A stretch of DNA of 64,000 nt from Buxus sempervirens (lineage: Eukaryota; Streptophyta; Magnoliopsida; Buxales; Buxaceae): NCBI GenBank assembly GCA_947561395.2, contig OX387191.1:38643439-38707438 (forward strand), in the 5' to 3' direction. The position numbers and the translations under genes are program-made. Positions 1-64,000 of this stretch are shown here, piece after piece. How positions within the stretch are numbered: position 1 is the stretch's first letter; every line of letters starts with the position of its first letter. Under the pieces are notes generated by a model that was not told where the DNA came from, ran no database searches, and saw only the letters and a list, made by a program, of their open reading frames with translations.

Positions 1-156
1 TTGTTAGTGATATTATCCAAATTATACAGCTGCTTCCCCTTCTCACTGTTTCAAAGTGATCATTTAGGGAAGTTTTTGCTGTTACTTTAGTTTTCTGTTT
101 TCCATAAGTTTTCCATAAGTTTCTTAGTTATAATGCATGGAGCATGATTCTTGATC
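1..156. other. left flank, nothing recognised
   Basis: AT-rich sequence left of the copia insertion. The last five bases before the LTR (157-161, ACAAT) are the left target-site duplication; no gene or repeat is evident in the rest. Confidence 0.6.
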
Positions 157-161
157 ACAAT

Positions 162-817
162 TGTTGTGGTGTCCTGTCTCATAATGGGACCAGGCCCACA
201 CGTCTCTCCGGTAGTCCATTGAAGAGGCAAAACACTGAATGTTAGTAGCTGAAACGGCAGTCCATTGAAGAGGCAAAACAATGAGTGTTACTAGCTGAAA
301 CGGCAGTGCATAAATTAAAGCAACAAAATGCTTTAATACGTTTTGTTGTTACGTGTAATTATGCCTATATAAAGGGGCATGATCTTAGTCAAGGTAGATC
401 ATCCAGAATCCATAGTTTTTTGAAGCACTTTCAGAGAGAGAGAAGTGTAAGACAAGAATAGAGTTATTCTTGTCAGAGAAGCTATATGTGAAGTGATCAT
501 CTACAAGTGTAGATTGATTCCAGCACAGCTGAAGTTTGACATTGAGGTACTATTACAGTCCTCATACGGTACGGGTTTCCACCTTTTATTTGGTGAAGTT
601 ATTCTGTAATCCAAGAGATGCTTTCCTCTTGAAGTTTTATTCCCATTATTTCATAGTGGAAGTTTATCTGGACTAGGTCCCGTGGTTTTTCCCTTCACAT
701 TGGAGGGTTTTCCACGTAAAAAATCCTGGTGTTATTTTTCTGGTTTCCGTTTTTCAGGATTTGTTTTATTCTCATAAGTTACACAGAGAGGGAAAAAGTG
801 AGTTATTTTTCCCAACA
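162..817 (+). repeat. 5' LTR of the copia element
   Basis: This 656-bp direct repeat matches 4854-5520. It begins TG and ends CA. Near its start a unit of about 46 bp (containing AGTCCATTGAAGAGGCAAAA) is present twice in tandem. Relative to the 3' LTR it lacks about a dozen bases after the CTCTC near position 206. A TATA box lies at 366-374. Confidence 0.95.
366..374 (+). promoter_or_regulatory. TATA box in copia 5' LTR
   Basis: TATATAAAG, in the usual place for the U3/R promoter of a plant copia LTR. The same motif is in the 3' LTR near 5069. Confidence 0.75.
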
Positions 818-819
818 AG

Positions 820-831
820 TAGTATCAGAGC
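820..831 (+). other. primer binding site, initiator-Met tRNA type
   Basis: TAGTATCAGAGC starts two bases after the LTR. It differs by one base from the usual plant copia PBS TGGTATCAGAGC, which pairs with the 3' end of initiator methionine tRNA. Confidence 0.85.
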
Positions 832-937
832 CCAGAGTTCGTGTACAAGGTACAGATACATTATCAATATAAGCAACCAAGTCGGTGTGCTTATCCTTGT
901 ACACAAGTTGTCAAACTTTTGTTCCCTGTGTTAAATT

Positions 938-2134
938 ATGGAAACCATTACAAGTAGGATGGTTAGTCTCAATGGCTCCAACTGGATGATTTGGAAAGCC
1001 AAAATGGAAGACCTATTATATTGTAAAGACTTGTATGCACCCATAGAGGGTGATACAGCCAAGCCAGAAAATATGAAGGAAGATGAATGGAAGAAACTTG
1101 ATCGAAAAACTGTTGGGTTTCTTCGGTAATGGTTAGATGATAGCGTTTTTCATCATGTTTCAAATGAATCCTCGGCATACTCCTTATGGAAAAAATTAGA
1201 GGGGTTATACGAGAGAAAGACTGCAGGAAATAAGGCTTTCTTGATGAGAAAGCTAGTAAACCTTAAATACAAAGAAGGTAGTTCTATATCAGAACACTTG
1301 AATGAAGTACAAAGCATTGTAAACCAACTCTCATCTATGAAGATAATTCTTGATGATAAATTACAAGCTTTACTACTGATGAGTTCCTTACCAGAAAGTT
1401 GGGAGACACTAGTTGTTTCTCTCAGTAACTCTGCACCAGATGGGGTTGTTACTATGAATCAAGTAACAAGTAGCTTGTTAAACGAAGAAACAAGAAGAAA
1501 ATCCATGGCCTCTTCATATTCAGAAGCACTTATCACAGAAAATAGGGGGAGGTCTAAAAGAAAAGAAAAAGGCAATCGGTCAAATTTCAGGAGCAAGTCA
1601 AGGCCAAGAAAAGACCTTGTATGTTTTCATTATGGTAAGAAAGGGCACATGAAAAGAAATTGCAGAAAGCTCAAGAAAGACCAAGATAAGGAAAAAGATA
1701 AGCAAGTAAATAATGTCACCACTACAGCAGTCACGGATGGTGACATTATTTACTTCTCAAGTGAGCAAGAATGTTTAAGTCTAACATGTCAAGATACTGA
1801 CTGGGTAATTGATACAGGTGCATCATTTCATGCTACTCCTAGAAAAGATTTTTTCACTTCTTATGATGCAGGAGATCATGGCATTGTAAAAATGGGAAAC
1901 AGTGGCGTTTCCAAAATTCTCGGCATAGGTGACATTCACATCAAAACCAATGTTGGTTGCAAACTGGTTCTCAAGGATGTGCGGCATGTACCAGATCTCC
2001 GTATAAATCTGATCTCAGCAGGAAAGTTGGATAATGGTGGCTATGACAATCACTTTAGTAAAGGACAATGGAAGCTTACTAAAGGATCACTTATAGTTGC
2101 AAAAGGGAACAAGTGTTGTGACACAAGCAACTAG
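938..2134 (+). pseudogene. gag: copia Gag and protease part of polyprotein (broken)
   Basis: The frame opens at an ATG with the copia Gag N-terminal pattern (NGSNWMIWKAKMEDLL). An in-frame TAA at 1127-1129 interrupts it, and it resumes in the same frame. The UBN2-type Gag core follows, then a nucleocapsid zinc knuckle at about 1621-1665 in which the second cysteine is tyrosine (CFHYGKKGH...C), so metal binding is probably lost. The aspartic protease active site DTGASFHAT is at about 1810-1836. The frame ends near 2134, where sequence normally carrying the pre-integrase LWHRRLGHMS block is deleted and only GHMSEKG remains in another frame. Gag would form the virus-like particle and the protease would cleave the polyprotein. 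Confidence 0.9.
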
Positions 2135-2138
2135 GCCA

Positions 2139-2970
2139 CATGAGCGAGAAAGGATTACAGATTCTTTCCAAGAAACAACTCCTCCCAGACATGAAAGGTA
2201 CCCATTTAAATCGTTGTGTTCATTGTTTAGCTGGTAAACAACATAGAGTCTCTTTTCAAAAGAATTCATGTAAAAGAAAAACATATGTTTTAGATTTGAT
2301 TTACTTTGATGTTTGTGTTCCTATGAAAGTCAAAACAATAGGAGGTGCTTCTTATTTTGTAACTTTCATAGATGATGCTTCTAGAAAAGTTTGGGCATAT
2401 GCTTTGAAAACTAAGGACTAGGTTTTGGAGGTTTTCAAGCAATTCCATGTGAAGGTTGAAAGAGAAACTGGAAGAACTCTCAAATGCATCCGTACAGACA
2501 ACGGTGGTGAGTACATAGGTCCATTCGAAGGGTACTGTAGCAGTCATGGCATCAAGCATGAGCAATCAGTTCCCAAGACTCCACAGCACAATGGCATTGC
2601 AGAAAGGATGAACCGTAACATTGTGGAAAGAATCAGGTGTATGCTATCACATGCAAATCTCCCAAGACCATACTGGGGCGAGGCCATGAATACCGCCATG
2701 TACTTGATAAATCGATCTCCTTCAAGACCTTTGAACGGAGATGTACCAGAAAGCATATGGATAGGGAGAGATGTGCCGTACCAACACCTAAAGGTCTTCG
2801 GCTGCAGAGCATTTGTACATGTACCCAGGGATGAAAGGACAAAGCTTGATGATAAGACCAGGCAATGCATTTTCTTAGGGTATGCAGACGAGAAGTTCGG
2901 CTACAAGCTCTAGAATCTAGTTGAAAAGAAGGTGGTTAGAAGTAGAGACGTTGTCTTCTTCGAAGACTAG
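2139..2970 (+). pseudogene. pol: copia integrase part of polyprotein (broken)
   Basis: This part sits one frame off the Gag segment because of the deletion near 2125. It starts with the end of the GAG pre-integrase zinc region (CVHCLAGKQHRVSF). The integrase core follows: TFIDDASRKVW (first Asp), RTDNGGEY (second Asp) and NGIAERMNR (Glu), so all three catalytic acidic residues are present. In-frame TAG codons lie at about 2419, 2911 and 2968, where relatives have CAG, TGG and CAG. The downstream KVFGCRAFVHVP and IFLGYADEKFGYKL blocks are typical of copia integrase C-terminal regions. It would insert the cDNA into the genome but cannot be made intact. Confidence 0.9.
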
Positions 2971-3039
2971 ACAATCAAAGATTTCGACAAGGTTGAAAAT
3001 TCACAACCTTATGTTGATGACCTCATTGATCTCGATATA

Positions 3040-4837
3040 GTTCCTTCACCCATGGCACATGATGATGATGGGGAAGAAGTTCGAGATCTCGATGGCACAG
3101 TTGGTGATGATGTTCCTGTAGAATTTGCAGATTTTTTAGCACCACCAGAGCAAGAGGAGCAGCCTCTTCCAGAACCATCAATAGAGCCTCAAATCAGAAG
3201 GTCTTCTAGACCGCCAAAGCCAACTCAAAAATACTCATCATTGGAGTATGTTTTGTTGACAGATGGAGGTGAACCAAAAAGCTACCAGGAAGTTCAAGAA
3301 AGCGAACACAAGGCGCAGTGGGTGGAAGCTATGCAAGAAGAGATGAACTCCTTACATAAGAACCACACTTATGACCTAGTAAAGCTACCAAAAGATAAGA
3401 AGGCACTTAAAAACAAATGGGTTTTTAAGCTCAAAACAGAAGAGAAGACCTCACAACCAAGGTACAAAGCAAGATTGGTTGTGAAAGGTTTTGGACAAAA
3501 GAAAGGTATTGATTTTGATGAAATCTTTTCACCTGTTGTAAAGATGTCATCCATCCGAGTGGTGTTAGGTCTGGCCGCAAGCATGAACTTAGAAGTTGAG
3601 CAGCTAGATGTAAAAATAGCTTTTCTTCATGGTGACTTGGAGGAAGAAATATACATGGAGCAGCCAGAAGGGTTTAAAGTCAAAGGTAAAGAACACATGG
3701 TTTGTAAGCTGAGGAAAAGCTTATACGGGTTAAAGCAAGCCCCCAGGCAGTGGTACAAAAAAGTTTGACTTTTTCATGACAGAGCATGAGTACACCAGAA
3801 CAACTTCAAATCACTGCGTTTTCATCAAGAAATTTTCTAATGGTGATTTTATTATTCTCTTGCTTTACGTTGATGATATGTTAATTGTTGGTAATGGTAT
3901 TAACAAAATTACTAGGTTAAACCAAGAATTAAGCAAGTCTTTTGACATGAAAGACTTAGGGCAAGCCAAAAAAATCCTTGGCATGCAGATCTCTCGTGAC
4001 AGGAAAACCAGAAAGCTGTGGTTGTCATAAGAAAGGTACATTGAAAAGATTCTTCAAAGGTTCAACATGCGCAATGCAAAACCAGTTGGGTCACCACTTG
4101 CAGGGCACTTTAAGCTATGTTCCAGTTAATGTCCAACTACAAAGGAGGAGAAAGAAGAAATGAAGAAGGTTCCTTACGCCTCAGTTGTAGGTAGCCTCAT
4201 GTACACTATGGTATGCACAAGGCCTGACATTGCACATGCGGTTGGAGTTGTTAGCAGATTTCTAGCAGATCCAGGCAAAGAACACTGGGCAGCTGTAAAG
4301 TGGATTCTCAAATATCTCTGAGGTACATCCAAAGAATGTTTGAAGTTTGAAGGTGACAAGCCGATACTAGAAGGCTACACAGATGCAAAAATGGCTGGAG
4401 ATGTGGACACTCGAAAATCCACATCAGGTTATCTATTTACTTTTGCAGGGGGAGTAGTTTCATGGCAATCCAAGTTGCAAAAGTGTAATGCCTTGTCAAC
4501 TACCGAAGCAGAATACATTGCAGCTACAGATGCATGCAAAGAAATGCTATGGATGAAGAGATTTCTTCAAGAACTAGACTCGAAGCAAGACAGATATGTT
4601 GTTTATTGTGACAGTCAAAGCGCCATCCATTTAAGCAAAAATGCTAGTTTTCATTCAAGGACAAAACACATTGATGTGAGGTATCACTGGATATGAGATG
4701 TCCTAGAAGAAAAGCAACTGCAACTAGAGAAGATCCATACCGATGATAATTTATCAGATATGATGACCAAGGCCCTTCCAAAAGACAAGCATGAACATTG
4801 TAAGAGCTTGTCAGGTTTGGGCAAGCCCTCTGTATGA
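3040..4837 (+). pseudogene. pol: copia reverse transcriptase and RNase H (broken)
   Basis: The reverse transcriptase opens with WVEAMQEEMNSL...KWVFKLK and continues with KARLVVKGF, the QLDVKIAFLHGDL block (first catalytic Asp) and SLYGLKQAPRQW. A one-base change in an A-run near 3760 shifts the frame; the catalytic YVDDM follows at about 3868. RNase H has YTDAKMAGD, STTEAEYIAA and CDSQSAIHL, with its Asp, Glu and Asp residues. Stops occur at 4028 (CAA to TAA), about 4319 and 4694 (CGA to TGA) and elsewhere. The polyprotein would end at the TGA of 4835-4837, just before the polypurine tract. It copies genomic RNA into cDNA in relatives. Confidence 0.9.
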
Positions 4838-4840
4838 GAC

Positions 4841-4853
4841 AAGAGGGGGAGTT
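4841..4853 (+). other. polypurine tract of the copia element
   Basis: AAGAGGGGGAGTT directly before the 3' LTR; the expected plus-strand primer site. Confidence 0.85.
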
Positions 4854-5520
4854 TGTTGTGGTGTCCTGTCTCATAATGGGACCAGGCCCACATGTCTCTC
4901 ACCAAGCTGAAACGGTAGTCCATTGAAGAGGCAAAACACTGAATGTTAGTAGCTGAAACGGCAGTCCATTGAAGAGGCAAAACAATGAATGTTACTAGCT
5001 GAAACAACAGTGCAGAAATTAAAGCAACAAAATGCTTTAATACGTTTTGTTGTTACGTGTAATTATGCCTATATAAAGGGGCATGATCTTAGTCAAGGTA
5101 GATCATCCAGAATTCATAGTTTTTTGAAGCACTTTCAGAGAGAGAGAAGTGTAAGACAATAATAGAGTTATTCTTGTCAGAGAAGCTATATGTGAAGTGA
5201 TCATCTACAAGTGTAGATTGATTCCAGCACAGCTGAAGTTTGACATTGAGGTACTATTACAGTCCTCATACGGTACGGGTTTCCACCTTTTATTTGGTGA
5301 AGTTGTTCTGTAATCCAAGAGATGCTTTCCTCTTGCAGTTGTATTCCCATTATTTCATAGTGGAAGTTTATCTGGACTAGGTCCCGTGGTTTTTCCCTCA
5401 CATTGGAGGGTTTTCCACGTAAAAAATCCCGGTGTTATTTTTCTAGTTTCCGTTTTTTGGCATTTGTTTTATTCTCATAATTTACACAGAGAGGGAAAAA
5501 GTGAGTTATTTTTCCCAACA
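4854..5520 (+). repeat. 3' LTR of the copia element
   Basis: This 667-bp copy of the LTR ends TTTCCCAACA, followed by the right target duplication ACAAT. By eye it differs from the 5' LTR at a few percent of positions, which suggests a moderately old insertion. Confidence 0.95.
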
Positions 5521-5525
5521 ACAAT

Positions 5526-6289
5526 TTGTATGTTTTGTTCAGTTTCTTAGCTGATCCAAGCTTTCTCATAATGACAAAGACTAGAAAACTATCAATACAT
5601 TCAAATTATCTCAAAGCATACTCCTATCATTCATCTGGCAAAACTATTAGGACAAGGAACTATCTACTCTAATCCTTAATCACATTGACTGAAGGTATGA
5701 TTATATTGCTGCAGATATTATTAGGGCGAGGTCTTTCATGGGAGTCTTACAGCAGCAGTGCAAGCAGTGGCTACGGATGAAGATGGACAACTACTACAAC
5801 GATCAAGACTCTTATTAGGCTCTAATTTATGACTTAAATTTGATGTAAAACTTGGATATATGGGTTTTTGGGGATTCAACTACTACTATGATATATTCTT
5901 TGTATTTGATAGTACTTGCTTAGTTGCAAGTTGTAGTTTGATAAACTATTTTATTTTTTTTGATCTTGTATTTAATGCTATAAGTCTCTTTGGTACTAAC
6001 TATATCATGTGTAGGTTTTTGAATGAACAACTGAAGACACTTTTTTGCAATGATTGTCATATTCTTATTTTAAACTTCTCATATTTTTTTTTTCTTTTTT
6101 GTTGGTGGCTTTGAGATGGTATTAGTTGATTTCTTAACATTTTAAATGTGAAAATATTTGTTATTAGGTAATTGGATGGTGAATGGAAGTGTAAGTGCAA
6201 ATTATCTTCTTTTCTTAAGAAGCAAATTATCTTCTCTTTTTTAGGAAATATCTACATTAGTAAGAACAAGATAATTTTTGCTCATCCTT
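5526..6289. other. unassigned flank, possible gene-end remnant
   Basis: The sequence around 5700-5820 reads open on the + strand and ends in ...NYYNDQDSY and a stop at about 5816-5818. It is followed by AT-rich, 3'-UTR-like sequence. I recognise no family. The stretch 5860-6114 is open by chance in T-rich DNA and is not called as a gene. Confidence 0.3.
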
Positions 6290-6590
6290 CATTAGGTCTA
6301 ATAATGGTAATGGCACGGAATCGGGGTGGGTTTTGGTTAACCTAAACCCCGCTCCTGTAGGAGTTTATCCAATACTAAATCCTAAACCGCCTCCTATTAA
6401 GTTGGTAAAGGCATGGGGTGGGTCTGACTTGGTTGGAGTATAAAATACAAAAATAAATATTTGTATGAAATCAAAATATATAAAAATGATACTCTAATTG
6501 GTATGAAGGTCGGGTTTGGGGCAGTTGGACAAAACCCGAACCCACCCCTAACTCAATTTTAACCATAAAAAACCTTGACCATTAGGGGTA
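6290..6590. repeat. possible small non-autonomous element with inverted ends
   Basis: A short GC-richer island in AT-rich DNA. The block GGGGTGGGTTTTGG (about 6323-6336) is mirrored by ACCCGAACCCACCCC (about 6534-6548). TAATGGTAA near 6302 is loosely mirrored by ACCATTAGGGG near 6578. This looks like the ends of an old MITE or similar element. No clear target duplication was found. Confidence 0.3.
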
Positions 6591-6877
6591 CATTGTTATC
6601 CCTAATTAGGTGGATTTAGTATTTATGTATTTTTCCCTTTTCATCAACTATAAAATCCAAAAATCAAAAGAACAATTTGATTTTCTTTTTGATTTTCCAT
6701 ATAAACAACCAAACAAGAGAAAGTGATTTCTTCAAAAATTTCTTCCTTGTTTTCCCTAGCAAACCAAACAAGAGAAAATATCTTCTTTTCATTTCTTTTC
6801 TTTTCTTTTTGGGATTTCTTTTCTTTCTCCCCAAATCCAAGCAACCAAACACAGCCTTAGGGTTTCTTCTATTCAAG
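6591..6877. other. AT-rich stretch, nothing recognised
   Basis: T-rich and A-rich tracts. Long open frames on both strands here are low-complexity and encode only K/F-rich strings. Confidence 0.5.
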
Positions 6878-9113
6878 TTATATAGAGGAAAAGGAAGAAA
6901 AAAGGTAGCTTCCACGTTTGGAAAAGATAGAGAAAGAGAAGAAAGAAAATAGAAAGAACACAAGAGAAAGGAGCTGTTGCTGAAACCTCCAACCAGCGAC
7001 CATCAAACTTAGATCGGGAGAAATCCAGCCGTTGGATCAACCTCAAATTTGGAGATTTTGTTCACGACTAGTAGGACTACAATCTGAACGGTGGAGATCT
7101 TGTTTAAAAAACCCTAGGTTGGTGCAATAAAGAACAGAAAATCGAATTCAATGCGGGATCCAAAAGAAGATGGATTTTTGCATGTTAAGGCAAGTAGCAA
7201 TCACTTGAAAACTAGAGGAACTGCATGTTTTGACTTGTTTTGATTTATTCTTGACTGATTTTATTAGACGAGAACATGTTTCTTGGATACATTGTTTTTA
7301 TCGATGAGTTTTCTTGATCTTGAAAGAAAAGCATGAAAGTGTTGATGATTATAGGTTTGATCTTTGTAGATGACCAAGGCATTGCAATTAATTGGTACAA
7401 ATAATTTTAGGGTGTTGTAGAAGTGATTTAGGCTAATAAGAAATAAATTTATAACAATTAAAACCAAAGAATTAATCCAAAAATCAAAGAATTAGAAAAT
7501 CTAGAAATTTTGCCGGAAATTGCATGGGTGCTCAATAGATCGCCTGAGCGACCATGCCAAGCGACCTAAAGGTTTTAAAATTTACACGGGCGCTCAACAG
7601 ATCGCTTGAGCGACCTACCCTAGAATTGGAATTTTAGGGATTTCAGGTCAAAATTAATACCTAATCATTTTTCCTAGTAATTTAATTATTGTAATATTTG
7701 TATAGGAGTTAAAGTGAAGTGTAGGAACTGGCGAAATTGAATTTGGTATTAAAACTAATAATTTGGAACAATCAATACAAAGGAGTGTCTTAAAAGACCA
7801 GGTTTTGGAAATAGGGTATCAGATTAAGTTAAACATAAATTTGGGAATTAGAACCAACTTTTAAGGTTCAATATGGGTCTGTGTGATCTGCTGAAAGTGA
7901 AGAATAACATAATTACAAACTGTAATGCTTTAGGTGTTAAATATAGAAGTTGGGCATTAACAGGTAATTTAATTAGGAAAGTTTTATTCAAGTCATAGGA
8001 ATCTTATTTTTGCTCATGAATGTGAACTATAACCTGTCTAAACTATTAATAATTATGTTTTGGGTGCGTTAGTATTTATGGAATATGGTTTGGAGATTTA
8101 TTCATGGTTTTGACTGTGTTTTCTCAACGGGAATGATTTCGGATTAAGAAGAATGAGACATGTATATCACTTGAAATTGAGTTATGATACTTGATTTGAA
8201 ATCATGGTTTACGGATATTGCATATTTATTGGTAATCAATTGTAAACAAAATAAATTGTTTTATGTGTGAGTTGTGTCTAGCGGGCATAGTTGTATATGC
8301 ATCCATAGGCTAAGCTAGATAGTGGAGGGTTACTTATTTTGGGTTGATCACTCCCATTTGCGCTCACGCTTCCTTTGCAAGTTAGTTTGCATTAGGGGGT
8401 CTTCATGTCTGTAGGGTCTCATTTCGAGCATCGCTGGTGATCACCCTGTATGTGCGGATAAGCAGCCATCTCCATATATTGATTCAGGTGCTACATGCTA
8501 GTGGTTTATGCCAAACTTTGAAAGTTTTGTGCCAATAAGTTGATGATTGCGCCTCTTGTCTCAGTTATTATATGGGTTTTATGGTCTTAGTAGCTTCACT
8601 CATAAGACGCATGGTGGCATAGCAATGAAGAGTATCTGATCAAAGACTTATCTTGCTTCAGGAGTCCTGTGATGTCACATGTGGTTTTGTATCTATTTTT
8701 ATCGGTTATATTAAAATTGTATACTTGGACTTGAATTATTGCTTTTACTTTGGTTTATCATTATACCTCATGCCTATTTCTTAATTTAGACTGTTTAATT
8801 GCATGCACCTTACTACTTGTTAAGATATAAATCTCACTCCTGTTTTCACCTATTTTTCAAGTATGCTTGGAGAGATCGTCATGACTGAGGTAGCAGGCAC
8901 ATGAGTAGAATTGTGATTGTAAATCTAGAATTATTCAAGATTAAAGAACATGTTATTGTAAATAAATTTGTATTAATTGAAATATTTATGATATCTGCCA
9001 ATTGTACTTTGATATAATTAAAAGTTTTAATTCCGCATAAATTTTAGTTTGTTCTAACCCAATTCATACTAACACTCCGGGTTTGGTTGTTGAACCGGAT
9101 CCGAGGCGTTACA
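6878..9113 (+). repeat. probable solo or truncated gypsy-type LTR (right part)
   Basis: A TATA-like box (TTATATAG) at 6878-6885 is followed by about 2.2 kb of non-coding sequence. It ends in CACTCCGGGTTTGG...CCGGATCCGAGGCGTTACA, a form I associate with chromovirus-type Ty3-gypsy LTR ends. No PBS or gag follows, so it is solo or truncated. The left boundary (TG start) was not found. Two copies of an inverted-repeat motif (CGCTCA...TGAGCG) lie at 7529-7550 and 7591-7612. Confidence 0.45.
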
Positions 9114-9241
9114 AAAAACCTATGCAAACCAGTAAACAATAAAAATTAATTTAAAAAAAAAACCAAACAGTAGAATAATATTATTTAAAATATATTTTTG
9201 AGTGAATTTAAACACAAAACCACACAACTTTTAGGAAGATC
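9114..9241. other. AT-rich spacer, nothing recognised
   Basis: Short A-rich stretch between the putative solo LTR and the LTR of element 3. Confidence 0.6.
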
Positions 9242-10461
9242 TGTGAGACATGGAAAATCACCTATGTGATCTCCTGATCATCACATGGGGTTTACAAAAT
9301 GAAGGAGTCGCCACCACTCAAGTTAAGGTGTGAATGGGCACCAAAGTGATCATAAAAAGAACAAAATAGAGTTAAAGTAGCTCTAATTCATGGTCTTGTC
9401 CAGAGATTGGATAAGGGGATTAGATTATAAGTAGAGGAAGGTGTTAGGCATCCCTACTCATCCATACAAAATGGTTGCCATATGCTATTCATGCTTTAAA
9501 AGTGCTTGCTAACAAAATCAATCAAAAAGTGCTTGAAAAGAGACAAATATATGTGTGATTTTTCCATATGAGTAATCCAATAAATCCTGGACTTTCTCTA
9601 TGGATATATCACCTTTAGGACTTCATGATCAAGTAAAAATTAAGGTAAAACTTGAAGAAAATCAAACTAAAGCAAATCTGAAAAATCAACTCTATGTTAA
9701 GCCATTTAATCTTGGAAAACTCAACCATCCATAAATCATTCAATTCAAATTTAAATTGAGTGAAATCAAAGCCATTTGAAAGCTTATGTGAAGTATAAGA
9801 TTCAGTGGAAAATTCAATTAAATTCGATTGAAATCAAAGAAAATACACTTGTTCAAAATTGCTGTTGTTAAACAGTAAAAGCGGTGAGTAGCCAACTTTG
9901 AAAGCCTATTCATGGAGATTCACTCCATATAAAACATTGAAAATGGGTGTCAATGAAGTATGAGGTGCCATCTTTCGAATGAAATAGGCCTCACTCAAAA
10001 CTTCATCCATTTGTAGCTTGTGTGTCCTCTCAAACATACTTAGAGGATCACAGATTGACTCTATAATCTGCTACTGAGCAGTACAGAGTCAATTAAGCAC
10101 ACAGAGATCAAATCAAAGTGAAAACTCATGAAATCAACTAGAATTTAAAAATAGATTCATAAAGGAAGACTTGGAAATTGAAATCACTCAAATCGAAGTT
10201 AAAATGAGCCTTTGGTACTCAATCAAATTGACAAGTTCAACAATCTGATTTGATCTAACTTATCAACTTTAATCAAATGGTTTGAAAAATGGCTTTATAT
10301 AAATTGCTCAAATTTTATAGGATTAAACTAGACATCCTCACCTTTCACATCTCTCTAGTATCATTGAAAAATTCATCCATATAACGAAGTTATGAATGAT
10401 CCAAGACAGGGTACAGGTTCTGTCCATATCTGTAGAATTGAGTGAAAATAAAGCCAAAACA

Positions 10462-10486
<25 letters not shown>
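10462..10486. repeat. (GT)n microsatellite
   Basis: About twelve GT units, followed by GCGCGC; inside the element 3 LTR. Confidence 0.95.
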
Positions 10487-10495
<9 letters not shown>

Positions 10496-11155
10496 TTGAT
10501 ACATATGATCTGATTTGAAATCACTTAAAATGAGTTGAAAAACTCCCAGAAAGCTTTAGGGTAAGGATTTGGCTCACATCTCTCATTATTTGGAGAGGAA
10601 GAGCCAAATCTACCCAAATTGATGCAAATTGCTCAGAATAGAGAGATTAGACCATGAGGTCTTCTCTAGAAGATTAAAATCACTTAAAATCAACTCAAAA
10701 AGTCCTGAGAGATTGCTCTAATGCCTCTGATCTCAGATCTACCATATTGAGTATGATAGATCTAAGATCTATGCATATTTTGACAAAAAGCAAGTGATGT
10801 GTGCATGGCAATTGTGTAGGAAATCAAATTTTGAGGAGAGAATTGAGATCTAATGCTATAGAGAGTATAGATCTATGAAATTCTTCCAGATTTGAAATCA
10901 AAAGACATACAAACAGCAATCACATACAAATATAAGCAAATCATGTAATTACCTCATCCAAAAGTGGTTCTAAGCCTAAGGTTCCATCCCAACACTTGTT
11001 TCCCCTAGCTCTCTCTTCACGTTTTATGACTAGATAGGGTGTTTAAGGTACTTTAAGAATGATTTGGGGTTCCAAACACAGCCATGCCCTTATTTACAAA
11101 AAGGTAGAAGGAGAGAGTGTGCTTGAATTGAAATAAAAGAAGAAGAAGAGGGTAG

Positions 11156-11168
11156 GAGCTCACCTTGA
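11156..11168 (-). promoter_or_regulatory. candidate 5' splice donor in element 3 LTR
   Basis: Minus-strand CAAG|GTGAGCT about 95 nt downstream of the TATA box. It is at the same place as the CCAG|GTAAGT donors of the other LTRs. Confidence 0.5.
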
Positions 11169-11257
11169 GTGCTTGAAAGGATTTGGGCAGAGTTTCTCTT
11201 CCTCTTCAAGAGCCTTAGACCTCCAAATTCCAGCCATTTGCAAAAGGAGAGGCCCTC

Positions 11258-11265
11258 TATTTATA
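11258..11265 (-). promoter_or_regulatory. TATA box of element 3 LTR
   Basis: Minus-strand TATAAATA followed by GAGGG, identical in context to the TATA boxes of the element 1 and 2 LTRs. Confidence 0.8.
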
Positions 11266-11479
11266 GGCAAGAGCAAAGGTAGGAAAGTCACAAGGGTGGA
11301 CACAAAAGTGTGTCTAGAACCTTCCAACTCAAGTCTAAAGCATCAATTGGGGTAATTTGGACAATTTCGGAGGCCAATTTGGGGAATTTAGACATCCCAG
11401 ATAGAGGTATGGAAGAAAATAAGTGAAGGCTCATGGGTTTTTTCAAATTGAACAAAAATACCCATGACCAAAAATACAG

Positions 11480-11568
11480 TTCGGTTATACACAAAAACAC
11501 CTATAACCGAAATTATATTTCGATTATAAGTGTATTATGTGTAACCGAAATTAAATTTCAGTTACACA
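11480..11568. repeat. inverted-repeat array in element 3 LTR (ACCGAAAT type)
   Basis: A TTCGGTTAT half-site at about 11480 is followed by two inverted repeats: ATAACCGAAAT / ATTTCGATTAT (11502-11528) and TGTGTAACCGAAATT / AATTTCAGTTACACA (11538-11568), about 38 bp apart. The array is about 220 bp upstream of the TATA box. The 28-bp arrays occupy the same place in the LTRs of elements 1 and 2, but the motif is different. Confidence 0.7.
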
Positions 11569-11666
11569 TGAAATTGAATTTGACCAAACTAAGTTTTCAG
11601 TTCAGACCAAAAATGACTATCTGCACAGCTTCTGCATAGCCTTGACCCTTACCTGCACAGGCAATA

Positions 11667-11748
11667 CTTATTTACATGTAATATCATTTAAGTAAATGTC
11701 CTCGTATTTTTTAATGTCCATTTACTTAAAATATTACATGTAAATAAG
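11667..11748. repeat. long near-perfect hairpin
   Basis: Arms at 11667-11698 and 11719-11748 (CTTATTTACATGTAATA...TTTAAGTAAATG and its reverse complement) pair over 30 bases with a single 2-base bulge and a loop of about 20 bases. It could be a small MITE or a structured part of the LTR. No target duplication is obvious. Confidence 0.7.
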
Positions 11749-12197
11749 CAAACACCCCCTTACCAATTTGAATCCATTAAAATAGTTTTAGACCCAAATT
11801 CCAAGTGAATAAAAAGTCAACTTTCCAGTTCAAGGCTAAATTCTGGTTTTTCAGGTCCGATAAAAAAATTCAACATGTTAATACTAAGGTATTTGTCAAG
11901 ATTTAAAGGCTCAAAAAATTCATTTATTCAATAACATTGCTAAAAACCTAATTACCAGGAAAAATTATCTTGAAATCTTGCCTTAAAAAATATTTCATTT
12001 TTTGGGTCAAAAGTCAACAAAATTCAACTGAAAAGGTTTGAATTCGCCTAAAATATTGAATTTGGGCCTTTTCCTTTGTGGTTTTGGATTCAAATGGGTT
12101 AAGGATCTCAAACCCAATGCCAAGAATTGAAAATTTCAATAAGATATTTTTCTCCTTCAAAACTTATAAAAAATCATGCAATTTTGGAGTGTCTACA

Positions 12198-12213
12198 ACT
12201 ACCCCTCTTTGCT
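12198..12213 (-). other. polypurine tract of element 3
   Basis: Minus strand AGCAAAGAGGGGTAGT directly before the LTR start, matching AGCAAAGAGGGGGCAG in elements 1 and 2. Confidence 0.8.
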
Positions 12214-15069
12214 AGAGTTGTAACACAATGAAGAGCAAAGAACAGAAACAACTCAAAATTGTAGTTTGAAAGACATCTCATTAATTAAACCTACTTTGGT
12301 CAAATAATGGAGTGATAATAAAAACATGGATTTTAAGATAACCAATGAAACCCCTGCTTGAAGTTTGAAGGGATGGCGTCTCTTCCTTATCATAGATTTC
12401 TTGGAGCTCTCCTGGATATGGAAGGAAATCTGAGACAAGCAAATTTTGAAAAGAAAACTGATTTAAAATTGACCTCTGCAAACTCAATTGCATTTGATGT
12501 TTTTTACTTTACAGCTCAACAATAAGGAAGGAAATATTTTATTGAATTTTTCTTGATTGATTTTTTTTATTTGACTTAACTGGGTGCCATGTGATGCACA
12601 AACCTGTGCTTAAATATCCCGCTGCTTGTATTTTCTTCTTCATCTTCTTGCTCTCTCAATAATGATGTATGTGCCCTTGTTGTCCATAACCTGCCTTCAT
12701 ATTTTTTTAACTACCCAAGTGAATGCCCTTTTCTTGATTAATGGATTTGAGAATCATGATCTACTAATCTAACCTCATGCCCTTACTGCCCATGATCTCT
12801 CCTTCATGTCTTCTTACTGCCAAACTGAAGGTCATCTTCATGATTGAAAGATAAGGGGCTCTTGTTTGAAGGAAGAGATATGCTGCTACTTTGAAATTTC
12901 TATGATCTGAAGACCTTGACCGATCTAAAGGCCTTGCACAATCTTTAGGATGACATGATTCCTATCATTGGGGACCTAGAAGCAAAGGAAATTGTGCATG
13001 CCCCAGCCTTGATTGCTTTGAAGAAGTACTTATACCTCAGCAAAAATGAATTTTTCTCCTCTCTTTTTTTTTTCTTTGCTTTCATAAAAGGAAATCCCTT
13101 ATAAAAGAATACAAATGTGAATGTAAGAAAATATGTTTTTATACTAGTGGCCTCAGAATTCTCTAATGCTTACAAAACCAATGTTTTATGAAAAGACATA
13201 GATGCTCATCATAGGCCAAAAATATAATTTTTGCCTTTTTTGTGTTTATATATATATATATATATATTTGAAAAGAAATGGTCCAATCCTTATTAGCATA
13301 TAATCCAAAAGAATTAAAATCAAATTGAATAATGAGAAGATTATTTCAGAAAATGAAGACCAAAATCAACCTTTGGAACTTTTCGAGTCATCCCCATGAC
13401 CTTCGGCTTGTCAATTGGTGCTCCAGATATGACAGCTCTTTCAATCTGACTATTTTGCCCCAGTCTTAAAAAGACATCTTCCTTCATCCAATTGAAGAAC
13501 AATTTTTTCTCCATTGTATCCATGGTACAAGAATTTATGGATTCAACTTTAGCACCAATTTCCTGATGGCAATTTTGATGGCCATCGACTTGTTCACAGA
13601 TGCTTCATACCATAGTTCTGATTATGTTGCTTTAGTCTTGAAAAGAAGATTTTCCTCAATCTCTTGAAAAATGACTGTATCTCAAAATATCCATCAACAT
13701 GAGGACTTCATCTGGATCTATGCCAATTCTGGACTTTCCTCTTTGACGATTTCCTTCTTATAGATAGTTGATTATTTGCCATGTAGCGCCCTTTTGGGTT
13801 TTCACTACATTTTCTCCATTTTTTCCTTTTTTTTCCTTTTTTTTCTTTTAATCGTTCATTACCAACAACTAATGTAGTCAAAATTGCCTTAATTCAAAAT
13901 TTCTTAATCAAAGAGGACTTATAAATGGGACGAAACGTAGGCTTGGTTTTTGTTTAGGAAGAAAAGGGATAAAAGGCTCAAATACCATATGATCAAATGG
14001 ATTCACTGATATTGTAATTCTTAAAGCATTTTTTCCTTGGAATACACAATTGCCCCCAGTGTTGAAGTTCTTCTTCTACTTTGTATTTTTAAAGTTTTTC
14101 TTCCTTTAGAACTTTCACCCCAATATTGAACTTCTTTTCTCATTCTTCTCTTTACAATTTTTTATTGCCCCTTTCTGAAGACATTCTCCAAATATCCCAT
14201 AGCATTTGATGATCTTTTTTTTCTCTTTTTTTTCATCTTTCATCTTCTTCTTTTTTCTTTTTTCATTTCTTTGCCCCCTTTTTTGAAAACATCTTCAAAA
14301 TCCGTTTTGAAATTCAATAGTGCCCACTTTCTTTTTTCTTTTTTTTTTTTAATTTGTCCCTTCATTTTTCTTCTTTTATGTTTTAATAAATTTGCCCCAG
14401 TGTGGGGTTACAATTCCCAGTTTAAGTTATTTGAAAAATTTTATAAAGCTCAAAGGGTCTAACTAGGGATTTCAAAAATTTTGGGGATATACAAAAGAAA
14501 GGCCCCTTATCATTTTAAGAAAAATTTGAATTTTCAGACTTGGTAGAGTTGTACTACATGACTAGCTCAGGAATTTTTTTTCTTCTTTTCTTTCTTTTCT
14601 TCTTTTTTTTTAATCACCTCCATCTGTCAAGATGGAAACCTATTCATATAAAATTTCAACCACAAAACGTCATTCTTATTGGAACAACCTCTTAAATCAA
14701 GCTTCCTTTTTATTAGACTTTGTAGCTGTTTTGCAATTCATATCTCGACAAAGAAACCAAATCTTTCCATATTTTCCAATGCAGAATGCAAACTCGGAGT
14801 CATCTTCAGATTCAAAATGCAAAAATTTCTTCTCCATTAGCTTCTCCTTGACGAGCAAGTGATGCAATCCTCTCTGCATTCTTATGAAGAAAACTGAATA
14901 AATCTCCTATTACTGAGTGAAGATTGTGGGTCATCTTTGATTCCAAAGGCTATAAAATTGGTCATTTCAAAATTTTTCAGAATATTCTTCTCATGACATT
15001 TAAAAAGATTTGAATTTTCATTTAGAATGTCTTCTTCTTCGATTTTGGTCTCAAAATTGAGCTTAAAGT
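12214..15069 (-). other. element 3 non-coding region downstream of the missing pol
   Basis: No supportable gene. Pyrimidine-rich tracts and scattered similarity to the inter-gene region of element 1 are visible: a GGCCTCAGAATTCTC block near 13150 matches one near 26173, and TTTGCCCCAGT near 14391 matches one near 26856. A (TA)10 run lies at 13248-13267. The weak open frame at 13341-13523 on the minus strand matches the non-coding stretch at 26291-26668 of element 1, so it is not called as a gene. Confidence 0.6.
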
Positions 15070-15177
15070 CGAAGTGTAGACACCCCAAATTGCACTACAA
15101 AATGAGAAAATAATGAAAACATGTAATTGGGATTTAAAGCAGGCCAAAAATGCATGAAAATCAATAATTTAAGCCTT

Positions 15178-15282
15178 GCCCGTATTGTATCCACGGGTTG
15201 AGCGCGCCCGAATTTTGTATACGGGTACGCAGCGCCCGTAATACATATACGGACACCACTGGACCGTAAATCATTTACGGGC
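15178..15282. repeat. 28-bp inverted-repeat array, element 2 5' LTR
   Basis: Four units start at 15178, 15206, 15234 and 15262, exactly 28 bp apart. Each is GCCCGTA-N7-TACGGGC followed by a 7-base spacer, with small variations. The array lies about 200 bp upstream of the TATA box. Confidence 0.95.
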
Positions 15283-15482
15283 ACATTAGATTTGTGCGAG
15301 TTTTATCCTTTCTCGATTTCTGAGCTTTATCTTTAGTCCAATATATCTTTAAATGAGCGAATTATCTCTTTTGTTCGTTAGAAATATCTTTGTTGGCCAT
15401 GGATGGGCATTATCCTTGTGTTTAACTCAATCTGAAACTCTATGTTGCCAAACCTTGGACCAACCATGCCCCTAGGTTTGCC

Positions 15483-15490
15483 TATAAATA
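15483..15490 (+). promoter_or_regulatory. TATA box, element 2 5' LTR
   Basis: TATAAATA followed by GAGGG; the likely promoter of the gag-pol transcript. Confidence 0.8.
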
Positions 15491-15583
15491 GAGGGTCTCT
15501 CCTCAAGCAAAAGGCCACGAAAATTTGAAGTCCAAGGAGCTCCAAGAGAAGAGAGGAATCCCTGCTGCTTTGCTTGCTCAATC

Positions 15584-15592
15584 CAGGTAAGT
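15584..15592 (+). promoter_or_regulatory. consensus 5' splice donor in element 2 5' LTR
   Basis: CAG|GTAAGT, a full plant donor consensus, about 100 nt after the TATA box. It is conserved in all four element 1 and 2 LTRs. The likely partner is the acceptor at 43035, just upstream of gag. Confidence 0.7.
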
Positions 15593-16886
15593 CCCTTTTC
15601 CCTTTTATTTTCTGTCTTCAATTATAGAAGTAATAGGATCTTCTCTATTGCCGTAGAATAAGGCCATCTTTTTATCTTGTATTCCTAAACTTGTCTCTAA
15701 GTACCTCAACAGTCTCTTTAGCCGTAAAACGTGAAGAGAGAGCTAGAGGAAAGGGGAACAGGTGGATCCCTAGAATAGAACCCCATATCTGTTTTTCTCC
15801 TTTCTAGAATAAGGCATTTGATTGTGTTTGTATCACCAAACCTATTTCCAAGTACCTCAAGAATCCTCTCTAACCGTAAAACGTGAAGAGAGAGCTAGGG
15901 GAAAAGAGAACAGGTGGATCCGTAGGGTAGACCCCCATGTGCTCTAATCTGTGAGATGTGGCTGCTTTGGATATCATGATCATGTTTTAATGGTTTTTAT
16001 GTTGAATCTGAATCAATCATATGAATCCATGATGTTTATAACATGAGATCCCCACTTTTTGCTAAAATTTGGATTTTTCACATCTTTGCACCTACAGCAC
16101 TGTTTTCGTGATTTTTGTAATATTAGGCTAAAATCCTGGATCTATCATGATCTATATGATAGACCTGGATTCAGAAGCCTGAAAGTAACTTCTAGGGTTT
16201 CATGATGTTGTTTTTGAGTCCTTTTGCATTATTGAGAGAAGACCCTACGGTCTAAGTTCTCCCATTTTGATGTTTTTCATCAACGTGGGTATTTTTGGTT
16301 TTGATTTCTTGATTTAATGTGAAATTTGGGCTATATCTGCATCCTGGACTATTCAAGTTCAAATCTGCAATATTTTATAAAAATCATATTTTTCTAGATT
16401 TCTAGAATTTAACTTGAAGCCAGATTTTGAAGTTTTCACTTTAGATTGGTTTTATTTGATTTTATTTCAATTTTATTTTAATCATGAAACCCTAGGAATG
16501 GTATGATCATATTTGAAAGTTCTAGTTCAATCAGGCTATTCGTATGAAAAAACCATACAGTTTTATCTTTTTGGTGATTTTTTATGATTTTTATAGCAAG
16601 CCCTTTTTCCTTTATTTTAACATGAACAATACCTGGCAACCACCTTGTGTGGATGAATAGGGGTTCCTAACACCTTCCCCTATTCATAACCTAATCCCCT
16701 TACCTATCTCTGTTTGTTTTTTTTAATAGGGTTATTTTTACCCTAAATTTGCCTCTTTGTGCTTATTTGAGATTTTGGTGTCCATTCACACCTAAACAGA
16801 ATGGTGGCGACTCTGTGTTTTTTAACCAATCCCGCGTGATGATTAAGGAATTCATTGAATTGATTTTTTTTCCCATGTCTCACAAC

Positions 16887-16904
16887 TGGCGACTCTGCTG
16901 GGGA
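16887..16904 (+). other. primer binding site of element 2
   Basis: TGGCGACTCTGCTGGGGA starts two bases after the LTR. This PBS form is known from Ogre/Tat elements, where it is reported to match an arginine tRNA; the tRNA match was not checked here. Confidence 0.9.
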
Positions 16905-17374
16905 CTTGAGGATTTCAGCCTTTTGGTGTTTTAGTTCATGTTTTTGATATTTTTGGATTTGCTTGCTATTTTGTGTTTTTAGAATGCCTTTGTTTTGCTT
17001 GCTATTTTGTGATCTTAAGCATGCTTGGTATGTTTTAAATCTGATTTATTACTTAAGAACTCATGGGGGTAGAAACATGCTTAATTTTGATTTAAAGGAT
17101 TGTTTCTAGATGCATGCGTAGGGGGGTTCGTTTTGCTAAACCATGCTGATTTCTTGCTGTATTTTTATAATAACATCTTTTAATTTTCAACATGATCTCC
17201 ATGATGATTTTTTGGTGTATAACATGATCACATGTTTGTATGATTTGGGGTGATTCTTGTGAGCATGTTTTAGGTACTATAGGATTACTTTATTTGCTTA
17301 CTTTAAATATGCTTTCCTATTATGCCTTGATTTGTATATGCATGGCTACGAAAAGAGTGGCAAGGGTTTGGGAC
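16905..17374 (+). other. element 2 leader, part left of element 1
   Basis: Non-coding. It matches, inverted, 36916 down to about 36479 of element 1. It breaks at ...GGGTTTGGGAC, where element 1 is inserted, and resumes at 38763 with GTTGTGAATGCACCC. Confidence 0.9.
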
Positions 17375-18779
17375 TGTGAGACATGTGAAAAAATCAAAAT
17401 TCATTGACTTCCTCTATCATCACATGGGATTAAATAAAACAAAGAGTCGCCACCATTTAATTTAGGTGTTAATGGACACCAAAATATTAAATAAGCACAA
17501 AAAGCAATTTTAGGGTAAAAATAACCCTCCTAAAAAAACAACCAGAGATGAGTAGGGGGATTAGGTTATGAACAAGGGAAGGTGTTAGGCACCCCTATTC
17601 ATCCACACAAGGTGGTTGCTAAGCATTATTCATGTTAACATAAAGGAAAAAGGCTTGCTATAAAAATCATAAAAAATCATAAAAAGACAAAAATTGTATG
17701 GTTTTTTCATACGAAAAGTCTGATTGATCCAGAACTTTCAAATATGATCATACCATTCCTAGGGTTTCATGATTAAAATAAAATTGAGATGAAATCAAAT
17801 AAAATCAATTTAAAGTGAAAAATCCAAAAATCTGGCTTCAAGTCAAATTTTAGAAATCTAGAAAAATATGATTTTTATAAAATATTTCAAAATTGAACTT
17901 GAATAGTCCAGGACATAGATAAAGCCCAAATTTCATATTAAACCAAAAATAAAAACCAAAAATACCCACGTTGATGAAGAACATCAAAAGGGGAGAATTT
18001 AGACCATAGGGTCTTCTCTTAATAATGAAAAACGATTTAAAAACCACATCATGAAACCCTAGAATTTATTTTCAGGCTTTTGGATTAAGATCTACCATAT
18101 TGATCATGATAGATCCAAGATCATAGCCTAAGACCACAAAAATCATGAAAACAGTGTTGTAGGTGCAAATATGTGGAAAATCCAAATTTTATAAAAAAAA
18201 GTGGGGATCTCATGCTATAAACCTCATAGATTCATGTAATTCATTCAGATTCATCATAAAAACAATTAAAACATGATCAGGATATTCAAAGTAGCCACAT
18301 CTCACAGATTTGAGCTCATGGGGGTCTACCCTACGGATCCACCTGTTCTCTTTTCCCCTAGCTCTCTCTTCACGTTTTACGGCTAGAGAGGATTCTTGAG
18401 GTACTTGGAGATAGGTTTGGTTATACAAACACAATCAAAGGCTTTATTCTAAAAAAATGAGAAAAACAGATATGGGGTCCTATTCTAGGGATCCACCTGT
18501 TCTCTTTTCCCCTAGCTCTCTCTTCACGTTTTACGGCTAGAGAGACTCTTGAGGTACTTAGAGACAAGTTTAGGAATACTAGATAAAAAATATGGCCTTA
18601 TTCTACAACAATAGAGATGATCCTATTACATCTAGAATTGAAGACAGAAAATAAAACGGAAAAGGGACTTACCTGGATTGAGCAAGCAGAGTAGCAGGGG
18701 TTCCTCTTCTTCTCTTGGAGCTTCTTAGAATTCCTTGGACTTCAAAATTTCGTGGCCTTTTGCTTGAGGAAAGGCCCTC

Positions 18780-18787
18780 TATTTATA
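18780..18787 (-). promoter_or_regulatory. TATA box, element 1 3' LTR
   Basis: Minus-strand TATAAATA in the conserved context before GAGGG. Confidence 0.75.
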
Positions 18788-18987
18788 GGCAAACCCAAGG
18801 GTATGATTGGTCCAAGGTTTGGCAAGATAGAGTTTCAATTTGAGTTAAACACAAGATAATGCCCATCCATAGCCAACCAAGGTGGCTTCAGCGAATAAAA
18901 TACGTAATTCGCTCATTTAAAGATATATTGGACTAAAGATAAAGCTTGGAAATCGAGAGAAGGATAAAACTCGCACGAGTCTTTAGT

Positions 18988-19091
18988 GACCGTAAATGAA
19001 TTACGGTCCAACGGTGACCGTAGTTTCAATACGGGCGCGCCTGACCGTAGAGCGATCTCGGGCGCGACCGGCCCGTGAATGAAATATGGGC
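18988..19091. repeat. 28-bp inverted-repeat array, element 1 3' LTR
   Basis: Four units of GACCGTA/GCCCGTG-N7-TACGGTC/TACGGGC type at 28-bp spacing, with one spacer a base short. It lies about 200 bp upstream of the TATA box. Confidence 0.93.
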
Positions 19092-19194
19092 AAAGCCTGC
19101 TTAGTCAATTTTTATGTATTTTTGACCTGTTTTAAGTTCTAATTACATGTTTTTATTACTTTCTCATTCTGTAGTGCAATTTGGGGTGTCTACA

Positions 19195-19211
19195 GCTGCC
19201 CCCTCTTTGCT
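19195..19211 (-). other. polypurine tract of element 1
   Basis: Minus-strand AGCAAAGAGGGGGCAGC next to the 3' LTR. It is preceded on that strand by GTAATTGG-TT-CCAATTAC, an 18-base near-palindrome also present before the element 2 tract. Confidence 0.88.
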
Positions 19212-19541
19212 GGTAATTGGAACCAATTACAAGCAGAGAGCAAAAAGACCCACCAATTGCGCTTTCTAAGATTTTTGTCTCGTCAATTGCACTTTGCAAG
19301 GATTAAATGGATGATTTTATAAAAGAAGAATTGATTGTGGAAGATTTGCTAGAAGTCCCTCAGCTTAAGGGCCAAATCCTCCTCTCCTCTCACTGAGCTC
19401 TCGTGGCTATGAAGTGAGATTTGAGACAAAATTTTTAAATAAAAATGAGTATGGTGGCAATCCTTGCAACTTGCAACTAATATAAACATTGATCTTTTGA
19501 TAAGTGTGGAGAAAATAATAAAATATGCAATTTTTGGCTTC
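19212..19541. other. element 1, between polypurine tract and antisense-gene array
   Basis: Non-coding. It matches, inverted, 58019 down to 57687 of element 2. No further features seen. Confidence 0.6.
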
Positions 19542-19645
19542 GCCCGTATTTGTATCATGGACCAATGCTACCCGTAGGTTGATCACGGGCGAACGGGACG
19601 GTTTTATTTTCTCGGTCGTCTGAAGCCCGTACTGATTTTACGGAT
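19542..19645. repeat. 28-bp inverted-repeat array upstream of antisense gene A, element 1
   Basis: Four units start at 19542, 19570, 19597 and 19625 (one spacer is 6 bases). The last reads GCCCGTA-N7-TACGGAT and runs into TTTACT, the same end as the gene B array at 24130. Confidence 0.92.
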
Positions 19646-20942
19646 TTTACTCTCCTTCTTAACCTCACGACCGCGACTTCTTCTTCATTTCTGTCCGCAC
19701 TTTGCCCTAACTTCTTGCGACCGTAGTCTTCTCTGCGGTCTTCCTTCTTCTTCTTTCAATCCTCGACGAACACTGTTCTTCTCCAGGGACTCTCTCCTTC
19801 CGGCGACCACTGTTCTCTTCCAGCGAGTTCTTACTTTCTGCCTTGGATGACTGTTCCTTTCTTCTGCAACCATCCGATCATTGCTTGCTCCCTTGGGTGA
19901 TCCTTCGAAACAGTAACCTACCGTGGACGGCTTCTGTGAGTGAGCAAACTCCTTGCTTTGGTGAGACCAAGCTCACATTTTCTTTTCGAAATACAGATAA
20001 ACAGGTATGTCTTTAAGTTTTGCTCTTGATCGAACCAAGTCTCCAAATTGTTAGACCCTCCATCCGTAATGTGCATTATTTGTTTGTGAAAAATTCCAAA
20101 TGCTTATGGTATATTACTTGAATGTCCCATTTGGTAGCTACGATTTCTTCTGAATGCTTGAATTCTGCTGTATTTGTCTTGATTCTTTTGATTTGGCCGA
20201 AATTGACTTCATATGGCCTAGACTTGTTCATTCCTCTTGTGACTTTTTGAAGTAGTAGATTGTCCAAAAAAAATTTCTGTTTTGCCCAACGAGATGCTGA
20301 CTCTGGATTGTTGTATTTGATCATTAGCTGGTATTGAACCCTTTATTTTGAGCTTATGACTCATGATGACTTGATTTGTGACAGCTCCAATTTACTCTTA
20401 AGTTTTCTATTTGCCTGTGTGAACTTTGATTCTGTTCTGCTTTTGCATACTTTGCCATCTGTACCTATTTTCTCTGTTTTGAACACATTAATTCAAGTAG
20501 AGCCTTTGCTGATGTTTGATGTTGAACACTCCACCCTAGATTTCCAATTTTGCATTTCTCCTGCCACCCTAGTATCCACACAAGTAGGCATGACCTTCCA
20601 TCCTGAAACCAAATAAATTTAAATGGTTAGGTCTCTTTAAAAAATCTAAAAGAGTAAGTTAGGATCCACTCTTAACATACATATATTTTTTCTTCTTTCA
20701 TATAAAGAGAATATACAGGAAACCTAAACTTCCTATATGTAAATTTTAGACAAGTAACAATAAAATTTTCAGAATTAAACTCCTTAGTTGGCTTCTGATT
20801 TTGGTCGGGAGTTTCTGAAGCACTTTCTTTCATTCTCCAATTTTCCTTTTTCTGCAAATCAATTAATCTTGGTTAAAATAAAAATTAAGCAATTAAAAAT
20901 TTTAACAAGAATAATTAACCAACTGCCTGGTTTGAACCATAG
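19646..20942 (+). promoter_or_regulatory. putative promoter, 5' UTR and 5' UTR intron of antisense gene A, element 1
   Basis: No TATA box is evident. Pyrimidine-rich 5'-UTR-like sequence is followed by candidate donors CT|GTGAGTGAG (about 19936, conserved in element 2 near 57257) and CAG|GTATGT (about 20002). A splice acceptor AG ends exactly at 20942, so the start ATG would open the next exon; element 2 has CAG at the same place. This is a model from sequence signals only. Confidence 0.45.
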
Positions 20943-23785
20943 ATGGCCCGCCTTCGATCGGCTTCCAGGGATCCTGCAGATGAGCCTTCCTCTTCGAGGG
21001 TTAGGCGTGATCCTGCTGATGTGGCTGAGAGGGATTCGGATTCAGATATCCCAGATCTTCCTTCTGGGGATTCGCATGAGGCGACCCCAGAGGTATATTC
21101 TAGCCTTTCTGAATTTCAATATTCTTTCACAAAATACATCCTCTTGATCCTTTCCTTCTTTCAATTATTTTCTTTAGCTGGCTGTTGAGGCTTCATGCCG
21201 AGATAGGAGCCGTAGTAGGCGCCGGGTTGGAGGCAAAGATGGAGGCCATGATGAGGGCCGTAGAAGAGGCCGCAGAGGAGGCCGTGGCAGAGATGAGGCC
21301 AAGACCAGAGTTGATGTCCCTGAGGCGATTGCTGCCCAGATCAGGGATACTGATCTTTTGCATGGCTTGAGGACTCATTCCTCAGCGTGTATTAGGGCAG
21401 ATATCCCTCTAGAGTATCCGATGTCCCATTACAGAGGGAGCTGGGCCAGCTTTATTAAGTTTATTGGAGCTTGCAGTTCAACCTACCGCAGGGAGCTAGG
21501 CTTGTATGGCTTTGGCCTCTTTATCACTATTCCTGATGTGCGCCTAGATCGGGCCCTTATTGCGGCGTTGCTAGAGAGATTCTTCCCGGAGACTTTGAGC
21601 TTTCACTTCCCAGATATTGAGATTGGGATCCGGCCTTCTGACTTCACCCTTATCACCAGGATTAGGATGATTGGTGATGTCATTCCTGAGATGGTGATGC
21701 CAGAGATTGATGAGGTCGCTGCTTATCTTGGATATATCATGCTGCCTCCTGAGGCCTGGGATAGAGGTAGAGCGAGATTGTCTCTGACATGGTTGAGAGA
21801 GACTTTCAGGGCGAGGCAGTTTGGCCAGCTTGCCTCCGGTGATCATGTTTTCCCATACGCCTTCCGATTCCTTTTTTTGTACATGATGGGATCTTGCTTC
21901 TTCCCAGAGGACACGACTTCGGTTAGTCCTTATTTTCTGAGCTTACTGGGAGATCTGCATCGAGCGAGGAGGTATGCATGGGGCCCGCTCATTTTTGGTA
22001 CTATCTTGGCCGGCCTTTGCCGATCAGTGAGCGGCCTCTCTACTTCCAGAGGAGCTGGAGTTGGGTGCAGGTTCTTCTGGCCCTTTTTGCAGGTGAATCT
22101 TATTTCCCTTCTTTTTCTCTTTCTCTCCCTTTTTTTTTCTATCTCTCCTTTTCTATTCCTCTGACTCTTTTTCTTCTTTCTGCAGTTTTTTGCTAGGGTT
22201 TATATACCCTATTTCCGTCCTACCTCTACGATGTCTGAGGAGACGTATCCCATGGCAAGTAGATGGTGTCATGTAGAGCACGACTCTGAAAAGAGTCGTC
22301 CTAGGTCCGCCCGGGCCCACTTGGACAGGCTATACCGGTCTGAGGTAATCTATTTTAATTCCTCTTCTTTCTTCTTTCCTTTTCTTCCTGAATCACATAT
22401 CTAATATACCATTCTTTTTCTTCAGCTATTTGTCCCCAGGATGGAGGACATTCATGAAGTGCTGGCCCTGCATGCAGCCAGAGATGATGCTTTTGTCCCT
22501 GACCAGAGACGACAGAGATACCAGTTCTTTATTGGTCAGATGGGCAGCATTTGGTACTGTGGCAAGCGCTTCTTCTTTCAGCATGTAGGAGAGCCGCGGA
22601 TTCCTGCCATTCCTCCAGATACTACTCCCTCCTTTCCTCCTATGCCTGTAGATCCTGCCCAGTTCCTAGATTGGACTGAGGCAGAGACTTTATTAGAGGA
22701 GGGTGACTATGATGCCTGGTTCAGGCGAGCTTCTGTTGGGTGCCTCATGCCACCCATGCCTGTCTGTGGTGGAGTCACGGAGATAGCAGGGGTAGTGATC
22801 CGGGCTTATGATACGACGGTATGCCTTCTCTCTTTGTGATCTTCTATTTCCATTTCATTTGAACTTAGCATTTTTCTGACTTCTTTCTTTTCTATTTCAG
22901 GAGGCTCAGTTGGCAAAGATCCGGTCTCTGTATGCTGATCTAGAGCGACAGCGTGATGCTGCGATTGCCGAGCGGGACGCCCTTTATATCACGATCTCAG
23001 ACCTCCGGGGGCAGCTAGCCAGAGCACAGGGCCAGGAGGGTCCATCTGATGCACAGGACCAGGCGGGTCCATCTCATACTCAGGTTATTTTCTTCTTTTA
23101 TTTCCATTCCTGCTTTTGTATTAGTTTGTCTTGTTCTGACCGAAATTTCTTCTCTTAGTTTCAGGAGGACACAGCCGGCCCTTCTTCACTTGCTTCACCT
23201 ATGCCCATGCATCTTCGGGATGAGGTATTTTCTGTGGCACGGGTGGAGTTCGTGACTTCTCCCAGTCCGGCAGAGGCACCTGCAGCAGAGCCTGAGATCG
23301 AGGCTGATATTGCGCCTACTGCTGAGGATGTGCCAGAGTCTGCCCCAGTAGCTGAGACTGCTCCTGATGCATCTGCGGATGTAGATATGGAGTCGGCTAG
23401 GGATGCCGCGGTGGTAGAGCCTGTTGTGGAGGCTGGGACGATGGAGGAGGCTACAGTTGATCCTGTGCCTGAGGTGGATGTTGATATACCTGGGACATCT
23501 GCTCCTGCTGGTCCTGCTTCTAATGATTTTATGTCTGTTTATACGGATTCTGATATCGAGTCTACGGGATATATAGATACTTCAGGGTACGTTCCTCTTG
23601 ATCATCCCACTGCTGGCCTTGTGCCTTTATATATGTAGCATGATATTCAGTCTGTTTTGAGCAGGATGACCCGTATTATAGCCCGTAACATAGTTCGATA
23701 TGTTTTTGAGCCCCGGCGATCTTCAGGCCATGGTCGAGGCAGAGGACGTGGTCGTGGCCGTGGCCGTAGGGGTGGACCTGCGTAG
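20943..23785 (+). pseudogene. antisense gene A, element 1: plant mobile domain protein with RG-rich regions
   Basis: Six coding exons join in phase 0: 20943-21092, 21178-22092, 22186-22344, 22426-22818, 22901-23083 and 23165-23785. All introns are GT-AG, short and pyrimidine-rich. Exon 1 is acidic/serine-rich. Exon 2 begins with an RG-rich stretch, then the plant mobile domain: LLERFFPETLSFHFPDIEIG, DFTLITRIRMIGD, and YAWGPLIFGTIL...FFWPFLQ. Exon 5 is a predicted coiled coil, exon 6 a long acidic A/E/P region, and the end is an RGRGRGRG tail before the stop at 23783-23785. An in-frame TAG at 23636-23638 replaces a TTG seen in element 2. Plant mobile domains occur in transposons and in the host proteins MAIN/MAIL1. 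The gene runs opposite to gag-pol. A role in element regulation is inference. Confidence 0.8.
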
Positions 23786-23998
23786 GCACAGTAGATTAGG
23801 ATTTTTTTTTATATCCATGTATTTTGACAAAAGATGTACATATTCATATATATAAAAGAATCTTGATTTTTATTCATTTCTGCTCTTTTCTTCTTTGTTT
23901 TCAGTTCTTCTTACATTATGAATGTTAAAGCAGGGACAGGTGAAGCTTAGGGAAACAAGGAAATTGAAATTTCCCATTTTTTTGCATTTTTTCGAAGG
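23786..23998. other. 3' end of antisense gene A and spacer
   Basis: AT-rich, 3'-UTR-like sequence between gene A and the array of gene B. The two antisense genes are in the same direction. Confidence 0.5.
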
Positions 23999-24130
23999 AT
24001 CCGTACTTAGACTACGAGCAAGCCGTGCCCGTAAAGTTACTACGAGCGCACTCTGCCCGTAAAGTTTTCACGGTCAAGGGTGTCCGTATTTCTTATACGG
24101 GCGCACTATGCCCGTATTATAATTACGGAT
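23999..24130. repeat. 28-bp inverted-repeat array upstream of antisense gene B, element 1
   Basis: Five units start at 23999, 24027, 24055, 24082 and 24110. The fourth reads GTCCGTA-N7-TACGGGC. The array ends 22 bases before the TATA box, so it sits directly on a core promoter. Confidence 0.95.
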
Positions 24131-24152
24131 TTTACTGCCTTACGATTTTTTC

Positions 24153-24160
24153 TATATAAA
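24153..24160 (+). promoter_or_regulatory. TATA box of antisense gene B, element 1
   Basis: TATATAAA, 92 bases before the ATG at 24252. It is conserved in element 2 (53057-53064, minus). Confidence 0.75.
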
Positions 24161-24251
24161 CTCCTGGGGAGCGTCGTTGTGACACTTTTAATAGTTGGAA
24201 AACTCCCTAAGCACGTCTTTTCTCGCTTTCCTTGGCTTCTTTGGCGCTTCC

Positions 24252-26062
24252 ATGGCTTCCCTTGCACCGTTCTCTTCTGTCGTTGAATCTCCTCCTGTAA
24301 AACAACATGTTAGATCCAAACCTCCTAATCTCACCAGGTATAATGTGGTAGATTCTTTCTATGACAGATAGATTAACTCCATGACCCTTGATGAGGAGAT
24401 TCGTTGGGATTCCATCCACTTAGGGCATATCCTTCACATCCCTAAAATTCCCTTTAAGTGGGAAATCATTGAAGCTTTGATTGGACACTAGGTTCCTGAA
24501 CTGAATCTCTTCCATTTTGATGACAAAGAGATGACTCCTACCATAGAAGAAATTGAAACCATCCTTGGCTTAAAATTTTCTGAAAAAGTTGTGAACCCGC
24601 CCCTAAGACCTAGTTACAAAAAGGAGGCTTCTACATTCCTGGGTTTAGGGAAGAAAGACTTAGGGAGTTCTGATACCCTATTGACCTTGTCCAAGACCTT
24701 TTTGACTGAAAAACTTCTAAGGAGTGGGGACAAGGATGCCAGGTTTAATGCTTTGACTTTGGTAGTGGTCAACCAGTTGCTATTTCCACGGGGTGACGAC
24801 CAGGTTGACTTGGCTCTTATCTCAGTTATCTGCCAGGTTAAGGAACGTGAGAGGTTGGCCCCTATGATCTTAGCAGAGATATACCAGGCCCTTACTGACT
24901 GTTATTTCAGAAAGAAGAAACGCTTCCTTGCCTGTGCCCCTATCCTACAGGTAAGAAAATAAATAAATATTTTTTTCCTTTTTTTTCTTTTCTTTTTTTT
25001 CTTTCTTCTTTTCTTCTTCTTTTTTTTCTTTTTTTTTCTTTCTTTTTTCTTTCTTTTTTCTTTCTTCTCTTCTTTTTTTTTCTTTCCTTTTTTTTATTTT
25101 TTCTTTCTTCTTTTTTTTTCTTTTTTTTTCTCTTTTTCTTTTTTTTTATTTTTGCAATAAATTGAAATTCTCCCCTTTTCTGCAGCTTTGGTTGCTTGAC
25201 CACCTGAGCCAAGTTGAAGAGATAACTCGCCGCTTCTTTCCAAGGTTGAAAGTTCCTGTTCTGATGAGCCACAGGGGTTGTCTTAATATCCAAGGCGGTA
25301 AGCAGGGATGGTTCACTTTCTTGGGTACTCTCCAGGATGATCAAGTGAGATGGCCTGGCACTTGTCAGCCCAATCCAGAGACAGTGATCAGCTTCAGAGA
25401 TAGGAACTTTCTGGTCTTGGAAGGCTTGAAATCTACTATTCTCTATCTTCCTTTGAGGGTTCTTCGACAGTTTGGAGCGACCCAGGGAATTATGATCCCC
25501 ATTGGCTATGAGAGCCTTGTAGGGCCACTTACATCAGCCACCATGGGGCTAAATGCTCAATTAATGAATGAGTGGTCCTATGTTCGCTTTCTGCGGGGTC
25601 CTGTCTTTTTTGTGTCCCATGTGAAGGACTATCACTTCTGGATCAAAGAGCAGGTGCAGAGTCATGCCCCAGTACCAAAGGATCCTCCTGCAGTTCTTCC
25701 TCCTACCTATGAGGACATTCTGGAGTCTGAAAGGGCAACCCATAAGCGGCTTCAACAAATATGGGTACGGGAGGCTCAAGAACTTAGGATAAAAGTCATT
25801 GATCTGGAGAGGAAACTTGAAGAGCAGAAGTCTGGCCGTATTGCCATGGAGAAGATTTGAAGAACAAAGGCAAGCTCGTCGCTTTGAAGTCCGAGTGATG
25901 CGGAAGAAATATCAGGATTCCTTGGCCGACCTTAGGGCATTGAAGATCAAGCATTCTTTTTCAGATGAGGTCATCTCCTTTTTGAGTGATCCTGATGCAG
26001 AGGGAGCTTCTGGAATCATTGCAACTCAAGCAGCTAGGATTAGGGACTTGAGGAGCAGTTAG
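24252..26062 (+). pseudogene. antisense gene B, element 1: DUF7745-like protein
   Basis: Two exons: 24252-24950 (233 codons) and 25186-26062, joined in phase by a GT-AG intron made almost only of T and C. The protein opens MASLAPFSSV and has an alpha-helical body with MTPTIEEIETILGLKF, FNALTLVVVNQLLFPRGDDQVD and LAEIYQALTDCY...CAPILQ|LWLLDHL. These resemble the plant DUF7745-type proteins common beside retrotransposons; that assignment is by eye. The C-terminal 100 residues are a charged coiled coil. Damage: TAG codons at about 24369 and 24489 (TGG in element 2) and a small deletion near 25855 that shifts the frame. Function unknown. It converges on pol, with about 930 bases between the two 3' ends. 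Confidence 0.7.
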
Positions 26063-26989
26063 GGAGTAGGGATTAGATTCTTTTATCTATTTTTTTTTTT
26101 ACTTTTATACAAAAGCAAACTCCATTAGTGAAAGATCATAGATTTAATTCAAAAATAGGTTTTTATATTATTGGCCTCAGAATTCTCAGATGCTTGTAAA
26201 AACAGAAGTTTTATGAAAAAGTATTTGATTTCTCATCACTGGCCAAAGTATAGTTTTTTTTTAATTTTTTTGAAAGCTGTTCCAAAAAACTTAATCACAT
26301 ATAATTAAAGGAATTAAAATCAGGTTGAATAATGAAAAGGGTAGTCCAAGCAATAGGGAGAGACCAAATTTGTCTACCCCGTGACCTTTAGAATCATCCC
26401 CTAATGGCTTTACCTTCATGATTGATCCTGCTAATATGCTCAGTTTCCAGTACTTATGCTGATTACATTTGGACCACATGATCAACTCAACCTTTGATTT
26501 TTTTTTTCTATTTTTTTTCTCTTTTTTTTTCTTTTTGCCCTTATTGCCCCTAGTGCCAATTACGGTTTTCACTAGGGTCGGCTTCTGCATTCCGTCATCA
26601 CCAATCTTACTCTGAAAGTTGAATGAATATACTAAAATCACCGAAGGCTTAATAATAGGACGAAACAAAGGCTAAGCTCGGTTTATGAAAGAAAAGGTAT
26701 TAAAGGCTCAAAATTTTCTAAGTGTGAAAATGGGTCAACCGGACTTACAATCATGATGAATTCAATCCCGTTCCCCTTCTTTTGTATTTGGCTTTCATTT
26801 GCCCCTATTTTTTCTTTTTTCTTTCTGCCCCTATTGGCTTCGCCCCTATGGGCCTTGCCCCAGTATAAGACTGTAAGTCCAGTTTAGGTTTAACAAAAAA
26901 GACGAACAGGCTCAAATTGGCTTGACTAGGGATGCAAATTTTGGGATATAAGGAAAAATGGCCTCAGATCATTTCCTAGTAATATTCAT
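26063..26989. other. convergent intergenic region, element 1
   Basis: This region lies between the 3' ends of antisense gene B and pol and has several homopolymer tracts. It is conserved in element 2 (50262-51193, inverted) and more weakly in element 3 (13050-14560). It probably holds the 3' UTRs of both transcripts. No gene is supported. Confidence 0.6.
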
Positions 26990-29900
26990 TCATGGAAAAT
27001 ATCTCTTTACTGCATCAGAGTTAATTGGCTCAGGAAAATCTTTCCCATCCATTTCTGTTAAGATGAGAGCACCCCCTGATAGGATCTTCTTGACCACATA
27101 AGGTCCTTCCCAATTTGGTTTGAATTTTCCACGAGGGTCTTCCAAAAAGGGTAAGATTTTCTTCAATACTAAATTTCCTTCTTGGAAAGTTCTGGGCTTC
27201 ACCTTCTTATTGTAAGCCCTGGCCATTCTCTTCTGATACAATTGGCCATGACAAAGCGCTTTTAATCGCTTTTCCTCTATTAGATTGAGTTGATCATGTC
27301 TTGATTGTATCCATTCAGCTTCTTCTACTTCAGCTTCCATTAGCACTCTTAGTGAAGGTATTTCCACTTCCACTGGTAAAACTGCTTCCATTCCATATAC
27401 TAAAGAGTACGGGGTTGCCCCTGTAGAAGTCCGGATTGAGGTTCTGTAAGCATGTAGAGCTAGTGGCAGCATTTCATGCCAATCTTTAAAACTTACTACC
27501 ATCTTCTGAATGATATTCTTTATATTCTTATTTACTGCTTCCACTGCCCCATTCATCTTTGGTCTATACGGAGCTGACTTATGGTGGGTAATCTGAAACT
27601 GTTCACACATCTTTCTCATATCCTTGTTCTTAAGGTTTGAAGCATTGTCTGATACTATGGCACTTGGCAAACCGTAGCAACAAATGATATTGTGCTTCAA
27701 GAATTTCAAAACGTGGCTGCTTGTGATGTTTGCATATGAAGCTGCCTCTACCCACTTGGTGAAGTAATCGATTGCTACAAGTATAAACCTGTGTCCATTT
27801 GATGCCTTTGGAGAGATCATTCCAATGACGTCTATACCCCACATGGAGAAGGGCCATGGAGATGTCATGTTGTGTAATTCACTGGGGGGTGCATTCTTGT
27901 TATCCGCATACACTTGGCATAAATGACACCTTTTGACATGTATATAGCAATCATGCTCCATTGTTGACCAGTAATATCCCAATCGCAGAATCTTCTTGGC
28001 AAGCATATGCCCATTCATATGGGGTCCACACACTCCTCCATGTACCGTTTCAACTAACCTTTCTGACTCGGTCTTGGCAACACATCTGAGCAGGATATCA
28101 TTGTGGGATCTTTTGTACAACTTCCCGCCACTTAGTAAGAACTGTCCTGCCAACCTCTGTATTGTTCTTTTCTCTGTAGAAGTGACATTTTCTGGCAAAC
28201 TCCGATCATTTAGGAAGTTCTTAATATCTTGAAACCATGGTACTTCTTCTTCTGGGGTTTCTTCTAGAACAAGACAATAAACTGGTTCATCTCTGACTTC
28301 AATTTCCAGTGGTCTAATATCAACACCTTCTGGCATACTGACCATTGAAGCCAATGTTGCTAGAGCATCTGCAAACTGATTTTTGGCCCTTGGCATATAA
28401 TTGAAGGAAATTCGAGTAAATTTGATGCTTATTTCTTCCAAATACTGGTGATAGGGGATCAATTTGTGATCCTTGGTTTTCCATTCACCAGTTGTTTGGA
28501 AGATGATAAGACTCGAATCCCCATATACGTCAAGTTCCTCTACTTCATGGTCTAAGGCAGCTTGCAACCCAATTTTGCATGCTTCATACTCTGCTATATT
28601 GTTCGTGCATTGAAACCTTAACTTCACTGCGATCGGGATGTGTGCCCCATCTGGCTTGATCAAAACAGCCCCTATTCCATTTCCATTCATATTGGCGGCC
28701 CCATCAAAAAACATTTGCCAAGAGCTTTCACCTTCTTTTTCTTCAGTAAACAGGATTGCCTCATCAGGGAAATTAGTCTTCAAAGGTTGGTATTCTGGTA
28801 AAGGGTGTGCAGCTAAGTGATCAGCAATGGCTTGACCTTTAATGGCTTTCTGTGTGATATAGGTGAGGTCAAATTTAGAGAGTAACAACTGCCACTTTGC
28901 TGTTCTGCCAGTTAAAGCTGGTTTCTCAAATAGATACTTCAAAGGGTCCATTCGGGATATCAATAAGGTGGAATGACTAAGGAAATAATGCCTCAGTCTC
29001 TGAGTTGCCCACACTAAGGCACAACAAGTCTTTTCTAAAGGAGAGTACTTTGCTTCATATTCTGTAAATTTCTTGCTTAGGTAGTAAATCGCCCTTTCCT
29101 TTCTGCCTATATCGTCATGCTGTCCCAAGACACACCCCATTGACGTCTCCAAAACTGACAAGTATAAGATCAATGGTCCTCCCGGAGTCGGTGGTACTAG
29201 CACAGGTGGGTTCAACAAATATTCCTTTATTGTGTCAAAGGCTTCTTGGCAATCGTCATTCCAGATTATCGGGTTATTCTTTCTTAGAAGCTTGAAAATT
29301 GGTTCACAGATAGCGGTGAGCTGTGTTATGAACCGGCTTATTTACTGAATCCTTCCAAGAAAACCACGAACTTTCTTCTCCGTTCTAGGTGATGGCATTT
29401 CAATGATTCCTCTGGCTTTAGCTGGGTCGATCTCAATTCCCTTCCTGCTTACTATAAAGCCCAATAATTTTCTTGATGTAGCCCCAAAGACGCATTTCGC
29501 AGGGTTAAGTCTTAGACTATATTTCCTGAGCCGGTCAAACACCTTCTTCATATGATTTGGCTATCATATCATCTACATAAACCTCCATCTCCTTATGGAT
29601 CATATCATGGAATAAGGCTGTCATGGCCCGTTGGTAGGTTGCCCCGGCATTCTTAAGCTCAAATGGCATGACAGTGTAATGGAAGGTACCCCAAGGTGTG
29701 ATGAAAGCTGTCTTCTCTTGATCTTCCTTAGCCATCTTAATCTGATTGTACCCAGAAAACCCGTCCATGAATGAGAACAGACTATGTACAGCAGTGTTGT
29801 CCACCAAGATGTCTATGTGTGGAAGTGGAAAATCATCCTTTGGACTTGCCTTATTCAAGTTTCTGTAGTCTACACACATTCTGACCTTTCCATCCTTCTT

Positions 29901-30589
29901 TGGTACTGGCACTATATTTGCAAGCCATTCAGGGTAAGTGGAGACCGCTAAGAATCCAGCTTGGAATTGCTTAACCACTTCATCTTTGACCTTCAATGTC
30001 CATTCAGGTTTTAACCTTCTCAGTTTCTGCTTAACTGGCTTGGCATCTGGTAGAATGGGTAGCCTGTGCACAACCATGTCCGCGTCTAAACCTGGCATAT
30101 CCCAATACGACCATGCAAATACATCTTCATAATCAGCCAAGAATCGTATCATTTCATCCCGCTGTACCTCAGATAGGCATACCCCAATCTTTACTATTTT
30201 GGGTCATCTTCGGTCCCTAGGTTTATTGATATGGTCTCTTCAATATTGGGTTGGACCCCCTTTTCATGACGCTCCAATTGATATGTGATTTCTTTTGGAG
30301 GGTCGTCTTCTTCGTCCTCGGTCTCTTCCTCAACCCCCATTAGGTCAAAGTCGAGCTCGAGGTCGAAGTCATACTCATCCCGATCCAATTCCGTTTGCTT
30401 ATATGGTTCATAAGTGGTTTGGACCTTTTTGAAAATTTTATCTTTTCTATAAAAAATTGAAAAATCTTTTTGTATTTTTTGAGAGCCTTCTACAAAATCT
30501 TTCCCTGAAGACGAAGGCTCATTAAAACCTTCAGGGAAAGGGCATTCCACTAATGGAGTTTTTTTTTGGAAGCCATATCTGTTTGCCAA
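26990..30589 (-). pseudogene. pol: pol of element 1: RT, two RNase H domains, integrase (broken)
   Basis: The frame is -1 relative to gag-pro, overlapping it at 30550-30589. An acidic linker comes first, then reverse transcriptase with VPVPKKDGKVRMCVDYRNLN and the catalytic YVDDM near 29566. The first RNase H is degenerate (LYLSVLETSMG has no catalytic Asp). The long open part 29218-26990 then holds an archaeal-type RNase H (residues about 168-290; D172, E210, D234, D284), an HHCC zinc region (C431/C434), an integrase core (D463, D524, E560) and a GPY-type C-terminus. Damage: a one-base loss near 30195, a 23-base deletion near 29545 between GAAGAA repeats, and a stop near 29343. The second RNase H is diagnostic of Tat/Ogre elements. 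Confidence 0.9.
30550..30589 (-). promoter_or_regulatory. candidate -1 frameshift site between gag-pro and pol, element 1
   Basis: Nine A on the minus strand (30559-30567) read as AAA AAA AAA in the gag-pro frame, which then stops at TAG (30550-30552). The pol frame lies one base back and is already open across the site. It has the same geometry in element 2. Confidence 0.55.
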
Positions 30590-33500
30590 ACAAACGCGGC
30601 TTCAAAAGTAAGGGAAGTTTCCTCCCAATTGTTCAGAATAAAAGAATCTGGGGCAGGGATACAAGCCTACTCCTCAAGTTCAGGGTCTGCATCTGAAATC
30701 ACCAATACTGGGTGAGTTGCGTCTCCTGTTTCTTCTGTAGGGCTAGTTCCAGATGGAACTTCTACTGCATCCCAATCAATAAAAGGTAGCTCCTTTGCTC
30801 TTTCTTGGTTGTTGCCTTCTGTCATGGCAAAAAAAGCTACCACGTCCTCAGAGAAATCATGCTTCTGTTCTGTATGTGGCTCAGGTCCACCCAATGCTTG
30901 TGGGGGTGGAGGTGGAACATATGGTTGCACGGTTGAGGACTTGGGTTTCTAGAATGGATTGATGTTATAGTATGGGGGTTTGGACTGATCCTCAGGAGGA
31001 GACATCTGAATCATGTGAGAAAGCTTAGGAAAAGTTTCCCTGATGTGCGGGAATTTTATGTCTTCTATTTCCTTCTGACTTCTCCATTTCCTTGGCTTGG
31101 ACCCCAATCCTGCTCTATGAACCATCTTCTTAACCTTTATCGGTTCTATCCTTCCTTGCAGGTTAACCCCCAGACCTTTTCCAGGGTGAAAGTTGTACTT
31201 TTCCAGCACATTCTTGACCATCTTCTCAGCACAGGTCAACTTTCCTTCTTTTTCCTGGTACCCCTCAGGTATGAAATTAACAGTTTTAAATTGGAAAGAG
31301 TGAAATGCCATCTTATCAGCAGTTATTTCCATGTTTATGTAGGGTACATCAGGGGACCACATGGGGGGAACCAAATTTTCGGCTAGGACAGTAATCACCT
31401 TTTGCCCTCTGATATATTTGACTCTTTGGTGAAGGGTAGATGGTATAGCCCTAGCCGTATGAATCCACGGCCTTCCTAGGAGTAGGTTGAAGGCTGCAGG
31501 TATATCCATCACTTCAAATGTGATGTTGAAAATATACGGTCCAATTGTGACCGGCAGGTCAACCTCCCCTAGGGAGTGTGTTTTAGAGCTGTCAAATGCT
31601 CTTATGATTCTTCCATTCTGTTTGATTTTGTTTTGCTCCAGACCGAGCTTAACAAAGGTTACTAATGGGCAGACATTGAGAGCCGACCCATTATCAATCA
31701 AGACCCGGGCTATCATGCAACCCTTACTGAGTACAGCTATGTGCAATGGGTCAACATGATGGTACCCTGCTGGGCTGATTTCAGTCTCTGAAAAAGTTAT
31801 GACATTGTGGGATAATATTTGCCCAACCATCTGGCCTAGTTGGTCTGGTTCAATATTTTTAGGCACATGGGCCCCCTAGAGTATCCTTAACAAGGAGTCC
31901 CTATGTTTTTCAGAATTTAACAATAGGCCCAGTATTGAGATCTGGGCAGGGACTTTGTTCAACTGTTCGACAACATTGAACTCACTCTTTTTTATTACCT
32001 TCATGAGGTCAGCAGCCTCAATGTTAGTTACCTGAGGGGCATCATCCCCTATCTTGGCCTTTCCTTTATTTTTTTCTTCTTCCTTCTCCTTCTTTGTTTC
32101 CTTTTGTTTTTCTTCCACCCCTACACATTTTCCTGACCTCATCATGAGGTTCACTTCTTCCTTGCTTTCAGCTGCAGGGCATGTAGTGGTAAAAGCTTCA
32201 CTGTAGTTCCATGGTACAGCCGATTCAGAGTAGGAAGGCTTGGGGACATTTATCACCAAGGGAGGAAGTTTAGACTTAGATGATGAAATTTGAGTGAAAG
32301 GGATATCAATGACCAATGGTGGGAGTTGTTTTGGTTGAGGGGTAACAGAAGTGACTAATGCATTAAGAGGGTCACAGTTTATGACCAATTGTGGTTTTGA
32401 CTGGATGGGTGAAGTAAAGGTGGATGGACTGCAATTGATGACCAATGGTGGTTTTGCAATGTTCATTTGGGCCATGAGGGACGAGACTCGGTCCAGAGAT
32501 GAGCTAATGTTCTTTGCAGCACTATCATGCCCCTTTGAAATTACATTTATTTCTTTTTCCTTACTTATTCTGTTAAAATAAACCTTGACCGTTGTCCCTA
32601 TTGGAGCAATTAACTGGGATGGGTCAAAGGTTATTTTATCAGAAGAGACGACACCTATAACATTAGATGGGCCTGCCCCATGATGCTGGGGCAGAGGGTT
32701 CTGTCCAATATCTGTTCTAGGAGGATTGGGAGCCCCTGTATTGAAAGACAGGGTATTCTAGTCCAGTAAATCCTGAATGGCATGTTTCCAAGGCCAGCAC
32801 TTGTCAGTAGGGTGCCCAGGTGCACCCATGTGGTAATCACAAGTGGTGGAGGGGTCAAAATTTCTCCCCTTGGGTGCATTCGGATTGGGTTCTCTTAAGG
32901 TGATATACCCTGCTTGCAATAAGGTGGGCAGCAACTGAGAAGGAGTCATTGGAATAGGGGTGAAAACCCTATTTCTCCTTGCTGCAAAATAAGCATCCTT
33001 TTCCTCCTTAGTAAAAACCCTTTTTTGGTCTGAAGGTGCCGCTGGAACATTAACCCTCATAGGGGCCTGGGTAGATGGAGATGGAGTAGGAAAGTGAGCA
33101 GGTATGTTGATTTGTATGGGCTTGTTAGGGCCTGATAGTGGCTGTACCATGTTCACCTCCCCTTCTTTCTTGTTCCCATTCTTCTTAATCCTGCTTCCTT
33201 TCTTCACATTGGGGTCTTGCTGACTGACCATAGCAAAGTGGTCAACTATCTTACCTGATCTTATCCCGTCTTCAATTCGGTCGGCCACTTGTACTAAAGC
33301 CGCAAAATTAGTGGTAGTCTGACCCACCAGGTGGCTGTAGAATGGTTGACCCAATGTGCTGATGAAAGTGGAAATCATCTCCTGCTCTAGCATGGGTGGC
33401 ATAACTTGAGAGGCTGTCTCCCTCCATCTCTTGGCATACTGTCTCACAGATTCGTCTCTTCCCTTGCTCATTCTCATTACGTCGTACCTGTCTGGCACAA

Positions 33501-34182
33501 TCTCTGAATTGAACCGGTACTGAGCTAGGAAAGCATCTGCTAGGTCCTTCTATCTTCTAATCTTTCCATGGTCTAGAGTAGCGAACCACCTTAATGCGGT
33601 TCCAGTCAGGCTCCTTTGGAAGAGCTGCATCAGAACACCCTCATCTCGACCGAACTGGCATAGGGCACCACAGTATAACTTCAGATGGCTCATGGGACAG
33701 CCCGTGCCATCATACTTGTCTAGGTCTGGGCACTTGAACTAAGCCGGCAGGTTAACATTGGGGTATAGGCATAAGTCTTCAAAGTTGGTGCCCCCCAAGT
33801 TGCTCACCCCTTTTACTTCTCTAAGTTCATCTTGGATCATTTCCAATTTGTGCATGAACTTTCTTTCAACCTCTTCCCTTATCCTTTCCTTTTCCTTAGC
33901 CTTGTTTGACTCAGCTGTCTCATCCCTGGTCAGTATAGGTTCAGGGGTGGGTTCATAGACGGGTTCAGGAGTTGGTTGCACTGGAGGTGGAATATTGATT
34001 TGGGGTGGAGGTGCAGGGTTGGAAGTGGATGCTTGGTTCTGGGCCTGCATTTGTTGGGCCTGCACTTGTTGGGCCTGTACGGACAATACGTTTTCTAGCA
34101 TTCGGGCTAGTCCTGCTACTTGTTCTTGGAGTAGGACAACATCTGGATGAGGAGCATCAGCTTCGTCTTCAATGGGATTCAT
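30550..34182 (-). pseudogene. gag: gag-protease polyprotein of element 1 (broken)
   Basis: One frame runs from the ATG at 34182 to the TAG at 30550, interrupted by in-frame TAG codons near 33738, 33548, 32757, 31875, 30948 and 30666; relatives have AAG, TGG, CAG, CAG, CAG and CAA. Order: a Q-rich and P-rich N-terminus, a coiled region, the Retrotrans_gag core (LFQRSLTGTALRW...SEIVPDRYDVMRM), a zinc-binding-like CDYHMGAPGHPTDKC near 32846-32802, then linker repeats of the type PPLVIN. The retropepsin domain has LIDNGSALNV and LLGRPWIHTA, so the active triad is DNG. A G-patch-like segment (PGKGLGVNLQGR...GLGSKP) follows, then an acidic C-terminus. Products would be capsid and protease. Confidence 0.9.
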
Positions 34183-34233
34183 GACGCGAGCTCTTGATCT
34201 GGTTACAGGAGCTATGATTGCAAGTGTATTAAT

Positions 34234-34256
34234 ACCTGGTCACAAAATAAAGGAAA
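34234..34256 (-). promoter_or_regulatory. candidate 3' splice acceptor upstream of gag, element 1
   Basis: A minus-strand pyrimidine-rich tract ends in GACCAG| at 34236, 53 bases before the gag ATG. Paired with the donor at 38235 it would remove a 4.0-kb leader intron. Confidence 0.55.
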
Positions 34257-34423
34257 AAATATCAGTGCCCAATTAATCTCATTCACATGCCTAGGAATGC
34301 CTATGTGCAAGCTGAGTGAACACGAGTTTGGATTTTTTTCTTTATTTGCTTCTTTTTTTTTATTATTATATTTTTTTTGAATTGAATTGTTGGAATATTC
34401 TAGGGCTTCCAACAGGTCCCACA

Positions 34424-35445
34424 AAAAAGAGAGAAAGATCTGAAATTCAAAGGCTTTTAGAGGCCCGGGGGGGTTTTTTTTTGAAAAAGGTCTGAAATTC
34501 AAAGGCTTTCAGAGGCCCAGGGATATTTTTGGAAAAGGTCTGAAATTCAAAGGCTTTTAGAGGCCCAGGGGGTTTTGAAAAAGGTCTGAAATTCAAAGGC
34601 TTTCAGAGGCCCAGGGATTTTTGATAAAAGTCTGAAATTCAAAGGCTTTCAAAGGCCCAAAGAGTTTTTGAGGAAAAGTCTGAAATTCAAAGGCTTTCAG
34701 AGGCCCAAAGATCTGAAATTCAAAGGCTTTCAGAGGCCCAAAAGAGAAAGGTCTGAAATTCAAAGGATTTCAGAGGCCCAAAAGATCTGAAATTCAAAGG
34801 CTTTCAGAGGCCCAAAAGAAAAAGGTCTGAAATTCAAAGGCTTTCAGAAGCCCACAAGATCTGAAATTCAAAGGCTTTTAGAGGCCCAAGGACATTTTGA
34901 GAAAAGGTCTGAAATTCAAAGGCTTTCAGAGGCCCGAAAGAAAAAGGTCTGAAATTCAAAGGCTTTCAGAGGCCCAAAAGATCTGAAATTCAAAGGCTTT
35001 CAGAGGCCCAAAAGAAAAAGGTCTGAAATTCAAAGGCTTTCAGAGGCCCAAGGACATTTTGAGAAAAGGTCTGAAATTCAAAGGCTTTCAGAGGCCCGGG
35101 GTTTTTTTTTTGAGAAAAGTCTGAAATTCAAAGGCTTTCAGAGGCCCAAGGAGTTTTCGAGAAAAAGTCTGAAATTCAAAGGCTTTCAAAGGCCCAAAGA
35201 GTTTTTGAGAAAAAGTCTGAAATTCAAAGGCTTTCAAAGGCCCAAGGAGTTTTTGAGAAAAAGTCTGAAATTCAAAGGCTTTCCAGAGGCCCAAGGAGTT
35301 TTTGAGAAAAAGTCCGAAATTCAAAGGCTTTCAGAGGCCCAAGGAGTTTTTGAGAAAAAGTCCGAAATTCAAAGGCTTTCAGAGGCCCAAGGAGTTTTGA
35401 AAAAAAGTCTGAAATTCAAAGGCTTTCAGAGGCCCAAAGGATTTT
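34424..35445 (-). repeat. leader minisatellite, element 1
   Basis: About 23 head-to-tail units of 30-60 bp share the core CTGAAATTCAAAGGCTTTCA followed by GAGGCCC, separated by variable A-rich or GTTTT-containing linkers. The core carries short inverted arms (CTGAAA / TTTCAG). Open frames through it are only periodic artefacts. Confidence 0.95.
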
Positions 35446-35577
35446 CTCTTACATTTTTTTTATTTTTTTTTATTTTTTTAAGCATTTAATTCAAACTCAT
35501 TTCCCTTTATCATTATTTAAAGGTTGAGGGAACAAGATTTAGTGGGAAAAACTGATTAAAATTGAATTTTCTGAGAA

Positions 35578-35710
35578 AACCGTATACACAGTACGGTCCA
35601 GCCATGCCCGTATTCAAATTACGAGCGAGCCGTGACCGTATGAAATTCACGGGCGAACCCCGCCCGTATAACCAATACGAACGAGCCCAGCCCGTGTATT
35701 AAATACGGTT
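35578..35710. repeat. 28-bp inverted-repeat array in the leader, element 1
   Basis: Five units start at 35578, 35606, 35634, 35662 and 35690, perfectly spaced. An example unit is GACCGTA-N7-CACGGGC. Confidence 0.96.
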
Positions 35711-36916
35711 TTACGGAACTCTTTTATGTTTTCTCAGTTTTTACATGGTTTGATCACTTTGATTGCTCATCCAAACATACGGTTCACCCAGTGCAGGGCT
35801 TCTTAACTGTCCCAAAGTGGACTTTGACCTTTTTACTAAAACACGTGTTTAGGAGGGCACATGTACCCTCCGAATTGACACCATACTCAAGAATTTTGTG
35901 CCCTTTTGTTGCCTCTTGTATGAACATTGGGTACGATTGATTCTAAACAGAGTTAGAAACTCTTCCTATGGGCTGCACCAATTTTAGAAAATATGCATAT
36001 TTTGGGACCAACTTTATCCCGAACCAATGGGCACCATGACATCCCTATGACATGAAAATAATGCAAAACAATAGGATTACCTTGTTACCTTGTTTACCTT
36101 CAATATGGCATCCGCATTATGCCCTGGTTTGTAAGCCATGCACACGGCCTTCCCACAATCATACAAACCCATATCCCCACGTAATTGTATACTTTAGCCA
36201 AAAACGTATAACTCCACCTTCAAGCGTAGGGGTTTTGGGTTTTGGCTTAATGGCAATTTAGCACTCAAGCCTAGTGATGACCAGAATTCCAGATCCACGT
36301 TATCATCACATCATTAGCTCAAAGTTCTAAGGTGAATGTTTTCACTTTCGCTTTCCGAAGTATCGACCTCGTTGCGCTAAGCTACACACATTCGGGTTCA
36401 ACTTCCTATAGGTTAAGGGTAGGCTGTGTAAAAAAATAAAAGGTGCACAGTGCATTGTAAAAATAGGGTGCATTCACAACGTCCCAAACCCTTGCCACTC
36501 TTTTCGTAGCCATGCATAAACAAACCAAGGCATAATAGGAAAGCATATTTAAAATAAACAAGGAAATAAAGCAATCCTATAGCACCTAAAACATGCTCAT
36601 AAAAAATCATCTAATCATGCAAACATATGATCATATTATACACCAAAAATCATCATGGAGATCATGCTGAAAATTAAAACATGCTATCATAAAAATATAG
36701 CAAGAAATAAACATGGTTCAGCAAAACGAACCTCCCCTACGCATGTCTGTAGAAACAATCCTATATATCAAAATTAAACATGTTTCTACCCCCATGAATT
36801 CTTAAGCAATAATTCAGATTTAAAACATACCCAACATGCTTAAGAACACAAAATAGCAAGCAAATCAAAAAATCCAAAACATGAACTAAAACACCAAAAA
36901 GGCTCAAATCCTCAAG
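35711..36916 (-). other. leader of element 1, upstream part
   Basis: Non-coding. It matches element 2's leader (16905-17374 joined to 38763-39522). The uninterrupted element 1 insertion target is near 36478-36495. Confidence 0.8.
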
Positions 36917-36934
36917 TCCCCAGCAGAGTCGCCA
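36917..36934 (-). other. primer binding site of element 1
   Basis: Minus-strand TGGCGACTCTGCTGGGGA, two bases from the 5' LTR and identical to that of element 2. Confidence 0.9.
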
Positions 36935-38229
36935 GTTGTGAGACATGGGAAAAAATCAAAATTCATTGACTTCCTCTATCATCACACGGGATTAAATAAA
37001 ACAAAGAGTCGCCACCATTCAATTTAGGTGTTAATGGACACCAAAATATTAAATAAACACAAAAGGCAATTTTAGGGTTAAAAATAACCCTCCTAAAAAA
37101 ACAACCAGAGATGAGTAGGGAGATTAGGTTATGAACAAGGGAAGGTGTTAGGCACCCCTATTCATCTACATAAGGTGGTTGCCAGGCATTGTTCATGTTA
37201 AAATAAAGGAAAAAGGCTTGTTATAAAAATCATAAAAAATCATAAAAAGATAAAAATTGTATGGTTTTTTCATATGAAAAGTCTGATTGATCCAGAACTT
37301 TCAAATATGATCATACAATTCCTAGGGTTTCATGATTAAAATAAAATTGAGATGAAATCAAATAAAATCAATTTAAAGTGAAAATTCCAAAAATCTGGCT
37401 TCAAGTCAAATTCTAGAAATCTAGAAAAATATGATTTTTATAAAATATTTCAAAATTGAACTTGAATAGTCCAGGACATAGATAAAGCCCAAATTTCACA
37501 TTAAACCAAAAATAAAAATCAAAAATACCCATGTTGATGAAGAACATCAAAAGGGGAGAATTTAGACCATAGGGTCTTCTCTCAATAATGAAAAACGATT
37601 TAAAAACCACATCATGAAACCCTAGAATTTATTTTCAGGCTTTTGGATCCAGATCTACCATATTGATCATGATAGATCCAAGATCATAGCCTAAGACCAC
37701 AAAGATCACGAAAACAGTGCTGTAGGTGCAAATATGTGGAAAATCCAAATTTTATAAAAAAAAGTGGGGATCTCATGCTATAAACATCATAGATTCATGT
37801 GATTCATTCAGATTCATCATAAAAATAATTAAAACATGATCAGGATATTCAAAGCAGCCACATCTCACAGATTTGAGCTCATGGGGGTCTACCCTATTGA
37901 TCCACCTGTTCTCTTTTCCCCTAGCTCTCTCTTCACGTTTTACGGCTAGAAAGGATTCTTGAGGTACTTGGAGATAGGTTTGGTTATACAAACACAATCA
38001 AAGGCTTTATTCTAAAAAAAGGAGAAAAACAGATATGGGGTCCTATTCTAGGGATCCACCTGTTCTCATTTCCCCTAGCTCTCTCTTCACGTTTTACGGC
38101 TAGAGAGACTCTTGAGGTACTTAGAGACAAGTTTAGGAATACTAGATAAAAAAGATGGCCTTATTCTACAACAATAGAGATGATCCTATTACATCTAGAA
38201 TTGAAGACAGAAAATAAAACGGAAAAGGG

Positions 38230-38238
38230 ACTTACCTG
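38230..38238 (-). promoter_or_regulatory. consensus 5' splice donor in element 1 5' LTR
   Basis: Minus-strand CAG|GTAAGT, the proposed donor for the leader intron that ends at 34236. Confidence 0.7.
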
Positions 38239-38342
38239 GATTGAGCAAGCAGAGCAGCAGGGGTTCCTCTTCTTCTCTTGGAGCTTCTTAGAATTCCTTG
38301 GACTTCAAAATTTCGTGGCCTTTTGCTTGAGGAAAGGCCCTC

Positions 38343-38350
38343 TATTTATA
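38343..38350 (-). promoter_or_regulatory. TATA box, element 1 5' LTR
   Basis: Minus-strand TATAAATA; the probable promoter of the element 1 gag-pol transcript. Confidence 0.8.
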
Positions 38351-38550
38351 GGCAAACCCAGGGGTATGATTGGTCCAAGGTTTGGCAAGATAGAGTTTCA
38401 GTTTGAGTTAAACACAAGATAATGCCCATCCATAGCCAACCAAGGTGGCTTTAGCGAATAAAATACGTAATTCGCTCATTTAAAGATATATTGGACTAAA
38501 GATAAAGCTCGGAAATCGAGAGAAGGATAAAACTCGCACGAGTCTTTAGT

Positions 38551-38654
38551 GATCGTAAATGAATTATGGTCCAACGGTGACCGTAGTTTCAATACGAGAG
38601 CGCCTGACCGTAGAGCGATCTCGGGCACGACCGGCCCGTGAATGAAATACGGGC
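38551..38654. repeat. 28-bp inverted-repeat array, element 1 5' LTR
   Basis: Four units aligned with 18988-19091, with a few base changes between the LTRs (for example GATCGTA for GACCGTA). Confidence 0.93.
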
Positions 38655-38762
38655 AAAGCCTGCTTAGTCAATTTTTATGTATTTTTGACCTGTTTTAAGT
38701 TCTAATTATATGTTTTTATTACTTTCTCATTCTGTAGTGCAATTTGGGGTGTCTACAGGAAT

Positions 38763-39522
38763 GTTGTGAATGCACCCAATTTTTACAATGCACTGTGCAC
38801 ATTTTATTTTTTACACAGCCTACCCATTAACCTATAAGAAGTTGAACCCAAATGTGTGTAGCTTGACACAACGAGGTCGATACTTCGGAAAGCGAAAGTG
38901 AAAACATTCACCTTAGAACTTTGGGCCAATGATGTGATAATAACGTGGATCTGTGATTCGATTCTGGTCATCACTAGGCTTGAGTTCTAAGTTGCCATTA
39001 AGCCAAAACCCAAAGCCCCTACGCTTGAATGTGGAGAGACACATTTTTTGGCTAAATTACACAATTACGTGGGGATATGGATTTGTAATTGTGGGAAGGC
39101 CGTTTGCATGGTTCGCAAGCCAAGGCATAATGCGGATGCCATATTGAGGATAAATAAGGTAACAAGGTAACCTTAATTTTTGCATTATTTTCATGTCATA
39201 GTGTCCATCAGTTTGGGATAAAATTGGTCCCAAATAGGCATGTTAACTAAAATTGGTGTAGCCCATAAGAAGAGTTTTTAACTCTGTTCAGAATCAAGTC
39301 CACACAATGTTCATACAAGAAGCAACCAAAGGGTACCATACCCCTGAATATGGTGTCAATTAGGAGGGAACATGTGCCCTCCTAAACATGTATTTTGCAA
39401 ATAGGTCCAAAGTCCACTTTGGGACAGTTTAGAAGCCTAGCAAGGGTGAACCGTATGTCTGGATGAGCAATCAAAGTGATCAAATCATGTAAAAAGCTGA
39501 AAAAACAGAAAAGAGTTCCGTA
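38763..39522 (+). other. element 2 leader, part right of element 1
   Basis: Continues the sequence broken at 17374. Non-coding, homologous to 36478 down to 35711 of element 1. The open frame at 38953-39147 is not supported, because the sister copy does not keep it. Confidence 0.85.
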
Positions 39523-39655
39523 AACCGCATTTGTTACACGGGCTGGGCTCGCCCGTATTGGTTATACGGGCTGGGCTCGCCCGTGTTAACTATACGGTCG
39601 CAGCTTGCTCGTAATTTAAATGCGGGCAAGGCTGAACCGTACTGTATATGCGGTT
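39523..39655. repeat. 28-bp inverted-repeat array in the leader, element 2
   Basis: Five units start at 39523, 39551, 39579, 39607 and 39635, all 28 bp apart. The second is a perfect GCCCGTA-N7-TACGGGC. Confidence 0.96.
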
Positions 39656-39787
39656 TTTGCGGAAAATTCAACTTTAATCAGTTTTTCCCACTAAATTTGG
39701 TTCCTTTAACCTTTAAATGATGATAAAGGGAAATGAGTTTGAATAAAATGCTTCAAAAAACAAAAAAACAAAAAATATATATATATC

Positions 39788-40117
39788 TTAGGCCTCTGAA
39801 AGCCTTTGAATTTCAGACTTTTTCTCAAAAATCCTTGGGTCTCTGAGAGCCTTTGAATTTCAGACTTTTTCTCAAAACTCCCTGGGCCTCTGAAAGCCTT
39901 TGACTTTTAGACTTTTTCTCAAAAAATCTCCGGGCCTCTGAAAGCCTTTGAATTTCAGACCTTCTTCAAAAATATCCTTGGGCCTCTGAAAGCCTTTGAA
40001 ATTCAGATCTTTTTCCTTTGGGCCTCTGAAAGCCTTTGAATTTCAGATCTTTTTCTTTTGGGCCTCTAAAAGCCTTTGAATTTCAGATCTTTATCCTCTG
40101 GGCCTCTAAAAGCCTTT
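39788..40117 (+). repeat. leader minisatellite of element 2, left part
   Basis: Same repeat family as 34424-35445, read on the opposite strand (AAAGCCTTTGAATTTCAGA). It is interrupted by the solo LTR. The last five bases, CCTTT (40113-40117), are its left target duplication. Confidence 0.95.
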
Positions 40118-42285
40118 TGTGCGCACGTCCCGGCGAGGCGCCGCACGGAATTGCGTTGGGGTTTCGAGGTATCGGAGTCGCCACTGCCTGAGATGTGCAG
40201 GCAGACACTTAGGTGCCTATACAGGTCTAAGATTTGCTGGTCTGCGTCTTTTTTAGAGATTCGAGCAAGTTCTCGGTTACGGTCCGGGGAAGTCCGAAAA
40301 CATCCCGGTCCGCCCCGTCAAATGACGGGTCCCTTGGGTTTCCCTGGTTTTGAGTCAACTTAGTCTCACCCTGATCCTAGCCCAGCATGTATCAGATTAA
40401 GTCTGGTAGGGACCTTTGCAGGTGTCAGTCCCTTTTATTCATTTTTATCTTTTTATCCATTAAAGTGAAGTGGGTCGGAGGTGGGCCCCGTTGGAAGGCC
40501 CACAGTGGATCAAATTGGAGTGTCAAATCCAAGGTCTATTTTGGGTTTTTGGGGTTGCTTGAAATTATGTGGGCCCCTGTGTGGGCCTACAGTGGTGCAA
40601 TACTTAAAAAAAAAAAAAAACCTTGTTGATCTCCTACCAATCAAACCAAGAAAAAAAATGAAATGAAATGACAACATATTAAGAAAGGATTAAGGGGACT
40701 TAATAGGGGTACATTAGAATTTGAAGATGAGGAAGGGAACATGCTCCCTTTTTGAAAATAAAGAGAATGCCTTTGAATCACACTTTACCCCATACCATCG
40801 AATCATCTTTCTGTCATGGTGACTTCTTTGTATGTAGGAAAAGGGGAGAAAAATCCAACACATTTGCTAGAACAAAAGTTAGTGATTCCTGAAGAATTTC
40901 ATTGATAAAAGTAGTTCATCTTTTTATATTTGCAATGAAAACTTACCAGAAGCTTACCTAGGATTGCTTGAAGGTGTTGAATCCCTTTGAAGCTCTTCCG
41001 GCAGTGTAACAGCTCTATTTCAAGTTTGGGGGAAAGAACTTTAGGCTTCTTTTGGGTTTGGAATGAAGGGGGGATGATGGAGAGGTTTTTTGGTATATTT
41101 GGACAGAACTTGGGGGCTTTGGCAAGGTTATAAAGAGGCTTTGGACAGCATAACGGCTCTACTTCAAGCTCAAAAGGTGATTTCTAAACCTATCTTTGGT
41201 TTGCAAGAAAATAAAAGAGATTTGGGTTTGACAGGGGTTGGCTGTAGCAGGGGTTTAGATAGGGAAGAGAGAGGGCAGAGAGGGGGCTAGCTTGCTTGAG
41301 GGGAGATCAAGGAGGAAGAGAGAAAGGGGAGAAGAGAGGGGGCTTTTTTTTCTCCTTCAAAGAATGGGGGGTAGCCCTCCTTTTATAATGAAAAAAAAAT
41401 GAACCGAAAGTAAATTATAATCACACTTGTTGACCAAATTTTAATTTTATATTTAAATGTAACTAAAACTTAAATAACTTTTAATCTTATCTTGGACACC
41501 TCATGGGGGACACGTATCCCCCATGTGCAAAATGCTTAATATTTTATTATTTCCTAATATCTTTTATTTTCTAATTATCTAAATTACAAGATATTTTTAG
41601 ATTTTCTTATTATTTTATTTAGATCTTTTTGGTTTTTGAGCACATGCATGCTTTGATTTTTTATTTTCTTTTTTCTTTATTTTAAACCTCTTAATTAGGT
41701 GTTGTATGAATATATTATTATTTTAATTGAAGATTCTTTTTTTTTTTTTGTTTTGGCCACATGTGCAGATTTTCTGAAACTTTGACTGCTTATATTTCTT
41801 TCATCTGGTATCCGATTTCAGCAAACTCAGTGGAATTGGAATCAGCTCGAGATTCCCTATCCACTGAACTGGAGTTTAGCAGCAAATTCGGGTTTTTTAG
41901 CAGAAGTGCAAATTCGCGTCCCGGAGCCAGTTTTGCTCATATATCCTTATCCGGGACTCCGATTCCAGCAAACTCAATTGCGTTGGAGTCGTGTCGATGC
42001 GCTCTTTCTGCTGATGTCAAATTGAGCAGCTAATTCGGAGTTTTGCAGAAAGCCGATTTCTACTATTTCCAGATTTGACCAGCTCATAACTTCTTCATTC
42101 GGACTCCGATTTGAGCAAACTCAGTGGTGTTAGAACCGTATCGGAATCCTCTTTCCAATGGTATGAAGTTTGGTGGTCAATTTACACCCGATCAAAAAGT
42201 CAACTTTTTGAGCCCTTCAGGTTTGACTTTTTCAATTAGGGTTTTATTCTTTCATTTTCGGGGGTACAAAAATGAGGTGTTGACA
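40118..42285 (-). repeat. solo LTR of another gypsy-type element
   Basis: 2168 bp, starting TGTGCGCACG and ending GTTGACA on the + strand. It is flanked by a perfect CCTTT duplication (40113-40117 and 42286-42290) and splits the leader minisatellite. GGAGTCGCCAC about 50 bases from its 3' end (minus orientation) resembles the corresponding part of the Tat LTRs here, suggesting a related family. A TATA-like TTATAAAAGG lies near 41378-41387 (minus). It has no internal region or PBS, so it formed by LTR-LTR recombination. Confidence 0.9.
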
Positions 42286-42290
42286 CCTTT

Positions 42291-42850
42291 TAATTTCAAA
42301 TCTTTATCCTCTGGGCCTCTAAAAGCCTTTGAATTTCAGATCTTTTTCCTTTGGGCCTCTGAAAGCCTTTGAATTTCAGATTTTTATCCTCTGGGCCTCT
42401 AAAAGCCTTTGAATTTCAGATCTTTTTCCTTTTGGGCCCCTGAAAGCCTTTGAATTTCAGATCTTTTTCCTTTAGGCCTCTGAAAGCCTTTGAATTTCAG
42501 ATCTTTTTCCTTTTGGGCCCCTGAAAGCCTTTGAATTTCAGATATTTTTCCTTTTGGGCCTCTGAAAGCCTTTTAATTTCAGATCTTTTTCCTTTTGGGC
42601 CTCTGAAAGCCTTTTAATTTCAGACTTTATCCTTTGGGCCTCTGAAAGTCTTTGAATTTCAGATCTTTTTCCTCGGGCCCCTGAAAGCCTTTGAATTTCA
42701 GACCTTTCTCAAAAATCTTCGGGCCCCTGAAAGCCTTTTAATTTCAGACTTTTTCCAAAAATATCCCTGGGCCTCTGAAAGCCTTTGAATTTCAGACCTT
42801 TTCCAAAATACCCCTGAGCCCCTGAAGGTCTTTGAATTTCAGATCCTTTT
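42291..42850 (+). repeat. leader minisatellite of element 2, right part
   Basis: About a dozen further units of the AAAGCCTTTGAATTTCAGA repeat, linked by TCTTTTTCCTTTTGGGCC-type spacers. Confidence 0.95.
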
Positions 42851-43012
42851 CTTTTTTTGTGGGACCTGTTGGAAGCCCTAGAATATTCCAACAATTCAAA
42901 AAAAAAAAAAAGAAAGAAGCAAATAAAGAAAAGAAACAAATCCAAACTCGTGTTCACCCAGCTTGCATAGAGGCATTCATAGGCTTGTGAATGAGATTAA
43001 ATTGGCACTGAT

Positions 43013-43037
43013 ATTTTTCCTTTGTTTTTTGCCAGGT
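43013..43037 (+). promoter_or_regulatory. candidate 3' splice acceptor upstream of gag, element 2
   Basis: A T-rich tract ending TTTTGCCAG| at 43035, 54 bases before the gag ATG at 43090. Its position matches element 1 (34236) and element 3 (62167). Confidence 0.55.
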
Positions 43038-43089
43038 ACCAAGTACATTCTCAACCATAGCTCCTGTAACTAGATCAAGAGCTCGCGCC

Positions 43090-46000
43090 ATGAATCCCAT
43101 TAAGACTGAAGCTGATGCTCCTCACCCAGATATTGTGTTGCTACAGGAGCAAGTGGCATGACTAACCCGAATGCTAGAAAACATACTGTCGGTGCAGGCC
43201 CAACAAGTGCAGGCCCAAAATCAAGCACCTCCACCCCAAATCAATATTCCACCTCCGGTTCAACCTATTCCTGAACCCGTTTATGAACCCACCCCTGAAC
43301 CTATACTGATTAGGGATGAGACAGTGGAGTTAGACAAAGCTAAGGAAAAGGAAAGGATGGGGGAAGAAGTTGAAAGGAAGTTCATGCACAGACTGGAAAT
43401 GATCCAAGACGAACTGAGGGAAGTAAAAGGGGTGAACAACTTCGGGGGCACCAACTTTGAGGACTTATGCCTGTACCCTAATGTTAACCTGCCAGCTAAG
43501 TTCAAGTGCCCAGACCTAGACAAATATGATGGCACTTGCTGCCCCATGAGCCATCTGAAGTTGTACTGCGGTGCCCTATGCCAGTTCGGGAGGGATGAGG
43601 GTGTCTTAATTCAGCTCTTCCAAAGGAGCTTAACTGGAACTGCGTTGAGATGGTTAGCCACTTTAGACCATGGAAATATCAGAAGATGGAAGGACCTAGC
43701 AGATGCCTTCCTAGCTCAGTACCGGTTCAATTCAGAGATCGTGCCAGATAGGTATGACGTAATGAGAATGAGTAAGGGAAGGGATGAACCTGTAAGGCAG
43801 TATGCCAAAAGATGGAGGGAGACGGCCTCTCAGGTCAGGCCACCCATGCTAGAGCAGGAGATGATTTCCACTTTCATCAGTACATTGGGTCAACCATTCT
43901 ACAGCCACCTGGTGGGTCAGATCACCACTAATTTTGCGGCTTTGGTACAAGTGGCCGACCGAATCGAGGACGGAATCAGGTCGGGTAAAATAATTGACCA
44001 CTCTGCTATGGTTAGTCAGCAGGACCCTAATCTAAAGAAAGGAAGTGGGTTGAAAAAGAATGGGAACAAGAAAGAAGGGGAGGTGAACATGGTGCAGCCA
44101 CCATCAGGCCCTAACAAGCCCATACAAATCAACATACCTGCTCATTTTCCTACTCCATCTGCTCCATCTACCCAGGCCCCCATGAGGGTTAATGTTCCAG
44201 CAGCACCCTCAGACCAAAAGAGGGTTTTTACTAAAGAGGAAAGGGATGCCTATTTCGCAGCAAGGAGAAATAGGGTTTTCACCCCTATCCCAATGTCTCC
44301 ATCTCAGTTGCTGCCCACTTTATTACAAGCAAGGTATATCACCTTAAGAGAACCCAATCCGAATGCATCAAAGGGGAGAAATTATGACCCCTCCATCACT
44401 TGTGATTTCCACATGGGTGCACCTGGGCACCCTACTGACAAGTGTTGGCCTTTGAAATACGCCATTCAGGATTTGCTTGACCAGAATACCCTGTCTTTTA
44501 ATACAGGGGCTCCCAATCCTCCTAGAACAGATATTGGACAAAACCCTCTGCCTCAACATCATGGGGCAGGCCCATCTAATGTCATAGGGGTCATCTCCTC
44601 TGATAAAATAACCTTTGACCCATCCCAGTTAATTGCTCCTATAGGGACAACGGTCAAAGTGTATTTTGACAAAAGAAATGAGGATAAAAAAATAAATGTG
44701 ATTTCAAAAGGAAATGATCGTGCTGCTAAGAGCATTAGCTCTACTTTGGACCGGGCCTCGTCCCTCATGGCCCAATTAAACATTGTAAAGCCACCTTTGG
44801 TTATCAATTGCAATCCATCCACCCATTTTTCACCCACTTTATCAAAACCACCATTTGTCATAAACTGTGACCATCTCAATGCATCAGTCACTTCTGCAAC
44901 CCCTCAACCAAAACAGTGTCCACCATTGGTTGTAGATGTTCCTTCTACTAAGACTTTCACATCCAAGTCCAAACTTCCTCCATTGGTGATAAATGTCCTT
45001 AAGCCTTTCTACTCTGAATCGGCTGTACCATGAAACTACAGTGAAGGCTACACCACCACATTTCCTGCAGTTGAAAGAGAAAACAAGAAAGAAGTGAACC
45101 TCATGATGAGGTTAGGAAAATGCACAGGTGTGGAAGAAAAACAAAGGGAGACAGAGAAGGAAAAGGAAGAAGAGAAGAATAAAGGAAAAACTAAGGTAGG
45201 GGAAGATGCCCCTCAAGTAATTGACAGTGAGGCTGCTGACCTCATTAAAATCATAAGAAAGAGTGAGTTCAATGTTGTCGAGTAGTTGAACAAAGTCCCT
45301 GCCCAGATCTCAATACTGGTCTTATTGTTAAATTCTGAAAAACATAGGGAATCTCTGTTGAGGATAATTCAGGGGGCACATGTGCCTAAAAATATTGAAC
45401 CAGACCAACTAGGCAAGATGTTGAGCAGATTTTATCCCACAATGTTATAACTTTTTCTGAGACTGAAATTAGCCCAGCAGGGTACCATCATGTTGATCCT
45501 TTGCACATAGCTGTACTCAGTAAGGGTTGCATGATAGCCCAGGTTTTAATTGATAATGGGTCGGCTCTGAATGTCTGCCCGTTAATAACATTTGTAAAGC
45601 TCGGTCTGGAGCAAAATAAAATAAAACAAAATGGAAGAATCATAAGAGCATTTGATAGCTCTAAAACACACTCCCTAGGGGAGGTTGAACTGCCGGTCAC
45701 TATTGGACCATATATCTTTAACATCACATTTGAAGTGATGGATATACCGGCGGCCTTCAACCTACTCCTAGGAAGGCCGTGGATTCATACAGCTAGGGCT
45801 ATACCATCTACCCTCCACCAAAGAGTCAAATATATTAGAGAGCAAAAGGTGATTACTGTCCTAGCTGAAAACTTGGTTCCTCCCATGTGGTCCCCTGATG
45901 TACCCTACATAAACATGGAAATGACTGCAGACAAGATGACATTTCACTCTTTCCAGTTTCAAACTGTCAATTTTATACCTGGGGGGTATCAGGAAAAAGA

Positions 46001-46697
46001 AGGAAAATTGACTTGTGCTGAGAGGATGGTCAACAAAGTACTGGGAAAGTACAATTTCCACCCTGGAAAAAGTCTGGGGGTTAACCTGCAAGGAAGGATA
46101 GAACCGGTAAAGGTTAAGAAGATGATCAATAGAGCAGGATTGGGGTCCAAGCCAAGGAATTGGAGAAGACAGAAGGAAATGGAAGACATGAAATTCCCTC
46201 ACATCAGGGAAACTTTTCCAAAGCTTTCTCATATGATTCAGCTGTCTCCTCCCCAGGATCAGTCTAAACCCCCATACTATAACATCAACCCATTTCAGAA
46301 ACCCAAGTCCTCAACTGTGCAACCATATGTTCCACCCCCACCTTCACAAGCATTGGGTGGGCCTGGGCCACAGGCAGAATAGGAGCATGACTTTTCCGAG
46401 AACGTCGGAGCCTTTTTTGCCATGACTAAAGGCAACCAAGAAGAAGGAGCAGAGGAGCTACCCTTCATTGATTGGGCTGCAATAGAAGTTCCATCAGGGA
46501 CAAGCCCTATAGAAGAAGCAAGCAATTCAACTCACCCAGTACTGGTGATTTCAGATGCGGACCCTAAGCTTGAGGAGCAAGCTTGTATCTCTGCCCCAGA
46601 TTCTTTTATGTTGAACAATTGGTAGAAAATTCCCCTTACTTTTGAAGCTGCGTTTGTTTGGCAAACAGACATGGCTTCCAAAAAAAAACTCCATTAG
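43090..46697 (+). pseudogene. gag: gag-protease polyprotein of element 2 (broken)
   Basis: The start ATG is at 43090 (MNPIKTEADAPHPDIVLLQEQVA), with a TGA soon after near 43159 where element 1 has GGA. The next 620 codons (43171-45033) are open and hold the whole Gag core and the CDFHMGAPGHPTDKC zinc-like motif (about 44401-44445). A TGA at 45031 (TGG in element 1), a TAG near 45283 and a one-base loss near 45420 follow. The protease part 45501-46382 has LIDNGSALNV and LLGRPWIHTA, then the G-patch-like segment. TAG codons near 46380 and 46623 precede the frame end at 46697. This is the better-preserved Gag of the window. Confidence 0.9.
46658..46697 (+). promoter_or_regulatory. candidate -1 frameshift site between gag-pro and pol, element 2
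   Basis: Nine A (46680-46688) read as three Lys codons in the gag-pro frame, with TAG nine bases later (46695-46697). The pol frame is open through the site, one base back, as in element 1. Confidence 0.55.
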
Positions 46698-49600
46698 TGG
46701 AATGCCCTTTTCCTGAAGCTTTTAATGAGCCTTCGTCTTCAGGAAAAGATTTTGTAGAAGGCTCTCAAAAAACACAAAAAGATTTTTCAATTTTTTCTAG
46801 AAAAATTAAATTTTTCAAAAGGCTCCAAACCACCTATGAACCATATAAACAAACGGAATTGGATCAGGTTGAGTATGATTTCAACCTTGAGCTTGACTTT
46901 GACCTAATGGGAATTGAAGAAGAGACCGAGGACGAAGAAGACGACCCTCCAAAAGAAATCACATATCAATTGGAGCATCATGAAAAGGGGGTCCAACCCA
47001 ATATTGAAGAGACCATATCAATAAACCTAGGGACCAAAGATGACCCGAAAATAGTGAAGATTGGGGTATGTCTATCTGAGGTACAACGTGATGAAATGAT
47101 ACGGTTCTTGGCTGATTATGAAGATGTATTTGCATGGTCGTATCGGGATATGCCAGGGTTAGACATGGACATGGTTGTGCACAGGCTACCAATTCTACCA
47201 GATGGTAAGCCAGTTAAGCAGAAATTGAGAAGAATGGACATTGAAGGTCAAAGATGAAGTGGTTAAACAATTCCAAGCTGTGTTTTTTGCGTTCTCCACG
47301 TACCCTGAATGGCTTGCAAATATAGTGCCAGTACCAAAGAAGGATGGAAAGGTCCGAATGTGTGTAGATTACAGAGACTTGAATAAGGCAAGCCCAAAGG
47401 ACGATTTCCCACTTCCACACATCGAAATCTTGGTGGACAACACTGCCGTACATAGCCTGTTCTCATTCATGGATGGTTTCTTTGGGTACAATCAAATTAA
47501 GATGGCTAAGCAGGATAAAAAAAAACGGCCTTCATTACACCTTGGGGTACCTTCCACTACACTGTCATGCCATTTGGGCTTAACAACGTCGGGGCAACCT
47601 ACCAGCGGGCCATGATAGCATTATTCCATGACATGATCCATAAGGAGATGGAGGTCTATGTGGATGATATGATAGCCAAATCATGTGAAGAAGAAGACCA
47701 CCTGATCAACTTGAAGAAGGTGTTTAATCGGCTCAGGAAATACAGTCTAAGGCTTAACCCTGCGAAATGCGTCTTTGGGGCTACATCAGGAAAATTGTTG
47801 GGCTTTATAGTAAGCAGAAGGGGAATTGAGATTGACCCAGCTAAGGCTAAAGCAATCATTGAAATGCCATCACCTAGAACGGAGAAGGAAGTTCGTGGTT
47901 TTCTTGGAAGGATTTAGTACATAAGCCGGTTCATAGCACAACTCACCGCTATCTGTGAACCAATTTTCAAGCTTCTAAGAAAGAATAACCCGACGGTCTA
48001 GAATGACGATTGCCAAGAAGCCTTTGACACAATAAAGGAATATTTGTTGAACCCACCTGTGCTAGTGCCACCAACTCCAGGAAGACCATTGATTTTATAC
48101 TTGTCAATTTTGGAGACGTCAATGGGGTGTGTCTTGGGGCAGCATGACGATATAGGCAGAAAGGAAAGGGCGATTTATTACCTAAGCAAGAAATTTACAG
48201 AATATGAAGCAAAGTATTCCCCTTTGGAAAAGACCTGTTGTGCTTTAGTATGGGCAACTCAGAGACTGAGGCATTATTTCCTTAGTCATTCCACTTTATT
48301 GATATTCCGGATGGACCCTTTGAAGTATCTATTTGAGAAATCAGCTTTAACTGGCAGAACGGCAAAGTGGCAGCTGTTACTCTCTGAATTTGATCTCACA
48401 TACATCACTCAGAAGGCCATTAAGGGTCAAGCCATTGCTGATCACTTAGCTGCACACCCTTTACCAGAATACCAACCTTTGAAGACTAATTTCCCTGATG
48501 AGGCAATCCTGTTTACTGAAGAAGAAGAAGGTGAAAGCTCATGGCAAATGTTCTTTGATGGGGCTGCAAATATGAATGGAAATGGAATAGGGGCTGTTTT
48601 GATCAAGCCAGATGGGGCACACATCCCAATCGCAGTGAAACTGAGGTTCCAGTGCACAAACAATGTTGCAGAGTATGAAGCATGCATAATTGGGTTGCAA
48701 GCAGCCTTAGATCATGAAGTAGAGGAACTTAACGTATATGGATATTCGAGTCTTATCATCTTCCAAACAACTGGTGAATGGAAAACCAAGGATCACAAAC
48801 TGATCCCCTATCACTAGTATTTGGAAGAAATAAGCACCAAATTCACTCGAATTTCCTTCAATTATATGCCAAGGGCCAAAAATCAGTTTGCGGATGCTCT
48901 AGCAACATTGGCTTCAATGGTTAGTATGCCAGAAGGTGTTGATATTAGACCACTGGAAATTGAAGTCAGAGATGAACCAGCTTATTGCCTTGTTCTAGAA
49001 GAAACTCCAGAAGAAGAAGTACCATGGTTTTAAGATATTAAGAACTTCCTAAATGATCGGAGTCTACCAGAAAATGTCACTTTTACTGAGAAAAGAACAA
49101 TACAGAGGTTGGCAGGTAAGTTTTTACTAAGTGGCGGGCAGTTGTACAAAAGATCACACAACGATATCCTACTTAGATGTGTTGCCAAGACCGAGTCAGA
49201 AAGGTTAGTTGAAACTGTACATGGAGGAGTTTGTGGACCCCATATGAACGGGCACATGCTTGGCAAGAAGATTCTGCGATTGGGATATTACTGGTCAACA
49301 ATGGAGCACGATTACTATATACATGTCAAAAGGTGTCGTTTATGCCAAGTGTATGCTAATAATAAAAATGCACCTCCAAGTGAATTGCACAACATGACAT
49401 CTCCATGGCCCTTCTCCATGTGGGGTATAGACGTCATTGGAATGATCTCTCCAAAGGAATCAAATGGACACAGGTTTATACTTGTAGCAATTGATTACTT
49501 CACCAAGTGGGTAGAAGCAGCTTCATATGCAAATATCACAAGTAGCCATGTTCTGAAATTTTTAAAGCACAACATCATTTATCGCTACGGTTTGCCAAGT

Positions 49601-50261
49601 GCCATAGTATCAGACAATGCTTCAAATATTAAGAACAAAGATATGAAGAAAATGTGTGAACAGTTTCAGATCACCCACCACAAGTCAACTCCGTACAGAC
49701 CAAAGATGAATGGGGCAGTGGAAGCAGTGAATAAGAATATAAAGAAGATCATCCAGAAGATGGTAGTGAGTTTCAAAGATTGGCATGAAATGCTGCCACT
49801 TGCTCTACATGCTTACAGAACCTCGATCTAGACTTCTATAGGGGCAACCCATATTCTTTAGTATATGGGATGAAAACGATTTTACCAGTGGAAATAGAAA
49901 TCCCTTCATTAAGAGTGCTAATGGAAGCTAAATTAGAAGAAGCTGAATGGATACAGTTAAGACATGATCAACTCAATTTGATAGAGGAAAATCGTTTTGT
50001 CATGGCCAATTGTATCAGAAGAGAATGGCCAAGGCTTACAATAAGAAGGTGAAGCCCAGAACTTTCCAAGAAGGAAATTTAGTATTGAAGAAAATTTTAC
50101 CCTTTTTGGAAGACCCTCGTGGAAAGTTCAAACCAAATTGGGAGGGACCTTATGTGGTCAAGAAGGTCCTATCAGGGGGTGCTCTCATCTTAACAGAAAT
50201 GGATGGGAAAGATTTTCCTGAGCCAATCAACTCTGATGCAGTAAAGAGGTATTTTTCTTGA
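46658..50261 (+). pseudogene. pol: pol of element 2: RT, two RNase H domains, integrase (broken)
   Basis: Same domain order as element 1 pol. Pieces: 46658-47257 (linker and RT start), an 11-base deletion near 47232, 47241-47615 (RT palm, VDYRDLNKASPKDDF), a frame change at an A-run near 47520, then 47567-47917 with YVDDM near 47659. After a TAG at 47915, 48044-48817 covers the degenerate RNase H and most of the archaeal-type RNase H; YGDS has become YGYS, losing a catalytic Asp. Stops follow near 48815 and 49031. The integrase core is 49109-49831 with WGIDVIG, VSDNASN and NGAVEAV, followed by two more frame changes. The GPY-type end closes at 50261. Confidence 0.9.
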
Positions 50262-51193
50262 TTGAATATTACTAGGAAATGACCTAAGGCCATTTTTATT
50301 TATTTCCCAAAATTTTAAGCCCTAGTCTAGCCAATTTGAGCATGTTCGTCTTCTTTGATAAACCTAAACTGGACTTACTGGGGCAGAACAAACTGGGGTA
50401 ATGCCAATAGGGGCAAAGCCAATAAGGGCAAAAAGAAGAAAGAAAAAAAAAAGAGAAGAAAATAGTGGCAAATGAAAGCCAAATACAAAAAAAGGGAAAT
50501 GGGGTCAAATTCATCATGACTGTAAGTCCGGTTGACCTATTTTCACACTTAGAAAATTTTGAACATTTAATACCTTTTTTTTCATAAACCGAGCTTAGCC
50601 TTTGTTTCGTCCTATTCTTAAGTCCTCAGTGATTTTAGTATGTTCATTCAACTTTCAGAATAAGATTGGTGATGACGGAATGTAGAAGCCGGCCTTAGTG
50701 AAAACCGTAATTGGCGCTAGGGGCAATATTGGCAAAAAGAAAAAAAAAGAAAGAATTAAGAAAAAAAAAAAGAGAGAAGAAAAAAAAAAGAAGAATAAAG
50801 GGTTGAGTTGATCATGTGGTCCAAGTCTGAAGTCCGCATGAGCAGCAGATTAGCAGGGTCAGTCATGGAGGAAAAGCCATTTGGGGATGATTCTAAAGGT
50901 CACAGGATAGACAGATTTGGTCTCTCCCTATTGCTTGGCCTACCCTTTTCATTGTTCAAACTGATTTTAATTCCTTTAATCATATGTGATTAAGTGTTTT
51001 GGATCAGCTTTCAAAAAAAAAAACTATACTTTGGCCAATGATGAGAAATCAAATACTTTTTCATAAAACTTCTATTTTTACAAAGCATCTGAGAATTCTG
51101 AGGCCAATAATATAAAACCTATTTTTGAATTAAATCTATTGTCTTTCCACTAATGGAGTTTGCTTTTGTATAAAAGTATGAAAAAAAAAAAAT
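50262..51193. other. convergent intergenic region, element 2
   Basis: The inverted counterpart of 26063-26989, with A-rich tracts. No gene is supported; the frame at 50808-50993 is also present in element 1 but looks like UTR. Confidence 0.6.
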
Positions 51194-52965
51194 CTAAGCC
51201 CTATTCCCTAACTGCTCTTCAAGCTCCCTAATCTGAGTAGCCTGAGTTGCAATGATTCCGTAAGCTCCCTATGCATCGGGATCGCTCAAAAAGGAGATGA
51301 TCTCATCTGAAAGTGATTGCTTGATCTTCAACGCCCTAAGGTCAACCAAGGAATCCTGATATTTCTTCCGCATCGCTCGGACTTCAAAGCGACGAGCCTG
51401 TCTTTGTTCTTCAAGTTTCTTCTCCATGGCAATGCGACAAGACCTCTGCTCTTCAAGTTGCCTCTCTAGATCAATACCCTTTATCCTAAGCTCTTGTGCT
51501 TCTCGTACCCAAATTTGTTGAAGCCGCTTGTGGGTTGCCCTTTCAGACTACAGAATGTCCTCATAAGTAGGGGGAAGAACTGCAGGAGGATCCTCTGGTA
51601 CTGGGGCATGACTCTGCACCTGCTTTTTGATCCAAAAATGATAGTCCTTCACATGGGACTCAGAAAAGACTGGACCCCGCAGAAAGTGAATATAGGACCA
51701 CTCATTCATTAATTGAGCATTTAGCCCCATGGTGGCTGATGTAAGTGGCCCTACAAGGCTTTCATAGCCAGTTGGGATCATAATTCTCTGAGTTGCTCCA
51801 AACTGTCGAAGAACCCTCAAATGAAGATAGAGAACAGCAGATTTCAAGCCTGCCAGGACCAGAAAGTTCCTATCTCTGAAGCTGATCACTGTCTCTGGAT
51901 TGGGCTAATAAGTGCCAGGCCATCTCACTTGATCATCCTGGAGAGTACCCAAGAAAGTGAACCATCCCTGCTTGCCGCCTTGGATATTTGGACACCCCCT
52001 GTTGCTCATCAAAACAGGAACTTTCAATCTTGGAAAGAAGCGGCGAGTTATCTCTTCAACCTGACTCAGGTGGTCAAGCAACCAAAGCTGCAGAAAAGGG
52101 GAATATTTCAATTTATTTCAAAAAGAAGAAGGAAAAAAAAAAGAAAAAATAGAAAGAAAAAAAAAAGAAAAAGAAAAAAAAGAGAAGAAAGAAATAAGAA
52201 AAAAAAAAGAGGAAAGAAAAAGAGAAGAAAAAGAAGGAAAAATATATATATTTATTGCTCTTTTACCTGTAGGATAGGGGCGCAGGCAAGGAAGCATTTT
52301 TTCTTTCTGGAATAGCAGTCAGTCAGGGCCTGGTATATCTCTGCCAAGATCATAGGGGCCAATCTCTCACGTTCCCTAACCTGGCAGACAACTGAGATAA
52401 GAGCCAAGTCAACCTGGTCATCACCCCGTGGAAAGAGCAACTGGTTGACCACTATCAAAGTCAAAGCATTAAACCTGGCATCCTTGTCCTCACTCCTTAG
52501 AAGTTTTTCAGTCAAAAAGGTCTTGGACAAGGTCAATAGTGTATCAGAATTTCCTAAGTCCTTCTTCCCTATACCCAAGAAGGTGGAGGCCTCCTTTTTG
52601 TAGCTAGGCTTTAGGGACGGGTTCACAACTTTTTCAGAAAATCTTAGGCCAAGGATGGTTTCAATTTCTTCTATGGTAGGAGTCATCTCTTTGTCATCAA
52701 AGCGGAAGAGATTCAATTCAAGAACCCAGTGTCCAATCAAAGCTTCAATGATTTCCCACTTAAAGGGAATTTTAGGGAGGTGTAGGATGTGGCATAAGTG
52801 GATGGAATCCCAGCGAATTTCCTCATCAAGGGTAATGGAGTTAACCCACCTATCATAGAAGGAGTCCACAACATTGTACCTGGTGAGATTAGGAGGTTTG
52901 GATCTAACAGGTTGTTTTGCAGGAGGAGATCCATCGACAGAAGAGAAAGGGGCGAGGGAAGCCAT
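51194..52965 (-). pseudogene. antisense gene B, element 2: DUF7745-like protein
   Basis: Exon 1 (52965-52267, 233 codons) is fully open and the same length as in element 1. Its donor is CAG|GTAAAAG at 52267/52266. Exon 2 runs from 52087, after TTTCTGCAG|, to the TAG at 51194-51196. It contains three in-frame stops, near 51906 (CAG in element 1), 51550 (GAG) and 51270 (GAG), but no frameshift was seen. The intron is almost pure A/G on the + strand. The C-terminal coiled coil (LQQIWVREAQELRIK...LEEQRQARRFEVRAM) continues to LEEQLGNRA, so element 2 shows the full-length C-terminus lost in element 1. It shares the TATA box and upstream array with element 1. Function is unknown, and the family call rests on by-eye similarity. 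Confidence 0.72.
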
Positions 52966-53056
52966 GGAAGCACCAAAGAAGCCAAGGAAAGCAGAAAACG
53001 GAAGGCTCAGGGAGTTTTCAAACTTTTAAAAACGTCACAATGACGTGCCCCTTGAG

Positions 53057-53064
53057 TTTATATA
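53057..53064 (-). promoter_or_regulatory. TATA box of antisense gene B, element 2
   Basis: Minus-strand TATATAAA, 92 bases upstream of the ATG at 52965 and at the same spacing from the array as in element 1. Confidence 0.75.
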
Positions 53065-53086
53065 GAAAATTCGAAAAGGCTACAAA

Positions 53087-53191
53087 ATCCGTATTTAAAA
53101 TATAGGCAAGGCGTGCCCGTAATAAAATTACGGGCGCCACGTGCCCGCATTAAATTTACGGGCACTGCTTGCCCGTATTTAAAATACGTTT
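53087..53191. repeat. 28-bp inverted-repeat array upstream of antisense gene B, element 2
   Basis: Four units start at 53087, 53115, 53143 and 53171, exactly spaced. The second reads GCCCGTA-N7-TACGGGC. Confidence 0.96.
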
Positions 53192-53406
53192 TATTCGAAA
53201 AAATGCAAAAAAATGGGAAATTCCAATTTCATTGCTTCCCTAAGCTTCACCTGTTCCTGCTTTAATATATATCATGCAAGAAAAGCTAGAAATAAAAGAA
53301 AAGAGGAGCATAAATGAATAAAAATGAATCAAACTTCTTTTATATATATGAAGGTATACATCAGTTTGTCAAATACAAATGTACATGAAGAATCCTAATC
53401 TACTGT

Positions 53407-56246
53407 CTATACAGGTCCACCCCTACGGCCACGGCCACGTCCTCTGCCTCGACCACGGCCTGAAGATTGCCGGGGCTCAAAAACATGTCACACAATGTTA
53501 CGGGCTGTACTACGGGTCATCCTGCTCAAAACAGACTGAATATCATGCAACATATATAAAGGCACAAGGCCAGCAGTGGGATGATCAGGAGGAACGTACC
53601 CGAAGTATCAACATATCCCGTAGACTCGGTATCAGAATCCGTATAGACAGGCTCAGGATCGGCAGTAGCAAGATCAGCAGGAATGGACGTCCCTGGAGCA
53701 TCAGTATCAGGACTAGGCTCCACAGGATCAGCAGAAGCCTCCTCTATCACTATGGCCTCCTCGATAGGCTCCACCACAGCAGCATCCCTGGCCGACTCCA
53801 AATCCATATCAGCAGCCGCATCAGGAGCGGTCTCAGGTGCTAGAGCAGACTCTGGCACATCCTCAGCAATAGGTGCTATATCGGCGTCGATCTCAGGCTC
53901 TACTGCAGGTGCCTCTACCGATCTGGAAGAAGTCATGAACTCCACCCGTGCCACAGAGAATACCTCGCCACGAAGATGCATAGGCACAGATGAAGTAGGT
54001 GAAGAAGGGCCGGCTGTGTCTTCCTGAAAATAAGAAAAGAAATTTTAATCAGAACAGGATAAACAGATATAAGAGCAGGAATGGAAATAAGTGAAAGAAT
54101 TAACCTGGGTATGAGATGGACCCGCCTGGTCCTGTGCATCAGAAGGGCTCACCTGGCCCTGTGCCCTGGCAAGCTGTCCCCGGGGGTCTGAGATAGTAAT
54201 GTAGAGGGCGTCCCGCTCAGCAATAGCAGCATCTCGCTGGCGCTCTATATCAGCATATTGAGACCGGATCTCTGTCAACTGAGCCTCATGAAATAGAAGA
54301 GAAGTGTCAGAAAATGCCAAGTCCAATAGAATATATGAATTGAAGATCAAAAAAGGAGAAGGCATACCGTCGTATCGTAGGCCCTAATCACTACTCCTCC
54401 TATCTCCGTGACTCCGCCACGGACAGGCATGGGTGGCATAAGGCACCCGACTGAAGCTCGCCTGAACCAGGCATCATAATCACCCTCCTCCAATAATATC
54501 TCTGCCTCAATCCAATCTAGGAACTGGGCAGGATCAACAGGCATAGGAGGAAAGGAGGGGGTAGTATCTGGAGGAATGGCAGGAATCCGAGGCTCTCCAA
54601 CATGCTGATAAAAGAAACGCTCGCCGCAATACCAGATGCTGCCCATCTGACTAATAAAGAACTAATATCTCTGACGTCTCTGGTCAAGGGCAAAGGCATC
54701 ATCTCTAGCCGCATGCAGGGTCAACACCTCATGAATGTCCTCTATCCTGGGGACGAACAACTGAAAAACAGAAAGAATAATATTAGACATGTGATTCAGG
54801 AAGGAAAAAAGCGGAAGGAGGAAGAATTAAAGAAGATTACCTCAGACCGATATAGCCTGTCCAGGTGGGCCCGGGCAGACCTAGGACGACTCTTTTCAGA
54901 GTCATGCTCCACATGACACCATCTACGAGCCATGGGATATGTCTCCTCTAGCATCGTAGAGGTAAGGTGGAAATAGGGGATATACACCCTAGCAAAAAAC
55001 TGCAAAAAGAAGAAAAAGGGTCAAGAAGAATAGAAAAGGAGAAAAGAGAAAGAAAGAGAAAGAAAAAGAAAAGAAATAGATATTTCACCTGCAGGAAGGG
55101 CCAGAAGAATCTGCACCCAACTCCAACTCCTCTGGAAGTAGAGAGGCCGCTTACTGATCGGCGCAGGCCGGCCAGAATGGTACCAAAAATGAGCGGGCCC
55201 CATGCATACCTCCTCGCTCGATGAAGATCTCCCAATAAGCTCAAAAAATGAGGACTGACAGAAGTCGTGTTCTCTGGGAAGAAATAGGAGCCCATCATAT
55301 ACAAGAAGATAAAACGGAAAGCAAATGGAAAAGCTGGATCACCAGCGACAAGCTGGCCAAGCTGCCTCCCCCGGAAGGTCTCTCTCAACCAAGTCAGAGA
55401 CAATCTCGCTCTCCCTCTATCCCATGCCTCCGGAGGCAGCACAATATAGCTAAGATAAGAGGCGATCTCCTCGGCATCCGGCATCACCATCTCGGGAATA
55501 ATATCACCGATCATCCTAATCCCGGTGATAAGTGTAAAGTCAAATGGCTGGATCCCAATCTCGATATCTGGAAAATGGAAGCTCAATGTCTCAGGGAAGA
55601 ACCTCTCTAGCAGCGCCGCAATAAGGGCTTGATCCAGGCGAACATCTGGAATGGTGATGAAGAGGTCAAAGCCATACAAGCCTAGCTCCAGCGATAAACT
55701 GAACTGCAATCTCCAATAAATCTAAGAAAGCTGGCCCAGCTCCCTCTATAATGAGACATGGGATACTCCAAAGGGATGTCTACCCTAATACACGTTGAGG
55801 GATGAGTCCTCAAGCCATGCAAAAGATCAGTATCCCTAATCTGGGTAGCAACCACCTCAGGGACCTCAACCCTGGTCCTGGCCTCATATCTATCATGGCC
55901 TCCTCTGCGGCCTCCTCTACGGCCCTCATGGCCTCTATCTCGGCCTCCGTTGCGGCGCCCTCTACGGCACCTGTCTTTGCCTAAAGCCTCAACTACCGGC
56001 TAAGGAAACAATTGGAAGGGAGAAAGAATCAGGGTGATGAATTGTGAAGGAATGTGAAATTTCAGAAAGGTTAGAGTATACCTCTAGGGTCGCCTCACGC
56101 GAATCCCCAGAAGGGAGATCTGGGATATCAGAATCGGAATCCTTCTCAGCCCTCGAAGACGAGGCCACATCAGCATGATCCCGCCGAACCCTTGAGGAGG
56201 AGGGCTCATCTGCAGGATCCCTAGAAGCTGAACGAATACGAGCCAT
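53407..56246 (-). pseudogene. antisense gene A, element 2: plant mobile domain protein
   Basis: Exons on the minus strand: 56246-56082, 55999-55089, 54999-54841, 54760-54368, 54287-54105 and 54023-53407. Exons 3, 4 and 5 have exactly the lengths found in element 1 (159, 393, 183). Exon 1 is 15 bases longer, with an extra SSSRA-type insert. The mobile-domain blocks (LLERFFPETLSFHFPDIEIG, DFTLITGIRMIGD, YAWGPLIFGTIL) are present. Damage: a one-base loss near 55693 in exon 2, the acceptor before exon 5 changed from TTTCAG to TTTCAT, and a one-base loss near 53605. The RG-rich C-terminus is visible out of frame up to the TAG at 53407-53409. The ATG directly follows a CAG acceptor, so a 5' UTR intron is likely. 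Confidence 0.8.
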
Positions 56247-57582
56247 CTGCGGTTCAAATCAGGAAGATGTTTAATTATTCTTGTTAAAATTTTTATTGCT
56301 TGATTTTCATTTTAACCAAATTTAATTGATTTGCAGGAAAAAGAAAAATGGAAAGTGGAAAAAATATTTCAGACGTTCCTGACCAAATCAGGAGTCAATT
56401 AAAGAAGATTATCCTTTTGATCTCAAGAAATTTTTAAAGCTCCATTATCTTCTAATGGATTATTTTTTCAGTTGCTTATGCTTATTCGTATCTTTTTGAT
56501 TGGGTTTCAGGACAGTCAAGGCATGTTCAAACTAACATGAAGTTGTGAACAGGAGTTCAAGTCTATTGTGGTAATAGGGAAAATGCCTAACAAATCTAGG
56601 TTTGTTCAGGTGAAAATTCAGAGATATGTTATGATCACATCAGAACATTTGGATAGGATGTTCTAACATCCCATGGATCAGGGATCGGTCCATACCAGGC
56701 TATACAAGTGTCCAACTCAAGTTAAGGTGCAGATAGCATGCTAAGTGAAATTGGGTCATCCAAGAACAAGTCAAAACAGGCAAAGCATGGTTCATGCACA
56801 TTTTCAGATTAAAACTGGCAGAAGCAAAAGTCAAAATAATGCAAGCAATGAGCATCAGAAAATGAGCAAAACAAGCAGAAGAAGTGCAAGCATGATTCGG
56901 TAACTCAATGAAGGTAGAAAATTTCCTAAATAGCAGCATGGTTCGGATTACTATGGAAACAGAAGTCCAAATAAGAGACAAGCAAAGCAACAAGAGGATT
57001 TCGGCCACTCAAAAAAAATAAGTTCCTAAAGTTACAGAAATGGCAAGCAAAACAGGAAACATGGAATATCCTATGCATGGAGCAATTTAGTTCTTAAAAA
57101 AATCAGAATTGGCAGCTCAATGAAATTGTAAAGCATTTGGGGATTTCTACCATTCAAAAATTAACCATAAACAGACCAATGCTAGCTACTGTTCGGCATA
57201 TCTGTGTAAGTCAAATGAGAAGTTTGCAAAATAGAAATGGAAGCTTCGAGCTCACTCACAGGAGATGTTTGAGGGATGCTTGGAGCAAAAGGAAGTGAAG
57301 AGATACACTGGTATGATCAAGGCAACGGTCTCAGCAAGGCCACTGTCGCAAGGAGAAGCCGATAGTCGACAAGAGATGACAAGGCCGAATGAGCAAGTCG
57401 TCGCCGAAGAATGTGAGAATCTCCGGAGAAGACAAAGTCGCCACCGGAAGACAGGTGCGAGTTGTTGGAGATTGAAAGAAGAAGTAGAAGACCGGAGAAG
57501 AAGATATGGGCAAAGGAAAAATAGGGCAAAATGCGAGTAGAAGAGAAAGAAGAGTCACGCTGCGGTTAAGTAAAACCCCAAA
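56247..57582 (-). promoter_or_regulatory. putative promoter, 5' UTR and 5' UTR intron of antisense gene A, element 2
   Basis: Runs from the array (57583-57686) to the CAG acceptor before the ATG. It includes the purine-rich (on +) counterpart of the element 1 5' UTR and a conserved CT|GTGAGTGAG near 57257. No other gene is supported; the frame 57265-57540 is the reverse of the UTR. Confidence 0.4.
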
Positions 57583-57686
57583 ATCCGTAAAAGCAGTACG
57601 GGCCGCAGGCACCCGTAAAGGTAATACGATCCACTTCGCCCGTATTCAAATTACGGGCATCATCTGCCCGTAATTCAAATATGGGC
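57583..57686. repeat. 28-bp inverted-repeat array upstream of antisense gene A, element 2
   Basis: Four units start at 57583, 57611, 57638 and 57666 (one spacer of 6). The third reads GCCCGTA-N7-TACGGGC. The short spacer falls at the same place in element 1. Confidence 0.94.
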
Positions 57687-58019
57687 GAAGCAGAAAATTG
57701 CATTTTTTATTATTTTCTCCACACTTTTTAGGAGATTAATGTTTATATTAGTTATAAGTTGCAAGGATTGCCACTTTACCCACTTTTGTTTAAAAATTTT
57801 GTCTTAAATCTCACTTCATAGCCACGAGTGCTCAGTGAGAGGAGAGAGGAGGATTAGCCCCTTAAGGTTAGGGACTTTTTAGCAAATCTTTCGCAATGAA
57901 TTCTTTTTCCAAAATCATCCATTTAATCCTTGCAAAATGCAATTAGTTAGACAAAGATCTCAAAAAGTGCAATTGGTGGGTCTTTTTTGGCTCTCTGCTT
58001 GTAATTGGTTCCAATTACC
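57687..58019. other. element 2, between array and polypurine tract
   Basis: Non-coding counterpart of 19212-19541, including the GTAATTGGTTCCAATTAC palindrome (58001-58018). Confidence 0.6.
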
Positions 58020-58036
58020 AGCAAAGAGGGGGCAGT
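58020..58036 (+). other. polypurine tract of element 2
   Basis: AGCAAAGAGGGGGCAGT directly before the 3' LTR. Confidence 0.9.
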
Positions 58037-58139
58037 TGTAGACACCCCAAATTGCACTACAAAATGAGAAAATAATGAAAACATGTAATTGGGATTTAAA
58101 ACAGGCCAAAAATGAATGAAAATCAATAATTTAAGCCTT

Positions 58140-58244
58140 TCCCGTATTGTATCCACAGGCTGAGCGCGCCTGAATTTTGTATACGAGCACGCAGCGCCCG
58201 TAATACATATACGGACACCACTGGACCGTAAATCATTTACGGGC
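58140..58244. repeat. 28-bp inverted-repeat array, element 2 3' LTR
   Basis: Four units at 28-bp spacing, aligned with 15178-15282. Confidence 0.94.
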
Positions 58245-58444
58245 ACATTAGATTTGTGCGAGTTTTATCCTTTCTCGATTTCTGAGCTTTATCTTTAGTC
58301 CAATATATCTTTAAATGAGCGAATTATCTCTTTTATTCGTTCGAAATATCTTTGTTGGCCATGGATGGGCATTATCCTTGTGTTTAACTCAATCTAAAAC
58401 TCTATTTTGCCAAACCTTGGACCAACCATGCCCCTGGGTTTGCC

Positions 58445-58452
58445 TATAAATA
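58445..58452 (+). promoter_or_regulatory. TATA box, element 2 3' LTR
   Basis: TATAAATA before GAGGG. In a 3' LTR this promoter would fire outward into element 3. Confidence 0.75.
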
Positions 58453-59840
58453 GAGGGTCTCTCCTCAAGCAAAAGGCCACAAAAATTTGAAATCCAAGGA
58501 GCTCCAAGAGAACAGAAGAATCTCTACTACTTTGCTTGCTCAATCCAGGTAAGTCCCTTTCCCTTTTATTTTCTGTCTTCAATTCTAGAAGTAATAGGAT
58601 CTTCTCTATTGCTGTAGAATAAGGCCATCTTTTTATCTTGTATTCCTAAACTTGTCTCTAAGTACCTCAAGAGTCTCTCTAGTCGTAAAACGTGAAGAGA
58701 GAGCTAGGGGAAAGGGGAACAGGTGGATCCCTAGAATAGAACCCCATATCTGTTTTTTTCTTTCTAGAATAAAGCCTTTGATTATGTTTGTATCACCAAA
58801 CCTATCTCAAAGTACCTCAAGAATCCTCTCTAGCCGTAAAACGTGAAGAAAGAGCCAAGGGAAAAGAGAACAGGTGGATCCGTAGGGTAGACCCCCATGT
58901 GCTCTAATCTGTGAGATGTGGCTGCTTTGGATATCATGATCATGTTTTAATGGTTTTTATGTTGAATCTGAATCAATCATATGAATCCATGATGTTTATA
59001 ACATGAGATCCCCACTTTTTGCTAAAATTTGGATTTTTCACATCTTTGCACCTACAGCACTGTTTTCGTGATTTTTGTAATATTAGGCTAAGATCCTGGA
59101 TCTGTCATGATCTATATGATAGATCGGGATTCAGAAGCCTGAAAGTAACTTCTAGGGTTTCATGATGTTGTTTTTGAGTCCTTTTGCATTATTGAGAGAA
59201 GACCCTAAGTTCTCCCCTTTTGATGTTTTTCATCAACGTGGGTACTTTTGGTTTTGATTTCTTGATTTAATGTGAAATTTGGGCTATATCTGCATCCTGG
59301 ACTATTCAAGTTCAAATCTGAAATATTTTATAAAAATCATATTTTTCTAGATTTCTAGAATTTAACTTGAAGCCAGATTTTGAAGTTTTCACTTTAGATT
59401 GGTTTTATTTGATTTTATCTCAATTTTATTTTAATCATGAAACCTAGGAATGGTATGATCATATTTGAAAGTTCTGGATCAATCAGGCTATTCGTATGAA
59501 AAACCCATATAGTTTTGTCTTTTTGGTGATTTTTTATGATTTTTATAGCAAGCCCTTTTTCCTTTATTTTAACATAAACAATACCTGGCAACCACCTTGT
59601 GTGGATGAATAGGGGTGCCTAACACCTTCCCCTGTTCATAACCTAATCCCCTTACCTATCTCTGTTTGTTTTTTTTAATAGGGTTATTTTTACCCTAAAT
59701 TTGCCTTTTTGTGCTTATTTGAGATTTTGGTGTCCATTCACACCTAAACAGAATGGTGGCGACTCTGTGTTTTTTAACCAATCCTATGTGATGATTGAGG
59801 AAGTCATTGAATTGATTTTTTTCCCATGTCTCACATGAAG

Positions 59841-60518
59841 TCATATTCAACTCAATGAAATTCAATAGGAGATATGATTCATAAGTAAAAAGACCTTGTG
59901 AAAACCTTTTTCATTTTTTTCTAGGAAAATTTTTTTTTGCTTTTTTAAAGAGCCTTATTGAAATCAGTTCCTGAGGACAAGAATCCTTAGGATCCTCAAG
60001 AAATGTGCATTCTTTCTATGGGGGTTTCTTTTCAAAGAACGTGAGAGTTCAAAAACTGCCCCTGTTCTCAAAGGCACAAGCTGATTTTTCCCAATTTTTG
60101 CAAACATTTTCATCTTTCGCTGGTTGAGGCAAGAATTCCTTTCTTTGATTAGCAATTGTCTTCATATTTAGGACATCATGCTCAGCCCTTGGAAGAAGTG
60201 ACGTTACTTGATCTAGAACTTGAATGACTGCCCAATCAATGTGTGGTTGAATGAATTCAACCTTTGCCTCATTCTTTTCTTTGAAAACACCCCCATTCTT
60301 TCTCTACCATCCTTCTTTCTCAATCAACTCTACCCCATTTTCTGTACTGGCTTATTGTATAATATTCTGCTTTAAGACAATCTTTACACCACCTTGCCCT
60401 GATTGCTCATGCAGCATAGGCATGGTCATCTACACCATTTCTTCTTCTTTTGGCTCTTCTTTTCCTTCTTCCTCTTCCTCTTTTTACTTTCCCCACCCAT
60501 CATACTTTCTTATTCTTC
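59841..60518 (-). pseudogene. element 3 remnant downstream of gag
   Basis: On the minus strand a short stretch near 60250 (HIDWAVIQV) resembles the LPFIDWDAVEVPS block at the end of gag-pro in element 1. This suggests that most of the protease region and all of pol were deleted before or around the insertion of element 2. The rest has scattered stops and no recognisable domain. Confidence 0.45.
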
Positions 60519-62099
60519 TTATCTTTCAAAATAAACCCAAATAGTTGACCCTATAGGAGCAATAAGTTGAGAAGGGTCAAAGTGACTACTTTCAAATGAA
60601 ATTACTCCAATTGTATTTGATGTGCTTGCCCCATTATTGTTAGTAGAAGAAGTGGGTGTAATTGAATTGAAAATTAAAGTGTCATTATCTAACAAATCCT
60701 GGATTGCATGCTTTAGGGCCAAGCAACGATCAGTGGTATGCCCTTGAGTGCTCATATGATAATCACAAATTGCAAATGAATCATAACTCTTCCCCTTGCT
60801 TGCTTGAGGATTTGGCAGCTTCAAAGTCACATAACCCTTCTAAAATAAGGTAGGCAAAATTTCAGATGGTCTCATAGGCAGTTTTGAAAATTCCCTTCTT
60901 TTTCTTACTTCGTTTTCCTCCTTGGGAGCTGATTGGTTTAAGGGTACATTGATTTGGATGGAAGGTAAAGGAGCTTGATGGATTGGCTTTATAGATGTTG
61001 GGGAATTAACATTAATTCTCAAGGGCTGTTTAGGAGGTTGCACCATGTTTACATCTGCCTCCTTTCTTCCTTCAAATTTCTTGCCCCCATTACCATTGCT
61101 CTTCTTCTGATAACTTGGGGTATTGGAGCTATGTTGGCTCATCATTGACTGTAAGGCAGAATAATCCATGATTTTGCCAGACTTAACCCCATCTTTAATT
61201 TGATCAGCCACTTGCACTAGGGCAGCAAAGTTTGTGGTAGTTTGACCTACCAAATGATTGTAGAAGGGCTGCCCCAATGTAGTGATAAAAGTGGAGATCA
61301 TTTCTTGTTCCTCCATGGGTGGCCTCACCTATGCAGCTAATTCTCTCCACCTCTTCGCATACTCTCGAATAGTCTCACTTGCTTTCTTAGCCATCCTCAT
61401 CACATCATATCTATTTGGGACAATTTCAGAGTTGAAGCGATATTGGGCCAAGAAAGCATCTGCCAAATCCTTCTATTTTCTTATACGAGAATGATCAAGA
61501 GTTGTGAACCATCTTAAAGCAGGCCCCACCAAGCTCCTTTGAAATAGTTGAACCAAAATTCCATCATCCTTCCCAAATTGGCACAATGCCCCACAATAAA
61601 GCTTGAGATGGCTCATTGGACAACCATTGCCATCGTACTTTTCAAAATCAAGGCACTTAAACTTAGGTGGCAAGTTGACATCGGGGTACAGGCATAAGTC
61701 TTCAAAATTGATGCCCCCCCATAAATTCCCACCCCCTTTACTTCTCTCAACTCATCTTGTATTATCTTTAGCTTGCTCATTAATTTCTTTTCCACTTCCT
61801 CCCTTATCCTTTCCTTCTCCCCTTTCTTTCTCATCTTCAGCAATCTCTTCTCTGTTCAAAACAGGCTCAAGAATGGGTTGGTAAAATTCTGGTTGAGGTT
61901 GTGGTTGTGGTTGTGGTGGGATTGGTATTTGAGGTTCTAGCGGTGGTGCTTGGTGAGATGAAGAAGCATGGTTTTGAGTTGCTTGAGTTTGGGCTTGGTT
62001 ATACAGCAGTGTTTCCAACATCTTAGCCAAACCAGCCACTTGTTCTTGCAACTGGTTAAAATCATGGGCAGAAATAGTTGATTGATTCTCAGGATTCAT
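60519..62099 (-). pseudogene. gag: Gag of element 3 (broken, diverged)
   Basis: The ATG is at 62099 (MNPENQSTISAHDFNQLQEQVAGLAKMLETLL), clearly related to the Gag starts of elements 1 and 2. A Q/P-rich stretch follows, then a frame change near 61840 that is reversed near 61715. The Gag core (LYCGALCQFGKDDGILVQLFQRSLVGPALRW, YRFNSEIVPNRYDVMRM) is interrupted by TAG codons near 61470 and 61330 (TGG and CAG in relatives). Next come the part 61328-60840, a TAG, and the zinc-like CDYHMSTQGHTTDRC near 60757-60713. It ends at 60519. No protease or pol follows, so this is effectively a gag-only derivative. It would make capsid only. Confidence 0.85.
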
Positions 62100-62165
62100 C
62101 TTGGCATTTCTTGATCTCAGAAAGTATGGAATCCGATTTGCAACAATGATTGCTTCAAAGGAAGA

Positions 62166-62190
62166 CCTTGGAAAAAGAAAAGAAAAATAA
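62166..62190 (-). promoter_or_regulatory. candidate 3' splice acceptor upstream of gag, element 3
   Basis: A minus-strand pyrimidine tract ends TTTTTCCAAG| at 62167, 67 bases before the gag ATG. It is positionally conserved with elements 1 and 2. Confidence 0.5.
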
Positions 62191-62394
62191 ATACAATAAG
62201 TTCATAATTCAACTCAAACTCACACAATTCATGGATGCATGTTTGGGTGAACATGAGTTTGAACTACAATTTTTTTTTTCTTATTTTTATATTTTTTCCT
62301 TTTTTCTTTTTTTGTTTTGGTCGAAATTGACCTTGTGAAGAAAAGTGGTTGGTACAAATGACCATCCAAAAGAATATGGAATTTAAGGGCTTCC

Positions 62395-63704
62395 AAAAGG
62401 TCCCAAAGAATGAGAAATGTCTAAAATTCAAAGGCTTTTAGACGGCCCAAGATATGAGTTCTGAAATTTAAAGGCTTTTAGAAGTCCTATGATTTTTCTA
62501 AAGTCAGGCTTTAGAAGGCCTATGAGGTGTCTAAAATTTGGAGGCTTTTAGACGGCTCAAAAGTAAGTGTCTATAATTTAGAGGCTTATAGACGGCCTGA
62601 AATATGGGTTCTTAAATTTAAAGGCTTTCATAAGTCCTATGATTTTCTAAATTCAGGCTTTAGAAGGCCTATGAGGTGTCTAAAATTCAGAGGCTTTTAG
62701 ATGCCCCAAGAGTAAATGTCTATAATTCAGAGGCTTATAGACGGCCCAAGATATGGGTTTTGAAATTTAAAGGCTTTCAGAAGTCCTATGATTTTCTAAA
62801 TTTAGGCTTTAGAAAGCCTATGAGGTGTCTAAAATTTGAAGGCTTCTAGACGGCTCAAAAGTAAGTGTCTATAATTCAGAGGCTTATAGACGGCCCAAAA
62901 TATGAGTTCTGGAATTTAAAGGCTTTCAGAAGTCCTATGATTTTCTAAATTCAGGCTTTAGATGGCCTATGAGGTGTCTAAAATTCAGAGGCTTTTAGAT
63001 GGTCCAAGAGTATGTGTCTATAATTCAAAGGCTTATAGACGGCCCAAGAGATAAATTCTGAAATTTCAGGCTTTCAAAGGTCCTATGAGTGGGTCCTAGA
63101 ATCACGCAAGCTTCTAGAGGCTTATGCAAGTGTCTAATATTCAGAGGCTTTTAGATGGCCCAAAAGAATTGATGTTTGAAATTCAAAGGCTTTCAAACAG
63201 CCCAAGAGGTTGTGTCTAAAATTCAGAGGCTTTTTAGATGGCCCAAGCAAAGGTTTCTAGGATTACTCAGGCTTTTATAGGCCTATGAAGACTTGGAATT
63301 AAGGCTTCCAAATGCCTTCTGAAATTACGCAGGCTTTCAGGAGCCTATGAAAGTTTCTTGGAATTACGCAGGCTTCCAAGGGCCTATGAGATTAAAATCT
63401 AAAATTCAGAGGCTTTCAGGGGCCTATGAAATGAATTATGAAATTTGGAAGAATTCTAAAATTTAAAGGCTTTCAGATGGCCTACGAAGTTTTTGAAATG
63501 ATTTTCAGCTTATGGAGTGAAAAAGAAGCTCCAATTTATTTCAAAGAAATTGATTTTTTGTGATTTTTCCTTTTGCCTTTTTTTATTTTTTTAATTTTTA
63601 TTTGGAATTAAAAGGTAATCAAATGACCTATGAAGAAGAATTTTGAAAAACTTTTGGGATTCCAAGGTTCCCAAAGGACCTATGAAAAAGATTTTTTTAA
63701 AAAG

Positions 63705-63736
<32 letters not shown>

Positions 63737-64000
63737 CTTTTTTTGAGATTCCAAGGTTCCCAACGGACCTATGGAATTATTTTGAAAAGTTTTTGGGATT
63801 CAAAGGTTCCCAATAAACCTATGAGAGGAATTTGGGATTCAAAGTCTTTGGAATTATTATTTTTTTTTCCAAATTCCAAGGTTCCCAATGGACCTATAGA
63901 ATTATTTTTGAAAAGATTTTGGGATTCAAAGGTTCCCAAAGGACCTATGGAAGGATTTTTTTTTTCTTTGAAAAGTTTTTTTGGAATTCCAAGGTTTCCA
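62395..64000 (-). repeat. leader minisatellite of element 3
   Basis: Many units around AATTCAGAGGCTTTTAGACGGCCC-like cores with alternating spacers, shifting after about 63250 to AGGCTTTCAGGAGCCTATG and then to GATTCCAAGGTTCCCAA...GGACCTATG types. It is the same kind of repeat, at the same place, as in elements 1 and 2, but with different unit sequences. It continues beyond the window. Confidence 0.9.

Follow-up and report, generated by a model that had tools for sequence, protein, structure and literature searches.

Palindromic arrays at the LTRs, leaders and antisense gene regions of nested Tat/Ogre retrotransposons in Buxus sempervirens: candidate sites of self-regulation

Two nested Ty3 retrotransposons of the Tat/Ogre type in the genome of Buxus sempervirens carry ten arrays of a short palindromic unit (motif 1), which are located in all four LTRs, in both leaders and in the regions of the antisense genes A and B of both elements. 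These arrays are candidate self-regulatory sites, and it seems rather probable that they serve a dimeric DNA-binding protein encoded by the element itself, most likely the PMD product of gene A and/or gene B, which would co-evolve with its sites. The stretch of DNA analysed, referred to below as the window, is 64,000 nucleotides long. Searches of the genome (676.5 Mb) were added to it, and these located the window at C14:38643439-38707438.

Nested elements and their antisense genes

The inner element of the window, on the minus strand, was inserted in the leader of the outer element, on the plus strand. The LTRs are as follows:

15075..16884, plus strand: 5' LTR of the outer element, 96% identity with 58037-59835
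58037..59835, plus strand: 3' LTR of the outer element, with a PPT-like AAAGAGGGGGCAGT just ahead
36937..38757, minus strand: 5' LTR of the inner element, from self-comparison
17375..19194, minus strand: 3' LTR of the inner element, 97% identity with 36937-38757

The outer 5' LTR begins with TGTAGACACC, and a PBS-like TGGCGACTCTGCTGGGGACTT directly follows the LTR. Traits reported for Tat/Ogre elements are a primer binding site for tRNA-Arg (PMC9289625) and a second RNase H domain that follows the first and precedes integrase (Neumann 2019, PMC6317226). The domain order in 26990-29140 was RT_RNaseH (1-90), RVT_3 (145-263), Integrase_H2C2 (357-411, below the cut-off) and rve (430-527), so that a second RNase H was present between RNase H and integrase. 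The extra PMD open reading frame of Tat/Ogre was also found, as genes A and B matched PF10536 over its cut-off. The placement of the second RNase H and the extra PMD genes are the reasons why the elements fit the Tat/Ogre group.

Several other features of the window were observed. A G-patch domain (30949-31830, E=3.4e-7) occurs in the polyprotein region of the inner element; this domain is listed among the atypical domains of Gypsy elements (PMC9289625). About 2.1 kb of the outer leader (40118-42285) had no counterpart in the inner copy. A third, divergent Ogre-type element (12196-15074 and 59836-64000), into which the outer element was apparently inserted, has gag-like sequence and leader repeats at the right and a 3' region and LTR at the left, and no pol-like match was detected in it by self-BLAST of the window. 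Tandem repeats in the leaders (34429-35445, 39787-40117, 42286-42856 and 62418-63500) have a period of 40-48 bp (149 bp in the third element), and their units are hairpins with a conserved GCCTTTGAA-like loop and stem letters that appear to covary. With the register set by the loop, 121 of 140 stem positions were paired in all the hairpins, compared with 115.2 (sd 1.75) after permutation (14/5000); the third element alone gave 151/5000, and the inner and outer elements alone gave no excess (1150/5000). These repeats are a candidate structured RNA array.

The antisense genes were delimited as follows:

20943..23635, plus strand: gene A of the inner element, multi-exon, open-frame limits, splice-like boundaries matching between the copies
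21178 to about 22092, 22880-23155 and 23159-23635, plus strand: PMD exon, coiled-coil-like exon and acidic last exon of the inner gene A, open-frame limits
53529..56258, minus strand: gene A of the outer element, open-frame limits, frame of the PMD exon interrupted
24252..25857, plus strand: gene B of the inner element, with exon 1 (containing stop codons), a T-rich intron (about 24951-25185) and exon 2
52252..52965, minus strand: exon 1 of gene B of the outer element, DUF7745 E=2.4e-20, PMD E=6.7e-12

The PMD match (PF10536) of gene A was at 21178-22161 in the inner copy (E=1.7e-15) and at 54948-55514 in the outer copy (E=5.1e-6, under Pfam's cut-off), and the inner gene B matched DUF7745 (E=1.6e-16) and PMD (1.2e-9) at 24492-24959. 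The A and B exons are thus PMD/DUF7745 by Pfam, with two other weak matches below the cut-off. The ends of the gene B intron are CAG/GTAAG (donor) and TGCAG (acceptor), and in both copies (24951-25185, 52120-52244) the intron consists of an extremely T-rich tract. In some copies elsewhere in the genome the B frame is open for 476-628 aa.

The substitution rates indicate that A and B are evolving as protein-coding genes. The dN/dS ratios were 0.12, 0.09, 0.18 and 0.59 for the exons of gene A and 0.16 and 0.18 for those of gene B, and five of the six exons (0.09-0.18) were near pol (0.09) and gag (0.13); the acidic exon of A (0.59) was indistinguishable from its other frames. The two genes are akin to each other, B exon 1 being 25-26% identical to fragments of A, with a PMD exon ending in LQV/GT in both, and their C-terminal stretches resemble a coiled coil, as judged by eye. 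An AlphaFold2 model of B exon 1 had a mean pLDDT of 34.5 and gave no usable structure; no homologue of this exon was found in the protein collection at E 1e-5, and no match among PDB structures. Viral contigs yielded no relatives. PMD-A1/A2 clades encoded by Gypsy elements have been described, and the PMD in Gypsy elements is credited there to Steinbauerova 2011 (Ikeda 2017, PMC5418596). For the PMD genes that Ogre elements carry in antisense, no stated function was found in the open-access literature covered.

Motif-1 arrays in the window and in the genome

The unit of motif 1 is approximately G[C/A]CCGTA-N7-TACGG[G/T]C. All of the ten arrays and 43 units that had been predicted were present:

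15178..15282, plus strand: U3 of the outer 5' LTR, 4 units, TATA gap 200 nt
18988..19091, minus strand: inner 3' LTR, 4 units, TATA gap 200 nt
19542..19645, plus strand: gene A promoter region, inner, 4 units, one of them poor (4 mismatches at 10 core positions)
23999..24130, plus strand: gene B promoter, inner, 5 units, TATA gap 22 nt
35578..35710, minus strand: inner leader, 5 units
38551..38654, minus strand: inner 5' LTR, 4 units, TATA gap 200 nt
39523..39655, plus strand: outer leader, 5 units
53087..53191, minus strand: gene B promoter, outer, 4 units, TATA gap 22 nt
57583..57686, minus strand: gene A promoter region, outer, 4 units
58140..58244, plus strand: outer 3' LTR, 4 units, TATA gap 200 nt

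The period of 28 bp given by the original prediction was exact in 28 of the 33 unit-to-unit steps, and the other five were 27 bp. With at most one mismatch, CCGTA-N7-TACGG had 32 matches in the window, all inside the arrays, while 0.13 were expected from shuffles. The G of the left-arm core was invariant (43/43), the commonest base at each of the nine other core positions occurred in 33-41 of the 43 units, and the central base of the unit was near random.

The arrays had also been expected upstream of TATA boxes and directly upstream of both antisense genes, and each expectation was borne out in part. The distance from array to TATA was 200 nt in all four LTRs and 22 nt in both gene B promoters, but the surroundings of the A and leader arrays showed no TATA. 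Similarly, the B array ends about 120 nt ahead of the B ATG, whereas the A array, about 350 nt from the 3' LTR, is separated by about 1.3 kb from the first recognised coding frame of A. The leader array was considered as the promoter of a further gene, and this was rejected, the longest open frame in the leader pieces being 98 aa, with no TATA. Both copies also keep, in the stretch from gene A to the B array, a pair of direct CCCGTA half-sites at a distance of 12 bp (at 23681 and 53499).

Since arrays occur in both LTRs, they could be thought of as cis-acting sites of the integration machinery with no role in transcription. However, they are also present in the leader and in internal promoter regions, the LTR arrays lie about 100 nt from the LTR start and not at the termini, and arrays precede core promoters; this explanation is extremely improbable.

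In the whole genome, exact GCCCGTA-N7-TACGGGC was found at 11,266 sites and the reversed pattern at none. The same arms with N6 occurred at only 9 sites genome-wide, and the spacing between half-sites is therefore nearly fixed. Such a strict distance is like that of sites read by a protein dimer.

When the inner and outer copies were compared, differences were found at 28/182 arm positions, 31/91 centre positions and 19/62 spacer positions, that is, 28/182 in the arms vs 50/153 in centres and spacers together (Fisher p=2.5e-4); this comparison took the LTR3, A and leader arrays and omitted the B arrays, which have unequal unit numbers, and spacers of unequal length. The contrast of conserved arms with variable centres and spacers, as originally proposed, was evident in the LTR arrays (arms 9/56, centres 14/28) and the leader arrays (6/70, 10/35), but in the gene A arrays the two parts were not clearly different (13/56, 7/28). 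The arms were 85% identical between the copies and the flanking DNA 78-91%, i.e., the arms were no better conserved than the flanks, and it is thus the centres and spacers that are the fast-changing parts.

One could argue from this equal conservation of flanks and arms that the arrays are non-functional tandem repeats propagated by slippage and gene conversion. Changes by whole units (five in the inner B array, four in the outer) would fit this explanation, and tandem repeats are reported as common in the related Retand lineage (PMC11963269). On the other hand, arms are more conserved than centres and spacers, the TATA gap is fixed and N7 nearly so, and corresponding positions carry a different motif in different families, as described below. 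Non-functional repeats are therefore quite improbable as an explanation of the arrays.

The inverted arms could also be interpreted as hairpins in RNA or single-stranded DNA, with a role in packaging, reverse transcription or stability. In 233 distinct motif-1 units the arms did covary (1348/1631 paired; permuted 1311.7, sd 7.5; 0/1000), and the other repeats of the leaders resemble covarying RNA hairpins. In the units of the window, however, covariation was absent (189/231 paired; permuted 188.1, sd 2.9) and the letters of the arms were conserved. The loop is nearly fixed at 7 (11,266 vs 9 for N6), which is stricter than a hairpin should need, and the B array is upstream of the B TATA and therefore outside the B transcript begun there. 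We regard the hairpin explanation as very improbable.

The association of the arrays with the element was followed in samples of the genome. Gene B gave 5,489 first-look candidates, and the 150 that were scored were 89-100% identical. An array of at least two units with at most two core mismatches was present ahead of gene B in 19 of 20 copies sampled from the 150 listed, all 20 being from this top set of 89-100% identity. The last unit of these arrays ended about 120 nt before the ATG, and TATA was at -97 to -100 in 18 of the 20; of the exceptions, L028 had neither array nor TATA and L040 lacked TATA only. That related copies keep the arrays, as the original prediction requires, is supported by 19 of 20 sampled B genes, and a sister family has a different motif at its LTR, leader and B promoter.

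Twenty loci of 10 kb on C1 contained 37 multi-unit arrays, every one of them within Ogre parts. These loci were the first listed sites with an exact motif-1 unit and seven single units were excluded from the count, so the result is conditional on that choice. According to their labels, 25 of the arrays belonged to a second Ogre-type LTR family, 7 to LTRs of the window type, 3 to leaders and 2 to the A promoter region. When arrays were masked in both the reference and the loci, all 37 kept the Ogre label, although their division between the two LTR references from the window changed; locus L007 supplied the reference of the second family, and its own two arrays were labelled by construction. 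In the second family, TATA was within 60 nt of 14 of the 25 arrays, at 13-14 nt in 11 of these 14. Another array of this family (L005-L024) is located about 0.9 kb downstream of the TATA box, a place that is probably transcribed. The 37/37 in these unit-selected loci and the reversed control of 0 genome-wide agree with the expectation that the arrays are confined to the element.

Among other PMD loci, 19 of 20 (from 117 scored) had no array in the 1.3 kb upstream. The array at the remaining one (L059) belonged to an inserted LTR and was rejected as a promoter of the PMD gene itself, so none of the 20 had an array of its own, and an array is not something that PMD genes carry as a rule. A family in which two PMD genes stand in tandem, about 3.4 kb apart, was observed with twelve pairs among the 117 scored matches, for example at C14:24506346-24507422 and 24509794-24510840; the ORFs were mostly about 500-600 aa.

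Motifs 2 and 3 in related Ogre families

Two further motifs were found in related families, motif 2 (AACCGAAA-N5-TTTCGGTT; 1,470 exact sites genome-wide, control 3) and motif 3 (TATCCGGTA-N5-TACCGGATA; 3,456 exact sites genome-wide, control 0). All three motifs have the CCG-N11-CGG geometry in common. Motif 2 is present in the window:

9237..12195, minus strand: divergent LTR of Ogre type, sharing about 65-69% identity with the window LTRs in pieces
11466..11563, minus strand: motif-2 array in the U3 of this LTR, 3 units, steps of 38-39, CCG-N11-CGG core with decayed bases

This array has a TATA gap of 200 nt, equal to that of the four window LTRs. A weight matrix made from the 43 units recovered 42 of them in the window and gave five other matches (20 block shuffles gave 0-6), three of which form the tandem motif-2 array; three matches within 120 bp occurred in 0/300 Markov simulations. 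As the initial motif-2 pattern had been written from the same site, the weight matrix is the independent test. The three motif-2 LTRs fetched (L045-L047) were all homologous to the second motif-1 LTR family at their 5' end (69-74% over about 365-445 bp) and had the same layout, i.e., 1-2 units, about 80-100 nt, three units, 13-14 nt and TATA. L068/L069, tried as the LTR pair of a motif-2 element, had no match to window PMD, gag or pol and were rejected; no PMD genes of motif-2 elements were seen there.

Motif 3 was first met in an LTR adjoining a PMD gene. Its listed sites on C1 suggest sets consisting of an LTR site and sites at +3.6-3.8 kb, about +15 kb and about +20 kb, which is near the layout of the window. 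Among the 50 sites listed of the 3,456, 27 had the LTR centre, 6 were at leader distance, 7 at B distance and 10 at neither. Internal motif-3 sites chosen by position alone were directly upstream of an antisense PMD-B exon in 3/3 cases; these exons are 78-80% identical to window B, and all three promoters have a four-unit array with 13 nt to TATA. One motif-3 LTR (L074) and one leader (L073) have four units each, with at most 4 mismatches of 18 in the LTR and 6 in the leader, and three degenerate units (4-6 mismatches of 18) occur before the 3' LTR (L075). Motif 1, at no more than one mismatch, was not found in L070-L075. At its LTR, leader and B promoter, this family departs from motif 1 in a coordinated way.

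Host factors drive LTR promoters in general, and host proteins, either exploited transcription factors or repressors, might be what binds the arrays, with the difference between motifs reflecting recruitment of or escape from them. A promoter motif at MORC1, CATGCAGTTT, has been linked to the host PMD proteins MAIN/MAIL1 (PMC7156037), and no gene was detected next to the leader array. However, the MAIN/MAIL1-linked motif differs from the array motif, multi-unit arrays outside Ogre parts were 0/37 in the unit-selected loci, and the CCG-N11-CGG core common to the motifs is suggestive of a single family of binding proteins. Moreover, related Ogre families within one genome have three motifs between them, and the LTR, leader and B promoter of one of these families all bear motif 3; a host factor is hard to reconcile with motifs that differ coordinately at these three places. 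Binding by host proteins is therefore unlikely, although it deserves consideration.

Proposed mechanism and known systems

The multi-copy palindromic sites of the arrays are of a kind that a dimeric sequence-specific protein would bind. Acting at the LTR promoter, in the leader and at the promoter regions of A and B, one factor would control all transcription units of the element. Because sites of dimer type with a fixed distance and family-specific bases stand at the promoter of a constrained gene, the binder would most simply be the product of that gene; with sites at their own promoter regions, A and/or B would be autoregulated. Protein and sites would co-evolve, the families keeping CCG-N11-CGG and the array positions and changing the neighbouring bases together. 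The shared control circuit across the element's promoters that the original prediction had put forward, itself predicted from sequence, gains support from the Ogre location of 37/37 arrays, from 19/20 B genes and from the sister-family motif.

The factor could act as an activator, against silencing or as a feedback repressor. For cognate copies, activated transcription and/or local anti-silencing is favoured, by analogy, because the arrays precede core promoters and the nearest working analogue, VANC, acts in this way.

A wider proposal, which we hold tentatively as a real possibility, is that PMD is a sequence-specific dimeric domain reading CCG-N11-CGG, and that Ogre lineages diverged through joint changes in the protein and in the bases flanking this core, in the LTR, in the leader and at the antisense promoters. 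A single genome would then hold self-recognition circuits running side by side, each blind to the others, and the host proteins MAIN/MAIL1 would be domesticated relatives of such regulators. The lineage involved has thousands of candidate B matches in the genome (5,489 at first look). According to a review, how the PMD domain works, also in the host silencing factors MAIN and MAIL1, is "largely unknown", and a counter-silencing role has already been suggested for PMDs encoded by transposable elements (PMC8616336). The arrays provide concrete candidate targets with a built-in control (motif 1 vs motif 3), and antisense PMD function and the PMD mode of action are thus directly testable. The counter-silencing idea is prior; the target arrays and their co-variation are the part that we did not find in print. 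No description of such arrays in Ogre elements was found in titles and abstract beginnings of the open-access literature, with subscription papers mostly outside this scope, and no paper on tandem sites in the plant LTR of Tnt1 in the open-access literature.

Among known systems, PMD is present in 57% of Ogre elements (Neumann 2019, PMC6317226), and the host PMDs MAIN/MAIL1 affect genes with a common promoter motif (Nicolau 2020, PMC7156037). The excerpts of the papers on Gypsy and host PMDs describe neither a DNA target for Gypsy-encoded PMDs nor promoter arrays in Ogre (PMC5418596, PMC6317226, PMC7156037). The TRP28 ORFs that Retand elements carry in antisense differ in protein domain, and no target motif is described for them in the corresponding excerpt (Vicient 2025, PMC11963269). 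In foamy viruses, the regulator Tas, encoded by the retroelement, acts on the LTR and on an internal promoter (PMC4929722). A cis-site common to the LTR and the promoter of the presumed regulator gene was likewise found here, in the LTR and B arrays; unlike in foamy viruses, the internal promoters are antisense to gag-pol, two genes are concerned and the sites are palindrome arrays.

VANDALs are DNA transposons, whereas the present elements are Ty3 retrotransposons. Their PMD proteins are encoded in antisense, their site is palindromic and of dimer type, with a fixed spacing, and two families have arrays at corresponding positions. In the VANC/VANDAL system of Arabidopsis, the protein encoded by the transposable element recognises the motif of its own family, the target being YAGTATTAY for VANC21 and AGTTGTCC/AC for VANC6 (Hosaka 2017, PMC5735166). 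Both there and here, tandem short motifs lie in non-coding parts of the element and differ between related families, three motifs having been found in the present case. The present arrays are likened to VANC/VANDAL by their putative way of working and are not counted as a member of that system. If the proposal is true, they would represent a retrotransposon counterpart of VANC, a selfish element that knows its kin by a co-evolving DNA address.
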